This document shows positions 1 to 64,000 of a stretch of DNA of 64,000 nt, piece by piece. The translations under genes were made by a program, and so were the position numbers. Within the stretch, counting starts at the first letter, position 1. Each line of letters opens with the position of its first letter. Origin of the DNA: Vibrio hyugaensis. GTDB lineage: Bacteria; Pseudomonadota; Gammaproteobacteria; Enterobacterales; Vibrionaceae. The stretch is taken from positions 1,488,001 to 1,552,000 of the forward strand of contig NZ_CP025794.1 of the NCBI RefSeq assembly GCF_002906655.1. Reading direction: 5' to 3'. Under the pieces are notes generated by a model, which searched no databases, had not been told where the DNA came from, and saw only the letters and a program-made list of their open reading frames with translations.

Positions 1-463
1 TATTGGCCAACACTTGAGCTTGAGTCGCAAGGTTATCGTTCTTCAAATGTGGGTAGCCCGCAATACTGAAACACAGCGAAGCGGAAAACAACTCATCCGC
101 CGCATCTTCACCTTTCAATTCGGTTGAACGGCGTTGGTGTTCCATCCCAAGCTTTATCCACTCAAACGTCCAGTTACCGCCGTGATAACCCATCACTGTA
201 TCTAACCACTTATCTTCCGTACGCGAATGTTTCGACGACGCAATTTTAGACAGTGTACTTTCCATCTCGATTGGAGATAAACCCTGCCAAGTCCACTGCA
301 AACGTCTTAAGTGTCGATACCACGCACGATCATCTTGCCCTTCTCGCTCATCAAGAATTGTTTGGCTGGTAGGCATGTATTGAGTAAGTGCAGAGGTTTC
401 TTTCGCCTGCTTGTGCTTAACAAACAAGGTTTCTGAGAGGTTTTTACTGACGTCTTCTGACAT
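1..463 (-). CDS. frsA: Esterase FrsA, N-terminal part (cut by window edge)
   Basis: Reading the minus strand from an ATG at 463 gives an open frame that runs off the left edge, about 154 codons. It begins MSEDVSKNLSETLFVKHKQ and continues with a tryptophan-rich stretch (WYRHLRRLQWTWQG), which I recognise as the N-terminus of FrsA, the fermentation-respiration switch protein, an alpha/beta-hydrolase of about 415 residues. The catalytic part lies outside the window. Its position beside gpt matches the pepD/gpt/frsA neighbourhood of enterobacteria and vibrios. No strong ribosome site precedes the start, but the start agrees with my memory of Vibrio homologues. Role beyond esterase activity is uncertain in the family. 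Confidence 0.88.
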   Translation of the reverse strand, partial: MSEDVSKNLSETLFVKHKQAKETSALTQYMPTSQTILDEREGQDDRAWYRHLRRLQWTWQGLSPIEMESTLSKIASSKHSRTEDKWLDTVMGYHGGNWTFEWIKLGMEHQRRSTELKGEDAADELFSASLCFSIAGYPHLKNDNLATQAQVLAN

Positions 464-502
464 AGGAAGAACTCTAAGCTATTGGCAATTGCTGTAATAA
501 TA

Positions 503-534
503 ATAAAAAAAATGCCCCTATAAAGGGGCATTTC
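503..534 (-). terminator. Rho-independent terminator of gpt
   Basis: An inverted repeat of AATGCCCC and GGGGCATT separated by a short A/T loop is followed, on the minus strand, by a run of T (A-run at 503-511 on the plus strand). It lies 20 bases past the gpt stop codon and separates gpt from frsA. Confidence 0.85.
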
Positions 535-554
535 TCAATATTCTTGGTGCAAAC

Positions 555-1019
555 TTATTTTTGCTTACGATTTACTGGCTCAGCAAACTGGATAGACATA
601 TCCCAAGGTTGCTCGATCCAAGTGTCTTGAGCGATGTCTACTACGTAATCGTCTAGTAGCTCAACACCTGCAGGCTTAGCACATACTGCGATAAGCTTCG
701 CTTTCGGGTACATTTCACGTAACTTGCGTGCTGTGTCACCGCTATCTACTAGGTCTTCAACGATTAGGAAACCTTCGCCGTCACCTTCTGGTGCTTTAAC
801 TACTGTCATATCACGCTGGTGATCGTGGTCGTAGCTAGAGATACAAATAGTATCAACGTGACGAATACCCAGTTCACGCGCTAGGATTGCACCAGGAACT
901 AGGCCACCACGGCTTACCGCCCAAATACCTTTCCATTGCTCAGCTGGCATTTGTTTCTCAGCCAGTTCACGGCAGTAAGACTGCATCGCATCCCAAGTGA
1001 TAATGAATTTTTTACTCAT
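555..1019 (-). CDS. gpt: Xanthine-guanine phosphoribosyltransferase
   Basis: This 154-residue protein transfers the phosphoribosyl group of PRPP to xanthine, guanine and, less well, hypoxanthine, in cytoplasmic purine salvage. The length equals that of E. coli Gpt. Visible signatures are SRGG (residues 36-39), the PRPP-binding loop [10 protein letters not shown] (87-96) and the base-contacting WIEQPWD segment (134-140). It has its own terminator and is separated from the upstream purine permease by 300 bp that include a PurR-like half site at 1131-1146, so it is probably transcribed alone. The neighbouring NCS2 permease would supply its substrates. Confidence 0.96.
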
Positions 1020-1130
1020 TGTAATAACCTAATAATTTCAAAATATGCATCCCCTCTGTCTAGCTGATGGCGCTGAAATGGACTCATCTCGCTAAACTTT
1101 CCACACCAGAGGAAATGGGGGTTTCAAGCT

Positions 1131-1146
1131 ACGCAAACGATTATTC
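1131..1146 (-). promoter_or_regulatory. Weak PurR-like operator upstream of gpt
   Basis: The sequence ACGCAAACGATTATTC matches the PurR palindrome ACGCAAACGTTTGCGT at 11 of 16 positions, with one perfect half site. It sits about 110 bp upstream of gpt. The rest of 1020-1270 is A/T-rich with no ORF I can support. Alone this would be weak; it gains some weight from better PurR-like sites before the NCS2 permease and purL. Confidence 0.35.
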
Positions 1147-1272
1147 TACCGAAACACATCGTTAATACCAACGCTGATATCAAAATTCTCTGCCTATTAC
1201 GCAGAAAAATCGTATTCGGTGAACAATACAAAATGGAGAAGTGGATGAATTACTTTAAAAATTATCCACAAA

Positions 1273-1311
1273 CAAAAAGCCAGTGTGAATCGAGTTCGCA
1301 CTGGCTTTTTT
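1273..1311 (-). terminator. Terminator of the NCS2 permease gene
   Basis: Inverted repeat AAAAGCCAGTG / CACTGGCTTTT with a loop of about 15 bases. The minus-strand copy ends in a T-run. It lies just past the permease stop codon at 1324. Confidence 0.85.
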
Positions 1312-1323
1312 CAATCGTTGGAA

Positions 1324-2613
1324 TTAACCGACCATGTATTTCACAATGAAGATAGCAGACATCACCCACACACTCATCGATACTTCACGGCCTTTACCAC
1401 TGAACAGTTTAATAGCAGCGTAAGCGATGAAACCTAGCGTGATACCTTCTGCAATCGAGAAAGTAAGAGGCATTACCAAACAAGTAACCACAACTGGCGC
1501 AGCTTCTGTGAGGTCACGCCAGTCGATGCCAACAAGACCAGAAAGCATTAGGATCGCTACATAGAATAGCGCACCAGATGTTGCGTAAGCTGGAATCATA
1601 CCTGCTAGTGGCGAGAACAACAGAGCCAGAAGGAACAATACGCCAACAACCACAGCCGTTAGACCAGTACGACCGCCTGCTGCTACACCAGAAACACTCT
1701 CAATGTATGACGTCGTGTTAGATGTACCTAGTAGAGCACCTACTGATGTTGCTGTTGAGTCAGCAAGTAGCGCTTTGTTTAGACGTGGAATGTTGCCGTT
1801 TTCGTCAGTTAGACCTGCTTTCTGTGAAACGCCAACTAGCGTGCCCGCAGTGTCGAACAAGTCAACGAATAGGAAAGCAAATACGACCGAGATCATGCCA
1901 ACTTCGAACAGACCAGAGAAGTCTAGCTGCATGAAGGTTGGTGCGATGCTTGGTGGTGTCGACATGATGCCGCCCCATTGAACGTCACCAAAGATAAGAC
2001 CAAGAATTGTCACACCCAAAATGGCGATCATAACCGCACCTTTCACACCACGGTGAACCAGCGCGATAGTCATAAAGAAGCCGATAGCCGCAAGTACAGA
2101 TGGTAGCGAAGTGATGTTACCCATTGAAACTAGCGTTGCTGGGTTATCTACTACGATGCCGGCATTTTTCAGTGCGATGAACGCAAGGAACAGACCGATA
2201 CCTGCAGAGATACCTGTACGAAGAGAAAGTGGAATTGAGTTAATGATCCACTCACGGATCTTGAACACACTCAACACAATAAATAGTAGACCCGACACAA
2301 ATACTGCTGCTAGCGCGACTTGCCACGTATAACCCATACCCAACACAACAGAGTAGGTAAAGAACGCGTTTAGGCCCATACCTGGAGCCTGAGCGATTGG
2401 GTAGTTTGCTACTAAGCCCATGATGAAACAGCCAATAGCCGCAGCAAGACACGTCGCAACGAACACAGCACCACGATCCATACCAGTATCTGCAAGGATT
2501 GCTGGGTTTACGAAGATAATGTAAGCCATGGTTAAGAAGGTAGTAACACCTGCGATGATCTCAGTGCGCACATTGGTGCCATTTTCACTAAGTTTGAATA
2601 GCCTTTCGAGCAT
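1324..2613 (-). CDS. NCS2-family purine permease (guanine/hypoxanthine or adenine type)
   Basis: A 429-residue polytopic inner-membrane protein of the NCS2 (nucleobase:cation symporter 2) family, AzgA/PbuG branch. The N-terminus MLERLFKLSENGT followed by VRTEIIAGVTTFLTMAYI, the segment APGMGLNAFFTYSVVLGMG, and the late motif TTSYIESVSGVAAGGRTGL are the usual signatures of PbuG, GhxP and AdeP proteins. About 12-14 hydrophobic segments are visible. It imports purine bases with protons; which base cannot be read from sequence. A PurR-like box 24-39 bp upstream of the start and the neighbouring gpt gene support a purine-salvage role. Confidence 0.93.
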   Translation of the reverse strand: MLERLFKLSENGTNVRTEIIAGVTTFLTMAYIIFVNPAILADTGMDRGAVFVATCLAAAIGCFIMGLVANYPIAQAPGMGLNAFFTYSVVLGMGYTWQVALAAVFVSGLLFIVLSVFKIREWIINSIPLSLRTGISAGIGLFLAFIALKNAGIVVDNPATLVSMGNITSLPSVLAAIGFFMTIALVHRGVKGAVMIAILGVTILGLIFGDVQWGGIMSTPPSIAPTFMQLDFSGLFEVGMISVVFAFLFVDLFDTAGTLVGVSQKAGLTDENGNIPRLNKALLADSTATSVGALLGTSNTTSYIESVSGVAAGGRTGLTAVVVGVLFLLALLFSPLAGMIPAYATSGALFYVAILMLSGLVGIDWRDLTEAAPVVVTCLVMPLTFSIAEGITLGFIAYAAIKLFSGKGREVSMSVWVMSAIFIVKYMVG

Positions 2614-2636
2614 GATCGAATCCTGTAAAGGGTAAA

Positions 2637-2652
2637 AAGTAAACGGTTGCGT
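2637..2652 (-). promoter_or_regulatory. PurR-like operator before the NCS2 permease
   Basis: AAGTAAACGGTTGCGT matches the PurR consensus ACGCAAACGTTTGCGT at 13 of 16 positions. It lies directly upstream of the permease start, a usual place for PurR repression. PurR control of NCS2 permeases is known in enterobacteria; its operation here is inferred. Confidence 0.55.
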
Positions 2653-2982
2653 AATCGATTGGCTCGAATTATAAAGTTATCAAATAACAAATTCCAGATA
2701 GAATTTTCACTCTAATGCGATTTTTTTCTTTGGATATGAAACCGATTCGCTAGCGTTTCAAACGCGATTAAAATTTAAAGCTTAATAAACAATAACTAAC
2801 AATTAAGGCATTCAAGTAAGACAACGAGTGCAAACTGAACAATGTATTAAACTTTCAAACAGAAACATGGAGTTTTGAGCGTAAAACACTCACGAATTTG
2901 GTTAGCAAATGAAATAAGTTGGGGAAGCAAACCTAGAATAGGTGCTTAGCGGTGAGAAATCAGTCAACGTTCAGGATCGAGA

Positions 2983-3013
2983 GATAAAAAAACGCCACTC
3001 AATTTGAGTGGCG
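2983..3013 (-). terminator. Terminator of the 3.1-3.3 kb small transcript
   Basis: CGCCACTC / GAGTGGCG inverted repeat with a 5-base loop, followed on the minus strand by seven T. No long gene ends here. It lies about 90 bases downstream of the 28-codon ORF at 3101-3187, and therefore marks the end of a short minus-strand transcript. Confidence 0.75.
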
Positions 3014-3100
3014 GTGAATCATGTCAGCACTATGCACTGAAAAAAAATTCCAATTTATAGGGGTGAACAAATTTGTTCGAGTCACATGCGTTGGCTTCAA

Positions 3101-3187
3101 TTAGTAACCAAAGCTTGTTGGGTATACAAAGTTACCGGTGTAAACAGATTTGCTGTTCCAGAACATTGCACTTGGTAAACCTTTCAT
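3101..3187 (-). CDS. Unrecognised 28-residue protein
   Basis: A 29-codon ORF starts with ATG six bases after GAAGGTG (3194-3200), a strong ribosome site. The peptide begins MKGLPSAMFWNSKSV and ends FVYPTSFGY; it is aromatic-rich, has no clear signal peptide and no membrane segment. A convincing terminator follows at 2983-3013. Upstream lie a possible promoter (TTGTAA, 16-base gap, TATATT, the latter at 3305-3310), a CRP-like site and a perfect FNR-like site. A second ORF of 49 codons (3132-3281, minus, different frame) overlaps it but has a poorer start site. I do not recognise the family; a dual-function regulatory RNA is also possible. Confidence 0.5.
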   Translation of the reverse strand: MKGLPSAMFWNSKSVYTGNFVYPTSFGY

Positions 3188-3339
3188 AAATATCACCTTC
3201 TAAATCAATTAATACTGTTAATTTGGTTGATTTCTCGGTTCCTTGGAGGCGACAAACGGACTCATCCTTTGAGCATTTCATTCTTCTCTCAGAAGCTGGT
3301 TACAAATATACCACCAAGAAATTTAATTACAAGCATTTT

Positions 3340-3355
3340 AGTGACAGAAATCACA
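3340..3355 (-). promoter_or_regulatory. CRP-like site
   Basis: On the minus strand TGTGATTTCTGTCACT matches the CRP core TGTGA-N6-TCACA at 9 of 10 defined positions. It is about 30 bp upstream of the possible -10 element of the small ORF. Its spacing (centre near -49) is not a standard class I or II arrangement, so the start of transcription may differ from my guess. Confidence 0.5.
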
Positions 3356-3368
3356 AAATATTGATAAA

Positions 3369-3382
3369 TTGATCTTCATCAA
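3369..3382. promoter_or_regulatory. FNR-like site
   Basis: TTGATCTTCATCAA is a perfect match to the FNR consensus TTGAT-N4-ATCAA. It lies next to the CRP-like site in the region between the small minus-strand ORF and pepD. Either could be controlled; the small transcript is nearer. Confidence 0.55.
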
Positions 3383-3648
3383 GAATTAACTGTAATTAAA
3401 TTACACTTTAGTAAATTAAAAAATAACCAATCTTATAATTGATACTAATTGAGTTGCATTCGTGTATTTCTGTGTGTTCATAAACTGTGACAGTTCAAGG
3501 GCAAATCCTTTTATCCACATCTACTAGTAGCGCCCTTCTGGTGGTATGCTGAAAACAATTCAAAGCCGAAACCGGATTAGCATTTACTGCTAAACACTTA
3601 TTAAATTTACGGTTTATATTTGGCAAAGCACATCAAAAGGAGTCCTCC

Positions 3649-5121
3649 GTGTCTGAATTCCATTCTGAAATCAGTACCTTATCACCTGCTCCACTTTGGC
3701 AGTTTTTCGATAAGATTTGTTCAATCCCTCACCCTTCTAAACATGAAGAGGCACTAGCTCAGTACATTGTGACTTGGGCAACAGAGCAGGGATTTGACGT
3801 ACGCCGCGATCCAACTGGCAACGTATTTATCAAAAAGCCAGCAACACCGGGTATGGAAAACAAGAAAGGCGTGGTTCTTCAAGCGCACATCGACATGGTG
3901 CCGCAAAAGAACGAAGATACTGATCACGACTTCACTAAAGATCCTATCCAACCATACATCGATGGTGAATGGGTAACAGCGAAAGGAACAACACTAGGTG
4001 CTGACAACGGCATTGGTATGGCTTCTTGTCTTGCAGTTCTCGCTTCTACTGAAATCAAACACGGCCCAATTGAAGTTCTGCTAACGATTGATGAAGAAGC
4101 TGGCATGACTGGCGCATTCGGTCTTGAAGCGGGTTGGTTAGAAGGTGACATTCTTCTAAACACAGACTCAGAACAAGAAGGCGAAGTATACATGGGTTGT
4201 GCGGGCGGTATCGACGGTGCAATGACTTTCGATATCACGCGTGATGCAATCCCTGCAGGCTTTGTAACTCGTCAGCTTACACTGAAAGGTCTGAAAGGTG
4301 GTCACTCTGGTTGTGACATCCACACTGGTCGCGGTAACGCAAACAAACTTGTAGGTCGTTTCCTAGCGGGTCACGCACAAGAATTAGATCTTCGTCTTGT
4401 AGAGTTCCGTGGTGGTAGCCTACGTAACGCTATCCCTCGTGAAGCCTTCATTACCGTTGCTCTACCAGCAGAAAATCAAGATAAACTAGCAGAACTGTTC
4501 AACTTCTACACTGAGTTACTAAAAACTGAGCTTGGCAAGATTGAAACAGATATCGTCACTTTTAACGAAGAAGTTGTAACAGATGCACAAGTGTTTGCCG
4601 TTGCAGACCAACAACGTTTCATCGCTGCATTGAATGCTTGTCCAAACGGCGTAATGCGCATGAGTGATGAAGTTGAAGGCGTGGTTGAAACGTCTCTTAA
4701 CGTTGGCGTTATCACAACAGAAGAGAATAAAGTCACCGTACTTTGTCTAATTCGTTCGCTGATCGATTCAGGTCGTAGCCAAGTTGAAGGCATGCTTCAA
4801 TCAGTAGCAGAGCTAGCTGGCGCGCAAATCGCGTTCTCTGGCGCTTACCCAGGTTGGAAACCAGATGCAGACTCAGAAATCATGGCAATTTTCCGTGATA
4901 TGTACGAAGGCATCTACGGTCACAAGCCGAACATCATGGTTATCCACGCAGGTCTTGAGTGTGGTCTATTTAAAGAACCTTACCCGACTATGGACATGGT
5001 TTCTTTCGGCCCAACCATCAAATTCCCTCACTCTCCAGATGAGAAAGTGAAGATTGATACCGTTCAATTGTTCTGGGATCAAATGGTTGCACTTCTAGAA
5101 GCTATTCCAGAAAAAGCGTAA
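3649..5121 (+). CDS. pepD: Aminoacyl-histidine dipeptidase (peptidase D)
   Basis: A 490-residue cytoplasmic metallopeptidase of family M20 that hydrolyses Xaa-His and other dipeptides. Metal-site residues are visible in HIDM (H80, D82), GADNG (D119), the DEE pair (E149, E150) and LNTDSEQ (D173); a late histidine in FPHSPDE completes the site. The start is GTG at 3649, five bases after AAAGGAG, and the length agrees with E. coli PepD (485). It is monocistronic, with a terminator just after the stop. Confidence 0.97.
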   Translation: MSEFHSEISTLSPAPLWQFFDKICSIPHPSKHEEALAQYIVTWATEQGFDVRRDPTGNVFIKKPATPGMENKKGVVLQAHIDMVPQKNEDTDHDFTKDPIQPYIDGEWVTAKGTTLGADNGIGMASCLAVLASTEIKHGPIEVLLTIDEEAGMTGAFGLEAGWLEGDILLNTDSEQEGEVYMGCAGGIDGAMTFDITRDAIPAGFVTRQLTLKGLKGGHSGCDIHTGRGNANKLVGRFLAGHAQELDLRLVEFRGGSLRNAIPREAFITVALPAENQDKLAELFNFYTELLKTELGKIETDIVTFNEEVVTDAQVFAVADQQRFIAALNACPNGVMRMSDEVEGVVETSLNVGVITTEENKVTVLCLIRSLIDSGRSQVEGMLQSVAELAGAQIAFSGAYPGWKPDADSEIMAIFRDMYEGIYGHKPNIMVIHAGLECGLFKEPYPTMDMVSFGPTIKFPHSPDEKVKIDTVQLFWDQMVALLEAIPEKA

Positions 5122-5145
5122 TCTTAACCAGATACGACAAATACG

Positions 5146-5172
5146 AAAAAGGGTGCCGAGGCACCCTTTTTT
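5146..5172. terminator. Bidirectional terminator between pepD and the DUF3332 gene
   Basis: Perfect GGGTGCC / GGCACCC stem with A-run before and T-run after, between two convergent genes; usable by both. Confidence 0.9.
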
Positions 5173-5205
5173 ATTGCGAGTTTGCTATTAAAAGCACTTC
5201 GCAAA

Positions 5206-5748
5206 CTATGCACGAGTTTGCGCGTATGCCGCTAGCTCATCCATAGAAGTCTTAGCAACCACTTCACCATCGATGTAGTAAGTCACAAAGTCACCTTCAC
5301 GAACACCCATTAGCGTCGCTTTCTCACCGTTGTTGTAAGTGATATCCATTTGAACTGTGTTCTCGTCAAGCTGTTGCATTTGACCTTGTTCGATAACACG
5401 ATTGTTCGTTAGAGGACCAACAGGTGCAGTGGTTAGAGATTTATCTAACTGGTGGTTTACGTCGATGTAAGTATCCATCTTCTTGTCAAAGATGTGTGGC
5501 TTACCGTTTAGCGGGTTTTTACCAGTCCAAAACTCTAGTGAGTTGAACACGATGTAGTCAGCCGCAATAGCAACACCGTAAACTGGCGCCATTAGCATGT
5601 TTAGACCACCACGAGCGTAACGGTTATCAACAGCTTTCAAGTTGAAGCCCATAACGTAACCCGTTACAGCGTTGCTGCCTACACAGCCAGAAAGAGAAAC
5701 TGCTACAGCAGTTAGTGCGCCAATTTTAGCGATTGCCTTTTTCATCAA
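5206..5748 (-). CDS. DUF3332 lipoprotein
   Basis: A 180-residue predicted lipoprotein. Residues 1-21 form a signal peptide ending in the lipobox LSGC (19-22), so Cys22 would be lipidated. Next comes a glycine/aromatic region (GYVMGFNLKAVDNRYARGG, GKNPLNG), then a C-terminal part with short beta-strand-like stretches. I recognise this as the DUF3332 family, common in Vibrio and Bacteroidetes, with no known function. It is convergent with pepD and shares its terminator. Two methionines begin the ORF; either could be used. Confidence 0.8.
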   Translation of the reverse strand: MMKKAIAKIGALTAVAVSLSGCVGSNAVTGYVMGFNLKAVDNRYARGGLNMLMAPVYGVAIAADYIVFNSLEFWTGKNPLNGKPHIFDKKMDTYIDVNHQLDKSLTTAPVGPLTNNRVIEQGQMQQLDENTVQMDITYNNGEKATLMGVREGDFVTYYIDGEVVAKTSMDELAAYAQTRA

Positions 5749-6075
5749 AACCTCTAGTTAGATAGTATTAGGTCAAAAATTCGGCGGGGATAGTAGCGGA
5801 TAAAAACCTTAGGTAAAAGACAGTTTTTCTCGAAAAAAATATTAGTATTAAATTTAACACAGTCTTATTTTTGTGATGAATATAACAATTTAAAACACAG
5901 CGTACAGCTACTCAATTAACACAAGAATTTCCCAAATGTACTTACACAAGCCATACACTTGGTGAATTTTTAATCTTTTCAATAAAAATTATTGTTCGTG
6001 ACATTAAGAAGAATGATTAGTGTGATTTTGAACCAGTTGTTACATTGTTGCTAACGTATTCGATAGAGATGGTTT
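5749..6075. other. A/T-rich divergent promoter region, no gene seen
   Basis: This 327-base stretch separates two divergent genes and is A/T-rich. I see no ORF with a ribosome site, no RNA gene and no strong inverted repeat. It presumably holds both promoters. Confidence 0.5.
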
Positions 6076-7146
6076 ATGGCCAGAAGTAAAAAAAGCAAGG
6101 TGTTTGAGCTACTAGGACACCAAGTTCAACCAGGACAACGATTAGAAACCGAATTTGAAGCGGCGCAGCTTTACACACACTCTCCTCTTTCTATCCCTGT
6201 GGAAATTATCCACGGTAAACAAGAAGGTCCGGTGTTAATGGTAAACGCAGCAATCCATGGTGACGAGCTGAATGGCGTAGAAATCGTTCGTCAGATGATC
6301 AACCAACTGGACCCTGCAAAACTAAAAGGAACTGTGATTGCCGTGCCTATCGTTAACGTGTTTGGCTTCATCCATAAATCTCGCTACCTGCCAGACCGTC
6401 GCGATCTAAACCGTTGCTTCCCAGGCAGTGAAAAAGGCGCGTTGGCTTCTCGTATGGCACATGGGTTCTTCAACAACATTGCTAAGCGTTGTGACTATAT
6501 TCTGGATCTTCACACGGGTGCGATTCACCGAACGAACCTACCTCAGATCCGCGCTAACTTGAGCAACCCAGAAACACTGCGCATCGCAAAAGCATTTGCA
6601 ACCCCAGTGATCGTAGACTCTGCTCTACGTGATGGCTCTCTACGTAGTGAAGCAGAGAAGTGCGACATTCCTGTACTGACTTATGAAGCAGGTGAAGCGC
6701 TGCGCTTTGATCCATTGTCGATCAGTGCTGGTGTACTAGGTGTGCAACGTGTGATGCAGGCTATCGGCATGCTACGTGCGAGCCGCAAAAAGCTACCAGA
6801 GCCTATTATCGCAAAATCCACCAGCTGGGTTCGCGCATCGGGCAACGGTATCCTACGTACTGTAGTGAACTTGGGTGATAAAGTGGAAGAAGGTGAAACT
6901 CTTGCTTACATCAGCTCACCTCTAGGCCATGACGAACTAGAGCTGCTGGCACCAAAAGGCGGTATCGTGATTGGTCAACAAACACTGCCACTGGTTAATG
7001 AAGGTGATGCTATTTTCCATATTGCCTACTTCAAGCAAGACGATGATGTGGTTGAGCAAACAGTAGAAAGCTACATTGAAGAGCTGACTGAGTTTGATGT
7101 CGACCAAGTGACAACAGGTCAAATCCCGCTAGAAACGCAACAATAA
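6076..7146 (+). CDS. Succinylglutamate desuccinylase/aspartoacylase-family protein (M14-like)
   Basis: A 356-residue protein of the zinc carboxypeptidase-like AstE/AspA family. Zinc ligands are visible as HGDE (H61, E64) and the later histidine in LDLHTG (H146); RDLNRCFPG (110-117) supplies substrate-binding residues typical of the family. The C-terminal third (from about 240) resembles a biotinyl-lipoyl-like beta barrel (GDKVEEGETLAYI), as in DUF2817-like homologues. Members are often encoded with RimK-type ligases and a small protease; none is present here, so the substrate, an N-acyl amino acid or peptide modification, is unknown. A terminator follows at once. Confidence 0.87.
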   Translation: MARSKKSKVFELLGHQVQPGQRLETEFEAAQLYTHSPLSIPVEIIHGKQEGPVLMVNAAIHGDELNGVEIVRQMINQLDPAKLKGTVIAVPIVNVFGFIHKSRYLPDRRDLNRCFPGSEKGALASRMAHGFFNNIAKRCDYILDLHTGAIHRTNLPQIRANLSNPETLRIAKAFATPVIVDSALRDGSLRSEAEKCDIPVLTYEAGEALRFDPLSISAGVLGVQRVMQAIGMLRASRKKLPEPIIAKSTSWVRASGNGILRTVVNLGDKVEEGETLAYISSPLGHDELELLAPKGGIVIGQQTLPLVNEGDAIFHIAYFKQDDDVVEQTVESYIEELTEFDVDQVTTGQIPLETQQ

Positions 7147-7164
7147 TTACGAATAAATGAACTG

Positions 7165-7193
7165 AAGCCCAGATTGCCTATCTGGGCTTTTTT
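7165..7193 (+). terminator. Rho-independent terminator
   Basis: AAGCCCAGA / TCTGGGCTT stem followed by T6, 18 bases after the stop codon of the deacylase-like gene. Confidence 0.9.
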
Positions 7194-7263
7194 ATGCCCA
7201 GTCATTTATTAGCAAGAGATTGGACCAGTACTTCATACATAGCATTCACATCACAAATCAATT

Positions 7264-7282
7264 GCAATGATTCTCATTCACA
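7264..7282 (+). promoter_or_regulatory. Possible Fur box
   Basis: ATGATTCTCATT (7267-7278) matches the central 12 bases of the Fur consensus (ATGATAATCATT) at 10 positions. It is about 40 bp upstream of the small secreted-protein gene, where it could block a promoter. No functional evidence. Confidence 0.4.
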
Positions 7283-7317
7283 ATTAGGGTGTATTCCTTT
7301 TTTGCTTGTGAATCACT

Positions 7318-7725
7318 ATGAATAATACTTATAAACTTTTTCTAATTGCGGGTATAAGCCTCCCTAGCATTACTTTCGCGCAACCTGTCGAGCAAATAGC
7401 TGAATACTTACAAGAGCAAAGCAACCAACATCAAATCGAAGATCACTATGCTCAAAAAGTCCACGATGGTTTGAATCTTGATGCGCAGCCGAATGCGATT
7501 AAATGGAAAGACGATGAAGCAACGACTGGTTGCCGCTATGCAAAAGCCGAAGTGACCGAAGCCAATGATTATGACTACGGTGAAGCAAACAATTTATCAG
7601 ATGGATTACACCACATTGATTTGCAGCCAATTCACACACCTAAAAAGCTTCAGAAAAATCCAACGTACAATACTGCTTCATCGGATAACTCTATGAAGTT
7701 CTCAGTTTCCTCAGATTGTTTATAG
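7318..7725 (+). CDS. Small secreted protein, unknown family
   Basis: A 135-residue protein with a clear Sec signal peptide: charged start, hydrophobic core (LFLIAGISLP) and likely cleavage after SITFA (residue 21). The mature part is short, hydrophilic and rich in N, D, Q and H, with two cysteines (72 and 134) that could pair in the periplasm. I recognise no domain. A Fur-like box lies upstream and a terminator follows, so it is a single-gene unit and may respond to iron. The many histidines and acidic residues could bind metal, which is inference only. Confidence 0.7.
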   Translation: MNNTYKLFLIAGISLPSITFAQPVEQIAEYLQEQSNQHQIEDHYAQKVHDGLNLDAQPNAIKWKDDEATTGCRYAKAEVTEANDYDYGEANNLSDGLHHIDLQPIHTPKKLQKNPTYNTASSDNSMKFSVSSDCL

Positions 7726-7739
7726 GCACCGCAAATAAA

Positions 7740-7769
7740 AATGCCCCGAGATAAACTCGGGGCATTTTC
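7740..7769. terminator. Terminator between convergent genes
   Basis: Perfect AATGCCCCGAG / CTCGGGGCATT stem with A-run before and T-run after, so it can serve both flanking genes. Confidence 0.9.
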
Positions 7770-7814
7770 AAATTCATTGTCGATGGTAGTCAATCACCAC
7801 CAAACACACTGCGA

Positions 7815-8123
7815 TTACTCTTCGTCAGTGTCTACGTCTGCTTCACGAGCTTGACGAGCTTCTTCTTTGCGAACTTTTGCCGCTAGTTGCTCTGCTTCAC
7901 GCTCTTGACGTTGTACTGCTTTACGCTCGTTACGAACTACTTGGTTTTGTACAAAACCTGCTAGTTCCTGCTCAGCCCAAGCTTGTGCTTTCTCTTCGCT
8001 GTCAAAACCAGTTTCACGTTTTGATACCACTACTTTACGAGAAGTCACCTGACGAGTGATCTCTGCGCTCCAACCGTTACGTTTTTCAGTTACGCGGATA
8101 GCAAATTTTGGATTTTTAGCCAT
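7815..8123 (-). CDS. DUF3622 protein
   Basis: A small, highly charged protein of 102 residues from the ATG at 8123. The N-terminal half (KFAIRVTEKRNGWSAEITRQV, then SKRETGFDSEEKAQAWAEQEL) looks like a small beta fold and I assign it to DUF3622, found in Vibrio and relatives. The C-terminal half is a charged helix (ERKAVQRQEREAEQLAAK) ending in an acidic tail. An ATG at 8132 gives three more residues but sits too close to AGGA; the ATG at 8123 has a better spacing. Function unknown. Confidence 0.75.
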   Translation of the reverse strand: MAKNPKFAIRVTEKRNGWSAEITRQVTSRKVVVSKRETGFDSEEKAQAWAEQELAGFVQNQVVRNERKAVQRQEREAEQLAAKVRKEEARQAREADVDTDEE

Positions 8124-8259
8124 TTCTTTCATTTCCTAAGGGATTAATCAGGGATTCGGTCAACTTGATAACTCCATCTAAGCTGAGCTGTTTAACACCA
8201 TCCCTTGGTAAGCGCGGTATTAGAGCATAAAAGTTACCGAAACGCTGCAAGTTTTTTAC

Positions 8260-8336
8260 GGGAGACGGGAGACGGGAGACGGGAGACGGGAGACGGGAGA
8301 CGGGAGACGGGAGACGGGAGACGGGAGACGGGAGAC
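8260..8336. repeat. Heptamer tandem repeat, 11 copies of GGGAGAC
   Basis: Eleven perfect direct copies of a 7-base unit, in non-coding DNA downstream of purL. The unit is not a codon multiple and no credible gene crosses it. A similar heptamer array occurs at 15566-15607, also beyond a REP-like element. Confidence 0.97.
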
Positions 8337-8520
8337 GATTTCATTTTGCCTATTGAGGGACAAATACTGTCAACACCTTTTGAATCCAACGCATTTTAAT
8401 CGTCATCCTCAAGAACGAGGCACGTGTGAGTTGGGGATCTATCCCTATTCATTGTTAAAAAGAGATTTCCTACTCTTTCCTTCGTCAGTCTAGGAAATGA
8501 CGCCGCTATTCTTTCTCGCA

Positions 8521-8561
8521 TCTCGAAGCGCAGCGTCCTGTAGGACGAAGTCCGTTCTCGA
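8521..8561. repeat. REP-like dispersed repeat, copy 1
   Basis: About 40 bases with the core AGCGCAGCGTCCTGTAGGAC followed by GAAGTCCGTTCTCGA. Close copies occur at 15721-15758 and 24706-24746. The core can form two competing hairpins (CGTCC-TGTA-GGACG and GGAC-GAA-GTCC). All three copies lie beyond the terminator of a minus-strand gene. The upstream 8400-8520 segment looks like further repeat sequence without a gene. Confidence 0.8.
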
Positions 8562-8577
8562 CTCCCTTAAATAAAGA

Positions 8578-8606
8578 AAGCGCCGGTCTCTCAACCAGCG
8601 CTTATC
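8578..8606 (-). terminator. Terminator of purL
   Basis: Stem AGCGCTGGT / ACCGGCGCT (one mismatch) read on the minus strand, followed by a T-rich stretch, 33 bases after the purL stop. Nearly the same hairpin occurs at 15769-15798. Confidence 0.75.
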
Positions 8607-8638
8607 TATTTCGTTAACGTTGACGAACGACGTCGTGA

Positions 8639-11600
8639 TTAACCGATGTTCTTACGTGCATTTTGGAACATACGCATCCAAGCACCGTTCTCGCCCCAAC
8701 CTTCTGGAGACCATGAGTTAGCTACTGTGCGGAATACACGCTCTGGGTGCGGCATCATGATAGTTACGCGGCCATCTTGAGTCGTTAGACCCGTGATAGC
8801 ATTTGGCGAACCGTTCGGGTTGTTCGGATATTGCTGCGTTAGGTTACCGTGGTTGTCCACGTAACGAACCGCAACCGTACCTGATGCTTCAATCGCGGCT
8901 AGATGGTCAGCATCACGCACTTCTACGCGACCTTCACCATGAGACACTGCGATTGGCATGCGAGAGCCTGCCATGCCGTCGAAGAATACAGAATCAGACT
9001 TCTGTACTTCCACTAGGCTAAAGCGAGCCTCAAAACGCTCAGATTCATTACGAACGAAGCGTGGCCATAGGTCTGCACCTGGGATTAGCTCTTTCAGGTT
9101 TGATAGCATCTGACAGCCGTTACACACACCTAGAGAGAAGGTATCTTCACGCTGGAAGAAGCCCTCGAACTGGTTGCGCGCTTGCTCGTTGAACAAGATA
9201 GACTTCGCCCAACCTTCACCCGCACCTAGTACGTCACCGTAAGAGAAGCCACCACACGCCACTAGACCTTGGTACTCTTCTAGAACAGCTTGACCTGTTA
9301 GGATGTCGCTCATGTGAATATCTGTTGCTTCAAAGCCTGCACGGTCAAATGCTGCTGCCATCTCAACGTGAGAGTTAACGCCTTGCTCACGTAGAATTGC
9401 CATCTTAGGCTTCGCGCCTGTATTTACCATAGAACCCGCGATGTAAGGTGCAGCGATGTCCTCGTTTACGTCGAAGCTTAGCTTAACGTTCAGACCTGGG
9501 TCTGAGTTATCTTTCTTCGCTTCATGCTCTTGGTCAGCACATGCTGGGTTATCACGTAGACCTTGCATCTTATGCGTAGTCTCCGCCCAGATAGTACGTA
9601 GTTCAGTACGATTACGCTCTAGAACTACCGTGTCACCAGAAGTAATCACTAGCTCATCAGATGCTTCAACGCTGCCGATAACGTGCGAACATGCTTCAAG
9701 ACCGTTTGCTGATAGCGTTGAAAGTACCGCGTCTAAATCTTCGTTCTTAACCTGAAGTACTGCACCTAGCTCTTCGTTAAATAGTGCTGCTAGTACGTCT
9801 TCACCTAGGTCAGCAATATCTGCTTTCACACCACAGTGACCTGCGAATGCCATCTCAGCAAGAGTCACGAATAGACCGCCATCACCTTTATCGTGGTAAG
9901 CCACTACTTGGTCGTTCGCGACTAGGGTTTGAACGCCTTCGTAGAAGCCTTTCAGTTGTGCTGCGTTGTCTACGTCTGCTGGCTTATCACCAAGCTGCTT
10001 ATAAACCTGTGCAAGAGCTGTTGCGCCTAGACGGTTTTGACCATTACCTAGGTCGATAAGTACAAGGCTAGAAGCACCTTTGTCAGTACGAAGCTGAGGA
10101 GTAATCGTCTTACGAACATCTTCAACACGTGCAAACGCAGTAATAACAAGAGATAACGGAGACGTTACTTCTTTCTGCTCGCCGTTCTCTTCCCACTTGG
10201 TCTTCATCGACATTGAGTCTTTACCAACTGGGATAGTTAGACCAAGTGCTGGACATAGCTCTTCACCAACTGCTTTCACTGCTTCGTAAAGACCTGCGTC
10301 TTCACCAGGGTGACCTGCTGGAGACATCCAGTTTGCAGAAAGTTTAATGTGTTTGATATCACCGATGTTTGTCGCTGCGATGTTTGTGATTGCCTCACCA
10401 ACCGCTAGACGAGCCGATGCACCGAAGTCTAGAAGAGCAACTGGTGTACGCTCACCCATCGACATCGCTTCACCGTGGTAAGTGTCGTAACTTGCCGCTG
10501 TTACTGCGCAGTTAGCGACTGGAACCTGCCACGGACCAACCATTTGGTCACGCGCTACAAGACCAGTCACCGTGCGGTCACCGATCGTGATTAGGAATGT
10601 TTTTTCTGCAACAGTTGGAAGACGTAGAACGCGATCTACCGCTTCGTTTAGCTCGATACCGTCACGGTTAACCGCTGGGTTGTTCGCTTTAAGTGTTTTC
10701 GCATCACGGTGCATCTTAGGTGTCTTGCCAAGAAGCACATCCATTGGCATGTCGATTGGCGTGTTGTCGAAATGCGAATCTTCAAGTTTCAGTTCACGCT
10801 CTTCCGTTGCTACACCTACTACGGCGTATGGTGCACGCTCACGCTTACAGATCGCATCGAATACTTCCATATTCTCTGGTGCAACCGCCATTACGTAACG
10901 CTCTTGAGATTCGTTACACCAGATCTCAAGTGGGCTCATGCCCGGTTCGTCGTTTGGTACGTCACGTAGTTGGAAGATACCGCCACGCTCGCCATCATCG
11001 ACAAGTTCAGGAAGTGCATTAGAGATACCGCCCGCGCCCACATCGTGGATGAATGCGATTGGGTTAGCATCACCAAGCTGCCAACAACGGTCGATCACTT
11101 CTTGACAACGACGCTCCATCTCTGGGTTTTCACGCTGTACAGATGCAAAATCTAGGTCTTCTGCTGATTGACCAGACGCCATTGAAGAAGCAGCACCGCC
11201 GCCAAGGCCGATGTTCATCGCCGGACCACCAAGTACGATTAGGCTTGCACCTACTGGGATCTCTTTCTTCTGAACGTGCTCGTCACGAATGTTACCCATG
11301 CCACCAGCAATCATGATTGGCTTATGGTAACCACGAACCTCTTCACCTGCATGAGAGTTTACTTTCTCTTCGTAAGTACGGAAGTAACCCAGTAGGTTTG
11401 GACGACCAAATTCGTTGTTAAACGCCGCGCCGCCAAGTGGACCTTCTAGCATGATGTCTAGAGCGGTAACGATACGACCTGGTTTACCGAAATCTGTTTC
11501 CCATGGCTGTTCAAAACCAGGAATACGTAGGTTAGATGTAGTGAAGCCAACAAGACCTGCTTTTGGCTTACCACCAATACCAGTCGCGCCTTCGTCACGG

Positions 11601-12550
11601 ATTTCACCACCAGAACCAGTCGATGCGCCCGGCCAAGGAGAGATAGCCGTTGGGTGGTTGTGCGTTTCCACCTTCATTAGGATGTGCGCTTTCTCTTGGC
11701 TGTAACCGTATTGGCGAGTTTCTGGGTTCGGGAAGAAACGACCTACATCTGAACCCACCATGACTGCTGCGTTATCTTTGTACGCAGACAGTACGTTTTC
11801 TGGTGTCGTTTCAAATGTGTTTTTGATCATTTTGAACAGAGACTTCTCTTGCTTCACGCCATCGATAGTCCAGTCTGCATTAAAGATCTTGTGACGACAG
11901 TGCTCTGAGTTCGCCTGCGCAAACATCATGAGCTCAATGTCAGTCGGATTGCGTTCTAGCTTATTTACGAACGCATCGTAAAGGTATTCAATTTCATCAT
12001 CTGCAAGTGCAAGACCTAGGGTAACGTTTGCTTTTTCAAGCGCTGCACGACCGCCTTTTAATAGGTCAACATCTGCTACAGGAGCAGGTTCTGCCGCTTG
12101 GAATAATGCGTTTGCCGCATCAAAATCAGTAAATGTCACTTCCATCATGCGATCATGGATGAGTGCTTTTACATCAGCAACTTGGGCATCGTTAAGAGGA
12201 GTCAATGTCTCTACGTAGTATGCAGTACCGCGCTCAAGACGTTTTACTTTGTCTAGACCACAGTTGATTGCGATATCAGTAGATTTAGAAGACCAAGGCG
12301 AAATAGTACCCGGACGAGGCGTAACAAGAAGTAGAAGACCTTCTGGCTCATGCTCTTCGATCGTAGGACCGTAAGTCAGCAATTTTTCCAGTTTTTCCAA
12401 CTCTTGAGCATCAAGGTCAGACTTTAGATCCGCAAAGTGCATGAACTCTGCGTAAATGCCAGTGACAGGCAGATCTTGTTCACGACAAAGTTCCAGTAGT
12501 TTATTAACACGAAACTCAGAAAGAGCTGGGGAGCCACGCAAAATTCTCAT
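8639..12550 (-). CDS. purL: Phosphoribosylformylglycinamidine synthase
   Basis: A 1303-residue cytoplasmic enzyme for the fourth step of purine synthesis: FGAR + glutamine + ATP to FGAM. It is the large single-chain form of gamma-proteobacteria (E. coli 1295). The order is an N-terminal PurS-like domain ([14 protein letters not shown] start), a linker, two AIRS-like ATPase halves ([20 protein letters not shown] in the first), and a C-terminal class I glutamine amidotransferase domain from about residue 1040 with the nucleophile motif GVCNGCQM and the histidine-glutamate pair in HPERVF. It is transcribed alone; a good PurR-like box lies about 170 bp upstream. Confidence 0.98.
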
Positions 12551-12873
12551 GTGCTTAGGTCTCTTATTGCAAGTGATTAAGGTGATATTGGAATAAATTC
12601 AGTGGGTTATACTGTTTTCTTCGAAGCTATTCCCGAAGGTTTTTCAAACCTATGCCGATGCCACCTCTTCGTTGCGAGCGCATTATATAGCAATTGTTTT
12701 TGTGATGTAACATCAAAAGCAACCGTTTGCGTCATTTTTTTCGTCAAATTTGAATTACGACTAAAATGTCGATAAATCACACAATGTCGCACTCTATCTG
12801 CCTGATTCACTTTGCCCAACCAGCTCGCTTTGATATAAAGGCAACTAGAAATTTATCGAGACGTACCGAATTA
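12551..12873. other. purL / mltF divergent control region
   Basis: This 323-base gap lies between two divergent genes. It contains the PurR-like operator at 12717-12732. I regard the open frames in it (a 70-codon minus frame at 12607-12819, and the in-frame N-terminal extension of mltF from 12766) as non-coding. Confidence 0.6.
12717..12732 (-). promoter_or_regulatory. PurR operator of purL
   Basis: AAGCAACCGTTTGCGT matches the PurR palindrome ACGCAAACGTTTGCGT at 14 of 16 positions. It is upstream of purL, a member of the PurR regulon in E. coli. Confidence 0.75.
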
Positions 12874-14475
12874 ATGCAAATAAGTCAGTTCAACCGACTC
12901 AAGCGCAGCGCCCTACTTTTCGCGTCTGTGCTTTTACTTTCTGCTTGCCAGATTGAATCGGAGCCAAAAAGTGAATTCGAGCAAATCCAAGAGCGTGGTG
13001 TCCTACGTGTTGGCACGCTAAACAACCAACTCTCCTACTACATCGGACCTGATGGTCCGGCAGGTTTGGATTACGAACTGGCACGAAAATTTGCTGAGCA
13101 GTTAGGTGTGAAGCTGGAGATTCGACCGGCGTTTCGCCAAGCGGATCTCTTCCCGGCACTAAAGAAAGGCGACATAGATATTATTGCGACAGGTTTAAAC
13201 CAAACTTCTGAAGCTGTACAACGTTTTCGTCCTGGGCCCGCTTACTATTACGTCAGCCAACAAGTGGTTTATAAAAAAGGTCAGCTTCGTCCTCGCGACA
13301 TTAATCAGCTGATCAATTATCAAGCTAAAAAAGACAGTAATGCGGAAGAAGGTTCAAATGCTGGGGCAGAAACCCTTCAGATAGTTGAACAATCTCAGTT
13401 TGTTCCAACCTTAACGGCGCTACAGAAACAATACCCAGATTTCCAATTTGAGATTGTTGGTGATGCGGATACGCGAGATCTGCTCAAGCATGTCTCAACA
13501 GGTGAGTTACGTTTTACGGTAACCGATTCAGTAGAACTATCTTTGGCCCAGCGCCTTTACCCGGATCTTGCTTTAGCCTTTGAATTGACAGAAGACCAAC
13601 CCGTCTCTTGGTTTACTCGTCGCTCTGAAGATGAAAGCTTCTACGCAATGTTGATCGAGTTCTTCGGCAACATTAAACAATCTGGCGAACTGGCAACTTT
13701 AGAAGAGAAGTACATTGGACATATCGAAGCTTTCGATTATGTCGATACACGTGCTTTTATACGCGCACTGGACAATACCTTGCCTAAATGGGCACCGCTG
13801 TTCCAAAAATACAGTGAAGAGTTTGATTGGCGCTTGATTGCTGCATTGGCTTATCAAGAGTCTCATTGGAAACCAAAAGCGAAGTCGCCGACTGGCGTTC
13901 GTGGCATGATGATGCTCACGCTCCCTACCGCTAAAAGTGTTGGTGTAACAGATCGTCTTGATCCGGAACAATCCGTACGCGGTGGCGTGGAATACCTACG
14001 TCGTATTGTCGCACGTGTTCCAGATTCAATTAATGAACATGAAAAGATTTGGTTTGCCTTAGCATCATACAACGTGGGTTATGGTCATATGATGGATGCA
14101 CGACGCCTGACTAAAGCACAAGGCGGCGATCCAAACGCGTGGGCAGATGTTAAAGAGCGTCTACCCTTGCTGCGCCAGAAGCGCTTCTACAGCCAAACAC
14201 GTTATGGTTATGCTCGTGGTGATGAAGCACGCAACTATGTTGAGAACATTCGTCGCTACTATCAATCCATCATTGGTCATGTCAGCCAAAAGCCTGCGAT
14301 TGACGAAGACACAGAAGATCTGCAAGTCATTCCACCACTCTCCCCAGATCTGTTAACGTCAGGAGCAGTGGAAACCTTAGCTGAGCAAGTTTCGGGAGCG
14401 GTCGAGACAACACCAAGTACTGAGGCCAGCCCAACTCAAAATGCAGAGCAAACGCCGAATCCAAAAGAAGAATAA
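12874..14475 (+). CDS. mltF: Membrane-bound lytic murein transglycosylase F
   Basis: A 533-residue outer-membrane enzyme that cleaves the MurNAc-GlcNAc bond of peptidoglycan to 1,6-anhydro products. From the ATG at 12874 a signal peptide ends in a lipobox-like LLSAC, which is why I prefer this start to an earlier in-frame ATG at 12766. An amino-acid-binding-protein-like domain follows (about 45-265, with RGVLRVGT at its start), then the SLT domain with the catalytic glutamate E329 in YQESHWKPKAKSPTGVRG. The C-terminal 50 residues are low-complexity. A terminator lies 10 bases after the stop. Confidence 0.95.
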   Translation: MQISQFNRLKRSALLFASVLLLSACQIESEPKSEFEQIQERGVLRVGTLNNQLSYYIGPDGPAGLDYELARKFAEQLGVKLEIRPAFRQADLFPALKKGDIDIIATGLNQTSEAVQRFRPGPAYYYVSQQVVYKKGQLRPRDINQLINYQAKKDSNAEEGSNAGAETLQIVEQSQFVPTLTALQKQYPDFQFEIVGDADTRDLLKHVSTGELRFTVTDSVELSLAQRLYPDLALAFELTEDQPVSWFTRRSEDESFYAMLIEFFGNIKQSGELATLEEKYIGHIEAFDYVDTRAFIRALDNTLPKWAPLFQKYSEEFDWRLIAALAYQESHWKPKAKSPTGVRGMMMLTLPTAKSVGVTDRLDPEQSVRGGVEYLRRIVARVPDSINEHEKIWFALASYNVGYGHMMDARRLTKAQGGDPNAWADVKERLPLLRQKRFYSQTRYGYARGDEARNYVENIRRYYQSIIGHVSQKPAIDEDTEDLQVIPPLSPDLLTSGAVETLAEQVSGAVETTPSTEASPTQNAEQTPNPKEE

Positions 14476-14483
14476 ACCTTTCG

Positions 14484-14516
14484 AAAATAGCGAGCTAACA
14501 GCTCGCTATTTTTTTA
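14484..14516 (+). terminator. Terminator of mltF
   Basis: AATAGCGAGC / GCTCGCTATT stem with a 5-base loop and seven T. Confidence 0.92.
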
Positions 14517-14760
14517 TTGAGTCGACAACAGAAACTCACTAGAATCCCGTCTTTCGAGCTCATTTATCTAGCCAGTTTTTTCGTGAAATACCGAGTAACG
14601 GAAGAGAAACAGTGAGCTCAATTGGTCACCCTCTCCTTGATATGATGTCACCATCATCCATGAGTATGCATCATAAGAATGACATCTATTGATCATGAAT
14701 CGGATACTTTGCTATGCGAGTGTCGGAGAGTGTGTTCGTTGTCTGCAAGAGGTTCTGATA

Positions 14761-14895
14761 ATGAGAAAACGCAGAGTGCAGTCAAAACGTTTGAATAAAA
14801 CAGTGGCTGCTAACCGCCGTAAGCGCACGCTTACAACCATGAAAAGAAAAGTCAGTGCACGTAATCGTGTTTTCGTTCACTTAGTGAATCACTGA
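14761..14895 (+). CDS. Small basic protein, 44 residues, unknown
   Basis: An ATG at 14761, eight bases after AAGAGG, opens a 44-codon frame rich in arginine and lysine (begins MRKRRVQSKRLNKTVAANRR, ends VFVHLVNH). An upstream ATG at 14689 would add 24 less basic residues without a good ribosome site. The composition recalls ribosomal proteins or RNA-binding peptides but I recognise no family. A 13-bp hairpin (14904-14935) follows. It stands between mltF and tadA in 440 bases otherwise without genes. Confidence 0.45.
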   Translation: MRKRRVQSKRLNKTVAANRRKRTLTTMKRKVSARNRVFVHLVNH

Positions 14896-14903
14896 AAACT
14901 TGA

Positions 14904-14935
14904 AGCAAACATCTACTGCACGGTAGGTGTTTGCT
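14904..14935. terminator. Long hairpin between small ORF and tadA
   Basis: AGCAAACATCTAC / GTAGGTGTTTGCT, 13 pairs including one wobble, loop of six. No proper T-run follows on the plus strand, so it is a possible terminator only. Confidence 0.5.
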
Positions 14936-14958
14936 AAAAACAACCATCAAACTCCCTG

Positions 14959-15492
14959 TTATTCGTCTTTTGTTCCCTGTTCATTGTCCAACGCTTTTTG
15001 CGCCTGCTTCTTCGCTTTAATTTCTTTACGTCGACGTTTAAAGAACGCCTGTAACTGACCTCTGCATTCCTCTTCCAGCAAACCGCTTTCTACTGTCGCA
15101 TAATGATACGCGGCTTGGCTCTCAAACAAATTCAGAACGGTCCCTGCAGCGCCAGCTTTAAGATCTGGTGCTCCATATACCACGCGCTTTACTCGACTGT
15201 GTAGTAACGCACCTGCGCACATAGGGCACGGCTCTAAGGTCACATAGAGCGTAGTATCAAGTAAACGGTAGTTCTCGAACGCCTCGCCCGCTTTACGCAA
15301 GGTTTGGATCTCAGCATGAGCGGTCGCATCGTGCGAACAAATAGAGCGGTTCCAACCTTCAGCGACCACTTCACCATCTTTCACAAGCACAGCCCCAACA
15401 GGCACTTCCCCTTCCGCTTCAGCTTGCTCTGCAAGCTCTATCGCACGGCGCATAAATAGTTCATCTTGAGGGGAGAATTGTGAGTCTGACAA
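14959..15492 (-). CDS. tadA: tRNA-specific adenosine deaminase
   Basis: A 177-residue cytidine-deaminase-fold enzyme that converts A34 to inosine in tRNA-Arg(ACG). Zinc and proton-shuttle residues are visible as HAE (H59, E61) and EPCPMC (C89, C92). Compared with E. coli TadA (167) it has a slightly longer lysine-rich C-terminus (KRRRKEIKAKKQAQKAL). It is an essential gene in most gamma-proteobacteria. The position beside mltF matches enterobacteria. Confidence 0.96.
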   Translation of the reverse strand: MSDSQFSPQDELFMRRAIELAEQAEAEGEVPVGAVLVKDGEVVAEGWNRSICSHDATAHAEIQTLRKAGEAFENYRLLDTTLYVTLEPCPMCAGALLHSRVKRVVYGAPDLKAGAAGTVLNLFESQAAYHYATVESGLLEEECRGQLQAFFKRRRKEIKAKKQAQKALDNEQGTKDE

Positions 15493-15565
15493 AAGAGGCT
15501 CCAGTTTTGGGATCGGTCATTATGGAAAGTGGATTTTAACCTTCAAAGAGAGGAAGTGGAAGCGG

Positions 15566-15607
<42 letters not shown>

Positions 15608-15720
15608 CTTATTTTGTTTTTCTAGGAGCAAGCTCTATCAACTTCTCTTTGAACTGCGTTTCTTTCACCAATCTTGCAGCACACACCTCTCGATTTCTAA
15701 AGCGAAGCGTTATTGAATCT

Positions 15721-15758
15721 CTCAGCGGAGCATTCTTTAGGACAAAGTCCGTTCTAGA
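15721..15758. repeat. REP-like dispersed repeat, copy 2
   Basis: Diverged copy of the element at 8521-8561, sharing TAGGACAAAGTCCGTTCT-type core (one base changed from GACGAAGTCC). The GGAC-GTCC hairpin is kept. Confidence 0.7.
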
Positions 15759-15768
15759 TTTACGAAAA

Positions 15769-15798
15769 AAAGCGCCAGTCTCTCGACCAGCGCTTTCG
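15769..15798 (-). terminator. Strong minus-strand terminator
   Basis: AAAGCGCTGGTC / GACTGGCGCTTT hairpin (one mismatch) followed by seven T on the minus strand. It is 150 bases past the AbgT stop and ends the structured RNA-like element at 15800-15910. Near-copy of the purL terminator. Confidence 0.85.
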
Positions 15799-15910
15799 AA
15801 TTGCCAATACCTACATAGTTGGTGTTATAGCTAGGCAACGAGCAAGTTCAGCCCTATGAGCATAGAGGCTCTATGTGATTAGGGCGGCCGGCGACCCAGT
15901 GAACTTGCGC
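15769..15910 (-). ncRNA. Candidate structured RNA after the AbgT gene
   Basis: Three consecutive hairpins precede or include the terminator. The outermost is a perfect 9-bp stem (15842-15850 with 15900-15908) that encloses a second stem GCCCTA/TAGGGC and an inner CATAGA/TCTATG stem. The next is TTGCC-AATACC with GGTGTT-GGCAA (15801-15838). The last is the terminator hairpin. Read on the minus strand this is a compact RNA of about 140 bases ending in a U-run, either an independent small RNA or a processed 3' UTR of the AbgT message. I find no Rfam family in memory that fits, and no firm promoter. Confidence 0.45.
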
Positions 15911-15945
15911 AGTTAACAACGCTACAGCGCCAAATATGACGGTAT

Positions 15946-17505
15946 TTACATTGTGTAAGTGTATGGCGCTTGGATACCTAGAGGAATACCTAGCATCCAG
16001 TAAGCAACTAGGAAGATAGACCAGCCGATTAGCATCGCAATCGAGAATGGCATCATTAGAGAAGCTAGCGTACCGATACCTGTCGACTTCACGTAACGTT
16101 GACAGTAAACCACTACTAGAGGGAAGAATACCATCAGAGGTGAAATGATGTTCGATACAGAGTCACCTACACGGTAAGCCGCTTGAGATAGCTCAGGCGA
16201 GATACCCACAGCCATTAGCATAGGCACTAGGATAGGACCGATAAGAGCCCATTTCGCTGATGCAGAACCGATTAGAAGGTTTACAGAAGCCGTTAGAAGA
16301 ATCATACCGATGATAGTTGCTTCACCAGGTAGGTTCATCGCTTTCAGGCCTTCCGCACCGTATAGCGCTAGCATCGTACCGATATTTGATTGCGCGAACG
16401 CAGATAGGAACTGCGCACAGAAGAACGACATTACAATGTATGCGCCCATCGTAGACATAGTATCCGCCATCGCTTTGATGATGTCGTTACTTGTCTTGAA
16501 CGTGCCAGAAACGCGACCGTAAACGTAACCCGGAATGATAAACAGGATGAAGATCAACGGAACGATAGACTTCATGATTGGCGCAGAGAACGCAGTGATT
16601 TCACCTTCAGGTGAACGCAGTGCAGAGTTTTCTGGGATAAGTGCCACAACAAGAAGTGCGATACCTGCCATCATAGCCCAACCAGCGTAACGGAAAGCTT
16701 TTGATTCAGTTTCAGTGAAAGAACCAAGATCTGGTGCTTTTTCTGCATCTTCATCAACAGGCGTGTTCGCTAGGCGAGGTTCGATGATTTTTTCAGTTAC
16801 GTACCAACCAATAGCAACGATGATTACTGAAGATAGACCAGTAAAGAAGATGTTCGCTAGCGGGTTAACCACGTACTCAGGGTCAAGAACCTGTGCCGCT
16901 GTTTGAGTAAAGCCAGCTAGTAGAGGATCGATACCTGAAGGGATGAAGTTTGCAGAGAAACCACCTGATACACCAGCAAACGCAGCTGCGATACCCGCTA
17001 GAGGGTGACGACCTGCTGCGTGGAAGATGATACCACCAAGAGGAATAACTAGAACGTAGCCCGCATCCGCCGCAGTGTGCGATACGATTGCCACAAGAAT
17101 TAGCATTGGAGTAAGAAGTTTTGCTGGCGTGAAGTTCAGCATCTTCTTAAGACCAGTGGTGATGAAGCCAGACGAATCGGCAACACCCACACCTAGCATC
17201 GCAACAAGTACGATACCCAGTGGAGCAAAGCCAGTGAACGTTGTCACCATGTTAGCAAGGAAACTTGCTAGTGCTTCACCCGTAAGAAGGTTAGTAATAG
17301 TAAGAGCTTCGCCAGTTCGAGGGTTTAGAAGGTCGAAAGAAACATTCGACAAAAGTGCAGACGCAGCCCAAGTAATGATTAGTGCCCAGAAGAACAGAAT
17401 CGCTGGATCAGGAATTTTATTACCCGCTCTTTCGATAAAGTTCAGAAAGCGATCCATCCCGCTCGGCTTCGGTGACGGTGCTTTATTTACAGCTTGGTTA
17501 CTCAT
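15946..17505 (-). CDS. AbgT-family transporter
   Basis: A 519-residue inner-membrane protein of the AbgT family (p-aminobenzoyl-glutamate importer or sulfonamide/antimetabolite exporter). Family features include the NKIPDPAILFFWA segment near the N-terminus, the hairpin-loop sequences SHTAADAGYVLVIPLGG and FIPSGIDPLLAGFTQ, and the GSASAKWALIGPI and GDSVSNIISPLM motifs near the C-terminus. I start at the ATG at 17505 because GGAG lies six bases before it; a frame extension to 17571 has no such site. Whether it imports folate fragments or exports drugs cannot be told from sequence. Confidence 0.93.
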   Translation of the reverse strand: MSNQAVNKAPSPKPSGMDRFLNFIERAGNKIPDPAILFFWALIITWAASALLSNVSFDLLNPRTGEALTITNLLTGEALASFLANMVTTFTGFAPLGIVLVAMLGVGVADSSGFITTGLKKMLNFTPAKLLTPMLILVAIVSHTAADAGYVLVIPLGGIIFHAAGRHPLAGIAAAFAGVSGGFSANFIPSGIDPLLAGFTQTAAQVLDPEYVVNPLANIFFTGLSSVIIVAIGWYVTEKIIEPRLANTPVDEDAEKAPDLGSFTETESKAFRYAGWAMMAGIALLVVALIPENSALRSPEGEITAFSAPIMKSIVPLIFILFIIPGYVYGRVSGTFKTSNDIIKAMADTMSTMGAYIVMSFFCAQFLSAFAQSNIGTMLALYGAEGLKAMNLPGEATIIGMILLTASVNLLIGSASAKWALIGPILVPMLMAVGISPELSQAAYRVGDSVSNIISPLMVFFPLVVVYCQRYVKSTGIGTLASLMMPFSIAMLIGWSIFLVAYWMLGIPLGIQAPYTYTM

Positions 17506-17793
17506 GGTAACTCCATATGAATGATGTTGGTGCCATGGCCTATTTGAGTAATTATAACGGCCTATTTTCAACCGAGCATTCTATTAAATAGTGATTAAGA
17601 AAGCACAAGGTTCTATGTTTTTTTCCATATTTGGAGACATATTTTGCAAAAACGACATATCAATTAAACATAAAAAAAACAGTAGCACACCATTCGCATT
17701 AACAGTTCTAAAACCACCTATTAACCACCGAAAACAGCAATAAAAAGCACAAATGTTAACGACAAAGGTAATGACGAGAAAAATACAAAATCG

Positions 17794-18204
17794 TTAGTTT
17801 TCGAATTCACTGTACTGCGAAATCATTGTTTTCAACTCAAGGGATTGCGTCTCCCCTATCCTATCTTTCCAACTAGCAGTTATCGTGATGGTCTTGAGAG
17901 ATCCGGAGATCGTTGCTGCAGGAACTTCCCATTCCACGGTATAGGCTCCCGTAGCAGAAGATCCTGTTGCAATCGAAGCAAAGGAAGCGGTAGAGATGGT
18001 AGAAAGCGCATCAGAAGCCCCGCGAGTCCTAAACCATTCGAGCTGGTTTTCAGCTAAACGCAGCGCTTCAATACTGTGGATAGCATATTCTGATTTACGC
18101 TCCATGTAGATTTGCAACTTTGTTAGACCAAGCGCTCCGATTCCCAATAACAGAAAAGAAATCAGCACTTCGATTAAGCTAAAACCTTTTTGTTTAGAGA
18201 TCAT
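17794..18204 (-). CDS. Minor pseudopilin, PilV-like
   Basis: A 136-residue type IV pilus minor subunit. From the ATG at 18204 the leader is MISKQKG, cleaved by prepilin peptidase before FSLIEVLISFLLLGIGALG; the glutamate at mature position 5 is kept. The rest is a small globular domain. The start overlaps the end of the preceding pilX-like gene by 11 bases, so the four minus-strand pilin genes are translationally coupled and this is the last. Confidence 0.85.
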   Translation of the reverse strand: MISKQKGFSLIEVLISFLLLGIGALGLTKLQIYMERKSEYAIHSIEALRLAENQLEWFRTRGASDALSTISTASFASIATGSSATGAYTVEWEVPAATISGSLKTITITASWKDRIGETQSLELKTMISQYSEFEN

Positions 18205-19435
18205 GCCAAGAGCCTTTTTTCCATTTAACTGTCTTGTGATCATTTGGTACAGATGTGGAATCAAATTCCAAGTTAACAGCCGCACCAAATACACTTAACC
18301 CTCCAGGAGTGTCGAACACATACCCGCCAACCGGTTTAAATGATCCTCCAGAAAAAAAGGTTAGCTTACTTTTTTCCGTAGTAGAGAGGGCTCCTATTTG
18401 GGCAGAACCAGACACTTCAGATGACCACCTCGATGTCATATCACCCACCGGTGAGGTAAAAAGGTGATACACAGTTCCAGGAAAAGAGTCAGTGCCGAAA
18501 ACTGACAATAACCCATTTTCGACAACAAGAAGTTTTGGGCTTGCTGTAGCACTAACGCCGAGACCACTCTCAAGATCACAATCACCAGCAACCCAAACAG
18601 CATCGCTCATCGCAAAAGCCGCAATGATTTTATCTGCACAAGATTGCGTTGTCCCAGAGGTAGTAGCCACACTACCATCTATGACGACGAACTCATTCTT
18701 TATATCTGCTAATTGGCTTCGCGGGTAACCAAAAAAAGCTTCAAAAGGGTCAAGGTTTGGGTCATGAATAAAATCATGCTCAAACATTTTTTCGTCACCA
18801 ATATAATTTTGATTGTTACCGATGACTTTCACTTTGTAATCGTATATACCGCCTGAGTCATCACAATTAGAATCACCAGCTACACATAACCCTGAGCGCT
18901 GTGTGTTTGTCATTTGGGTTGGATTGCAAGCTTTTCCAGAAGGGCTAACTGTAACAAATGCTCCTTCTAGAGCAACAGACGTTTGGAAACGAACGGAAAC
19001 ACATGTGTCAGGGTCGACAAATTCAGGTGTAAAAAGATAAGACCCCGTTAACTTCAAATCAGAACGGGCTTGTATCGCTCCGGTAGGCCTGCCAACTACC
19101 TCAATACTTTTGAAGGTCTCAGTTCGGTTGTTCACACTCGAAGATAGCTCGTAGAATTTGGGGTCGACTAAAGATTGAGTTGCATTAACATTGCTTTGCG
19201 CACAACTAGAGTAGTCTTGCGTATTCGGTGCGCTCGACATATCCGCTTTGTTTAATGCGTAAGCGCACTCTAATCCCCCCTCAGCTAACCAATGTTCTTG
19301 TCGAGCTTCAATTTGGTTGTTTGCTCGCTTGATTTGATAAAAAAGGGATTTATAGCTTCCTAGTGACATCATCAGCGCTGCAACAAGCAACACACTGACG
19401 ACCAATAACGCGGCGGCACCTTGTTGTTTTCTCAT
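18194..19435 (-). CDS. PilX-like minor pilin assembly protein
   Basis: A 413-residue protein with a hydrophobic N-terminal helix after MRKQQGAAALLVVSVLLVAA, the PilX pattern without the usual F-T-L-I-E motif. A long globular part with several cysteines (CNPTQ, CVAGDSNC, CADKI, CDLESG) follows. This is much longer than PilX of Pseudomonas (about 195) and similar to the Vibrio forms. The start codon overlaps the pilW stop (TAATG), which sets the start at 19435. It would prime or cap pilus assembly in the inner membrane. Confidence 0.75.
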   Translation of the reverse strand: MRKQQGAAALLVVSVLLVAALMMSLGSYKSLFYQIKRANNQIEARQEHWLAEGGLECAYALNKADMSSAPNTQDYSSCAQSNVNATQSLVDPKFYELSSSVNNRTETFKSIEVVGRPTGAIQARSDLKLTGSYLFTPEFVDPDTCVSVRFQTSVALEGAFVTVSPSGKACNPTQMTNTQRSGLCVAGDSNCDDSGGIYDYKVKVIGNNQNYIGDEKMFEHDFIHDPNLDPFEAFFGYPRSQLADIKNEFVVIDGSVATTSGTTQSCADKIIAAFAMSDAVWVAGDCDLESGLGVSATASPKLLVVENGLLSVFGTDSFPGTVYHLFTSPVGDMTSRWSSEVSGSAQIGALSTTEKSKLTFFSGGSFKPVGGYVFDTPGGLSVFGAAVNLEFDSTSVPNDHKTVKWKKGSWHDL

Positions 19436-20070
19436 TACTGCCAATTCCTTTGCTTCACTGTAAACGACTGCTCTGTTCGAATATCAGTCGCATCTTTTAA
19501 CTCTGTCCCTAACGTAACCGTTACCATTGCACTCTCGGCGTCGGTATTTTTTACCGTAGCCGCAGCCAACGTAAATTGATTCACATGAATCGCTTTCTTA
19601 TCAAAAAGCGTGTTACATGACCCCGTTCCAGATAGAGCGATTACATCAGCCACACTCCAGATCGTTGTTTGTTTTTTTTCACATACAAACAGAGATTCTG
19701 GCGTATCGACGCGTTGTTCATATACAACGTTTTTATACAAAGCCGTCGCTCCGGAAGACCCGACATTGTAGGCGTAAGCAATAAGCCCCATACCCGGAGC
19801 ATCAAGGGTGTAGATGGTATTACTGGCTCCTGAAATCTTCACGGAGTTACCATCAATACCATCAATACCATCGAATCCAGCGCGTTGAATGTCGTTCCTC
19901 AACATCTGTAAAACGCTGGCTGTATTTTGCAATAGCATCAGTTCCTTAGAGCGCTCCATTGCAGCCTTTTGACCGCTGATATACAGCGAACCAACAATAG
20001 CGAGAGAAATGAGCCCCAAAGAGGACGCAATCATAAACTCAACGAGGCTCGCCCCTTTTTGCTTTAACAT
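19435..20070 (-). CDS. PilW-like minor pilin
   Basis: A 211-residue pseudopilin with leader MLKQKG and mature ASLVEFMIASSLGLISLAIVG; the Glu5 position is present. The DGIDGIDG stretch near residue 75 is a short internal repeat. The ATG at 20070 is chosen because it gives a normal six-residue leader. It overlaps or abuts the fimT-like and pilX-like genes. Confidence 0.82.
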   Translation of the reverse strand: MLKQKGASLVEFMIASSLGLISLAIVGSLYISGQKAAMERSKELMLLQNTASVLQMLRNDIQRAGFDGIDGIDGNSVKISGASNTIYTLDAPGMGLIAYAYNVGSSGATALYKNVVYEQRVDTPESLFVCEKKQTTIWSVADVIALSGTGSCNTLFDKKAIHVNQFTLAAATVKNTDAESAMVTVTLGTELKDATDIRTEQSFTVKQRNWQ

Positions 20071-20081
20071 ATCAACCCTTA

Positions 20082-20597
20082 CTAAGAGCAAGTGGAATAG
20101 CCAAAGTATTCAGTTGAGTTGTTATCACTGCATACTCGAACACGGGCGGAAAGTGTGTGGGAAATAAGCTTAAGCGCTTTTGCAGATTCTCCAACCGGAT
20201 AGAATTGAATATTGCCCGAAGAAGGACGACCATGAACATCATCAAAGCTTATTTGACCAGACGAATAACTAGGTGTGACGACTATCCCGTCATAGGGAAC
20301 GCCAGAAAAAGAAAACAATACGGTCCCAGCACCTTCGGTTCCATTGTCAGTTAATTCAATGCGCCAATCGCCATCGCTCGATGAGTTTCCAGACATGATG
20401 ATATGCGCCCAAAGTCGCTCACGGCGCAATACCGCTTCAGATTTCCCCTGAATAACAAAGCCATGCAACTCATCTGCTAATCGCTGCATTTTGTTGGTTT
20501 CAAAAACATTTTGAAAAGATGGTGCCGCAACAGCTAACAATATGCTCATTACAGCAATGGTGATTAAGAGCTCCAACAACGTAAACCCGCGAGGCAT
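20082..20597 (-). CDS. FimT/GspH-type minor pilin
   Basis: A 171-residue pseudopilin with leader MPRG and mature FTLLELLITIAVMSILLAVAA, then the GspH/FimT globular domain (RRERLWAHIIMSG..., VRVCSDNNSTEYFG). It is the first gene of the minus-strand minor pilin operon fimT-pilW-pilX-pilV. The ATG at 20597 gives the proper short leader. Confidence 0.88.
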   Translation of the reverse strand: MPRGFTLLELLITIAVMSILLAVAAPSFQNVFETNKMQRLADELHGFVIQGKSEAVLRRERLWAHIIMSGNSSSDGDWRIELTDNGTEGAGTVLFSFSGVPYDGIVVTPSYSSGQISFDDVHGRPSSGNIQFYPVGESAKALKLISHTLSARVRVCSDNNSTEYFGYSTCS

Positions 20598-20700
20598 TTC
20601 CCAAATTCCTATGCAAACGGCGAGAAGGCCGTAATTCATCTTGCACAGATGCTATCACCTGAGAAAAATAGTCGGAAAAGTGAAAAGGGAACTACTCGTC

Positions 20701-21138
20701 ATGATTCGAATTTCTAGTTGTAACGGATACAACAGACGATTAAGAGGGATGACATTGATCGAATTACTGATTGCAGTCGTGATTGTTGGGATCATTGCAG
20801 CTATCGCTTATCCATCTTATTCAGGTCATACGATCACATCGCATAGAACGGTCGCGTTGAGTGATATTAGCCGTATTCAATTGGAGCTCGAAACATCTTA
20901 CAACGGTGGCTATGACTGGAGCGGGATTATCTCTGGAGGTAGTTGTACGATTTGTGATTCGGACACAGACCGTTTCTCCTTTGCTGTCGCAAGTTCAGCA
21001 ACAGTGGCATACACAATTACGGCAACCGCGAAATCTGATCGTGGGCAAGACGGGGACAGTTGCTTTCCTAGCGGCCAAGATAAAAAAATAACACTCACTT
21101 CAACCAACATTGAATCGCCAAGCGAGTGCTGGAACTGA
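20701..21138 (+). CDS. PilE-like minor pilin
   Basis: A 145-residue type IV pilin-like protein with leader ending RRLRG and mature MTLIELLIAVVIVGIIAAIAYPSY, a textbook N-terminal helix. Cysteine pairs (GGSCTICD, DSCFPSG, PSECWN) probably form the D-loop. It is divergent from the fimT operon and ends at a terminator shared with dnaJ. With the other four genes it completes a fimT-pilV-pilW-pilX-pilE minor pilin set that initiates the type IVa pilus. Confidence 0.87.
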   Translation: MIRISSCNGYNRRLRGMTLIELLIAVVIVGIIAAIAYPSYSGHTITSHRTVALSDISRIQLELETSYNGGYDWSGIISGGSCTICDSDTDRFSFAVASSATVAYTITATAKSDRGQDGDSCFPSGQDKKITLTSTNIESPSECWN

Positions 21139-21176
21139 TCCAAGCAGCCTTCTCTGGCGACAAGAAAACAGATACG

Positions 21177-21206
21177 AAAAAGCCCGCATCAATGCGGGCT
21201 TCTTAT
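21177..21206. terminator. Bidirectional terminator, pilE / dnaJ
   Basis: AAGCCCGCAT / ATGCGGGCTT stem with two-base loop; T-rich on both exits (better on the minus strand, for dnaJ). Confidence 0.9.
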
Positions 21207-21228
21207 TAAATTTTAACTTAGTCAGCAG

Positions 21229-22377
21229 TTAGCTAGTTAAGTCATCAAAGAACTTCTTCACACCATTGAAGAAACCTTCTGATTTTGGTTTGTGCTTAGT
21301 CGCAGCATCACCACCACAAGACTCATCAAACTCTTTAAGCAGTTCTTTTTGGCGAGAGCTTAGGTTAACAGGTGTCTCAACCACTAGCTTAACGATTAGG
21401 TCACCCACACCGCCGCCACGAACACCTTTCACACCTTTACCACGCATACGGAACATACGGCCAGTTTGCGTTTCTGTCGGTACTTTAAGGTTCACACGAC
21501 CATCTAGCGTCGGAACTTCAACTTCACCACCAAGTGCCGCCATCGCAAAGCTTACTGGTACTTCACAGTACAGATTGTTACCTTCACGTTCGAAGATATG
21601 GTGCTCTCTTACGTGAACTTGAACATATAGGTCACCCGCTGGTGCGCCCATTTCTCCTGCTTCGCCTTCGCCAGATAGACGAATACGGTCGCCAGTATCA
21701 ACACCTGCTGGGATCTTAACGTTAAGCGTTTTCGTTTTCTGTTTGCGACCTTGACCATGACATTCATTACATGGGTCTTTGATGATCTTGCCTTTACCAT
21801 GACAGGTAGGACAGGTTTGTTGAACTGCAAAGAAGCCTTGACGCATCTGTACTTGACCATGGCCATGACAGGTGCCACAAGTTTCAGCCGTTGAGCCTTT
21901 CTTCGCGCCACTGCCATCACAGGTATCACAGTGAACTAGCGTAGGCACTTCGATCTCTTTAGAAACACCGCGAACGGCTTCTTCTAACGACAGTTCCATG
22001 TTGTAACGCAGGTCCGCACCACGTTGTGCACGCTGCTGACCACCGCCACGACGGCCGCCACCAAAGATATCACCAAATACATCACCGAAGATGTCGCCGA
22101 AATCAGCGCCACCGCCACCAAAACCGCCGCCGCCGAAGCCGCCACCGCCTTGTTCAAAAGCCGCATGACCATACTGGTCGTAAGCCGCTTTCTTTTGAGG
22201 CTCAGTTAGAATTTCGTACGCTTCTTTTACTTCTTTAAACTTGTCCGCAGCAGACTCATCACCCTGGTTACGGTCTGGGTGGTATTTCATCGCTAGACGC
22301 TTGTACGCCTTTTTGATATCGCGCTCAGAGGCATCACGGCTTACGCCTAATACTTCGTAAAAATCACGTTTTGACAT
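21229..22377 (-). CDS. dnaJ: Chaperone protein DnaJ
   Basis: A 382-residue Hsp40 co-chaperone that stimulates DnaK ATPase. Domains in order: J domain (1-70) with HPD at 33-35, a glycine/phenylalanine-rich linker ([18 protein letters not shown]), four CxxCxGxG zinc repeats ([32 protein letters not shown]), and the C-terminal substrate domains. I start at MSKRDFYE (22377) because it matches the family; an ATG 15 bases upstream is in frame. It follows dnaK after a 200-base hairpin-rich spacer. Confidence 0.98.
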
Positions 22378-22438
22378 GTTCTTCGTCACCAATTATTTAC
22401 TGCAAACGGCATCGATTCACCGCTTGGTGTTTGTATCA

Positions 22439-22568
22439 TTCTAGCTAAGTGCACTTATTGCAAAATACTTAGCTAGAAGGACAACGTTGACAAACAGACG
22501 GGCGTAAGAGTCACCCCAAACGCCCGTACACAAAGTCTTATCGACTCTAGGCGACCGTAGTCGCCTAG
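22439..22568 (-). repeat. Three inverted repeats between dnaK and dnaJ
   Basis: Three hairpins lie in the spacer. TTCTAGCTAAGT pairs with ACTTAGCTAGAA (22439-22478). ACGGGCGT pairs with ACGCCCGT (22498-22527). CTAGGCGAC pairs with GTCGCCTAG over a four-base loop (22547-22568). None has a U-run, so they look like message-processing or attenuation structures rather than terminators. Confidence 0.8.
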
Positions 22569-22578
22569 TTAAGAAAGC

Positions 22579-24495
22579 TTATTTCTTGTCGTCTTTAACT
22601 TCTTCGAACTCAGCATCAACTACGTCGTCTTCTTTAGACTGTTGAGCATCAGCGTCAGCACCTTGTGCTTGTTGAGCTTGAGCTTGTTGTTGAGCGATTT
22701 CCATTAGCTTTTGAGCTGCAGTCATAAGCGCTTGAACTTTCGCATCGATCGCTTCTTTGTCATCACCCTTACGAGCAGTTTCAAGCTCAGCGATAGCTGC
22801 TTCAATCTTCTCTTTCTCATCGGCAGGTAGAGCTTCACCAGCTTCTTCTACTTGCTTACGAGTACCGTGAATCATTTGGTCAGCTTGGTTACGTGCAGCC
22901 GCTAGCTCTTCGAACTTTTTGTCCGCTTCTTTGTTAGCTTCTGCTTCTTGAACCATTTTCTCGATGTCTTCGTCGCTTAGGCCGCCAGAAGCTTGGATAG
23001 TGATCTTCTGTTCTTTACCTGTTGACTTATCTTTCGCAGATACGTGAAGGATACCGTCAGCATCTAGATCGAAAGTTACTTCGATTTGTGGCATACCACG
23101 AGGCGCAGCTTGAATGCCTTCTAGGTTGAATTGACCTAGAGACTTGTTGTATGACGCTTGCTTACGCTCACCTTGAAGAACATGGATTGTTACCGCGTTC
23201 TGGTTGTCTTCTGCTGTAGAGAAAACTTGGTTCGCTTTAGTTGGGATAGTTGTGTTTTTCTCAACTAGCTTAGTCATTACGCCGCCCATTGTCTCAATAC
23301 CTAGAGACAGTGGAGTTACGTCTAGTAGAAGTACGTCTTTTACTTCACCCGCAAGTACACCACCTTGAACTGCAGCACCAACTGCTACTGCTTCATCAGG
23401 GTTTACGTCGCGGCGAGCTTCTTTACCGAAGAACTCAGCAACTTTCGCTTGAACCATAGGCATACGAGTCTGACCACCAACTAGGATTACGTCAGTGATG
23501 TCGTTTACAGATAGGTCAGCGTCAGCTAGAGCAACTTTTAGTGGCTCAAGAGAACGTTGTACTAGGTCTTCAACTAGAGATTCTAGTTTCGCACGAGTCA
23601 CTTTAACGTTCATGTGCTTAGGACCAGTCGCGTCTGCAGTAACGTAAGGTAGGTTTACGTCAGTTTGAGAAGTGGAAGAAAGCTCAATTTTCGCTTTTTC
23701 TGCTGCTTCTTTAACACGTTGCATTGCTAGTGGGTCGTTCTTAAGGTTGATACCTTGCTCTTTGTTGAACTCGTCAACTAGGTAGTTGATTAGACGAGTA
23801 TCAAAGTCTTCACCACCAAGGTGAGTGTCACCGTTAGTTGCTAGAACTTCGAACGTTTTTTCGCCTTCAACTTCATCGATTTCGATGATTGAGATATCGA
23901 ATGTACCACCACCAAGGTCGTATACCGCGATAGTACGGTCGCCGCCTGACTTGTCTAGACCGTATGCTAGAGCAGCCGCTGTTGGTTCGTTGATGATACG
24001 TTTAACTTCTAGACCTGCGATACGGCCAGCGTCTTTTGTTGCTTGACGTTGAGCATCGTTAAAGTAAGCAGGAACTGTGATAACTGCGCCAGTTACTTCC
24101 TCACCTAGGAAGTCTTCAGCAGTTTTCTTCATTTTTTTCAAGATTTCAGCAGAAACTTGAGGAGCAGCCATTTTTTGGCCTTGCGCTTCTACCCAAGCGT
24201 CACCGTTGTCAGCCTTAACGATTTTGTAAGGCATGATTTCGATATCACGCTGAACTTCTTCATCTTCAAAGCGACGACCAATTAGACGCTTAATTGCAAA
24301 TAGCGTGTTAGTTGGGTTTGTAACCGCTTGACGTTTTGCAGGTTGACCTACTAGCGTTTCACCATCGGTATATGCAACAACCGATGCCGTTGTGCGTTCG
24401 CCTTCAGCGTTTTCAATTACACGAGGTTTGTCGCCGTCTAGTACAGCAACACATGAGTTAGTAGTACCTAAGTCAATACCAATGATTTTACCCAT
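22579..24495 (-). CDS. dnaK: Chaperone protein DnaK
   Basis: A 638-residue Hsp70. The ATPase domain begins with [13 protein letters not shown] and contains [12 protein letters not shown] and LVGGQTRMP; the conserved linker [15 protein letters not shown] leads to the substrate-binding domain, and the end is the usual low-complexity [12 protein letters not shown] tail closing EEVKDDKK. Two sigma-32-type promoters lie upstream. It works with DnaJ and GrpE; grpE is about 2 kb further, beyond a symporter gene. Confidence 0.99.
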
Positions 24496-24540
24496 CAGGC
24501 TATCTCCGAATAAATTCTATTTTCGTTTTGCTATATCCCC

Positions 24541-24569
24541 TATGTGGGGACGTAGAATCGGGTTTCAAC
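24541..24569 (-). promoter_or_regulatory. Sigma-32 promoter of dnaK, proximal
   Basis: Minus strand TTGAAA (-35), 13-base gap, CCCCACATA (-10), closely matching the heat-shock consensus CTTGAAA / CCCCATNT. About 50 bp upstream of the dnaK start. Confidence 0.7.
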
Positions 24570-24616
24570 CCTTGCTCACAAACAAAAATAATTATGTTTG
24601 CTTCTCTTATGCCCAA

Positions 24617-24645
24617 TAGATAAGGGCTGCAAATAGCTTTTCAAG
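24617..24645 (-). promoter_or_regulatory. Sigma-32 promoter of dnaK, distal
   Basis: Minus strand CTTGAAA (24639-24645) with CCCTTATCTA (24617-24626) after a 12-base gap. The -35 is perfect; the -10 is weaker than that of the proximal promoter. Confidence 0.5.
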
Positions 24646-24705
24646 GGAGAGAGCAAAAAAAAATTGAAAAAAGTTGCGTAAAAAATGAAATGCGGGATTC
24701 TCGAA

Positions 24706-24746
24706 TCTCGGAGCGCAGCGTTCCATAGGACGAAGTCCGTTCCCGA
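24706..24746. repeat. REP-like dispersed repeat, copy 3
   Basis: Very close to copy 1 (8521-8561): the core GAGCGCAGCGTTCCATAGGAC and GAAGTCCGTTCCCGA differ at only a few positions. It lies just beyond the terminator of the symporter gene and upstream of the dnaK promoters. Confidence 0.85.
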
Positions 24747-24763
24747 AGCGAAGCGTCTCTAAA

Positions 24764-24794
24764 ACGAAAAAGCGAGGCCCTAAGACCTCGCTTT
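24764..24794 (-). terminator. Terminator of the symporter gene
   Basis: AAAGCGAGG / CCTCGCTTT stem followed on the minus strand by T-rich sequence, 28 bases past the stop. Confidence 0.8.
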
Positions 24795-24821
24795 GAATTC
24801 GATTAAGTGAGCGATTAAGAA

Positions 24822-26099
24822 TTATGCACTAGCTTGTGCTGGCTCAGCATCTACGATTTCTTCTTTACCAATCTCACCTTCAGACTTAGCAACAATCGTG
24901 TTTACTGCTGTATCGCCGACTACGTTAGATGATGTACAGAACATATCGTTAATACGGTCAACCGCTGCAACGATTGCTAGACCTTCTGGTGGTAACCCCA
25001 ATTGGTGAAGGATAACACCAACCATCACAACGCCACCGCCAGGTACACCGCCTGCACCGATAGACAGTAGCAGAACCGTGAAGCCAAGAGTCACTAGGTC
25101 AGATACCGCGATAGGCTGACCAAACGCATTCGCACAAAATACCGCTGCGATTGCGATGTAGATTGAAGCGCCCGCCATGTTCATGGTTGCACCTAGTGGG
25201 ACACCGAAACCGGCTACCGACTTAGATACACCAATTTTGTCAGTAAGAGTGCGCATCGTTACCGGAATCGTCGCGTTTGAGCTTGCTGTCGATAGAGAAA
25301 ACAACACTTGCTCACGCGTCTTACGAGAGAACTCACGCGCAGAAATACCCGTGAACATTTGAACCGCTAGTGGGTAAACCACGAAGATCCAAAGCACCAG
25401 CATTGAAACCACAAGAGCAACGTAACCGGCTACTGATGCAAGCGTACCCGCATCCAAGGTTGCGCCAAGTTGAATCATCAGAGCAAATACACCGTATGGC
25501 GCTAGGCTCATTACGAGACCAATCAGTTTCATCATGATTTCGTTCGCCATCTTAAAAGTACGAACCGCAGGGCCGCCTTTTGAATCAAGCGCTTGGATTG
25601 CAAGACCTGTCAGAATTGCCATAAAGATGATTTGTAGCATGTCGCCATTTGCAAACGCCTGTACAGGGTTGCTTGGAACAATATTCACAACCATAGAGAA
25701 GATGTCTGGTGTTTCTGTTGACTTAAGCGCCACAGAGTCAGAAATCGTACCCGCTAAGTTTGCCCCTGCACCTGGCTGAACAATCATAGCAACAGTAAGG
25801 GCAGCAATGATCGCGACGACGGTATTTAAAATGTAAAGAGTAAAAGTTTTACCACCCAAGCGACCAAAAGAACGAATGTCCTTAAGCTCTACAATGCCAC
25901 AAACGATTGATACGTAAACCAGAGGTACAACCAAAAGCTTAATAAGCGATACGAACATACCGCCCGCACCTTCTGCTGCACCTAGAATATAGGTATCAAA
26001 AATCGCAATACCGCTAAATAAGTACTGAATAGCTGTACCCAGCACGAGGCCGGCGAACAAGCCGATAAAAATCTTACTAGAAAGCGATTTATCCATCAT
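24822..26099 (-). CDS. Dicarboxylate/amino acid:cation symporter (DAACS family)
   Basis: A 425-residue inner-membrane transporter of the GltP/DctA/GltPh family. The signature regions are the serine-rich hairpin SLSTASSNATIPVTMRT, the unwound helix motif NMAGASIYIA (a variant of NMDGT), GAGGVPGGGVVM of the second hairpin and DRINDMFCTSSNVVGD near the C-terminus. The alanine in place of aspartate in NMDGT is worth noting because that position is near the cation site. It stands between grpE and dnaK with its own terminator, so it is an independent unit. Substrate (glutamate, aspartate, serine or C4-dicarboxylate) is not determined. Confidence 0.92.
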   Translation of the reverse strand: MMDKSLSSKIFIGLFAGLVLGTAIQYLFSGIAIFDTYILGAAEGAGGMFVSLIKLLVVPLVYVSIVCGIVELKDIRSFGRLGGKTFTLYILNTVVAIIAALTVAMIVQPGAGANLAGTISDSVALKSTETPDIFSMVVNIVPSNPVQAFANGDMLQIIFMAILTGLAIQALDSKGGPAVRTFKMANEIMMKLIGLVMSLAPYGVFALMIQLGATLDAGTLASVAGYVALVVSMLVLWIFVVYPLAVQMFTGISAREFSRKTREQVLFSLSTASSNATIPVTMRTLTDKIGVSKSVAGFGVPLGATMNMAGASIYIAIAAVFCANAFGQPIAVSDLVTLGFTVLLLSIGAGGVPGGGVVMVGVILHQLGLPPEGLAIVAAVDRINDMFCTSSNVVGDTAVNTIVAKSEGEIGKEEIVDAEPAQASA

Positions 26100-26517
26100 A
26101 AATCTCCGAAATGTTGTGTTTGCTATTTATGTTTTTATAGTTACATCTGCTGATTTTTACGGCAGACATCGCGAATAATACACATCAGGGTTACAAAATA
26201 AAGACTTTCTTTACAAGAATGTTAATAACTAACATTAAAAGTAAATCACCAGTTCTAGATTGATATTCAGAATTTAATTTTGAATACAAGTCATAACAGG
26301 TACTTATAGACACAGCATCCCATAAGTAAGCAAGATAAAGAGAGGATATCTCCTATAGGAAAATTATTTCCCAATAGGAAAAAGTTTGAAGAGGATCAAA
26401 TTTCGAAATTTGGCTCATATTCAGAGGAGTGAATATGAGAATGACAATGTTTGAAACAAAAATGCCCACTGAGAGTCAGTAGGCATTTAAATAAATATAT
26501 ATCAGTAAGTTACTGAA
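26100..26517. other. Upstream region of symporter gene with inverted repeats
   Basis: The 418 bases hold no gene I can support. AATGTTA and TAACATT around a five-base gap (26218-26236) form a perfect palindrome, and TATTCA / TGAATA (26264-26286) a second. CCTATAGGAAAA and CCAATAGGAAAA (about 26347-26381) form an imperfect direct repeat. The first palindrome is the best operator candidate for the symporter gene. The grpE terminator occupies the end. Confidence 0.45.
26459..26488 (-). terminator. Terminator of grpE
   Basis: AATGCC-ACT / AGT-GGCATT stem with one mismatch and a T-run on the minus strand, 30 bases past the grpE stop. Confidence 0.8.
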
Positions 26518-27114
26518 TTATTTTGCAACCATAACCATTGCAGGACGTACCACACGACCGTTTAGCTCGTAACCTTTTTGCATTACGAACATAACGGTAT
26601 TTGACTCATGGTCAGGGCTTTCTTGAATAGACATCGCTTGATGGAATTCAGGGTTGAAAGCTTCACCTTCTGGATTGATCTCTTTCAAACCAAATTTCGA
26701 TACTGCGTCTACAAACGTCTTATGCGTTAACTCAACACCTTCAAGAATTGGCTTAACCATTTCATGCTCAGCATCAGCAGCTTGGATGGCACGCTCTAGG
26801 TTGTCGATAACAGGAAGAAGCTCTTCAGCAAACTTGTTCAAAGCGTATTTACGCGCTTTATCGATTTCTTGCTCTGTACGACGACGCATGTTTTCTACTT
26901 CTGCTTTAGAACGTAGAACGGCATCTTGCTGATCTTTCACTTTCGTTTCACTTGATAGAAGTGCTGCTTCTAGTTGAGCAATCTTAGCGTCTTTTTCATC
27001 ACCAATGTCTTCAAGTTCCGCTTCTGCTTCTTGAGCTGCTGCCTCTACTTTCTCAGCCTCTTCGATGATCTGATCAAGCTCGGCTTCAGTAACTTTGTTT
27101 TCTTCGTTGCTCAT
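26518..27114 (-). CDS. grpE: Nucleotide exchange factor GrpE
   Basis: A 198-residue co-chaperone that releases ADP from DnaK. The acidic, glutamate-rich N-terminus and a long coiled coil (about 40-105) precede the conserved beta domain with the motif [13 protein letters not shown] and the end [14 protein letters not shown] near-perfect sigma-32 promoter lies about 95 bp upstream, so it belongs to the heat-shock regulon with dnaK and dnaJ. Confidence 0.97.
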
Positions 27115-27209
27115 GATATCTCCAGAATCAACATAATGTCCTCAAAGCTCACGCACGTTTTGCGGGCTCTAACCACATTAAAATTCGCATATTTAGGTAA
27201 CTTGCCATT

Positions 27210-27238
27210 ATTATGGGGATGAAGATTCCTGATTCAAG
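27210..27238 (-). promoter_or_regulatory. Sigma-32 promoter of grpE
   Basis: Minus strand CTTGAAT, 13-base gap, CCCCATAAT; an almost consensus heat-shock promoter, placed between grpE and the divergent nadK. Confidence 0.8.
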
Positions 27239-27259
27239 CCTCTTTAATGCGGAAATGCT

Positions 27260-28144
27260 ATGAAAAACCCATGTAACGTGATCGCGATTATCGGAAAACC
27301 TCGAGATCAGCAGGCTATTCAAACTCATAGAGAGCTTTACCAATGGTTAACCTCTGAAGGTTACCAAGTGTTTATCGATGACCGCCTTGCTGCAATTTTA
27401 GACGATATTCCACAAAATCAATTTGCCAGCCTAGTGGAACTTGGTAAAAACGCCGATCTTGCTATTGTCGTTGGAGGCGATGGCAACATGTTAGGCGCAG
27501 CTCGCATTTTATCTCGCTTTGATGTCGCAGTGATCGGTGTGAACCGAGGTAACCTTGGTTTCCTAACGGACCTTAACCCCGATGATTTCAAAACGGCATT
27601 GAAAGCCGTTCTGAATGGCGAATATATTGAAGAAGAGCGATTTTTACTTGAGGCCGAAGTGCATCGTCATGGCCAAATTAAAAGCCACAATGCCGCCCTA
27701 AACGAAGCAGTGCTTCACCCTGGTCAAGTCGCACATATGATCGAGTTTGAAGTTTACATTGATGATAGCTTTGCGTTTTCGCTGCGCGCCGACGGTTTAA
27801 TCGTTTCAACTCCAACAGGTTCAACCGCTTATTCCCTTTCCGGTGGTGGTCCTATCTTGTCACCAAGCTTGAATGCTATCTCTTTGGTACCGATGTTTCC
27901 TCACACTCTTTCAAGCCGTCCTTTGGTGGTTGATGGAAAACGACGCATTAAATTGATCGTGTCACCGGAAAACCGCGGTACGCAAGAAGTCAGTTGTGAT
28001 GGACAAGTCTCACTACCGGTTTCTCCAGGCGATGAAGTTCATATTTATCAAAGCCCGAATGTACTTAAACTGATCCACCCGAAAGACTACAGCTACTACC
28101 ACGTGCTAAGAAACAAGCTCGGTTGGTCAAGCAAATTGTTTTAA
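27260..28144 (+). CDS. nadK: NAD kinase
   Basis: A 294-residue cytoplasmic kinase that makes NADP from NAD and ATP or polyphosphate. The GGDGN motif is at 72-76 ([15 protein letters not shown]), and the NE-type motif NEAVLHPG and the glycine-rich [16 protein letters not shown] are present. It is divergent from grpE, as in many gamma-proteobacteria. A terminator with eight T closes the gene. Confidence 0.97.
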
Positions 28145-28148
28145 CAAG

Positions 28149-28181
28149 AAAGGTTGATGTGAAGGCATCAACCTTTTTTTT
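28149..28181 (+). terminator. Terminator of nadK
   Basis: AAGGTTGATG / CATCAACCTT stem followed by T8. Confidence 0.92.
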
Positions 28182-28385
28182 ATGCTCTCATTAACTCCAA
28201 TTTCATCGCCCACCCAAGGCGACACAGATTAATTCCTTGTTAAATTTAATTTTATAAAACCTGATCTTGTGGGTAAATTCTATACAAAATTCTGAGCTCA
28301 AATTGAAAGGTGTCCGACTGATGATATTCTCAGCATGAATAGAATATAAACTCTAATTCATACTTATTATCTCAAAGGGCACATT

Positions 28386-29573
28386 ATGAAAAAAACAATG
28401 ATATTGTCCGTTCTCAGTACGTTAGCGCTTGCTGGCTGTCAATCTGAGGATGCAAAGGTTACCGATATATCAAACGCAAAAGCCGAGGACATCTCGAATA
28501 CCAAGCGGACACTGGCTCTGCAACTCAGCGAAAGTTATGCCAACATAGAACCCATGCTGCGCAAAGACATCACTGCCGAACACATTAATGTCCCCCTTTC
28601 CTCGTTCGCCGAACAGAAACCTTTATCAGCATTTAGCCAACAACTCATACAAGCCGATACACAAATTCGAGCGTGGAAAGGCATCTCTGAATACTCCGAT
28701 CAATTGCTTGAAGTTCGACTTGCAAATGAAGAAATGCTCGGCGTGTGGCAAGAAGGGACCGTCGACCCACTCTTTGCTTTCGAACCAACAGGGGATGATG
28801 AGCAGTGGCAATACATCGAAGCTTACGATGTTTATGGCCAAGTCCACCAACTCGATGTCTATCAACTTCCAGACGTGCCTGTATTGGTTGTCGACAGCAA
28901 CAGCTCTGCAGAGCTAAAAGCTGGGCTACAGGCTATGCAGGCAGAAATGAGCAAGCTTGGGCAAGCAACCATGGTCCAACCCTATATGACTGACATCGCA
29001 AAGGCTCAAAAATCTCTTTTCTCCCACGCAGAAAGTACACCTCAACCAATTCAAACTACGGTTTTGAAGAAGATTCGTCTTGCCAATGACCAAGAGCCTT
29101 GGATTTCAGGAAAAGCTGAAATCTACGCCATTGTCACAGGTGTAAACCCTACGCGTGATGAACCCACTTTGGATCTCGTCGAGCTACCTTATTTGGATTA
29201 CGACAACACCACCTACTTACCCAACCAAATCATCATTCACTGGTCTCGTTACCGTTGGGGGGCGGCGGATATCGTCTTAATGGAGCAAGATGACGGCACC
29301 GATTACAAACAGTTAGCCAAACTGCTTGTTCAGGTTGCAGAAGAAGTCCTGAAGGCAATTCCAGATCCCGAAGTTCAGGCCTATGCCATTATTCCTCAGA
29401 TCACCAACAAAATTATCGATGCGATTCCGGATGGCGCACTCACTAACGATGACGATTTTATCGATGTGTATTACACCCTGATGCAAGACACTTCCTATGT
29501 CGACCATCCTGGAGCAGGGGTTAATACTGTGGCAACGTTTGAGCCGCTCACAATTAACCCAACTCGACCGTAA
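28386..29573 (+). CDS. DUF3103 lipoprotein
   Basis: A 395-residue predicted lipoprotein. The signal peptide ends LALAGC, so Cys18 would be lipidated. The mature protein has a charged N-terminal linker, then a region with DDEQWQYIEAYDVYGQ and PVLVVDSN, and a metalloprotease-like or beta-rich C-terminal part (HWSRYRWGAADIVLMEQDDG). I assign it to DUF3103, found in Vibrio and a few marine bacteria, with no known function; the family call is from memory. It is not in an operon with recN, which has its own LexA-controlled promoter. Confidence 0.72.
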   Translation: MKKTMILSVLSTLALAGCQSEDAKVTDISNAKAEDISNTKRTLALQLSESYANIEPMLRKDITAEHINVPLSSFAEQKPLSAFSQQLIQADTQIRAWKGISEYSDQLLEVRLANEEMLGVWQEGTVDPLFAFEPTGDDEQWQYIEAYDVYGQVHQLDVYQLPDVPVLVVDSNSSAELKAGLQAMQAEMSKLGQATMVQPYMTDIAKAQKSLFSHAESTPQPIQTTVLKKIRLANDQEPWISGKAEIYAIVTGVNPTRDEPTLDLVELPYLDYDNTTYLPNQIIIHWSRYRWGAADIVLMEQDDGTDYKQLAKLLVQVAEEVLKAIPDPEVQAYAIIPQITNKIIDAIPDGALTNDDDFIDVYYTLMQDTSYVDHPGAGVNTVATFEPLTINPTRP

Positions 29574-29675
29574 CTTGTTCAATTTTAATAGGTCGTTGCA
29601 TTTGCTCGGCCTATTTTTCTCTTCACCATCACAAAAAATACCTTCTTCCTACAAAAAATCCAGCAGCCACCTTTA

Positions 29676-29691
29676 CTGTATAAAGAAACAG
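29676..29691 (+). promoter_or_regulatory. LexA box 1 of recN
   Basis: CTGTATAAAGAAACAG fits CTG-N10-CAG. First of three in tandem before recN. Confidence 0.8.
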
Positions 29692-29697
29692 TATATA

Positions 29698-29713
29698 CTG
29701 TTTTCTTATACAG
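29698..29713 (+). promoter_or_regulatory. LexA box 2 of recN
   Basis: CTGTTTTCTTATACAG fits CTG-N10-CAG; 22 bases from box 1, two helical turns, so LexA dimers would lie on one face of the DNA. Confidence 0.8.
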
Positions 29714-29715
29714 TA

Positions 29716-29731
29716 TTGTTCAGTTATACAG
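29716..29731 (+). promoter_or_regulatory. LexA-like box 3 of recN (imperfect)
   Basis: TTGTTCAGTTATACAG has one half site changed (TTG for CTG). It ends 10 bases before the recN start codon. Confidence 0.5.
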
Positions 29732-29741
29732 GTAAATAAAA

Positions 29742-31406
29742 ATGCTGGCTCATCTAAGTGTTAATAATTTTGCGATTGTTAAGTCTTTACAGCTCGAGCT
29801 TTCAAAGGGCATGACCACCATCACTGGTGAAACAGGTGCAGGTAAATCTATTGCAATTGACGCATTAGGTCTTTGTTTAGGCGGGCGTGCCGATGCAGGC
29901 ATGGTACGACAAGGCGAAGAGAAAACAGAAGTCAGCGCCGCCTTTTTACTGGACAACAATCTACACGCAACGCGTTGGCTAGAAGATAACGACCTGCTGG
30001 ATGGCAGCGAATGTATCTTGCGTCGCATCATCACGAAAGAAGGCCGTTCTCGAGCCTTTATCAATGGCAGCCCAGTCCCTCTTTCACAACTCAAATCTCT
30101 TGGGCAGTTATTGATCAACATCCATGGACAGCACGCGCATCATCAGTTGATGAAGAGCGAGCATCAAATGGCCATGCTGGACCAATATGCTGGACATTTA
30201 AACCTACTAAAAAGCACACGCAGTGCTTACCAGCATTGGCGTCAAGCAGACAACAACCTTAAGCAACTAAAAGAGAACAGCCAGCAAAATCAGGCCCAAA
30301 AACAGTTGCTTGAATACCAAATTAAAGAACTGAATGAGTTATCGCTAGGTGAAGAAGAATTCGCAGAGCTCGAGCAAGAGCACAAACGACTGTCCAATAG
30401 TGGTGAACTCGCCACTACCTGTCAGCAAGCCCTCGAACTTATTTACGAAGGTGAAGAAGTCAATGCGCTTGGTATTTTGCAATCGGCCAATCACTCCCTA
30501 ATCCAGTTAGCCGAATTGGATGAGAAGTTAGCTGAATTGCCAAACATGCTGGCAGAGGCAATGATCCAGCTAGAAGAAACCAAAAACGAACTTCGCAGCT
30601 ACCTAGATGGCATTGATGTCGATCCCGGTCGCATAGCTTATGTCGAAGAACGTTTTTCTAAAGTGATGTCGATGGCTCGCAAACACCATGTTATGCCCGA
30701 TGAGCTATACCAACATCACCAAGATCTTCTTGCACAAATCGAAGCATTAGATTGCTCTGACGAGCGTCTGGATGAACTCGCTCAAGAAGTAGAACAGAAA
30801 TACCAAAGCTTCTTAACTCAAGCAGAGAAGCTGCACAAGTCACGTAGCCGTTACGCAAAAGAGCTGAACAAACTTATCACGCAAAGCATGCACGAATTGA
30901 GCATGGAGAAAGCGGTATTCAGCATCGAGGTAAACAATGAAAACCTCCACCCATCTCCATTGGGTATGGACAGTGTGTGTTTCTTGGTCTCAACCAACCC
31001 AGGTCAGCCATTACAACCTATCGCTAAAGTCGCATCAGGTGGTGAGCTATCACGTATCTCGCTAGCAATACAAGTTATCACCGCACAAAAAGTGGATACG
31101 CCAAGCTTGATCTTCGATGAAGTGGATGTCGGTATCAGCGGCCCAACGGCTGCGGTTGTCGGTAAGATGCTGCGCAAGTTAGGCGAATCGACTCAAGTGA
31201 TGTGTGTAACCCACTTACCGCAAGTTGCTGGCTGTGGTCATCAACAAATGTTTGTTGCTAAACACACCAAGAGTGGGCAAACCGAAACCAAAATACATGC
31301 CCTAGATGAACAACAACGTGTGGCAGAACTCGCTCGTTTATTGGGCGGAAGCCAAATTACCGACTCAACATTAGCCAACGCAAAAGAATTACTCATCGCG
31401 GCTTAA
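29742..31406 (+). CDS. recN: DNA repair protein RecN
   Basis: A 554-residue SMC-like ATPase that acts at double-strand breaks. Walker A GETGAGKS lies at 29-36; a long coiled coil spans about 160-370; the C-terminal half carries the ABC signature ([16 protein letters not shown]) and Walker B ([12 protein letters not shown]). Three LexA-type boxes lie immediately upstream, so it is a strongly SOS-induced gene as in E. coli. Confidence 0.98.
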
Positions 31407-31427
31407 CCATTCAACAAGGGATGAGAA

Positions 31428-31910
31428 ATGGATATCAAAGCCATCAGCAAAGAAAACTGTTTAGAGCTCGTCCCTCTTTTTATTGAGTTAGAGTGCTATT
31501 ACTTCAAAGAGGACGCCGCATCAGAGAATGAATTGACGCACTATCTAAAGCACCAAGTCTTCTCTGAGCATTCTAGTATCAAAATCATCGCAGCTTATGA
31601 GCACGACTCTATTATTGGTTTTGCGTCTTACACAGTGATGTACCCTGCCCCTAAACTTTCCGGCCAAATGTACATGAAGGATCTCTTCGTTTCTTCAATC
31701 GCGAGAGGAAAAGGCGTTGGTATTCAACTAATGAAACATTTAGCAACCCTAGCGGTTACCTCAGGTTGCCAAAGACTTGATTGGACAGCAGAAAACACCA
31801 ACCCTATCGCTGGTCAATTTTACCGCTCCATCGGTGCAGCACACCTTGTTGAAAAAGAATATTATCGGTTTGAAGGTGAAACGCTCCAAGCATTTTCCCT
31901 CCCGCAATAA
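31428..31910 (+). CDS. GNAT-family N-acetyltransferase
   Basis: A 160-residue GNAT-fold protein. The acetyl-CoA loop RGKGVG lies at 93-98 after the strand MYMKDLFVSS, and the WTAENTNPIAGQFYRSIGA segment near the C-terminus is typical. It starts 21 bases after recN with a GGGATGAG ribosome site, so it may be read through from recN and become SOS-induced. Substrate unknown. Confidence 0.87.
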   Translation: MDIKAISKENCLELVPLFIELECYYFKEDAASENELTHYLKHQVFSEHSSIKIIAAYEHDSIIGFASYTVMYPAPKLSGQMYMKDLFVSSIARGKGVGIQLMKHLATLAVTSGCQRLDWTAENTNPIAGQFYRSIGAAHLVEKEYYRFEGETLQAFSLPQ

Positions 31911-32161
31911 TGCAACGCACGACCAACAGTGGTCGCCCTCGCGAAATATTGCGGACATTCTCGTAAATCCCATATCATAAAAAGCACACAACATGCTTGA
32001 TGAGTCATGTTCCGCCAGTTATCGTCTAATATCAGCGAATAAATGCAACTCAACTCAAAATTCGTTGTCAGATTTTCTACCATACGACGCATAGCTTTTT
32101 ACATCTGCGTCGAGCTTGTTTATTATCAGCGCAGTATTTTAAAGGTTACTAAGAAATTATT

Positions 32162-32521
32162 ATGCAATTAAAGAAGTGGTTAGTTGCCGTACCATTAGCA
32201 ATGACTTTGCTGACAGGATGTTCGGTATTGGAAAAACTGGTTTATCGTATTGATATCAACCAAGGCAACTATGTAGAACAAAGTGCGGTTGATAAATTAA
32301 AGTTTGGGATGACTAAAGCACAAGTTCGCTACGTTCTTGGTTCGCCTATGTTGGTTGAAAATGGCTATCCAAATACTTGGTACTACATTTACCATCACAC
32401 TCCTGGGCACGGTGAATCTGTGCAAAAAGATCTGGTTGTTCAATTCAATGATCAAGGTACGTTAGCCGATCTGACTGGCGACTACCCGAAAAGTGATGCC
32501 TTTTACGAGAAGATTCAGTAA
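32162..32521 (+). CDS. bamE: Outer membrane protein assembly factor BamE
   Basis: A 119-residue lipoprotein of the Bam complex that inserts outer-membrane beta-barrels. The signal peptide ends LLTGC (lipid on Cys20). The SmpA/OmlA fold shows the motifs [19 protein letters not shown] and PNTWYYIYH. It is transcribed away from recN and next to the convergent rnfH-ratA pair, as in most gamma-proteobacteria. The terminator region just after it carries an unusual 59-bp palindrome. Confidence 0.96.
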
Positions 32522-32563
32522 CCCATCTTTATTTTCACAGAATTCTCAAAGCCTCCTCGCTGG

Positions 32564-32622
32564 CTGTCTCTTATACACAAATCCCCAAGCTTGTAGCTTG
32601 GGGATTTGTGTATAAGAGACAG
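32564..32622. repeat. 59-bp palindrome with Tn5/IS50-like ends
   Basis: Two perfect 28-base arms around TGT. Each arm begins CTGTCTCTTATACACAAAT, identical to the first 16 bases of the Tn5 mosaic end and to the IS50 outside end at 17 of 19 positions, then CCCCAAGCT. It is located inside an apparent terminator stem (GCCTCC at 32551 / GGAGGTTTTT at 32630) between bamE and rnfH. No 9-bp target duplication is visible. It may be a mini inverted-repeat element, the joined ends of a lost insertion sequence, or a library artefact. Confidence 0.9.
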
Positions 32623-32655
32623 CCATTTGGGAGGTTTTTCAGCTGTCCATAAGCG

Positions 32656-32958
32656 TTATTTAGCTGCTTTTGCTTGCTCTGCACGTTTACGGCGAATTTC
32701 TTTTGGATCGGCCAATAACGGTCGATATATCTCGATACGATCTTTATCACGGATAGTCGCATCTAAACGAACATTACGGCTGTATACGCCGACTTTATTC
32801 TTTTTCAAATCAACTTCAGGGTACAGTTCCAGAACACCAGATTGACGAATGATCTCTTCAACTGTCGCTTGTTTGTTCACAACTAGATTAAACACACGTT
32901 GTTCTTGAGGAAGCGCATACACCACCTCAACGTGAATCATGTCCGACTCAATACTCAT
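32656..32958 (-). CDS. rnfH: RnfH-family (RatB) protein
   Basis: A 100-residue ubiquitin-like beta-grasp protein (UPF0125). The features are [16 protein letters not shown], the IGVYSRN-like segment [27 protein letters not shown] and the end [13 protein letters not shown] use the ATG at 32958; its start overlaps the ratA stop by 11 bases, so the two are coupled. The role is unclear; it is named for similarity to a product of rnf operons. Confidence 0.9.
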
Positions 32959-33391
32959 AACACTCGTACACCTGTTTCGCACGTTTAGTAAAAGCGTTCA
33001 CCATATTACTGGTTAGCTCATTAAATATTTTGCCGAAAGCCATTTCGATCATTTTGCTCGAAAACTCAAACTCAAGCTTCAGTTCTACTTTACACGCTTG
33101 CTCATCCAACGCAGTGAAGATCCAACCACCACGGAGCGTCTTAAAGGGACCATCCACCAAGTTCATCATAATAGCCTGACCTGGGATGAGTTCATTTGAA
33201 GTTGTGAACGTTTTGCTGATACCCGCTTTCGCAACATCGACAGAAGCCACCATACCCTCGCCCGAAGACTCAATGATTCGTGAACCTGAACAACCAGGTA
33301 GAAACTCAGGATACTTCGAAACATCATTGACCAGATCGAACATCTGCTCTGCACTAAAAGACACCAAAGCAGAACGGCTGATTTGCTTCAT
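32948..33391 (-). CDS. ratA: RatA-family START-domain protein
   Basis: A 147-residue START/coenzyme-Q-binding-like protein (SRPBCC fold), starting [34 protein letters not shown], which is the usual family N-terminus. E. coli RatA was reported to block 70S assembly; homologues (Coq10-like) bind ubiquinone. The ATG at 33391 gives the family length; the frame is open 24 codons further. It forms an operon with rnfH and is divergent from smpB, as in other gamma-proteobacteria. Confidence 0.93.
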
Positions 33392-33510
33392 ACACACTCC
33401 TATCGATACGCGTACATGTTTTAAGGCTTGTGCCAATTTTACTTTTATTCCACGATAGCGCAAATAAAAGGATTTCCTAACGTATATCCAACCCGTATAA
33501 TGAGCCCATT

Positions 33511-33996
33511 ATGGTAAAGAAAAAATCAAAGCAAAAAGCGGGTAGCAACACTATCGCGCTGAATAAAAAAGCTCGCCACGAATACTTCATTGACGATGAA
33601 ATTGAAGCTGGCTTAGAGCTTCAAGGCTGGGAAGTGAAAGCCCTTCGCCAAGGAAAAGCCAATATCGCCGAAAGCTATGTTTTCATGCGTGACGGAGAGG
33701 CTTTTGTGAGCGGAATGACCATCACTCCTCTTAATCAAGCATCAACTCACGTTGTCGCAAACCCTACACGTGTGCGCAAACTATTGATGAGTCGTCGTGA
33801 ACTCGACAACCTTCTTGGCCGCATTAACCGTGAAGGTATGACACTAGCAGCATTGTCGCTGTACTGGTCTCGCTCTTGGGTGAAGATCAAGATCGGTGTT
33901 GCGAAAGGTAAAAAACTTCACGACAAGCGTACCGATCTGAAAGAAAAAGATTGGGCTCGTGAAAAAGCACGCGTGATGAAGAGTTCACTGCGTTAA
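33511..33996 (+). CDS. smpB: SsrA-binding protein SmpB
   Basis: A 161-residue tmRNA partner in ribosome rescue. It has the conserved beta barrel ([35 protein letters not shown]) and the basic C-terminal tail ([25 protein letters not shown]) that occupies the mRNA channel. Its RNA partner ssrA begins 68 bases downstream. Confidence 0.98.
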
Positions 33997-34064
33997 ACTT
34001 GACCACTTAGACGCATAGTACTGGACAGCCAAGGCTTTTCTGTTACTATGCCGATATTACCTCT

Positions 34065-34432
34065 GGGGCTGATTTAGGATTCGACGGGAATTCAGAAGTC
34101 TGAGGTGCATGCCGAGGTGCGGTAGGCCTCGTTAACAAACCGCAAAAAAATAGTCGCAAACGACGAAAACTACGCACTAGCAGCTTAATAACCTGCTCAG
34201 AGCTCTCTCGCCCTAGCTTCCGCACGTAAGACGGGGACCAACGAGGGATCAAACCCAAACGCGCTAGTCCGGATTCTCCCGCCTGAGAGATGAACGACGA
34301 ATTATAATTCAGGATAGTCATTTACTAGCGTGTCGGTTCGCAGGTGGATGGTGAATTTAAAGATCGACTAAGCATGTAGTACCAATGATGAAAGGTTTTC
34401 GGACGCGGGTTCAACTCCCGCCAGCTCCACCA
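34065..34432 (+). ncRNA. ssrA: Transfer-messenger RNA
   Basis: The RNA starts GGGGCTGATTTAGGATTCGA and ends with the acceptor end GCTCCACCA; the TPsiC-like arm GGTTCAACTCCCGCC lies just before. The tag reading frame is 34156-34188, encoding ANDENYALAA and stop. The last 13 bases before the final A (34419-34431) are the attachment site of the genomic island that follows; its insertion left the RNA intact. Confidence 0.98.
34419..34431 (+). other. attL core of the island
   Basis: CGCCAGCTCCACC at the 3' end of ssrA is repeated exactly at 56919-56931. A tyrosine-integrase gene lies 170 bases inside, the normal layout of ssrA-integrated islands. Confidence 0.9.
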
Positions 34433-34443
34433 ATTATCATATT

Positions 34444-34469
34444 AAAGACGTCCTAGGGCGTCTTTTTTA
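34444..34469 (+). terminator. Terminator after tmRNA
   Basis: AAAGACG / GCGTCTTTTTT-type stem (AAGACG with CGTCTT) with T-run, carried by the island end and now serving ssrA. Confidence 0.85.
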
Positions 34470-34547
34470 TTGCCCCCAATTCAGTAAAATCAATAACTTA
34501 CACTCCATAGACATCTGAACGCTTCCGAGGGTTACTTTGTGTTTTAG

Positions 34548-34593
34548 GTACACAAATTAATACACTGTGTACACAGCAACCAATTCTGTGTAC
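34548..34593. repeat. Left arm-type sites (GTACACA / TGTGTAC)
   Basis: GTACACA (34548), TGTGTACACA (34566-34575) and TGTGTAC (34587) lie between attL and the integrase start. Two GTACACA copies lie near attR at 56837-56855. They are good candidates for integrase arm-binding or excisionase sites. Confidence 0.5.
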
Positions 34594-34598
34594 CAATT

Positions 34599-35833
34599 AT
34601 GGCAAGAAAGGCATCATATCTAAGCAACAAAGAAATCAAAGCGGCTAAGCCGAAACTTAAAGAGTACCTGCTCATTGATGTAAATGGTTTACGCCTTAGC
34701 ATTTCACCAAATGGATAAAAGCGCTAGTTGGTAAACTACAAAGACCCTATCACCGAAAAACGTACTAACCTTTCTCTAGGCTCTTATCCTGTGATCGCTT
34801 TAGCAAAAGCCAGAAAGCTCACCATGGAAGTACAAGAACTCATTGAGTTAAGTATCAGCCCTAAAGAACACCGCGACGAAAAGCGACGTCAGAAGCAAAG
34901 TATTTCCGGGCATACTTTTCTCAATGTTACTTCTCAGTGGTTCGAGCTAAAGAAAGACTCCATAACCGATGATTACGCAGTCGATATTTGGCGATCTTTT
35001 AAAAATACCTCTTCCCTAAATTCCAAGACACGCCAATAAAAGATTTAACCGCTCCTGATGTAATAATGGCTTTGAGACCGATTGAAGCTAGAGGAAACCT
35101 TGAAACCGTTAAGAGACTCGCTCAACGAATCAATGAAGTAATGGTTTATGCCGTTAACTGTGGTCTAGTCTTCTCAAACCCTCTTGCAGGCATTAAAGAA
35201 GCATTCAAAAAGCCGAAGAAGCAGCGTATGGCAGCACTAACACCTGAAGAGCTACCTGAACTAATGCTGACGCTTGCCAGTGCTTCAATAAAAAAGTTAC
35301 CCGTTCATTGATTGAGTGGCAACTTCATACAATGTCACGCCCAGCTAAAGCTGCGAGAGCAAAGTGGGAAGAGAGCGATTTAGAGCAGCGTATGGACAAT
35401 TCCACCAGAAAGGATGAAGAAGAACAGAGAACACAGGATTCCACTCACCGACGAAACCATCTCTATTCTCGGGAACTTAAAACCAATTACTGGTCATCGG
35501 GAATACCTATTTCCCTCAGATAGAGACCCGAAAAAGCACTGTAATAGTCAAACGGCAAACATGGCGCTGAAACGAATGGGATTTGCAAATAGACTCGTTA
35601 GTCATGGCTTAAGATCATTGGCGAGCGCTACCTTGAATGAGCAAGGTTTTGAATCTGATTTAATTGAAATGGCGTTAGCTCATGTCGATAAAAACCAAGT
35701 TCGCAGTGCTTACAACCATTAAGACTTTCGAGAACGGCGCAGACCTATGATGAGCTGGTGGAGCAAACATATTGCTGAAGCAGCTCAGGACAACCTTTCG
35801 GTTACCGGCACCAAACAATTCAAAGTCATTTAG
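34599..35833 (+). pseudogene. Tyrosine integrase, degraded
   Basis: The frame starts MARKASYLSNKEIKAAKPK at 34599, the N-terminal arm-binding domain of the DUF4102 (P4/CP4-57) integrase class. Reading on, I meet two in-frame stop codons at about 34716-34728, a frameshift at about 35005, another in an A-run at about 35289-35295, a third near 35390, and a stop at 35719-35721. All segments between fit one integrase, including HGLRSLAS and LAHVDKNQVR of the catalytic domain and the final ERRRPMMSWWSKHIAEAA. It is clearly inactive. Confidence 0.92.
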
Positions 35834-35857
35834 TCTACCTCCGAGCATTCACATTCC

Positions 35858-35888
35858 CATTGCTTGATGCAGTCTTCATCAAGCAATG
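35858..35888 (+). terminator. Hairpin after the integrase remnant
   Basis: CATTGCTTGAT / ATCAAGCAATG, a perfect 11-bp stem over nine bases, with a partly T-rich sequence after it. Confidence 0.6.
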
Positions 35889-35989
35889 CCCTCTTTTCTG
35901 AATCTTTGTAATTTTGGAAATTTCCCCCTCTTCTCAGCGTGTAGCTCTATTTGTCATCATAAGCCCGAACATTAAAACGGAAATACACA

Positions 35990-36115
35990 ATGGAAAAACA
36001 TGATTGGGATAATTACTCCCGACAGCTAGATCCAGAACACGATGCGTACTGGCAAAGCCGAGGAGGAGAAGAAAGACCTGACGACTGGCAAGAGCAGTTA
36101 GAAGACGGTGAATAA
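35990..36115 (+). CDS. Small acidic protein, 41 residues, unknown
   Basis: An ATG at 35990 opens a 42-codon frame (MEKHDWDNYSRQLDPEHDAY, ending WQEQLEDGE). It is acidic with three tryptophans and no membrane segment. It ends 55 bases before the Thg1-like gene start, so the two could be co-transcribed. I know no family. The upstream ribosome site is weak (AACGGAAAT). Confidence 0.4.
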   Translation: MEKHDWDNYSRQLDPEHDAYWQSRGGEERPDDWQEQLEDGE

Positions 36116-36170
36116 AACTCTGGGGGGCGAGGTAACTTCCTCCTCCCCTATTAAGAACAAGGAAGAGAAA

Positions 36171-36998
36171 ATGTGTATTGCTTCTGAAATAACAACCTTA
36201 TGTGATAAGCACGCTAAATTCAAAGCTATCGAACAACGCTCAGCAAAGATGAGCTCTGTCCCGGAAGACACGTACCTGGTTATTCGGCTAGATGGTATTG
36301 GCTTGAGTAAGAGATGTCTAAAAGACCATCTCGAAAACAAGCTATTTCAAAAAGTAATGTTAAAAGCAGCTCAAGATACATACTACGTAATGAGAAGAAA
36401 AACCCCATCCAACGCGCAGCAGATCTTTTTAGGTGTGCTCATCGCTTCAGATGAAGTTTCTTTTATCTTGAATACCAGCAAGAGTTACCTTGATCATTCA
36501 ATAATGAAGCTAGTAACCACGATAGCATCAACGTTCAGCTGTTTTTTTACAAAAAATGGGCTTGCCCAAGCCCCTCAGACTAAGCTTTCAGGGTCATTTG
36601 ATGGAAGACCTTTAGTGCTCTCAACAACTGAAGAAGTAAAAGAATACGTCGCCTATAGAGCTGCAATTTACAACAGGAATACGATGGCAAAGGCTTTGAG
36701 GTTAAAAGGGGTACCTGACGAAGAGCTGTTCGGCGACAATGAAAATGACACTGAGTATTACTTTGAAAAATACAGAGAGTTAAGGCTTAGCACTGAAGAC
36801 ATAAACAAAGGTTGTATATTCTTATCACCATGCAAAGACAACTCTAAGCTGACGAGTTACCAAAACAAGTCTCTATCTAAGTTTATGTCTCTTTACTCTA
36901 GGCAAATCGACTTCACAGAACAAAACCTCCGCGAGCTTAATAGCTCCACAAGATCAGAGTACGACGATCACAAAGAGTTATCTACAATTCCTTCATAA
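36171..36998 (+). CDS. Thg1-like 3'-5' nucleotidyltransferase
   Basis: A 275-residue protein that I recognise as a tRNA-His guanylyltransferase-like polymerase. The two metal-binding motifs are clear: VIRLDG (D41) and ASDEVSFIL (D94, E95); the segment FDGRPLVLSTTEEVKEYV followed by YRAAIYNRN matches the third conserved region. Such enzymes add nucleotides in the 3'-5' direction to repair tRNA 5' ends or add G-1. The ATG at 36171 follows AAGGAAGAG; a GTG at 36108 is possible. The gene converges on and overlaps (31 bases) the last gene of the minus-strand defence cluster. A role in tRNA repair during phage attack is inference. Confidence 0.82.
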   Translation: MCIASEITTLCDKHAKFKAIEQRSAKMSSVPEDTYLVIRLDGIGLSKRCLKDHLENKLFQKVMLKAAQDTYYVMRRKTPSNAQQIFLGVLIASDEVSFILNTSKSYLDHSIMKLVTTIASTFSCFFTKNGLAQAPQTKLSGSFDGRPLVLSTTEEVKEYVAYRAAIYNRNTMAKALRLKGVPDEELFGDNENDTEYYFEKYRELRLSTEDINKGCIFLSPCKDNSKLTSYQNKSLSKFMSLYSRQIDFTEQNLRELNSSTRSEYDDHKELSTIPS

Positions 36999-38269
36999 CG
37001 TTCGCAGTGGAACTTGTAGTATTCACTGTAAGCACCGAAACATTGCTTCCAGATAGAAAACACATCAACTTCGTCGCCAAACTCTTTATTCACTAATGAG
37101 CTCTTAACCATTAGAGCTCTATCAATCGCAAATACGCTCGAAAATACATCCCCTAACCCATAATCGATTGTTGTTCCTGTTTTAGCTGCAATGACCTGGA
37201 GAAAGTCATTCAACGCATTATGGGACGGTAAATCAATGCTTCTTAACCATTTATATAGCTTATTCTTTTGAGCGATTAACACATCTGCTTCATCGGTAGT
37301 ACCTTCCGAGACTTGGTAAGGAACACAAGAGGCTAAATCCGTGAAAGTAAAATCAATGTCATGTTCCTTAAACCACTCAAGTAAGACTTCCACAAGGCAT
37401 CGAGTCGATGTATGAGAATTATCCTTATGCGTGTACCTTTTTAGTACTTTCGATATCAACCACCTCTTGTCAGTCTTTGGCTCCTCTCCATGGGAAACAA
37501 CATAGTCAACCTCATAAGAAGCTAGCAAATTGAGATAAAATTCATATTCAATATCGAACATACAACGAACCAACACAGAGGTTTGATGCTTGTCCAACTG
37601 ACTTGTATCTAGCTCTTCTTTTACTAGGTCACCGATGAAGTTCAATACTTCTTCATTGATCAGTGAATGTTCTGCATAAAGGGGGGTAACCCAAGAGCCC
37701 CAAGGTGAACTGAGGCTTTTGTTACTATTTCCACCAGCCGAAGCTGCTTTGACACGTTCCAACAATTCAACTTGTTTATTACTCCGCTCGACAATAAATG
37801 AGCTTAGACAACGAAAGTTATTAGATGCTTGAGCGTTTAGAGATTTTGAAAAGCTCAACCATTGAAGGGCGTTAATACTAACCCTACTAGCCCTCTCAAG
37901 CTCCTCATCCTTACCCAAAAGAAAGCGAAGCATTGGGCTCATCAGAGATGCCGCTATTGGCTGCGTAAAAACGCTCATGAACCTTTTGAATACTGACTTC
38001 CCAACACCATTTCGCCCTATTTCATGAAGGGCACTTGAGGATATGTTCGGACGTTTAACTCCAGCCTCTTCCAACCTATCCAGCATAGTAGTCGCATTGT
38101 GCTTTACACCTAATAACTCACAAGCATCTTGCATGGAAGGTAAGAAATAATTCTGCGGACCATGGACAAACTTAAAAGGCCTGTCCTTTGTAATGTCTAG
38201 GCTGGCTCTTACAATTGCAGACTCTAGCTCTTCAAGTTCAGTTTTTATTGGAGCCTGTTTTTCTAACAC
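36968..38269 (-). CDS. Unknown 433-residue protein, last gene of McrBC cluster
   Basis: I do not recognise this protein. It is mostly helical and soluble, with no signal peptide or membrane segment. A helix-turn-helix-like N-terminal stretch (SMQDACELLGVKHNATTMLDRLEEAGV) is followed by a long region without catalytic motifs that I can name. It starts 11 bases after the small membrane protein gene stop, so it is probably co-transcribed with mcrB and mcrC. Its 3' end overlaps the convergent Thg1-like gene. It may be a target-recognition or regulatory partner of McrBC, which is inference from position only. Confidence 0.75.
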   Translation of the reverse strand: MLEKQAPIKTELEELESAIVRASLDITKDRPFKFVHGPQNYFLPSMQDACELLGVKHNATTMLDRLEEAGVKRPNISSSALHEIGRNGVGKSVFKRFMSVFTQPIAASLMSPMLRFLLGKDEELERASRVSINALQWLSFSKSLNAQASNNFRCLSSFIVERSNKQVELLERVKAASAGGNSNKSLSSPWGSWVTPLYAEHSLINEEVLNFIGDLVKEELDTSQLDKHQTSVLVRCMFDIEYEFYLNLLASYEVDYVVSHGEEPKTDKRWLISKVLKRYTHKDNSHTSTRCLVEVLLEWFKEHDIDFTFTDLASCVPYQVSEGTTDEADVLIAQKNKLYKWLRSIDLPSHNALNDFLQVIAAKTGTTIDYGLGDVFSSVFAIDRALMVKSSLVNKEFGDEVDVFSIWKQCFGAYSEYYKFHCERYEGIVDNSL

Positions 38270-38280
38270 AAGTAATTCCT

Positions 38281-38553
38281 TTAATTACTATAAACTCGTC
38301 CGACTTTATAACGTCGCATCCTTGATGATTCCTCATGCATTAACTTGGTCATTCTTTTTTTCTTTAGAAACCAGGAGCACAGTTGGGCTGGCCCCCAAAC
38401 CGGTATGAGAGGGAGTAAAATAAAAAGAATAGAAACTCGCCAAGCTGTGGAATCACTAACCGACACATAAGGAACTCGGAGCTTGAATGGCCGATTAGCT
38501 AACTCCTTATAATGTTGGTACATATCTTCTGGGTGTGGACGTCGTCTTCTCAT
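38281..38553 (-). CDS. Small membrane protein in McrBC cluster
   Basis: A 90-residue protein with a basic start (MRRRRPHPEDMYQHYKEL), one clear hydrophobic segment (about 41-62, VSILFILLPLIPVWGPAQL) and a basic tail (KKKRMTKLMHEESSRMRRY). The ribosome site AGAGGTGA lies three to four bases before the ATG, which supports a real gene. It sits 26 bases after mcrC and 11 before the 433-residue gene. Unknown family; possible membrane effector or anchor in the defence cluster. Confidence 0.65.
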   Translation of the reverse strand: MRRRRPHPEDMYQHYKELANRPFKLRVPYVSVSDSTAWRVSILFILLPLIPVWGPAQLCSWFLKKKRMTKLMHEESSRMRRYKVGRVYSN

Positions 38554-38579
38554 TACTCACCTCTTCCTATTACTAATAG

Positions 38580-39920
38580 CTATTTGCTACGAAGCAGTTC
38601 CAACTCGTCAGGAACAACAAACTTTGCTTCTCCTGGTCTTCCAATCACAAAAGGAACAACCCACAGTTTATGCTGTTCCCCAAGGTCAAAAGAATGAGGA
38701 AGAGGTTGATCGAAGTTATCTTGCGAAGGATACACCAACACAACGTCACCTCTTTCTCCGGGCAAATACTTCTTGGCGTAAGCAAATAACTGATAAACAT
38801 CAGACTGCGAGACGTTGGCATTGGTGAGAGATACATCCAAGAGTTTCCACTTCGTATCCAATACCATCCGGTTCTGCTTACCTTCAGTAATAAGTAAGTC
38901 AGGACGTAGGCTAAATTTGTTCATCCCGTCATAACTCGCAAGGAACCGACCTTTAGCTTGAGTAATGACATCTAGCAAAGGGTGGCTTGAGGTAAGCTTT
39001 GACTTTAAATGCTTTGCTACATAATCTTCGAAGACTTTCTCCATAGGAAATAAGAGCGAAGCTGCATGGTTACTACCTTTCATAGTTTGTGGCGAGAACC
39101 CCTCAAGGATCAGCTTGCACCAATCTAATGAGGCTTGGTAATAGATCATTCCCCGATTAAGGTTTAATTTGGCGAAGTCCAGCTTGTGATCATAGCTCTC
39201 TGGTACCTCGTGAAATACAAACTCTAGTTCTTGCAGAAGCTTTTGGTTATTGGCACTTCGACTGAGACTTTTAGCTTTCTTTAGCGCAGCGTGAATAAGT
39301 CGGTTTGCAGGGCGGTCTAGCTGAAACTCATCATACTCACAGTAAAAATGATGCTTATTTACTGCGTTATGCCTTAGTTGCTTACCAATGTTGAGCTTCC
39401 CTTTCAGATAACTTAAATTATCCTCCCTTCGAATATAATCACTACGAAGCCCCCGTTTAACCAAGTCATTTACAGACTGTAGAAACTGACTAATAAACAC
39501 CTCTAGCAGTGGCATTTTTTGCTTATCAATATTAGCGTTTGAGGTCTGTACATGCGCAAAGCCTTTCAAGCTCTTCAACATGATAAGCAATGACTGACGA
39601 GCTTTTTCATGCGCGTTTAAGCGCCCATCACCATCCTCCTTAAAGCTCTTACCAAGTTTTGGTAACACTTCTATTTGAGTCCTATCTGGAGTAAAAATTA
39701 CCCCAGCGTAATTTTGAACTTGAAGAACCTCTAACCCACAGCGGCGACGCAGTTGTAAAAGGTTGCGCTCACTCTCTTCACTTAGACAAAGCTGCTTGAG
39801 ATATTGATAAGCTCTGTCAGCTACAACGTGGATGCTTGAAGGTACGCGCTTACCTCCAAGCTCTCTCTCACCAACCAAACAATCGTATTCAAAAAGGATA
39901 ATCTCGTTCTTAGCTTTCAC
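38580..39920 (-). CDS. mcrC: McrC-family restriction nuclease subunit
   Basis: A 446-residue McrC protein, the nuclease and GTPase-stimulating subunit of the McrBC system that cuts DNA with methylated cytosine. The PD-(D/E)xK site is visible: RPDLLI (D341), then VLDTKWK (D355, K357). The N-terminal part with VQNYAGVIFTPDRTQIEVLPKLG is the usual McrC N-domain. It begins five bases after the mcrB stop. Confidence 0.93.
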   Translation of the reverse strand: MKAKNEIILFEYDCLVGERELGGKRVPSSIHVVADRAYQYLKQLCLSEESERNLLQLRRRCGLEVLQVQNYAGVIFTPDRTQIEVLPKLGKSFKEDGDGRLNAHEKARQSLLIMLKSLKGFAHVQTSNANIDKQKMPLLEVFISQFLQSVNDLVKRGLRSDYIRREDNLSYLKGKLNIGKQLRHNAVNKHHFYCEYDEFQLDRPANRLIHAALKKAKSLSRSANNQKLLQELEFVFHEVPESYDHKLDFAKLNLNRGMIYYQASLDWCKLILEGFSPQTMKGSNHAASLLFPMEKVFEDYVAKHLKSKLTSSHPLLDVITQAKGRFLASYDGMNKFSLRPDLLITEGKQNRMVLDTKWKLLDVSLTNANVSQSDVYQLFAYAKKYLPGERGDVVLVYPSQDNFDQPLPHSFDLGEQHKLWVVPFVIGRPGEAKFVVPDELELLRSK

Positions 39921-39925
39921 GGTGA

Positions 39926-41935
39926 CTACTCTTTGTTGTTTGAATACATACCAACATAAGCCTCAGGTTCATCCCATACAGAGCCCTTCTCAAAAGGTCT
40001 AAGGGCATAAGTGACTTTCATATCATCGTATAGGTCTAAGTCATGCTCAGAGCCGAACAAGCTGGCGTACGATTGCTCTATCTTCCTTAGGAAATGAAGA
40101 TTCTTCTGCTCATTTCCTTTCAAACTATCCCCCAACACTAGGCGGATCTTATTCCAATCTTCGAAAAAGTACTCTTCAAGAAGAGGGATTATCTTATTCT
40201 TAAATGCATCTCGAAGAGCTACAAAAGCTTCATCGTTTTTGCCTTGCTTTACCAAGTCATATGCAGGGAACAAGAACGCATGGCCAAGCATGTGTTCACG
40301 ATCATAGAGAACTTCAATACGGGAATTCAGGGCGCTGAGCATGCTCTCGAAATTAATGCTACACCCACCTTGAACAAGCTGGTGGTCACGGAACAAGCTT
40401 GGTTTTGGCATCATTTCTTTAAAATCAAAGCGACGACGTAAAGCAGTGTCCATCATTGCCAGAGAGCGGTCTGCAGTATTCATTGTACCGATGATGTATA
40501 GATTATCTGGCACTGAGAAAGTATCACCAGAATAAGGTAAGGTGACTTCTAGCGGCTCCTGTGCACCTTTGCGCTTAGAAGGTTCAATCAAAGTAATCAG
40601 TTCACCAAAAATTTTTGAGATATTACCTCGATTGATCTCATCGATAACTAACACATAGTTTTGGCGTTTTATCGCAGGCTGTTGCTCGATATCCACTAGC
40701 CCCTTTAAGTAACGAACCAGTGGGTTATAGTAAACACCAAGACCTGTTGAGTATTCCCTTGAGCCTTCAAAGATCTGCTTTAGCGTATTGATGCTAAGAG
40801 TGTGATCTTTCTTACCGTTACTTTTCTCAAAGAAAATGCGCTTTTCATTGAAATCAACAACATGAAAAGAGGTTTGTGACATGTTAATTTCAAGACTGTC
40901 TACTTCTGCTAGCTTTGCTGCGAAAGCTTGCCAACATACCTCAAAGTTGTGGCCTTGTGATGCTGCTTTTTCAGTACTGTGTTTTTCTGCTTCCTTGCAG
41001 ATTTCCCGGAACACCCCTTTCTCGACGTCATAAGAGATATCACCACCCTCAGAATTTGCTTTTAACCCTTCAACAAACTCTTCATAGCCATAGCTTTGAT
41101 GAAAAGTAACAAAGCGAATTTGACCAGTTCTTGTGAGCTCTTTGTATTTTTCCACCAACTTTGTTCGCTGTTCTTCTGATGCGCCACCAGCTTGTTCGCT
41201 AATATTAAGGTTGGCGTAAAACCCTGGTTCTGCAGCTTGAACCGCCGCTTCAATAGTGTGGTAGGTTTTGCCTGTCCCTGGTGGTCCATACAAAATTTGG
41301 TTAAGCGGAGAATTGATTTTGTGATTACTAAATTCCTGGCTCATTTGGCTTTCCTTCTCACTAGCATGCTTAACTCTCAGTTCATCCAAAGTCATCGAGT
41401 AGTATGGTTGGAGGATGCTCTCTTCGAATAGGTTTAAGTCTTGTTTTTGCTGATATACCTTTGCAAGAGTACTGTTGTAGTTTGGTGCCCAACCTTTACT
41501 TGGACCGGAGTACTTTTGTAACTCAGGCAAAGAGCGGACTAACTCATACTTTCGAAACGCCCAACCACTATCTAAAGGAGATTCATCATCGAACAAAGCC
41601 TCTCCACTGACTCGAACCAAGGCCTTTAAATAACCGCTGCGAGAAAGGCTTACGATATCACCAACTTTGACTTCCTTGATAAACCGACTGCCCTGGCTTT
41701 TAGCCGTTTCGCTATGTACAGCTAGGTAGTTATTTTCGTCTAGCCACTGAGATACGCTTTCAGATATTTCGTTGAAGCCATGGGAAACTTTCCAAATACT
41801 AGGGATAGCTTGTAGTGGGTCTTTGTTGACCAGTTTATATCCATGCTTTTCAAAAAACCTCTCAGCGTCAGAGGTGTGACACTTACTGTGGTGAACATCA
41901 AAAACCACACTGTAGAGTCTTTTTGCTGGATACAA
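39926..41935 (-). CDS. mcrB: McrB-family GTPase, 5' end probably frameshifted
   Basis: A 669-residue frame from a TTG codon. It has an N-terminal DNA-reading part, with a PUA/EVE-like segment (VGDIVSLSRSGYLKALVRVS, 91-110), then the AAA+ motor: Walker A GPPGTGKT (217-224), Walker B VIDEINRGNISKIFGEL and the McrB GTP signature MNTADRS. The TTG start looks wrong: upstream in the next frame an ATG at 42038 with AGAGG six bases before it starts MDVSKRSIEDAVAQLKQDSYY, and removing one A from the A-run at 41970-41974 joins it to FHHFVEIEGNLYPAKRL. The intact gene would therefore start at 42038. Confidence 0.88.
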   Translation of the reverse strand: MYPAKRLYSVVFDVHHSKCHTSDAERFFEKHGYKLVNKDPLQAIPSIWKVSHGFNEISESVSQWLDENNYLAVHSETAKSQGSRFIKEVKVGDIVSLSRSGYLKALVRVSGEALFDDESPLDSGWAFRKYELVRSLPELQKYSGPSKGWAPNYNSTLAKVYQQKQDLNLFEESILQPYYSMTLDELRVKHASEKESQMSQEFSNHKINSPLNQILYGPPGTGKTYHTIEAAVQAAEPGFYANLNISEQAGGASEEQRTKLVEKYKELTRTGQIRFVTFHQSYGYEEFVEGLKANSEGGDISYDVEKGVFREICKEAEKHSTEKAASQGHNFEVCWQAFAAKLAEVDSLEINMSQTSFHVVDFNEKRIFFEKSNGKKDHTLSINTLKQIFEGSREYSTGLGVYYNPLVRYLKGLVDIEQQPAIKRQNYVLVIDEINRGNISKIFGELITLIEPSKRKGAQEPLEVTLPYSGDTFSVPDNLYIIGTMNTADRSLAMMDTALRRRFDFKEMMPKPSLFRDHQLVQGGCSINFESMLSALNSRIEVLYDREHMLGHAFLFPAYDLVKQGKNDEAFVALRDAFKNKIIPLLEEYFFEDWNKIRLVLGDSLKGNEQKNLHFLRKIEQSYASLFGSEHDLDLYDDMKVTYALRPFEKGSVWDEPEAYVGMYSNNKE

Positions 41936-42132
41936 ATTGCCCTCAATTTCAACAAAGTGATGAAAGTCCTTTTTCGTAATAACTATCTTGCTTCAACTGA
42001 GCTACTGCATCCTCAATTGATCGCTTTGAAACGTCCATACCTAGCCTCTTTCCTTACTATTTTTCTTGCTTTGTCCTGTCCTAACAGGCTCTGATAAAAA
42101 CAACTGTAGTTTTGATTGAACGATTAGTGCCT

Positions 42133-43902
42133 TTAAAGCTCTTGTCCGCCTGCACTTTCAAAAAAGGCATAAGTTTCATCAAATAGCGACTCTTGAGGGA
42201 AGAATAAAATCACTCCATCTCTACCCCTAGTCATCAAAACGCGATAACTATTAAGCTTTATTTGATAGGGATCTCTTACATTTCGCTTCGATTTGTGAAG
42301 TTGCCATCCTTTCCCATCAAAAAGAAAATCATCAGCCCAAACAAGAATCGGCATATCAAGCTCTAAACCTTGGCACTTAAATTCATCAATGGTCCGCTCA
42401 AATCGACAACACGATTTTGGAGCACTCACATCATCATGAAACCATGGACCAACAGATTCTTCAGTGTACTTAGTATTACTGGAAGAACTTAGTAACCCAT
42501 ACTTCTTGGCAGTGCCTTGGTACCTAGTTCGGCAATACCTTTTAGCTTTTTCCAAATCTCTCGTCACATAGATATTGAATCCATTTTTAATAGCCTGCTT
42601 TGCTAAATCATCATCGGACTGCCCTCTTAATACTCCATCAACCCAGTTAGGGTATAAATTTGCACTGTGAGAACGTAAAGATTGATCAAGATTAAGCAAT
42701 GGGTTCATTCTAACTCTCTCACTGCTTAAGAAATTAAAATGATGCTTCAGCGTTGGCGGGCAAAAGATTAACCAAGGTTTACAGCTCTCTTTGAGTGCAT
42801 CACACCATAAAGAGATACCAACTTCTTCACCGGTATGTATTTCTTGTCCTTCCCCTATCAGGGCAACATAGTGACAAGGTTTAGGGTCTTTATCGGCAAT
42901 ATGAATAATGCAAGAAGGCTCAGACATCTGGTAATTTTTGTTTTTCTGTTCATCCCACATCCTCTGAGCTTCATCAAAAACAATCAAATTCGTGTGGGGC
43001 TTACTACCTTGTTTCATATATTGGCGTTTGAAGTCCTTTAAGGCGCGAACAAACGTTTTATTTTTTAGAGCGTGCTGCAATACATCGACTAAAGGGCCGT
43101 TCCCAGATAGAAACTGGCCTGTTTTGTTTCGATGAACAAACTCAAGGCCTAGTAATGTCTTACCAGCACCAGGAACACCAGTTACCAGGGTTAGTACATT
43201 GGCTTTATTTCGATTCCCCGCGCCTTCGACCCACTCAGTAACCTTGTCTAGCTCATTCAGCGCGTCATATATTCCTGCACTTTTGGCACTTTTCAGCTCG
43301 TCTATTGGGTTGTCATTAAATATTTCGACCGCCGCATCAACTAGGTTTGGTAACGGTACATACGCGGATTCAAGCCATGATTTCAATTCAGTACAGGTTG
43401 GAGCCCCGGTTAGATGCTTATCTAAGAAAGCTCTCAACTTATCGCTAGATAGAATAGAAATATCGCTTTCGATTTCAGCTAGCTTACTGGTGGATTGAGT
43501 TAAAACCAAACCGGCAATCACATCTAACTTTGCACTTTCATGATGATAATTACAGATATCTCGATAGTAACCACACAACTGATCATAATCGGCCCGTTGG
43601 TAACCATCTTTCATTTTAAATTCTAAAATGAACAGCTTGTTCTCGATAAGCAACAGGACATCTGGCCGACGCCCTCCTTCCATAGGCAGGACATATTCAA
43701 AGATTATATAACCGTCAGAAAGAGTACACTTGGACAGCTCTACTTGAAGGTGTTTAAAGCAATCGGCCCAAGCTCGCTTTTGAAGATCTCCAAGCTCTAA
43801 ACCTGGGAAATTACTCTCAAACTCAGAGCTCATTTGAGTTAACCATTGCTCTTCTTGCACTTGAAGAAAGGCACCAATCTTATCGGCATAACAATGTGTC
43901 AT
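42133..43902 (-). CDS. PD-(D/E)xK nuclease fused to DUF2075 helicase
   Basis: A 589-residue two-part protein. Residues 75-100 hold a restriction-nuclease-like site, RRPDVLLL (D81) and FILEFK (E94, K96). The second part is a superfamily 1-like ATPase of the DUF2075 family with GVPGAGKT (242-249), VFDEAQRMW (309-316) and a late arginine motif (VLMTRGRDGVI). Such proteins are often found with type I restriction genes. It begins 12 bases after the NUDIX gene, in one transcription unit. Confidence 0.88.
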   Translation of the reverse strand: MTHCYADKIGAFLQVQEEQWLTQMSSEFESNFPGLELGDLQKRAWADCFKHLQVELSKCTLSDGYIIFEYVLPMEGGRRPDVLLLIENKLFILEFKMKDGYQRADYDQLCGYYRDICNYHHESAKLDVIAGLVLTQSTSKLAEIESDISILSSDKLRAFLDKHLTGAPTCTELKSWLESAYVPLPNLVDAAVEIFNDNPIDELKSAKSAGIYDALNELDKVTEWVEGAGNRNKANVLTLVTGVPGAGKTLLGLEFVHRNKTGQFLSGNGPLVDVLQHALKNKTFVRALKDFKRQYMKQGSKPHTNLIVFDEAQRMWDEQKNKNYQMSEPSCIIHIADKDPKPCHYVALIGEGQEIHTGEEVGISLWCDALKESCKPWLIFCPPTLKHHFNFLSSERVRMNPLLNLDQSLRSHSANLYPNWVDGVLRGQSDDDLAKQAIKNGFNIYVTRDLEKAKRYCRTRYQGTAKKYGLLSSSSNTKYTEESVGPWFHDDVSAPKSCCRFERTIDEFKCQGLELDMPILVWADDFLFDGKGWQLHKSKRNVRDPYQIKLNSYRVLMTRGRDGVILFFPQESLFDETYAFFESAGGQEL

Positions 43903-43914
43903 TGAAGTGCCCTC

Positions 43915-44310
43915 TCAGTTTCTAAGAAGCTTTTCAACGATAGGAACATCAGCTTCAGCCCAATCTAGAGAAGGCAGTTCTTCGCGATTTAACCACTGAG
44001 CATCAATGTGTTCAGTAAGTACAATCTTTCTATTCTCTACCGGGCATAGATACGCGTGCATAGTGATGTGAAAATCAGGGTAAGTATGCTCAACCGTCAT
44101 AAAATAATCGACATGCTCAACACTTAAATGCAGTTCTTCCTTCAACTCCCTTTTTATCGCACATTCACGAGACTCACCTACCTCGACCTTACCTCCTGGG
44201 AACTCAAACTTTTCATGAATATAAGCCAGTTTCGAGGGGCCACGTTGAACACATAAAGTTATACCTTCATGTTGAATAACGGCTGCCACTACTTCAATCT
44301 TTTTAGCCAA
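43915..44310 (-). CDS. NUDIX hydrolase (MutT-like)
   Basis: A 131-residue NUDIX pyrophosphatase. The NUDIX box runs GGKVEVGESRECAIKRELKE (39-58) with EEL following, and fits GX5EX7REUXEEXGU. The N-terminal VAAVIQHEGITLCVQR resembles 8-oxo-dGTPase MutT. It is 12 bases after hsdR and 12 before the nuclease-helicase gene. A housekeeping mutT should exist elsewhere, so this copy probably serves the defence cluster, for instance by acting on a nucleotide signal or damaged dNTP; inference. Confidence 0.9.
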   Translation of the reverse strand: MAKKIEVVAAVIQHEGITLCVQRGPSKLAYIHEKFEFPGGKVEVGESRECAIKRELKEELHLSVEHVDYFMTVEHTYPDFHITMHAYLCPVENRKIVLTEHIDAQWLNREELPSLDWAEADVPIVEKLLRN

Positions 44311-44322
44311 ACGGACTTCCTT

Positions 44323-47300
44323 TTAACTATTCTTCTTATAATTCTCAGCCTGCTCTAGCACGCCTTTATAAACATCATCATTTGCGATTGGCGGGAAGCC
44401 GAACCTGTGCAGAAGCAGAATCAGGTCTACCTTAAGCTTGGCTTTGATATCATCCCGCCCCGCCCAATCTGGGTACTGGGCAACGTCATCGACAATCACT
44501 TTCATCTCTTTGGCAAGCTCTAGCATCTTGTCGTCTTCGTATTCAAATTCATACTTGGTGCGCATGTGCTCCAAGATATCGAGGAAAGCTTTCTCTTCCA
44601 TGTCGATGCCAAGGTCTACGAACGAGGAGAGTTCAGTCACCATCTCGCTCATTAGAGAAGTCATCTCTTTGATGATCCCTTCAAACATCTCATCCACGAA
44701 TGGCTCGAACTCCTCACCTCGTAGTTCGTTACCTTCACGGCGCTCGTTGTATTGGTCCACCAGCGATTGTAAGCGCTTGGAGAAGTCGACACCTTTGAGC
44801 TGGTTTACCTTTTTAAAGTCACTAATGGCTTTGCCTAGCAGCTTTTGGAGCAACTGGATTTTGGTATGAGGCAGTTTAAGCTTTAGAACACGTTCCATGT
44901 ACTCGTCATCGAAGATATCGATAGACTCAGCTTGCTCTTCACCGATAGTGAAAATTTCTTCTACGCCTTCAGCACGTAACGCTTCTGCCACTAATTCGCG
45001 AACATGCTTGTTCATTTGTGCCGTGTCTGGCGCATCACCTTTGGTCAGCTTGTAAATGATTGACCGAACAGCAATGTAGAAATGAATCAAGTCACGTTCT
45101 TGCTTAGAAAGCGACTCGCTACCACAACATACGTCATAAGCCGCCTTTAAACGCTTCACTAAGCCCATGAAGCGGTGTTCACTCTTCTTGTTCACCAAGA
45201 CAAACTCTGCGGCAAGATTTAAGCACTCAAGCTGCAATCTAGGTTCGCCACTAAAGTATCCGGAACGGTCAAAGTTATGGAACATCTTACCCAGTAGGTC
45301 GATGTGATTCTTAACCTCCACTACCGAGAGTTGCACATCCTCAAAGTTGCTTTCATCGGCCTTTGAGTACATCGCAAGTGCTTGGTTCATTCGAGACTTG
45401 ATGCCGATATAGTCAACGACCAAACCTTTGTCTTTGCCTTCAAACTTACGATTTACACGTGAGATAGTTTGAATCAAGTTGTGCTTTTGTAGTGGTTTAT
45501 CGATATAGATGGTGTCGAGCTCTGGTACATCAAACCCCGTTAGCCACATATCCACGACTATCGCGATCTTAAAGTTAGATTTCGGAGTTTTAAACTGAGC
45601 ATCTAGTGACTTGCGGTAATCTTTGGTTCCGAGTAACTTGTAAAGCTCATCTTCATCGTTACTGCCACGAGTCATCACCATTTGTACCATTGCCAAAGGC
45701 AGGGTCTCTTTAGCTTCTTGCTCAGTTAAGGTTTCACCCTCTAGGCATTTTTTAACTTCGAACCACTCAGGGCGAAGTCGCTTCACTTGTTTGTAAAAGT
45801 CGTAGGCAATTTCACGGCTGGCACACACAAACATTGCCTTACCTTTTACTGTCGACCCCTCCGCGACACGCTCTTCATAATGGGCAACAAAGTCTTTGGC
45901 TAATGCTTCCAAGCGGTCTTCATCACCTAAGATGGCATTCATGTTGGCAGAGGCTTTTTTGCTCTCTTCAATCTGATGCTCACTAGCGCCTGCCTCAGCA
46001 CATTTCTCATAGTACTTCTCGACTTCTTGCAGCTTACTGTTATCGAGAATAACCTTTGCCGCTCTGCCCTCGTACACAATGCGTACCGTGATTTCATCAT
46101 TCACAGACTCCGCCATTGTGTAGCTGTCTACAGGGTTACCGAACACATCTAACGTGGCATCAATTGGCGTACCTGTGAAGCCGACATACGTTGCACTAGG
46201 CAATGAGTCATGAAGATACTTAGCAAAGCCGTAGCTCTCTTTTACATCAACAGCGACACCATCTTTGTATTGCAGTGTGACCTTTTTATCGAGATTGACT
46301 TGAGAGCGGTGCGCCTCATCCGAGATACAAATAATGTTGGTACGGTTAGAAAGTACTTCTATATCTTCAGTGAACTTGTGGATGGTAGTGAGGAACACAC
46401 CACCACTTTTTATTCCTTGGAGTTTGTCACGAAGGTCTTGTCGGCTCGTGACAGAAACCACCATCTCGTCACCGATATAATCACTGGCATTGCAGAACTG
46501 TTCAGAGAGCTGAGCATCTAGGTCGGTACGGTCAGTAATAAGAACAAGGGTTGGGCTTTCAAAATCAACGCTCTTCATTAACAAGCGAGACAAAAACTGC
46601 ATGGTGTAGCTCTTACCACAACCTGTCGCCCCAAAATAAGTACCACCTTTACCGCTACCCCATGGCTTACGCTCTTTGTCGATGTTGTAATAAAGCTTAC
46701 GAGCGGCGTAGTACTGAGGATAACGACAACACACTTTCACTTCTTTCTTCGAGGTATCAGGGAAGAAGATGAAGTTTTTCAACACGTCTAACAATCGAGT
46801 TTTATCAAACAGACCCGATATCATGGTATAGAGCGAATTGATGCCTTGTTTCTCAGTGGACTCGTTGCCAGTCACCTTGCGCCAAGCGTAGTAGAAGTCA
46901 TAAGGGGCAAAGGCGTTACCCATTTTGTTGTTTACGCCATCGCTAATAATCGTCAGGGCGTTAAACACAAACAATTTAGGAATAGCACGCTTATAGCGGA
47001 TGTGGATTTGTTCCCACGCATCATAGATGGTCGCTTGCTCTTCACGTACAGCGCTTTTGAATTCAAACAGGACTAGCGGTAAACCGTTAATGTAGAGAAT
47101 GCCATCAGGGATACGTTCTTCATCACCATTTTCAATCTTCAATTGATTTACGACTTTGTAGATGTTTTGGTCTACAGGTTCGAAGTAACTGAGCCGATCT
47201 TCTGCGACTTTTGGCTCAGCAGATTGTGCTTTGTCTTCCAGAAGAGGCACAAACATTAATCGCAGTGCTTGTGCCAAGTGTTTGGTGTCTATCAGCTCAA

Positions 47301-47619
47301 CATAGAGGTCTTTCTTGGAGCGGTCTTCACGCTTAAGTAGAAAACCATTAGCAAGCCAATCACAAAACGTCTTGTTGCTTTCGTATAAGTCACTAGCAGG
47401 TAGGCGATTAAGCTGGTGGACGATTTGGTCAATCTCACCTTCGGTAATGTCGTCCGCTTGATATTGCTTGGTAAGGTAAGTGCGTAAGTCATCAAGAAGC
47501 AGCACCTGTTCTGTATCTTCACGGGCTATTTGCTCACCAACGACATGCGGATAACCTTGCTCGCCCAATAACTCAATGATGGCTTGTTCGAGTTTGGCTT
47601 CAGTAAATTTTAAGCTCAT
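44323..47619 (-). CDS. hsdR: Type I restriction endonuclease, R subunit
   Basis: A 1098-residue motor-nuclease. The nuclease site is in IPDGILYINGLPLVLFEFKSA-type sequence (P171-D172, E186-x-K188). The superfamily 2 motor has GATGCGKS (330-337), DEAH (434-437) and later the VDMWLTGFDVPELDTIY and QTISRVNR motifs. Length is normal. With HsdM and HsdS it forms the R2M2S complex. It is separated from hsdS by the SWIM gene, an unusual but known arrangement. Confidence 0.96.
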   Translation of the reverse strand: MSLKFTEAKLEQAIIELLGEQGYPHVVGEQIAREDTEQVLLLDDLRTYLTKQYQADDITEGEIDQIVHQLNRLPASDLYESNKTFCDWLANGFLLKREDRSKKDLYVELIDTKHLAQALRLMFVPLLEDKAQSAEPKVAEDRLSYFEPVDQNIYKVVNQLKIENGDEERIPDGILYINGLPLVLFEFKSAVREEQATIYDAWEQIHIRYKRAIPKLFVFNALTIISDGVNNKMGNAFAPYDFYYAWRKVTGNESTEKQGINSLYTMISGLFDKTRLLDVLKNFIFFPDTSKKEVKVCCRYPQYYAARKLYYNIDKERKPWGSGKGGTYFGATGCGKSYTMQFLSRLLMKSVDFESPTLVLITDRTDLDAQLSEQFCNASDYIGDEMVVSVTSRQDLRDKLQGIKSGGVFLTTIHKFTEDIEVLSNRTNIICISDEAHRSQVNLDKKVTLQYKDGVAVDVKESYGFAKYLHDSLPSATYVGFTGTPIDATLDVFGNPVDSYTMAESVNDEITVRIVYEGRAAKVILDNSKLQEVEKYYEKCAEAGASEHQIEESKKASANMNAILGDEDRLEALAKDFVAHYEERVAEGSTVKGKAMFVCASREIAYDFYKQVKRLRPEWFEVKKCLEGETLTEQEAKETLPLAMVQMVMTRGSNDEDELYKLLGTKDYRKSLDAQFKTPKSNFKIAIVVDMWLTGFDVPELDTIYIDKPLQKHNLIQTISRVNRKFEGKDKGLVVDYIGIKSRMNQALAMYSKADESNFEDVQLSVVEVKNHIDLLGKMFHNFDRSGYFSGEPRLQLECLNLAAEFVLVNKKSEHRFMGLVKRLKAAYDVCCGSESLSKQERDLIHFYIAVRSIIYKLTKGDAPDTAQMNKHVRELVAEALRAEGVEEIFTIGEEQAESIDIFDDEYMERVLKLKLPHTKIQLLQKLLGKAISDFKKVNQLKGVDFSKRLQSLVDQYNERREGNELRGEEFEPFVDEMFEGIIKEMTSLMSEMVTELSSFVDLGIDMEEKAFLDILEHMRTKYEFEYEDDKMLELAKEMKVIVDDVAQYPDWAGRDDIKAKLKVDLILLLHRFGFPPIANDDVYKGVLEQAENYKKNS

Positions 47620-47647
47620 GGTTTAAGGCGCTCCCTACATCAAAAGG

Positions 47648-49339
47648 TTACAAATGGGCGGCATAGTGCTGCTTGAACAGCTTTAACATATTACGCTTGC
47701 GCTTATAGGTGCTTGCTAGCTCTGCCACTTCACTATAAAACTGTGCTTTCTGTTTATCGTGTGGCTCAAGCAGCGATTCGGCTTTTCTCAACAATTCGAT
47801 AGCAGAGGTATAAGCGTCATTATTGGTTTGTTCTATATAAACAGTAACGACTCGCAAATAGTAACTTAGCGTGTTATCGGGCTTTTTATCGACCACTGCA
47901 TCAGCAAGCTTTAGCAACACATTGGTCGAAACTTTACGTGTTGACACCCAGTCACACGCTTCGCTTAACTGATGGTTATCCATATAGAACAGCACCAAGG
48001 CATCCATCACATCAGACAACGAAAAAGATTGGCTTGGTGGCTGATAAGCCTTCTTAAAGATGCGCTCAACACGAGTAAGAAATTCATCATCCTCAACTTG
48101 ATAGTTTTGTTTAAACTTCGCTAAGCGTTGGTAACGTTGAAAGCTTGGCAGTTGTTCTAACTTTCGGTTGGCTAACATCCACGCTGAATGGATTTCACCC
48201 AGCTCTACATAAAGGCGGAACTGAGCCTCATCACAGGCGTTAAGCTCATACTGACTGGCGTTCTTTCTTGCTTTTGCGAGCCAATATTCGGCTTCTAACG
48301 GCTCGTGGTTATCAATAAACATATCAACAACCTCAAGGTAATCACGGTGCGTTCGCGCAATTTTTTGCTTGATCGCCACCACTTCACGCCAATCAGAACT
48401 TTGTTCAATCAGTGGCATCGCCCATGATCGCAGGTTCCAACCACTTTCATCCTGTGAAGCTTGTTCAATTGCTTGGCGGCATAAATTGAGGAAACAGGTG
48501 TTGGTTTGCCAAAGCGATTTAAAATGCTCTTCAATAGAGGGAAACACATCAAACTCATAATGGGTTAAGCGTTCAAACATCCACTCTGCTTTCGCCTGTT
48601 CGCTCCAATTCAGTTTTGCCAAAATAGCAGGCATGTGGGTATTAATCAGCGCTTCAATATCAAGCCGATCACCACTCGAATCATCAATATACTCAAGCAC
48701 TTTATTCAGGCGCTGCACTAAATATTGGATGAGCTTCCATTGTTGATCCGCTTCTAAGCTTTGCATCGACTCAACAATCATACTGAGTTGTTCATGTGCT
48801 GAATGGAAATAAGCGGAACTTTCGCGCCAATCCCAGATCTCCTCGCGAGGAAGAGCTTGAGTAACGAGTTTTTTTAATTCGCTGTATACGGCCGGCTTTT
48901 CACGTATTTCAATTTTTGTGAGCAGTGCATTCCATGCGTATTCATCCTCTTCGAGGTAATCAAGCAGCATCTCTAACGTGGCCTCTTCACCGAGACTTTG
49001 CAGATGTTTTTTGATTATCTTCCGCTCACTTTGTTGATCAGCCAGAAGATCTTGGTCTTGAAGAATCATGGCAAGCGCAACGGCATGCTTACAGACGTTT
49101 TGATACTGAGCTGCAGGGCAATCACACGTCGCTGACAGTGACGTGGAGCAATCAAGGCTAACGTGATAGTCATAACTGCCTCTTACTATGGCATTGGCGG
49201 TATGCTTTTCGACAATGACGTTACGCACTGCACCATTGCGGGCGAGCTGTATCCCCTTTTGTAAGGTCGCGGTTTCACACATGGACATCAACTCAGGTAA
49301 TTGAGGCCATTCAATGCCTGTCGAGAGGTGTTTATTCAT
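47648..49339 (-). CDS. SWIM zinc finger protein inside the hsd operon
   Basis: A 563-residue protein with a SWIM zinc site, C72-x-C74-x8-C83-x-H85 (CDCPAAQYQNVCKH), followed by a long helical, repeat-like region similar to TPR or HEAT modules. SWIM domains bind DNA or proteins. It starts from ATG at 49339 with AGGAAACG before it and ends 28 bases before hsdR. Proteins of this type are found with type I systems and other defence genes; the biochemical role is not known. Confidence 0.85.
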   Translation of the reverse strand: MNKHLSTGIEWPQLPELMSMCETATLQKGIQLARNGAVRNVIVEKHTANAIVRGSYDYHVSLDCSTSLSATCDCPAAQYQNVCKHAVALAMILQDQDLLADQQSERKIIKKHLQSLGEEATLEMLLDYLEEDEYAWNALLTKIEIREKPAVYSELKKLVTQALPREEIWDWRESSAYFHSAHEQLSMIVESMQSLEADQQWKLIQYLVQRLNKVLEYIDDSSGDRLDIEALINTHMPAILAKLNWSEQAKAEWMFERLTHYEFDVFPSIEEHFKSLWQTNTCFLNLCRQAIEQASQDESGWNLRSWAMPLIEQSSDWREVVAIKQKIARTHRDYLEVVDMFIDNHEPLEAEYWLAKARKNASQYELNACDEAQFRLYVELGEIHSAWMLANRKLEQLPSFQRYQRLAKFKQNYQVEDDEFLTRVERIFKKAYQPPSQSFSLSDVMDALVLFYMDNHQLSEACDWVSTRKVSTNVLLKLADAVVDKKPDNTLSYYLRVVTVYIEQTNNDAYTSAIELLRKAESLLEPHDKQKAQFYSEVAELASTYKRKRNMLKLFKQHYAAHL

Positions 49340-49351
49340 ACTCGTTTCCTT

Positions 49352-49540
49352 TACTTCACCAATGCTTTGGCTTGCTCTACTTCAGATGCTCATTCCCTTC
49401 GTTATCTCAGAACCTTCCACTTCCGTCATCTCAGAACCGAGGGACGAGGCATCTGAGATCTCGCTTTTCGTTCGCATTACCGCATTAAAAGCGAGATTCC
49501 GGATAAGTTCGTTCCTCACTTTCCGGAATGACGATACGGG
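49352..49540. repeat. REP-like insertion and duplicated hsdS 3' end
   Basis: Between hsdS and the SWIM gene lies a non-coding block. On the minus strand its last part (49352-49387) encodes SEVEQAKALVK and stop, nearly the same as the true HsdS C-terminus SPEVEQAKALVD at 49542-49583. The piece between (about 49390-49536) is repeat-like, with TCTCAGAACC twice, AAAGCGAGAT / ATCTCGCTTT inverted, and TCCGGA motifs. It looks like an extragenic repeat inserted at, or left by exchange of, the hsdS end. Confidence 0.7.
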
Positions 49541-50860
49541 TTAGTCCACTAGCGCTTTGGCTTGCTCAACTTCCGGAGAATCAAGGCGCAATTCGCCCGA
49601 GATTAGCTTTGGAAGCAGTGTGTCACGGAGTTTTGTTAACACATCAACCTCAGAAGCAATCAATGACATTTTTTCTATGGTTGGTAGTACATTCATCTCA
49701 AATTGCCTTTGAATATCAGAAGATCCAATTACAACCTGCTGATTTCCGAAGTCACCTTTCCTGAAAAACTCACGGGCGCTTCCTGATGCTAACCCTTGAT
49801 TTTTTAACACCAAATTGTCGAGCATGTGCTTAATAAAACTCTGGGAGGCAATGCTCTTATCCTTTGCCCGAAAACACCACATGTTTTGATTACGCAACGC
49901 TGGCAAATGATGCTCGAAAATCAAAGCACATTTCCCAACACTAGCTCCAACCATGACCAAATGATAATCAAGGGGCTTACAAAGATACTTACTATGACTA
50001 TCTAAAAACTTATCCGGTAGGAATACGTCATCATGTGCCTTTTTAACTTGGTTTTCAGAAAAATTCTTAGTTCTCAAAACAAAATTTCCAGACGTCACAT
50101 AGTCTTTACTTTTAAAAGCAAATCCATTGAGAATGTCAGATATTTCACTAACGCTTGTTACGCTCCACCCCTTAGGCACCCAACCCAACCCACTCTCTTC
50201 AAATTCACTTGGGAATAGCTGACGTACATCATCAGGCAGTGGCTTAAAATCCGCACTTTCACGCACGGCTTTACGGCGCTCAACACGGGCTTCAAATACC
50301 TCTGGAATGTAACTGCCAGCATCAAGGGCGTTATCAATCACAGGGTCAAAATCGACAAACCAAGATTTAAACAACGTTTGCGCCATTTGCTCTAGGGTTT
50401 GGTTAATTTGGTTGTTTAGAGAAATCTTTTTATCAAATGCTCTCAATTGGCTTGCTAGCCTATTTTGATACTTAGGGCATACAGGAACACGCACCTTCGC
50501 CTTATGAAGATGATTTCGGTTGATTCCGGGAACAGCAGCTTTGTCGGTATAATCTTTATATGGAATAGTCTTCAAAAAATAATAGATAAATAGAGGGTCA
50601 TTACCTTTAAAGTCTCTTACATACAATGTTGTATTTAGAGGCCAAAAGTTATCTTCAACATAAAATACTTGACCAATAGTTCCATATCGACCAGTTACAA
50701 CACCTGGTGCAGAAACTTTATATTCATTGTGTTCTCCAGACTCTCCAGAGGAGGAAATAACGGGAACAACACCGTCCTCTCTTTTCGTCTTTGGTAAATC
50801 GTAGCCACGTTTGAGCTCTAATACATCTCCAAGCTCACACTCTTTCCACTCACTCCCCAT
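49541..50860 (-). CDS. hsdS: Type I restriction specificity subunit
   Basis: A 439-residue S subunit with two target-recognition domains (about 1-140 and 225-385), each followed by a conserved helical spacer (LNNQINQTLEQMAQTLFKSWFVDFDP; FEMNVLPTIEKMSLIASEVDVLTKLRDTLLPKLISGEL). It determines the asymmetric DNA target. The first codons overlap the hsdM 3' end by 11 bases. A second, diverged copy of its last codons lies downstream, hinting at past replacement of the gene. Confidence 0.94.
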   Translation of the reverse strand: MGSEWKECELGDVLELKRGYDLPKTKREDGVVPVISSSGESGEHNEYKVSAPGVVTGRYGTIGQVFYVEDNFWPLNTTLYVRDFKGNDPLFIYYFLKTIPYKDYTDKAAVPGINRNHLHKAKVRVPVCPKYQNRLASQLRAFDKKISLNNQINQTLEQMAQTLFKSWFVDFDPVIDNALDAGSYIPEVFEARVERRKAVRESADFKPLPDDVRQLFPSEFEESGLGWVPKGWSVTSVSEISDILNGFAFKSKDYVTSGNFVLRTKNFSENQVKKAHDDVFLPDKFLDSHSKYLCKPLDYHLVMVGASVGKCALIFEHHLPALRNQNMWCFRAKDKSIASQSFIKHMLDNLVLKNQGLASGSAREFFRKGDFGNQQVVIGSSDIQRQFEMNVLPTIEKMSLIASEVDVLTKLRDTLLPKLISGELRLDSPEVEQAKALVD

Positions 50861-52454
50861 AACCCAATGCCTCCAAGTTACTGCGAATTGCTTTATCTAG
50901 CGCTTCGGCTTGGTTCATTTGGCTATATAGAGTTTGGGATAGCTCACGCATCTTGGTTTCAAACGGAATACCATCATCTTCAACTTCAGCAGCCCCCACG
51001 TAGCGCCCCGGAGTAAGTACAAAGTCATTAGCTTTGATCTCATCGAAATTCGCTTGCTTACAAAAACCAGCAACGTCTTGGTATTGTTCAACTTTGCAGT
51101 CGCCACGCTCTACACGAGCTTTTAGCTCGACTTCATCACTGCGCCATGCGTGGTAAGTATCCGCAATAAGAGCAATATCATCTTTGGTCAGCTCTTTATG
51201 TACACGGCTGGTCATAGTGCCCATTTCACGTGCATCAATAAACAGCGTCTCTTTTTCACGCTGGCGGTAGCCTTTCGAAGTATTGGCTTGCTTGTTCTTA
51301 GTGATAAACCAGATACAAACTGGGATTTGGGTTGAGTAGAACAGCTGACCCGGTAAGGCGATCATACATTCCACCACATCGTTCTCGATAAGCTGTTGGC
51401 GGATCTCACCTTCACCAGAAGTGTTTGAGCTCATTGAGCCGTTTGCCAATACAAAACCTGCTGTGCCTGTTTCGCTTAACTTAGACAGCATGTGCAGAAT
51501 CCAACCGTAGTTGGCGTTACCTGTTGGCGGTGTGCGGTAGCCAGAGAAGCGAGGATCTTTAGTTAGCTCGTTCTCATCACGCCATTGGCTGATGTTGAAC
51601 GGTGGGTTCGCCATAATGTAATCGGCTTTAAGGTCTTTGTGTTGGTCTGCAAAGAAGGTATCCGCTGGGCGCTCACCCAAGTTGCCTGATAAGCCGCGAA
51701 TGGCTAAGTTCATCTTGGCTAGCTTGTAGGTGGTTGACGTCAGTTCCTGACCGTAAATTGCGATGTCTTTGGTACGGCCTTCATGTTGTTTAACGAACTT
51801 CAAAGACTGAACGAACATACCGCCCGAGCCACAGGCAGGGTCATAAATTTTGCCTTGGAATGGCTCTAGCATTTCTGTAAGTAGGGTTACGACAGACTTT
51901 GGCGTATAAAACTCACCGCCTCCCTTACCTTCGGTTGCAGCAAACTTACCAAGGAAGTATTCGTAAACTCGACCGACGAGATCTTCTTCGCTCATGTCAC
52001 ATTCATTGGCGAGCGTGCCGATGTTCTCGATGGTATCGATCAGTGACGCAAGCTTTTTCACTTCTAGGTCTTGGCGAGAGAAGTAGTTGTCTGGCAATGC
52101 ACCTTTTAAGCTTGGGTTGGCTTTTTCAATATTAGACAAAGCGGTATCGATGATGACTGCAATGTTGTCTTGCTTAGCGTGCTTTTTCACGTATGACCAA
52201 CGAGAAGCTTCTTCTAGGTAGAAAATGTTGTCTTGTTGGTAAAACTCTTTCATTTCAACAAAAGCTTCTTGCCCTTCGTCGATCATCTGTTGGCGACGTG
52301 ATTCGAATTTATCGCTAATGAATTTAAGGAACACAAGGCTTAATACAACGTGCTTGTATTCTGATGATTCAACGCTGCCGCGCAGCTGGTTGGCGGTATC
52401 CCAAAGGGTTTCTTCAAAACCTTTTGCAGGTTTCTTTGCTGGTGCTTTTGCCAT
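50850..52454 (-). CDS. hsdM: Type I restriction methyltransferase subunit
   Basis: A 534-residue N6-adenine methyltransferase. The N-terminal HsdM helical domain (LWDTANQLRGSVESSEYKHVVLSLVFLKFIS-like) leads to the SAM motif DPACGSGGMF (205-214) and the catalytic NPPF (283-286). It is the first gene of the long minus-strand defence cluster, with a possible promoter region 52455-52634. Confidence 0.96.
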   Translation of the reverse strand: MAKAPAKKPAKGFEETLWDTANQLRGSVESSEYKHVVLSLVFLKFISDKFESRRQQMIDEGQEAFVEMKEFYQQDNIFYLEEASRWSYVKKHAKQDNIAVIIDTALSNIEKANPSLKGALPDNYFSRQDLEVKKLASLIDTIENIGTLANECDMSEEDLVGRVYEYFLGKFAATEGKGGGEFYTPKSVVTLLTEMLEPFQGKIYDPACGSGGMFVQSLKFVKQHEGRTKDIAIYGQELTSTTYKLAKMNLAIRGLSGNLGERPADTFFADQHKDLKADYIMANPPFNISQWRDENELTKDPRFSGYRTPPTGNANYGWILHMLSKLSETGTAGFVLANGSMSSNTSGEGEIRQQLIENDVVECMIALPGQLFYSTQIPVCIWFITKNKQANTSKGYRQREKETLFIDAREMGTMTSRVHKELTKDDIALIADTYHAWRSDEVELKARVERGDCKVEQYQDVAGFCKQANFDEIKANDFVLTPGRYVGAAEVEDDGIPFETKMRELSQTLYSQMNQAEALDKAIRSNLEALGYGE

Positions 52455-52570
52455 GTTTGGTACTACTTATATTAAGTTGAGACTTTGCTGGTGGAACAAG
52501 TCATTCATGGCGTGGGATTATATATGAAATGAGATTCGTTGGGTTGATATGGATTCAATATTTGCGGATG

Positions 52571-52598
52571 TTACAGAGAGAAGGGAGCTCCCCTGTAA
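52571..52598. promoter_or_regulatory. Nested inverted repeat upstream of hsdM
   Basis: TTACAG (52571-52576) and CTGTAA (52593-52598) flank the palindrome GGGAGCTCCC. It stands between the stop of the 81-residue gene and hsdM, where it may be an operator or terminator. Confidence 0.35.
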
Positions 52599-52634
52599 GG
52601 TCAGCACTTTAGAAAACTTAAAAGTGACATGTTT

Positions 52635-52880
52635 TTATGCTGGAGTAACTTTAACCTTATCTAATCGACTGTTTAGATAAGGAAAGTCATTCGTAGATAT
52701 GGATAAAGTTGCAATAAGTCTGCGTTCTCCACCTGCAACTCTTAGCCTTCCATCGCGGCCAGTTGCTCGATACTTTTCCTTAATTTGGTGAGTAAAAATT
52801 GGCATACCTTCACGTGCGTTAACTTCATACACTTTTCCTTCATATCGCAAGTAAGGTGAGCAGGATTGATGTTTCTTCAT
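52635..52880 (-). CDS. Hypothetical protein, 81 residues
   Basis: An ORF with a good ribosome site (GAGGAG, four bases before ATG). The protein is basic, begins MKKHQSCSPYLRYEGKVYEV and contains GRDGRLRVAGGERRLI. No membrane segment or known domain is seen. It stands alone between alpA-like genes and the hsd cluster; possibly a small DNA-binding or modulator protein of the island. Confidence 0.55.
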   Translation of the reverse strand: MKKHQSCSPYLRYEGKVYEVNAREGMPIFTHQIKEKYRATGRDGRLRVAGGERRLIATLSISTNDFPYLNSRLDKVKVTPA

Positions 52881-52972
52881 ATCACTCCTCTCATCCTTTG
52901 GTGGAAGGGGAAGTAGGTAGACAATATAAAATACCTACCTCCACAGCGATGATGTAAAACCATCTACCCCAG

Positions 52973-53009
52973 AGGTCTGAAGGTCTGAAGGTCTGAAGGT
53001 CTGAAGGTC
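52973..53009. repeat. Octamer tandem repeat, AGGTCTGA x4
   Basis: Four perfect copies of AGGTCTGA plus a partial fifth in the non-coding gap between the 81-residue gene and the AlpA-like gene. Confidence 0.9.
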
Positions 53010-53060
53010 AAAATAATAGAGGCCAACCAGATAACGAATGTAGGTATCTGGCGCTCAAAT

Positions 53061-53264
53061 TCATTCACCATCATGCAAATGCGTTTGAACACAAGAGGAT
53101 AGCCCTCTTAGCCACTGTTCTACAGACTCTTTGTCCCATCCAAATGTTCTACCGTTGTACTGCAATGGCATAGGGAATCTTCCCGTCGTCCACCGGCGGT
53201 AAAGCGTAGACGGAGAGCGTCGAACCATAAGGCAAACTTCATGTGTAGTGAGTATTTGGCTCAT
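53061..53264 (-). CDS. AlpA-family regulator 1
   Basis: A 67-residue MerR-like winged-helix protein of the AlpA/DNA-binding family: LTTHEVCLMVRRSPSTLYRRW is the helix-turn-helix and FPMPLQYNGRTFGWDKESVEQWL is the wing and following helix. Such proteins activate integrase or excision genes in P4-like islands. It lies 11 bases after a second AlpA-like gene. Confidence 0.85.
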   Translation of the reverse strand: MSQILTTHEVCLMVRRSPSTLYRRWTTGRFPMPLQYNGRTFGWDKESVEQWLRGLSSCVQTHLHDGE

Positions 53265-53275
53265 GATGTTCCTCC

Positions 53276-53491
53276 CTAAAATGACTTGCTGTATAAAGGT
53301 TTATTCAAACGGGAGCCTCGCAGTCTCACTCTAGAATCAATCCATTCACAAACCTCTGACTCAAGCCATCCGACTGCGCTTCCACTAAAATTTACATTGG
53401 CAGGAAATTCATCCATCGACATTCGTTCATAGATAGTGGAACGGGATAAGCCAGTCATAGCCATAACTTCTTTTAAGCGGACAATTCTCAT
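53276..53491 (-). CDS. AlpA-family regulator 2
   Basis: A 71-residue AlpA-like protein: IVRLKEVMAMTGLSRSTIYERM (helix-turn-helix), FPANVNFSGSAVGWLESEVCEWI. It is upstream of AlpA-like 1 in the same unit. Two AlpA proteins in tandem may control island excision or each other. Confidence 0.88.
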   Translation of the reverse strand: MRIVRLKEVMAMTGLSRSTIYERMSMDEFPANVNFSGSAVGWLESEVCEWIDSRVRLRGSRLNKPLYSKSF

Positions 53492-53542
53492 TTCTTTTCC
53501 TTTAACGTGTGTTGTTAAGACGAAATGAGATTAATCGGGATC

Positions 53543-53600
53543 AGAGCGGACTATTGGACACTTTGAAAAATGTCTAAACGAGAAACAAAATGTCCAAAGT
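53543..53600. promoter_or_regulatory. TTGGACA / TGTCCAA repeat sites
   Basis: TTGGACA, TGTCTAA and TGTCCAA occur within 58 bases just upstream of the AlpA-like pair, forming inverted half sites. A likely operator for an island regulator, possibly one of the AlpA proteins. Confidence 0.4.
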
Positions 53601-53614
53601 TCATCTCTCTTTTG

Positions 53615-54562
53615 CTAGAGGGTTAACTTATCTTTGTAACCCCCTTTTAACCAACGCAATAAAGAGCGGAGGTTTGGAAAGTAGCTATTGAGAGAAATAC
53701 CTTTCCGTGCGAACAAATGCTCAACACGATGATGGAGTTCACTAGGTTTATTAAGTAAGTCAGCGCCTAATTCTGGATGAGAGGCAATGAGACCACATAT
53801 CATGGCCAGAGCTTGATCTGCTGGTTTTCTCGGTTTTCTCTCTGGTGTGAGCTGAGTTTCACCATACAACCCAAGCTGAGTCATAGGTTTTGCTAAGTGG
53901 TAAGCTTCGAGCATTCGGTACGTATCTAGGTAACTGATGACGAGTTGTTCTCGACGAGCGTTTACTAAGAACCCTGTAACTCTGACCTTTCCAGTTTCAG
54001 CTTCTAGTTCTTGATACCAACATTCATCAACGTAAGGTAGAACTTCTACCATGAGTTCTTCATCGCCTTCTATATTCAGCATCTTGACTGCTTCTTCGTT
54101 GCTGGTTATCTGCCAAAAACCATGCAAATACGCACTAACTTCACCAATGCCTGTGCCGTGCGCTTCATAGCCAGTAACAACGGCTTGCGATGCATTACTC
54201 GAAATAAGTTCATCGATATTAGACAACATGAGCTTCTGGAAAGGGCTAACACCAATAACGTTATCGTCTGCTATTAACTCGGGTTCAACAACCTCAACAT
54301 TCCCAAGCACTCCTTCACACCCAACAACACACGATGAAGACTGGCAAGGGGCACGGCTATCTAACAGCACACAAGGGCGAATGAGGCCACAAACAATCGC
54401 TTCCTCAATATACTCGATAGACACGCCAATTTGATTCGCAGCTTGTTGTAAAGAGAAATACGGGAGAGGGAAGAGTTTAAATTGTAAAGAATGAGAACTT
54501 TTTTGATCTGATGCCATCAGTAACCCCATGTCATAACGCATGATTTGTGTAGGAGTGCACAT
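53615..54562 (-). CDS. Unknown 315-residue island protein
   Basis: I do not recognise this protein. It has a possible helix-turn-helix near the N-terminus (YFSLQQAANQIGVSIEYIEEAIVCGLI), a cysteine-containing segment (CQSSSCVVGCEGV) and a basic C-terminal part (RKPRKPADQALAMICGLI; LRSLLRWLKGGYKDKL). Similar proteins, with a C-terminal region of this type, are found in Vibrio integrative elements near AlpA genes. It may regulate the island. An ATG further inside (about 54529) is also possible. Confidence 0.65.
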   Translation of the reverse strand: MCTPTQIMRYDMGLLMASDQKSSHSLQFKLFPLPYFSLQQAANQIGVSIEYIEEAIVCGLIRPCVLLDSRAPCQSSSCVVGCEGVLGNVEVVEPELIADDNVIGVSPFQKLMLSNIDELISSNASQAVVTGYEAHGTGIGEVSAYLHGFWQITSNEEAVKMLNIEGDEELMVEVLPYVDECWYQELEAETGKVRVTGFLVNARREQLVISYLDTYRMLEAYHLAKPMTQLGLYGETQLTPERKPRKPADQALAMICGLIASHPELGADLLNKPSELHHRVEHLFARKGISLNSYFPNLRSLLRWLKGGYKDKLTL

Positions 54563-54818
54563 TTTTGCGTTTTACTGAATGAAGGTCGAAATAATTAATA
54601 ACTAAGTGCGTACACGATCACACTGAAAATTAATAATAAGTAAAACAAATTCAATAAGTTACATATCAAGTTCATTTCCTAAACGTCACAAAAAGTATTG
54701 AAGCAAACATAGTTTAAGATTCTATACATACAGTAACATATGGAGTATAAGGCATATTAAATCATGCACTTATTCATGATAAACGACTTAAAAGCTGTAA
54801 TGAAAGAGTACGTAAAAA

Positions 54819-55541
54819 ATGAGCAAGAATGTCGCCCTTTTGGTTGCTGAAGCACCGTGGTTTTCGTTTAAAAAGAACCACGACCAAGCAAGCTGTTTGC
54901 CTTTCTTTGAAGGAGTAAAAAAGCTGGTAAATGATGGTACTGATAAACCACAACTTAACATCTATCACTGCCACTACTACGACAACAAATCCCTTTCCTA
55001 TGCCCTTGACCACTTGGTCGATACAAGTGAGAACATTCAGATACTTTACATCGGTGGCCATGGTGATGGTAAACGCATCGCAGATGCAACAATCAACAAA
55101 ACAACAGAGCTCATTAAAGAACGAGGAAAGAAAATCAAAGGCCTCATCGTGAGCTCATGTATGGCCGGCTTGACCGATAAATTAGCCGCAGCAACAGAAA
55201 GTTCAATCTCTGCAAATAGCCTTTCGACTCTGTGGGTGAATGGTCCTAACTGGGTTATCTCTTATAGATATGCTGTTGATTGGTTTCCATCTGCACTGCT
55301 AGAGACGGCAATCATCAAAGAATTCAGTGAGTCCTATCACCAAGAAGGGAAGCTGAATTCCAAAGCAAGCATTCTTGAATGTATGCAGAGAGCACTCGCT
55401 CCTTTTGATTTGAACGCAAGATTCGCGTCAGACGGAGATACATCAAAAACAATCAAAAACACTTTACGGATCTGGGTTCGCGCTCAAGGGGCAAGTAACC
55501 CTACAGAGATTACAGAAGAGTTGTTTGACAGCTTCTTGTAG
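54819..55541 (+). CDS. Putative caspase-like protease
   Basis: A 240-residue protein with the two signature segments of the caspase/metacaspase fold: ILYIGGHGDG (H81) and, 33 residues later, GLIVSSCMAG (C114), each preceded by a hydrophobic strand. That gives a His-Cys dyad in the proper order and spacing. No other domain is seen. It has no membrane segment. Caspase-like proteases in bacteria are often effectors of anti-phage abortive systems, where they are activated by a partner; candidates here are the next two genes. The family call rests on motifs only. Confidence 0.6.
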   Translation: MSKNVALLVAEAPWFSFKKNHDQASCLPFFEGVKKLVNDGTDKPQLNIYHCHYYDNKSLSYALDHLVDTSENIQILYIGGHGDGKRIADATINKTTELIKERGKKIKGLIVSSCMAGLTDKLAAATESSISANSLSTLWVNGPNWVISYRYAVDWFPSALLETAIIKEFSESYHQEGKLNSKASILECMQRALAPFDLNARFASDGDTSKTIKNTLRIWVRAQGASNPTEITEELFDSFL

Positions 55542-55653
55542 TAAGTAATCCAGACAGGAACTCACGTAACGACCTGAGTTTTCGGCAGAATCGTAAGATT
55601 AATTTCTCGCGTTTCGGTATAACCAAGATTCAACACACCTCTTTACGATACGA

Positions 55654-55684
55654 CGCCCTTTCATTCCCATGCTAGGGCGTTTTT
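55654..55684 (+). terminator. Terminator between protease-like gene and next gene
   Basis: CGCCCT / AGGGCG stem with a 14-base loop followed by T5. It separates the protease-like gene from the 205-residue gene, though read-through is possible. Confidence 0.7.
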
Positions 55685-55724
55685 CTCTTCTATAACTTTT
55701 CCATTTCAGAAGTAAGGAAACATA

Positions 55725-56342
55725 ATGGCTATAAACAGAAGAAAAGAAGCACAAGAAACCCTATCAGCCAAACAAGTGGCAAAACTCATCCTTCTCATCA
55801 ATGCGACGTCTCCGGAATACAAAGAGGAACTGAAACCTAAGTTTAAGATGCAAGAAACGGCAGTTCAGCAAATTCTGGGGATGCCACTTTCCGATGAAGA
55901 CCGTAAACTCATCGTCCGAGAGCTAAATCTTCTTGGGTGGGAAGTCGCAATCAACTGTCGCTATTGGCTTGTATTTACAGCAGATGATACTCATCTATGG
56001 CATGAAGCGGGCACTAAAATGCAAATGGCAGTGCAGGCTGATTTCTCAGATGCCTCTGCATTTTCTTCTTTTAGCATTCAATCTCGCACAAATTCTCTAC
56101 CAAATGACGTAGCTAAATTTCAAGAATACACAGATGACGAAGTTCGCGATGAGCTGATCCAATACGCTTATGGCCGTGCTTCGGAGTCGGCCATTGAGAA
56201 ATTCGAAGATACAGATGATGAGTCCTATTTGGGTATTGAAGAAGGAGCACAGCTTCCCATTTGTCACTTTACTTACTGGGAGTACCTTGATTACTTTTTG
56301 GCAAAGAAAGGCTTGAACAGAAAAGCGCCTCTAGTCGTGTAA
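55725..56342 (+). CDS. Unknown 205-residue protein
   Basis: I do not recognise this protein. It begins MAINRRKEAQETLSAKQVAKL, is mostly helical and acidic toward the C-terminus (FEDTDDESYLGIEEGAQ), and has tryptophans and aromatic residues in HFTYWEYLDYFLAKKG. No membrane segment. GGAAACATA precedes the ATG. It is followed after 47 bases by a 120-residue gene, probably in one unit. Confidence 0.6.
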   Translation: MAINRRKEAQETLSAKQVAKLILLINATSPEYKEELKPKFKMQETAVQQILGMPLSDEDRKLIVRELNLLGWEVAINCRYWLVFTADDTHLWHEAGTKMQMAVQADFSDASAFSSFSIQSRTNSLPNDVAKFQEYTDDEVRDELIQYAYGRASESAIEKFEDTDDESYLGIEEGAQLPICHFTYWEYLDYFLAKKGLNRKAPLVV

Positions 56343-56389
56343 CCACCAGCCCCTCTCTGCTGTTGTCTGGGAGGGGAAAGGAAGTACTT

Positions 56390-56752
56390 ATGGACCCCAA
56401 ATGGCTATCAAAGCTTCCGGACAGTATTGCAACAGCTCTTGTAGAGGCATATGAATCGCTGGACGAAATGAAGCGCACGTCAGATTTACTCACTGAGCAG
56501 GCCGCACTTGCAGAGCTCCAAGTTTACCTGCTCAACGTAAGTCTTTTAAGTACACAAACGTTTGAGCCGGGTTTAACTATTTTTTCTGTACCAAAACTAA
56601 AGCAGCTCGCCCGTCGTTTTCGCTCTTTTTATCGGCAATTGGATGATTTGGGATATCACTTCGGATGGATTCAAATTGACTCATCATTTCGACAGAGGGA
56701 ACTGGAAAAGTATCTTTCGGAACAAATTGAGAATCTAGAGAGCCCCGGTTAG
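56390..56752 (+). CDS. Unknown 120-residue protein
   Basis: Starting at the ATG at 56390 (AAGGAAG five bases before), this small protein begins MDPKWLSKLPDSIATALVEA. It is helical with a segment LKQLARRFRSFYRQLDDLGYHFGW. No known domain. It is the last gene before attR. A GTG at 56363 would add nine residues but has no ribosome site. Confidence 0.6.
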   Translation: MDPKWLSKLPDSIATALVEAYESLDEMKRTSDLLTEQAALAELQVYLLNVSLLSTQTFEPGLTIFSVPKLKQLARRFRSFYRQLDDLGYHFGWIQIDSSFRQRELEKYLSEQIENLESPG

Positions 56753-56836
56753 CCTTCAATAAACTCCCGACAACGACGCCTATATGTGCGCACGTCCACA
56801 TTTTTGTAATTTTCCTTGTTCAAGGCTCAAGAATTA

Positions 56837-56855
56837 GTACACAACCGCGTACACA
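56837..56855. repeat. Right arm-type sites (GTACACA x2)
   Basis: Two GTACACA copies 12 bases apart, matching those at 34548-34593 near the other end of the island. Confidence 0.45.
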
Positions 56856-56918
56856 ACACAAAACTTGAATCGATACATTACCTTAAATTTCATAAGGTTA
56901 GATATTGAATTCAAATTA

Positions 56919-56931
56919 CGCCAGCTCCACC
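56919..56931 (+). other. attR core of the island
   Basis: CGCCAGCTCCACC, an exact copy of the ssrA 3' end (34419-34431). It is followed by a strong terminator that most likely belonged to ssrA before insertion. Confidence 0.9.
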
Positions 56932-56941
56932 GAACGTTTGG

Positions 56942-56973
56942 AAAGGGCCAACTCGAAAGGGTTGGCCCTTTTT
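56942..56973 (+). terminator. Displaced native ssrA terminator
   Basis: AAAGGGCCAAC / GTTGGCCCTTT stem followed by T-run, no gene ending here. It directly follows attR, as expected if ssrA once ended here. Confidence 0.85.
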
Positions 56974-57070
56974 GTATCTGCAATTTGTATCTCCCCCTCA
57001 ACTCATCGCTTTGATTCCCCATCAAAATCTCTTAGTCTGTAGTTAAGCATTCTTCAATGGACATGAGTTT

Positions 57071-57964
57071 ATGCTAAAAGGCAGTGAGTACCCTTCTATT
57101 CGTGCGCTTCGAACCTTTGTTGCGGTTGCCAACCATCTGAGTTTTTCTAAAGCGGCAGAGAGTTTGTGCGTGACCCAAGGTGCGGTGAGCAAACAGATTG
57201 CGACGTTAGAGCAACTGGTTGGGTTGCCTTTAATTCAGCGTGGTATCAATGGTATTGAGCTCACCGAAGAAGGAAAACGTTACTTACCCAAGGTGACCGA
57301 AGCGTTGGAGATCATCCAACATGCGACGGCAAACTTGATTCAAACCAACACAGAGCAAGAGTTACTGGTAGTCGATGTAACCCCTTCTTTCGCCAGTTTG
57401 TGGTTAGTGCCTAACATTGAGGTATTCCATCAAATCCATCCTGATATCCGCGTTAAACTTCGCACCAGTGATGGCCCAATAAATCAGCTAGACGTAGACA
57501 GCGACATCACCATTCGTTGCCTTCCTCTCTCCAGTCACTACGAACATGGTCGATTGTTGCGTCAAGAAACGCTGCTGCTAACGGGCTCATCAAGTTCTTC
57601 AACGTGTAACGACAAACAATCCATTACGGATTTCGCTTTTATTCCTCAAACGACGCGCCCACAGTTGTGGGAACAGTTCAAACTAGAACAATCTCTGCAA
57701 AGCGCGATTCATTATCACCCTGTCGGTCATGAGCATTTCTATCTTTCTTATGAAGCGGTAAAGCTTGGCAAAGGGCTTGCCCTCATTCCTGATTTTATGG
57801 TGCAGCAGGCGATGTCGAGAGATGAGGTCTACCACATCCAACAATTGAGTATGCATAGCCATTATGGCTATTACGTATTTGTGCCGAACTACCGTTTAGC
57901 GGCGCGAAAAGTCTCGTTGTTCAATGATTGGCTATTTACTCAGCTTGGAGAAGGCGTCGGTTAG
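57071..57964 (+). CDS. LysR-family regulator, GcvA-like
   Basis: A 297-residue LysR regulator. The N-terminal winged helix (SIRALRTFVAVANHLSFSKAAESLCVTQGAVSKQIATLE) is standard, and the effector domain resembles the GcvA/AmpR subgroup (VTPSFASLWLVPNIEVFHQIHPDI; DITIRC). The target is unknown; the nearest neighbour is the FUSC gene in the same orientation 99 bases downstream. Confidence 0.92.
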   Translation: MLKGSEYPSIRALRTFVAVANHLSFSKAAESLCVTQGAVSKQIATLEQLVGLPLIQRGINGIELTEEGKRYLPKVTEALEIIQHATANLIQTNTEQELLVVDVTPSFASLWLVPNIEVFHQIHPDIRVKLRTSDGPINQLDVDSDITIRCLPLSSHYEHGRLLRQETLLLTGSSSSSTCNDKQSITDFAFIPQTTRPQLWEQFKLEQSLQSAIHYHPVGHEHFYLSYEAVKLGKGLALIPDFMVQQAMSRDEVYHIQQLSMHSHYGYYVFVPNYRLAARKVSLFNDWLFTQLGEGVG

Positions 57965-58063
57965 ATAACGACTCCGCTTCAATTTTTCAATCTGTGGTTG
58001 AAGCCAGCATATCTAAAGATATTCGCGTTACACTGAAGGTGTTGCCAACTGTAATGAGGGTTT

Positions 58064-60106
58064 ATGACGTTATCTCCTGCCTTTCTGCGTAAAATCTGGT
58101 ACTCCCCTTCTGTCAACCTTGGCCTACGTGCCACCAGCGCGATTGTTCTGTTCATGGGATTGGGTCTGCTATTCAACCAAATCAATCTCGCCATGACAGC
58201 TTTAATGACCATGCCCGCAGCATTAATCAGTGGTTTAGACACTGCCGGTCCTAGACGCTGGACCCGCTTTGCGATTACCGCTTTCACGTGGAGCATTACG
58301 CTCATCATCAGTTATGCTCTGCTGAATATGGGCTTACCACTGTGGCTGACTTACGGCGCGATGGGAGCAGTATTGGCGAGCACAGCAGTGAATGGTCCGT
58401 TTTGGGGACGTCTTGGCATGTCGAGCTTACTGATCGCGGTCGTGAGCTTGTCGCTGCATAACTCCAGTGCGGTACTTGGCCTCTATCCTATGTTGGTGTT
58501 GGGACCTCTCACTTTTGCGCTGTTCAGTTGGCTTTGGTTTGCTTTATGGAAGCATTACGCGCTGCGTGTTTGTCTTTCTGCGATTTACGAGACGCTAGCG
58601 GACTACATTCAATATCGCCAAGCTTTCTTACTTGGAAGCGAAAACGACGCCCCGAAACGACGCATCAAATATCAGTTGATTGAACTATTCCAACAAGCCC
58701 TGCAATCTGAATCTTTTCGCTCGAAACATGAAGATGCCAACTCACTACGTCAGGCTCTGTTTTTGGCGCTCGATACATTTGAAGTCGTCTTGAGTAGCCA
58801 TACCAGCAACCCTGATCTGCTCAAGCAATTTCAATCCAGTAAACCGAAACGAGATCTGCTCTTGGTTTGGAGCCAACACTGTCAGCAAAGATTAAGACAC
58901 AAAGCCAAGCAGCTTTTGCATAACACGCATGAAGAGATGGAACACTTGAGCTCACTAGAGCAAGAAGCCCATGATTTAATTGAGGCGGTGAAGCTAGAAG
59001 ACCAACCTCGCTTTCGCTACTGGGCATACGCGGTAAAACACATTTCTCGTCGTATTGAGCTGAATGAACCCGCTTATGAACGCTCATTTGAGGTACAACC
59101 GTTCGAGCTGTCTTTTCGTCTACCAAGCCGAGGTAACCCGGTTTGGCGCCACGTGACTCGCGTTGGTTTGATGTTTGCTCTTGGTGCTGGGATTGCCGAA
59201 TATTTTGAATTGATTCGCCCGGATTGGGTATTGATTTCCATGTTGATGGTGATTCAACCGAGCTTCTTGGCAACCCGAAGTAAAACTTGGCAACGCTGTT
59301 TAGGTACGGCGCTTGGGGTATTGTTCGCCACCTCCTTGATTCATCTTGGCGTACCAACGACCATCCTGTTTGTGTTAATAGCTGTCCTATTACCCGTCGC
59401 GATGCTCAATATTATGCGTCATTACTCGCTGGCGATTGGTTGTATTACCGCACTGTTGATTTTGGTTTATCAGACCATGGCACACCAAGGGCTCGACTTT
59501 GCCGCTCCGCGCTTGATCGACAATGTCGTCGGTGGCGCAATTGTCTTGCTCGGTTATGGCTTATTGTGGCCGCAGTGGCGAGGTAAGGAGATTCATACCC
59601 AAGCATTAAAAGCACTCGATAGTTCAAAAAGCTTATTTGTGTATTGCTATGAGCAGTTACAAGTCGACACAGAGCAACGTGATCATATGGCGCTCACTAA
59701 GCAACGTGCCGCTATGCTCACTGCTGAAAGCGACCTTGAGCTGATTTACAACGAGATGCAGCAAGAGCCAAGGCACACTCGCGCCGATCCGCATTATTAC
59801 GAAGATATGTTGAGCCATTATCGCTTGTTGAGTCACTACCTCTGCTTGCTGATCCCTCTAGTGAGAACGGGCACCCACTACCAAGGCTCACTGCAAGTCG
59901 AACGTCTGATTCATGATGCGATGGATGCGTTGATCAGTACGATTTGTGACAATCGCGTGCATGAGCTTCCAGCACTGAGCAATAAAACCGATGCCAATCA
60001 TCCCTCCTCAACGGCTGGTCAACGATCTGTCGAAGAGATCATCTGGTTAGCATTGATGACGATTAAACAAATGCACGACTTAGTAAGGCGTAACCTAAAA
60101 GACTAA
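58064..60106 (+). CDS. FUSC-family membrane protein (AaeB/YccS-like)
   Basis: A 680-residue protein with two membrane halves of about five or six segments each (about 20-150 and 355-490), separated and followed by soluble helical domains; this is the FUSC layout of AaeB (p-hydroxybenzoate efflux) and YccS. The second half shows RPDWVLISMLMVIQPSFLATRSKTWQRCLGTALG, which matches the family. GAGGG precedes the ATG by three bases. A possible efflux pump; substrate unknown. Confidence 0.85.
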   Translation: MTLSPAFLRKIWYSPSVNLGLRATSAIVLFMGLGLLFNQINLAMTALMTMPAALISGLDTAGPRRWTRFAITAFTWSITLIISYALLNMGLPLWLTYGAMGAVLASTAVNGPFWGRLGMSSLLIAVVSLSLHNSSAVLGLYPMLVLGPLTFALFSWLWFALWKHYALRVCLSAIYETLADYIQYRQAFLLGSENDAPKRRIKYQLIELFQQALQSESFRSKHEDANSLRQALFLALDTFEVVLSSHTSNPDLLKQFQSSKPKRDLLLVWSQHCQQRLRHKAKQLLHNTHEEMEHLSSLEQEAHDLIEAVKLEDQPRFRYWAYAVKHISRRIELNEPAYERSFEVQPFELSFRLPSRGNPVWRHVTRVGLMFALGAGIAEYFELIRPDWVLISMLMVIQPSFLATRSKTWQRCLGTALGVLFATSLIHLGVPTTILFVLIAVLLPVAMLNIMRHYSLAIGCITALLILVYQTMAHQGLDFAAPRLIDNVVGGAIVLLGYGLLWPQWRGKEIHTQALKALDSSKSLFVYCYEQLQVDTEQRDHMALTKQRAAMLTAESDLELIYNEMQQEPRHTRADPHYYEDMLSHYRLLSHYLCLLIPLVRTGTHYQGSLQVERLIHDAMDALISTICDNRVHELPALSNKTDANHPSSTAGQRSVEEIIWLALMTIKQMHDLVRRNLKD

Positions 60107-60227
60107 ATCCGCAGCACTATTATCAACGGCGTGTCAGACTTTACTAACGGAGAACAACGTCGATTGACCAAGCGAACTAACAGGAGTATCACTCCAGCTT
60201 CGTTCCAGTTTTGTTAGAGGAAAGCGT

Positions 60228-60827
60228 TTGGAACACATAAATGAACTATTAATGGCGATGAAGCCGCTGCTTGAGCAATATGGCTATCTCGCCCTTATCG
60301 TCAGCATCTTTCTTGAAGGCATTGGCATTCCTATGCCCGGGCAATCGCTGATGATTGCGGCGTCTATCATCTCATCTGAACATGTCATGAACCTCAGCTT
60401 AGTGATGATAGTGTCTTGGTTGAGCTGTTTTTTTGGTAACACGTGTGGCTACCTAATTGGCTATTACTTCGAAGGTTGGCTAGATAAGAAAGGCTACATT
60501 TCTGGTCCTAAAATGCAGAAGCTGCAAAGTACGATTCAGAAGTATGGTCCTGCTTGTTTGGTTGTCAGTCGCTTTGTTGAAGGGATGAAACAGTTTATGC
60601 CGCTTGCTTGCGGTATTGCTAAGATGCCGCGCAAAGAATTCTTGTTAGGCAACGCGCTTGCAACCACCATTTGGGTTGCCGTGTTCAGTTTGCTCACTAA
60701 CTTTGCGTTTGAGCATCTGAGCGTGCTCAGCCAGTTCTATACCGATCATCGCTACGTAGTTTGGTCTAGCGCAGCACTGCTGTTCTCACTGATGATCTTC
60801 GCACTTCTCAAACGAAAAAAAGCGTAA
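60228..60827 (+). CDS. DedA-family membrane protein
   Basis: A 199-residue DedA (SNARE-associated, VTT) protein. The motifs FLEGIGIPMPGQSLMI and SRFVEGMKQFMPLACGIAKMPRKEF (with its arginine and glutamate) are characteristic. About five hydrophobic segments. The start is taken as TTG at 60228, four bases after AGAGGAAA; an ATG at 60252 is an alternative. Members act in membrane lipid recycling, for example undecaprenyl-phosphate flipping. Confidence 0.9.
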   Translation: MEHINELLMAMKPLLEQYGYLALIVSIFLEGIGIPMPGQSLMIAASIISSEHVMNLSLVMIVSWLSCFFGNTCGYLIGYYFEGWLDKKGYISGPKMQKLQSTIQKYGPACLVVSRFVEGMKQFMPLACGIAKMPRKEFLLGNALATTIWVAVFSLLTNFAFEHLSVLSQFYTDHRYVVWSSAALLFSLMIFALLKRKKA

Positions 60828-60852
60828 ATGCTCTAAAACAATATAATTCCAC

Positions 60853-60897
60853 AAAGGCTCGCTGTATCAATAAGATATGTTATGTGAGCCTTTTTTA
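60853..60897 (+). terminator. Terminator of dedA-family gene
   Basis: AAAGGCTC / GAGCCTTT stem with a long loop followed by T6. Confidence 0.8.
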
Positions 60898-61006
60898 TTG
60901 GTCTTTTCCATTTAAAATAACCAGCCATTTAGACGTCTAGACGTTGACAAGTCTTTGGTGTCCGATTAGTCTGCTCGCCTTATTTGTTGATTATGTTGTC
61001 GTTCAC

Positions 61007-62374
61007 ATGTCTGGTTCTAAAAATTCTAATAAAGCAATCGCACCATCAGCGGTCGCACTTTTACCTTTAGTACTATTCCTTGCGCTGTTTATTGGCGTGG
61101 GCACTTACTTGTCTCTGCAAGGGGTAGATTTCGCGTTCTACCAACTGCCAGCGCCTATCGCAGTATTGCCTGCGGTGATCCTTGCGCTCATCCTAAGCAA
61201 AGACAAACTCAATCGTTCTATCGAACACTTTATGCGTGGCGTAGGTCATCCAGACATCATCGCGATGTGTATGATCTATCTACTTGCAGGTGCCTTTGCT
61301 GCGGTAGCAAAAGCGTCTGGCGGTGTGGATGCGACTGTTAACCTTGGTCTTTCTGCGATTCCAACCAGCATGATCTTGCCGGGTATCTTCCTGATTTCTG
61401 CATTTATCGCGACAGCGATGGGCACCTCAATGGGCACTATTGCAGCAGTTGCGCCTGTTGCTCTGGGCATTGCTCAATCTGCAGGTATGAGTCTTCCACT
61501 AACGGCAGGCGTAGTGCTAAGCGGCGCAATGTTTGGTGATAACCTTTCGATCATCTCGGACACCACCATTGCGGCAACACGCTCTCAAGGCTGTGAGATG
61601 AAAGATAAATTCAAAGAAAACATCCGTATCGCACTGCCAGCAGCACTGGTTGCGCTTGTTATCTTCGCCTTCAACAGCACAGCGACTCAAGTACCAGAAA
61701 CCGGTTCTATTGAGTGGTTGAAAGTACTTCCTTACATAACGATTCTTATCCTTGCGGTATCAGGCATGAATGTGTTTGTCGTACTGACTATTGGTATCGT
61801 TTTGGCGGGCGGCGTGAGCTTGTCTTCTATCGAAAATTACGGTCTAACCAACTTCGCTCAAGACATCTACTCAGGCTTTGGCAATATGCAAGAGATCTTC
61901 TTGCTGTCCATGCTGATTGGCGGTTTGAGTGAGCTTATGCGTCGCCAAGGTGGTCTCGCGTTTCTGACTAACCTAGTGAGCGGCATCATCCGTACGTTTG
62001 GTTCTAGCCACTCGAAAGAAGCAAATGGTCGTGCAAGCGAACTAGGTATTGCTGGTCTGGTTTCGATGGTGAATACCTGTACCGCTAACAACACCGTTGC
62101 CATCATCGTATCAGGTAGCGTGGCTCGCCAACTGGCAGAAGAGAACAACGTTTCACCGCGTCGCTCTGCAAGTTTGTTGGATATCTTCTCGTGTGTTATC
62201 CAAGGTGTATTGCCATACGGTGCACAGGTTCTGCTATTGGGCTCGGTATTTAACCTTTCTCCACTAGAAGTTGTTGCGAACTCTTACTACTGTTTTGCTC
62301 TGGCAATTGCCGCTGTCGTAGCAGTGTTTATCAAACATCCAGCGCGCCAAACAGTGACTCAGGCTGAAAACTAA
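61007..62374 (+). CDS. NhaC-family Na+/H+ antiporter-like protein
   Basis: A 455-residue polytopic inner-membrane protein. GAMFGDNLSIISDTTIAATRSQG is the NhaC signature with the conserved GDNLSxxSDTT; AVAPVALGIA and TCTANNTVAIIVSGSV are further conserved parts. The family includes sodium/proton, malate/lactate and some amino-acid antiporters. An in-frame extension to 60944 lacks a good start, so I use the ATG at 61007. A terminator follows. Confidence 0.87.
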   Translation: MSGSKNSNKAIAPSAVALLPLVLFLALFIGVGTYLSLQGVDFAFYQLPAPIAVLPAVILALILSKDKLNRSIEHFMRGVGHPDIIAMCMIYLLAGAFAAVAKASGGVDATVNLGLSAIPTSMILPGIFLISAFIATAMGTSMGTIAAVAPVALGIAQSAGMSLPLTAGVVLSGAMFGDNLSIISDTTIAATRSQGCEMKDKFKENIRIALPAALVALVIFAFNSTATQVPETGSIEWLKVLPYITILILAVSGMNVFVVLTIGIVLAGGVSLSSIENYGLTNFAQDIYSGFGNMQEIFLLSMLIGGLSELMRRQGGLAFLTNLVSGIIRTFGSSHSKEANGRASELGIAGLVSMVNTCTANNTVAIIVSGSVARQLAEENNVSPRRSASLLDIFSCVIQGVLPYGAQVLLLGSVFNLSPLEVVANSYYCFALAIAAVVAVFIKHPARQTVTQAEN

Positions 62375-62387
62375 AATACATTTGAAG

Positions 62388-62411
62388 AAGGCTCCGATTG
62401 GAGCCTTTTTT
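62388..62411 (+). terminator. Terminator of the NhaC-family gene
   Basis: AAGGCTCC / GGAGCCTT stem and T6. Confidence 0.9.
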
Positions 62412-62421
62412 GTACCTGTTG

Positions 62422-63258
62422 CTAAATGGATTCTCGAAAACTCTCCGCATCATGCAGTGGCACATCGAGCAATTCACAGATCTCTTTTAATCGTTGAACT
62501 TGCTCCGCATTGCTGTTCGCGGGCTGACCATCAGCACTCAAATGGTTGTTCTCAAAGCCTACCCGAACATCCAACCCCAATAACAATGCATGGGTTAAAC
62601 AGTCTTGCTCTCTCGCGCCAAACGCGCACACGGCACACCTAACCTTCTCTTCGATAAATCGCTCTAAATGCAGTGCCCGTAAATCCCATGGCGAAGATTG
62701 TTGAGCCTCATGATATCGACCAAGTACAACTAACGCGTGTTTGTTTTGCTTTGGTAAAACGCCTCGCTCTCTTAGGGATAAATAGCGCTCAATGTCTGCC
62801 TGATCATACAAAATGATTTGGCTGAGAATGCCCTGTTCAGCGACCCAGTCAAAAAAGACAAAACCTTGCTCTTCACTCTGCTCATCAGGAATCAGTTCAC
62901 GCAAAGCAAAAGAAGCGGCTTCTGGTTTTACCGCTTTAACCAGCGCCATTTGCTGTTGTGGCGAATACGTCCCAACTGCCTCAGTCGTGAGCTGAACAAT
63001 CATCGAATCACCAACCGCAGCTTTCACCGCGTGGTAGATTTCTAAGTTGTCATCAACCTCTAGAGAATGCCTGCCTTGCGCATCTCTCGCGTGCAAATGG
63101 ATCATGGCAGCCCCTGCCGTTTGACATGCTTTCGCCTCGACAACCATTTCTTCAATAGTCATCGGCAATTGAGCATGGGCTTGCTTGGTTTTTCTCGCTC
63201 CATTGGGCGCAACAATAATCGCGATTCGAGCTCTTTCAGTTGGGGAACTTATTGCCAT
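62422..63258 (-). CDS. BKACE (3-keto-5-aminohexanoate cleavage-type) enzyme
   Basis: A 278-residue TIM-barrel enzyme of the BKACE family (DUF849). IAIIVAPNGARKTK, the zinc-binding HLHAR (H54, H56) and GFENNHLSADGQ near the C-terminus are the family signatures. Members condense a beta-keto acid with acetyl-CoA to give acetoacetate and an acyl-CoA. It overlaps the upstream aminotransferase gene by 10 bases, so the pair is an operon. The best-known example degrades lysine-derived 3-keto-5-aminohexanoate, but the substrate here is not determined. Confidence 0.88.
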   Translation of the reverse strand: MAISSPTERARIAIIVAPNGARKTKQAHAQLPMTIEEMVVEAKACQTAGAAMIHLHARDAQGRHSLEVDDNLEIYHAVKAAVGDSMIVQLTTEAVGTYSPQQQMALVKAVKPEAASFALRELIPDEQSEEQGFVFFDWVAEQGILSQIILYDQADIERYLSLRERGVLPKQNKHALVVLGRYHEAQQSSPWDLRALHLERFIEEKVRCAVCAFGAREQDCLTHALLLGLDVRVGFENNHLSADGQPANSNAEQVQRLKEICELLDVPLHDAESFRESI

Positions 63259-64000
63259 GTTTGCGACACCTCTTTGAGTGTACGAGAGAGCTTTTCCACC
63301 AGCTCGTCAATGTGGTTTCGTTCGATGATAAAAGGTGGGGCAAGAAGGATATGATGTCCGCTTACACCATCAATCGTTCCGCCCATTGGGTAACACATCA
63401 ACCCATTTGCCATCGCTTGTTGCTTGATCTTTTTGTCTGCCAAAGTTGAATTAGGCAGCGGTGTTTTACTTACTTTGTCTGCTACAAGCTCAATGCCAAG
63501 AAACAGCCCTTTACCACGAATATCTCCAAAATACGGGAAGTCTGAAAGCGCCGATTCGAGCTCTCTTTTTAACATCGCCCCTTGTTGATTGACGGCTTGC
63601 AAGAGCTTTTGGTCACCGATGGTTTGAATGGTTGCAACGGCAGCTGCGCACGCAACAGGATGCGCCATAAAGGTATGCCCATGCTGAAAGAAACCGCTAC
63701 CAGACGCAATCGCCTGATAAACTTTATCGTTGGCAACAACGGCTCCGATAGGTTGATAACCCGCTCCTAAACCTTTCGCCATGCAGACTAAATCCGGGAC
63801 GGCTTGCTCTTGTTCAAAAGCAAAAAAGCTACCGCTGCGCCCAACGCCACACATCACCTCATCCATGATCAGCAACACATCATAGCGATCGCAAATCTCT
63901 CGTATTCGTTTGAAGTAACCTTGAGTGGCTGGCACTGCACCAGCTGTTGCGCCAACAATCGGCTCTGCAACAAACGCCATAACGTTATCCGCACCCAGTT
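63249..64000 (-). CDS. Class III aminotransferase, C-terminal part (cut by window edge)
   Basis: The frame runs off the right edge; about 250 codons are present. IMDEVMCGVGRSGSFFAFEQE, DLVCMAKGLGAGYQPIGAV (with the PLP lysine in CMAKG) and HTFMAHPVACAAA are class III omega-aminotransferase signatures. Together with the overlapping BKACE gene it may degrade an amino acid to a beta-keto acid that the BKACE then cleaves. The ATG at 63980 is internal. Confidence 0.92.
   Translation of the reverse strand, partial: LGADNVMAFVAEPIVGATAGAVPATQGYFKRIREICDRYDVLLIMDEVMCGVGRSGSFFAFEQEQAVPDLVCMAKGLGAGYQPIGAVVANDKVYQAIASGSGFFQHGHTFMAHPVACAAAVATIQTIGDQKLLQAVNQQGAMLKRELESALSDFPYFGDIRGKGLFLGIELVADKVSKTPLPNSTLADKKIKQQAMANGLMCYPMGGTIDGVSGHHILLAPPFIIERNHIDELVEKLSRTLKEVSQTWQ

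Follow-up and report, generated by a model that had tools for sequence, protein, structure and literature searches.

The gene at positions 36171 to 36998 (plus strand) of the window, the whole stretch of 64,000 nucleotides analysed here, encodes a 275-aa protein of the Thg1-like 3'-5' polymerase family, as assigned with Pfam, Foldseek and alignment. Within the Thg1/TLP family, this protein belongs to a divergent branch that is carried in islands. The reading we favour, with roughly even confidence, is that it is a catalytically competent enzyme carried as island cargo, most likely repairing or rebuilding RNA 5' ends in conflicts with phages or mobile elements.

The Thg1-like protein and its predicted active site

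The reading frame is open up to a stop at 36998, and its ATG at 36171 is preceded by an AAGGAAG stretch. A GTG at 36108 is a possible alternative start, but a less likely one. The two metal motifs named in the preliminary description, which had recognised a Thg1-like reverse polymerase, were located at aa 37-42 (VIRLDG, 36279-36296) and aa 93-98 (SDEVSF, 36447-36464). The family assignment was confirmed by a match to PF04446 (Thg1; E 1.5e-11, 44.8 bits against a curated cut-off of 29.2), and the gene is the sole Thg1 match genome-wide. All 32 PDB chains retrieved by Foldseek at E <= 0.001 were Thg1 or TLP chains, and the TLP chains were 15-19% identical to the window protein in the structural alignment. 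The palm and the C-terminal helical domain are both there, and the whole Thg1/TLP fold is present. The Foldseek matches to Cas10 and GGDEF chains were weak (E about 0.1-0.2). Neither type of chain was among the high-Z VIA rows, and one EAL/GGDEF domain protein scored 5.2. None of the PADLOC models matched the protein at E 0.01.

The active site was compared in an alignment of 18 sequences, 13 from the divergent branch and 5 classic TLPs; BtTLP was not among them. Eleven positions were invariant in all 18 sequences (E21, R39, D41, G42, D94, E95, K113, F143, D144, R163 and R169), and the active-site residues thus appear intact. The BtTLP residues with reported roles are E12, R28, D30, D75, E76, K99 and R147 (PMC3701042), and the invariant residues of the window protein probably include their counterparts. 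The arginine of FDxR was kept in 17 of the 18 sequences and is a lysine in Photobacterium lucens. For the activating lysine (K43 in BtTLP) there is no certain counterpart; the candidate, K51, is a lysine in 12 of the 13 branch members and an arginine in one. HINNLYN, described as a eukaryote-specific Thg1 motif (PMC6471195), is replaced by YNRNTMA. Judged by its residues, the protein is predicted to be catalytically competent. It resembles BtTLP (PDB 4kgm, 4kgk) in its fold, its metal-binding carboxylates, its conserved basic residues and the absence of HINNLYN, whereas the loop after RxDG is rewritten in the divergent branch compared with the classic TLPs.

The family name would suggest a tRNA-His G-1 guanylyltransferase, as in eukaryotes. 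This role in tRNA-His maturation was rejected: in each of the two tRNA-His genes detected genome-wide, a G directly precedes GTGGCTA and C73 precedes CCA, so that G-1 is encoded and its addition is not needed. The lack of HINNLYN and the presence of the divergent branch in only 4 of 329 Vibrionaceae genomes also argue against this function, which we regard as barely conceivable.

A divergent and rare branch

In an unrooted tree of the 18 sequences (IQ-TREE, LG+G4), four classic bacterial TLPs and one TLP from a viral contig were split from the divergent branch by very long edges (support 100), and the window protein paired with that of P. lucens (support 99). The other relatives in the branch come from Amphritea atlantica, an Enterovibrio MAG, a gammaproteobacterial MAG, Moritella sp. 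PE36 and two deltaproteobacterial-type MAGs, and members are also carried by Arcobacter and Aliarcobacter plasmids. A Thg1 gene was present in 5 of the 329 Vibrionaceae genomes, four of the divergent branch and one classic (G059). The class-wide sample held Thg1 in 4 of 369 genomes (two divergent, two classic), and a profile search for the branch in the order-wide sample found Thg1 in 5 of 394 genomes, one of them classic. Scans of the genome-contig and viral-contig collections with single sequences gave no relative. An alignment query gave seven relatives in genome contigs and one in viral contigs, the latter grouping with the classic TLPs in the tree; the whole-collection scans rest on short patterns, by which distant members are missed.

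Further differences from the classic TLPs were observed. The Thg1C domain (PF14413) was not recognised by Pfam in the three branch members scanned and was matched in the one classic TLP scanned, although the fold itself is present in the window protein. Anantharaman et al. 2010 (PMC2904730) name polynucleotide kinase as the most persistent neighbour of bacterial Thg1; a kinase adjoined 3 of 4 classic bacterial TLP loci in our analysis. Pfam assigned two of these copies to AAA_33, and with the two as tblastn queries at E <= 1 no kinase was found at the 13 divergent-branch loci, a search which a very divergent kinase could escape. What the Thg1-polynucleotide kinase operons (PMC2904730) share with the window protein is the polymerase superfamily. 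Finally, a classic TLP query matched 117 of 50,697 phage records at E 0.01, and two queries from the divergent branch matched none of them. The family is common to the window protein and to phage-encoded Thg1 (Bacillus phage G and others; PMC7824862), and for both a role in RNA repair during phage-host conflict is possible; RNA repair against host defences has also been raised for viral copies (PMC2904730).

At L037 (5044-6883), the genes of a classic TLP, a kinase and a protein resembling histidyl-tRNA synthetase follow one another, and this may be a tRNA-His repair operon.

The island and a conserved module

The island lies directly after a tmRNA gene (34065..34432, plus strand), whose position suggests that it is the likely integration site, and a decayed tyrosine integrase in three separate pieces (34728..35722, plus strand). 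A 23-mer from the 3' end of the tmRNA gene, with up to 3 mismatches allowed, occurred once in the window, and an exact 16-mer occurred once in the genome, so that the far border of the island was not located. As the preliminary description had stated, the Thg1-like gene faces a restriction/McrBC cluster. It is convergent, with a 31-bp overlap, with the gene of a 433-aa uncharacterised protein (36968..38269, minus strand), which ends a minus-strand array. Past a 90-aa ORF, possibly a membrane protein by eye (38281..38553), the array comprises McrC-like (38580..39920; McrBC, PF10117), a McrB-like AAA protein (39926..41935), a Schlafen group 3 helicase protein (42133..43902; PADLOC PDC-S41), a Nudix protein (43915..44310; PDC-S07), HsdR of type I restriction (44323..47619), a SWIM-domain protein (47648..49339; PDC-S62), the type I specificity protein HsdS (49541..50860) and the type I methyltransferase HsdM (50850..52454), all on the minus strand. 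The region 42133-52454 is in itself a composite type I array, in which three PADLOC candidates (the Schlafen group 3 helicase protein, the Nudix protein and the SWIM protein) surround the hsd genes beside McrBC.

An acidic small ORF of 41 aa (35990..36115, plus strand) lies 55 bp upstream of the Thg1-like gene. A copy with 78% identity occupies the matching position upstream of the P. lucens Thg1 gene, which is likewise tail-to-tail with a gene for a 434-aa protein related to the 433-aa one (28% identity across 432 positions); this relative sits between hsdS and hsdR genes whose products are related to the window Hsd proteins. The module of 41-aa ORF, Thg1-like gene and approximately 433-aa gene is reported here for the first time and is conserved in two genomes, those of this Vibrio and of P. 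lucens. The 41-aa ORF was found at 2 of the 13 branch loci, of which L013 has only 160 bp of contig upstream. In Arcobacter, a different ORF of 42 aa precedes the Thg1-like gene.

The 433-aa family was found in 4 of 329 Vibrionaceae genomes, and its only other match in the class-wide sample of 369 was weak, partial and interrupted. In three of the four genomes its genes adjoin restriction genes. Besides the copies in the window and in P. lucens, this holds for one on a Photobacterium plasmid, where the neighbours are Vsr, a C5 methylase and an endonuclease of EcoRII type. The fourth adjoins photolyase-related and CoiA-like genes. The 433-aa protein had no Pfam or NCBIfam match at E 0.01 and one weak PADLOC match (CARF4-PDDEXK, E 0.0012), and the structure model from two sequences of the family was poor (pLDDT 51). 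No relative was found in viral contigs, or on plasmids with the window protein as query. A 530-aa Arcobacter neighbour was considered as a relative of the 433-aa protein and rejected, as there was no significant similarity.

The 41-aa family was found in 4 of 192 Vibrionaceae, two of them adjoining Thg1. The third member is followed by a mini-ORF with the motif GRDNNPPK, tail-to-tail with a TIR-type gene (by eye), and the fourth, a partial match, is near a type I restriction gene (by eye). Among 72,556 plasmids, two carried the family; on each, its gene is tail-to-tail with that of a 398-aa protein, and the annotation shows no Thg1 in the vicinity. Sites of the family are 35990-36115 in the window, L012 4749-4874, L078 5995-6126, L079 6001-6120 and L087 around 5936-6031. 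This family of acidic proteins of about 41 aa (motif QLNP..AYWxSRG..ERPxDW) is rare and is found beside defence-type cassettes with or without Thg1. Both members of the 433-aa family without Thg1 have a GRDNNPPK mini-ORF of 27-28 aa nearby on the opposite strand; the sites of this mini-ORF are L025 7312-7395, L026 4680-4766 and L087 5851-5934. It also had matches on Acinetobacter and Comamonas plasmids, the Comamonas copy close to an annotated restriction endonuclease. As the mini-ORFs recur beside such genes, they seem, from few cases, to mark defence-type cassettes, with the Thg1-like gene within one, and they may be a marker in their own right.

Defence genes near the homologues

The preliminary description had suggested a link to phage defence, together with a survey of the phylogeny and gene neighbourhood of homologues. 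Eleven independent loci were scored over 5 kb around the Thg1-like gene (the contigs of L014, L015 and L017 end sooner), with defence labels taken from PADLOC and Pfam models. At 7 of the 11 scorable loci, a known or candidate defence gene lay within 5 kb: McrBC in the window; type I restriction-modification in P. lucens; PDC-S14, an HNH restriction-type endonuclease and Lit in Amphritea, behind a tRNA-Ala gene and an apparent integrase (by eye); a KAP NTPase in the Enterovibrio MAG, whose match to PifA (E 1.9e-14) is weak because it is limited to the N-terminus; an N6/N4 methyltransferase with a DpnII endonuclease in the WB1 MAG; Shedu SduA, split by an insertion element, in G726; and pieces of PDC-M68B on the Arcobacter plasmid. 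No defence gene was recognised at L007, L017, L018 and L039, the neighbours of which were mostly covered in a pooled scan (best 25 of 191 families) that could hide a weaker match, or on the Aliarcobacter plasmid, which was merged with Arcobacter in the scoring.

Three further observations were made at these loci. At L040 (9785-12199), the pieces of the insertion-split Shedu SduA beside the Thg1-like gene match profile positions 10-109 and 105-395. A NYN nuclease with a LOTUS-like domain and, below the Pfam cut-off, a cold-shock domain directly follows the Moritella Thg1-like gene (L018 10863-11813). A protein that by eye resembles a transporter is encoded close to the Thg1-like gene in two genomes distant from each other (L015 58-1401 and L016 4361-5680; 44% identity over 431 aa).

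Two controls were used. The random control comprised 14 regions with 136 proteins from the genomes of the same study, searched with PADLOC at E <= 1e-12; the matches at this level, among the best 25 of 26 families, were E1-E2, typeIV_DinG, mad2 and mad3. We read these as housekeeping homologues and judged none of the 14 regions to be truly defence, which gave a Fisher p of 0.0007 for 7/11 against 0/14 (0.0016 with the window left out). When the four housekeeping-like families were counted as defence, the comparison was 6/10 against 4/14 (p 0.13). The second control took 16 regions (147 proteins), chosen by hand in five genomes around integrases of island type. These matched 144 PADLOC families, and the best 25 included, with others, Septu, PD-Lambda-1 and methyltransferases of types I and II. 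By eye, from annotation, an estimated 5-8 of the 16 regions had defence genes (p 0.10-0.38). As integrase-anchored islands are likewise rich in defence genes, the association may reflect island background. The survey gave a distinct branch with known or candidate defence genes at 7 of 11 scorable loci, while specificity over islands was weakened: the defence link is real but weak, clear against random loci on our reading of the matches and with no proven excess over islands generally. Among the open-access papers listed, no title or abstract opening tied a bacterial Thg1 gene to defence islands.

Possible roles

In the mechanism that we propose, the protein would use ATP or GTP to activate RNA ends bearing a 5'-monophosphate and would then extend them 3'-to-5', with tRNA-like stems as the probable substrate. 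Its gene would travel as cargo of integrated islands, and the protein would most likely serve to repair or rebuild RNA 5' ends in conflicts with phages or mobile elements. The 41-aa and the convergent 433-aa proteins are its probable partners in this Vibrio and in P. lucens. The more specific idea that it counteracts tRNA cleavage caused by its neighbours was not supported: the annotated targets of the nearby systems are DNA or proteins. After cleavage that leaves 5'-OH ends, a kinase would be required (PMC2904730); the two kinase queries gave none at the 13 branch loci, so that reversal of tRNA cleavage is possible but unsupported.

An active TLP-type enzyme might also serve as accessory RNA-repair cargo without any defence role, standing among defence genes because islands collect them. 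The defence-rich integrase regions and the four loci without a recognised defence gene are consistent with this, whereas the module of small ORF and 433-aa gene, which adjoins restriction genes in two genera, and the diversity of defence neighbours in distant genera point the other way; we consider this a serious possibility, though rather less than probable. The intact active site and the acidic small ORF upstream in two genera, with a different 42-aa ORF in Arcobacter, would also suit a toxic effector which adds extra 5' nucleotides (e.g. G-1) to tRNAs, thereby stopping translation or altering tRNA identity, with the 41-aa protein restraining it. As no kinase neighbour was found, such an effector would have ordinary 5'-phosphate ends as its substrates. 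We regard this reading as unlikely; against it, copies of the 41-aa ORF were found at only 2 of 13 loci.

The palm fold is common to GGDEF, Cas10 and mCpol enzymes (PMC12657218, PMC2904730), and mCpol/Panoptes OptS shows an RRM-type palm, as in the Thg1-like protein, at work in defence (PMC12657218). The failure of Pfam to recognise Thg1C would fit a nucleotide second-messenger enzyme of this kind. However, OptS is a minimal polymerase making nucleotide signals, whereas the window protein keeps the whole Thg1 fold and the Thg1-family residues, and no CARF- or SAVED-type effector was recognised alongside, apart from the weak CARF match of the 433-aa protein. A signalling function is therefore very improbable.

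Repair or rebuilding of RNA 5' ends remains the reading that we prefer. A bolder reading, which is fairly unlikely, is an anti-phage module, so far without a name, of the 41-aa acidic protein, the divergent reverse RNA polymerase and the restriction-associated protein of about 433 aa, in which the polymerase would, upon infection, write extra or replacement 5' nucleotides on host or phage tRNAs, either as an immune effector or as a host-saving arm for RNA repair. If this were true, bacterial islands would carry the divergent branch and phages the classic TLP branch. What bacterial Thg1-like enzymes act on in nature is described as unsettled (PMC6471195). A branch that is found in mobile islands, and not with an RNA-repair kinase, may offer a defined small module for probing backward RNA synthesis in phage conflict.
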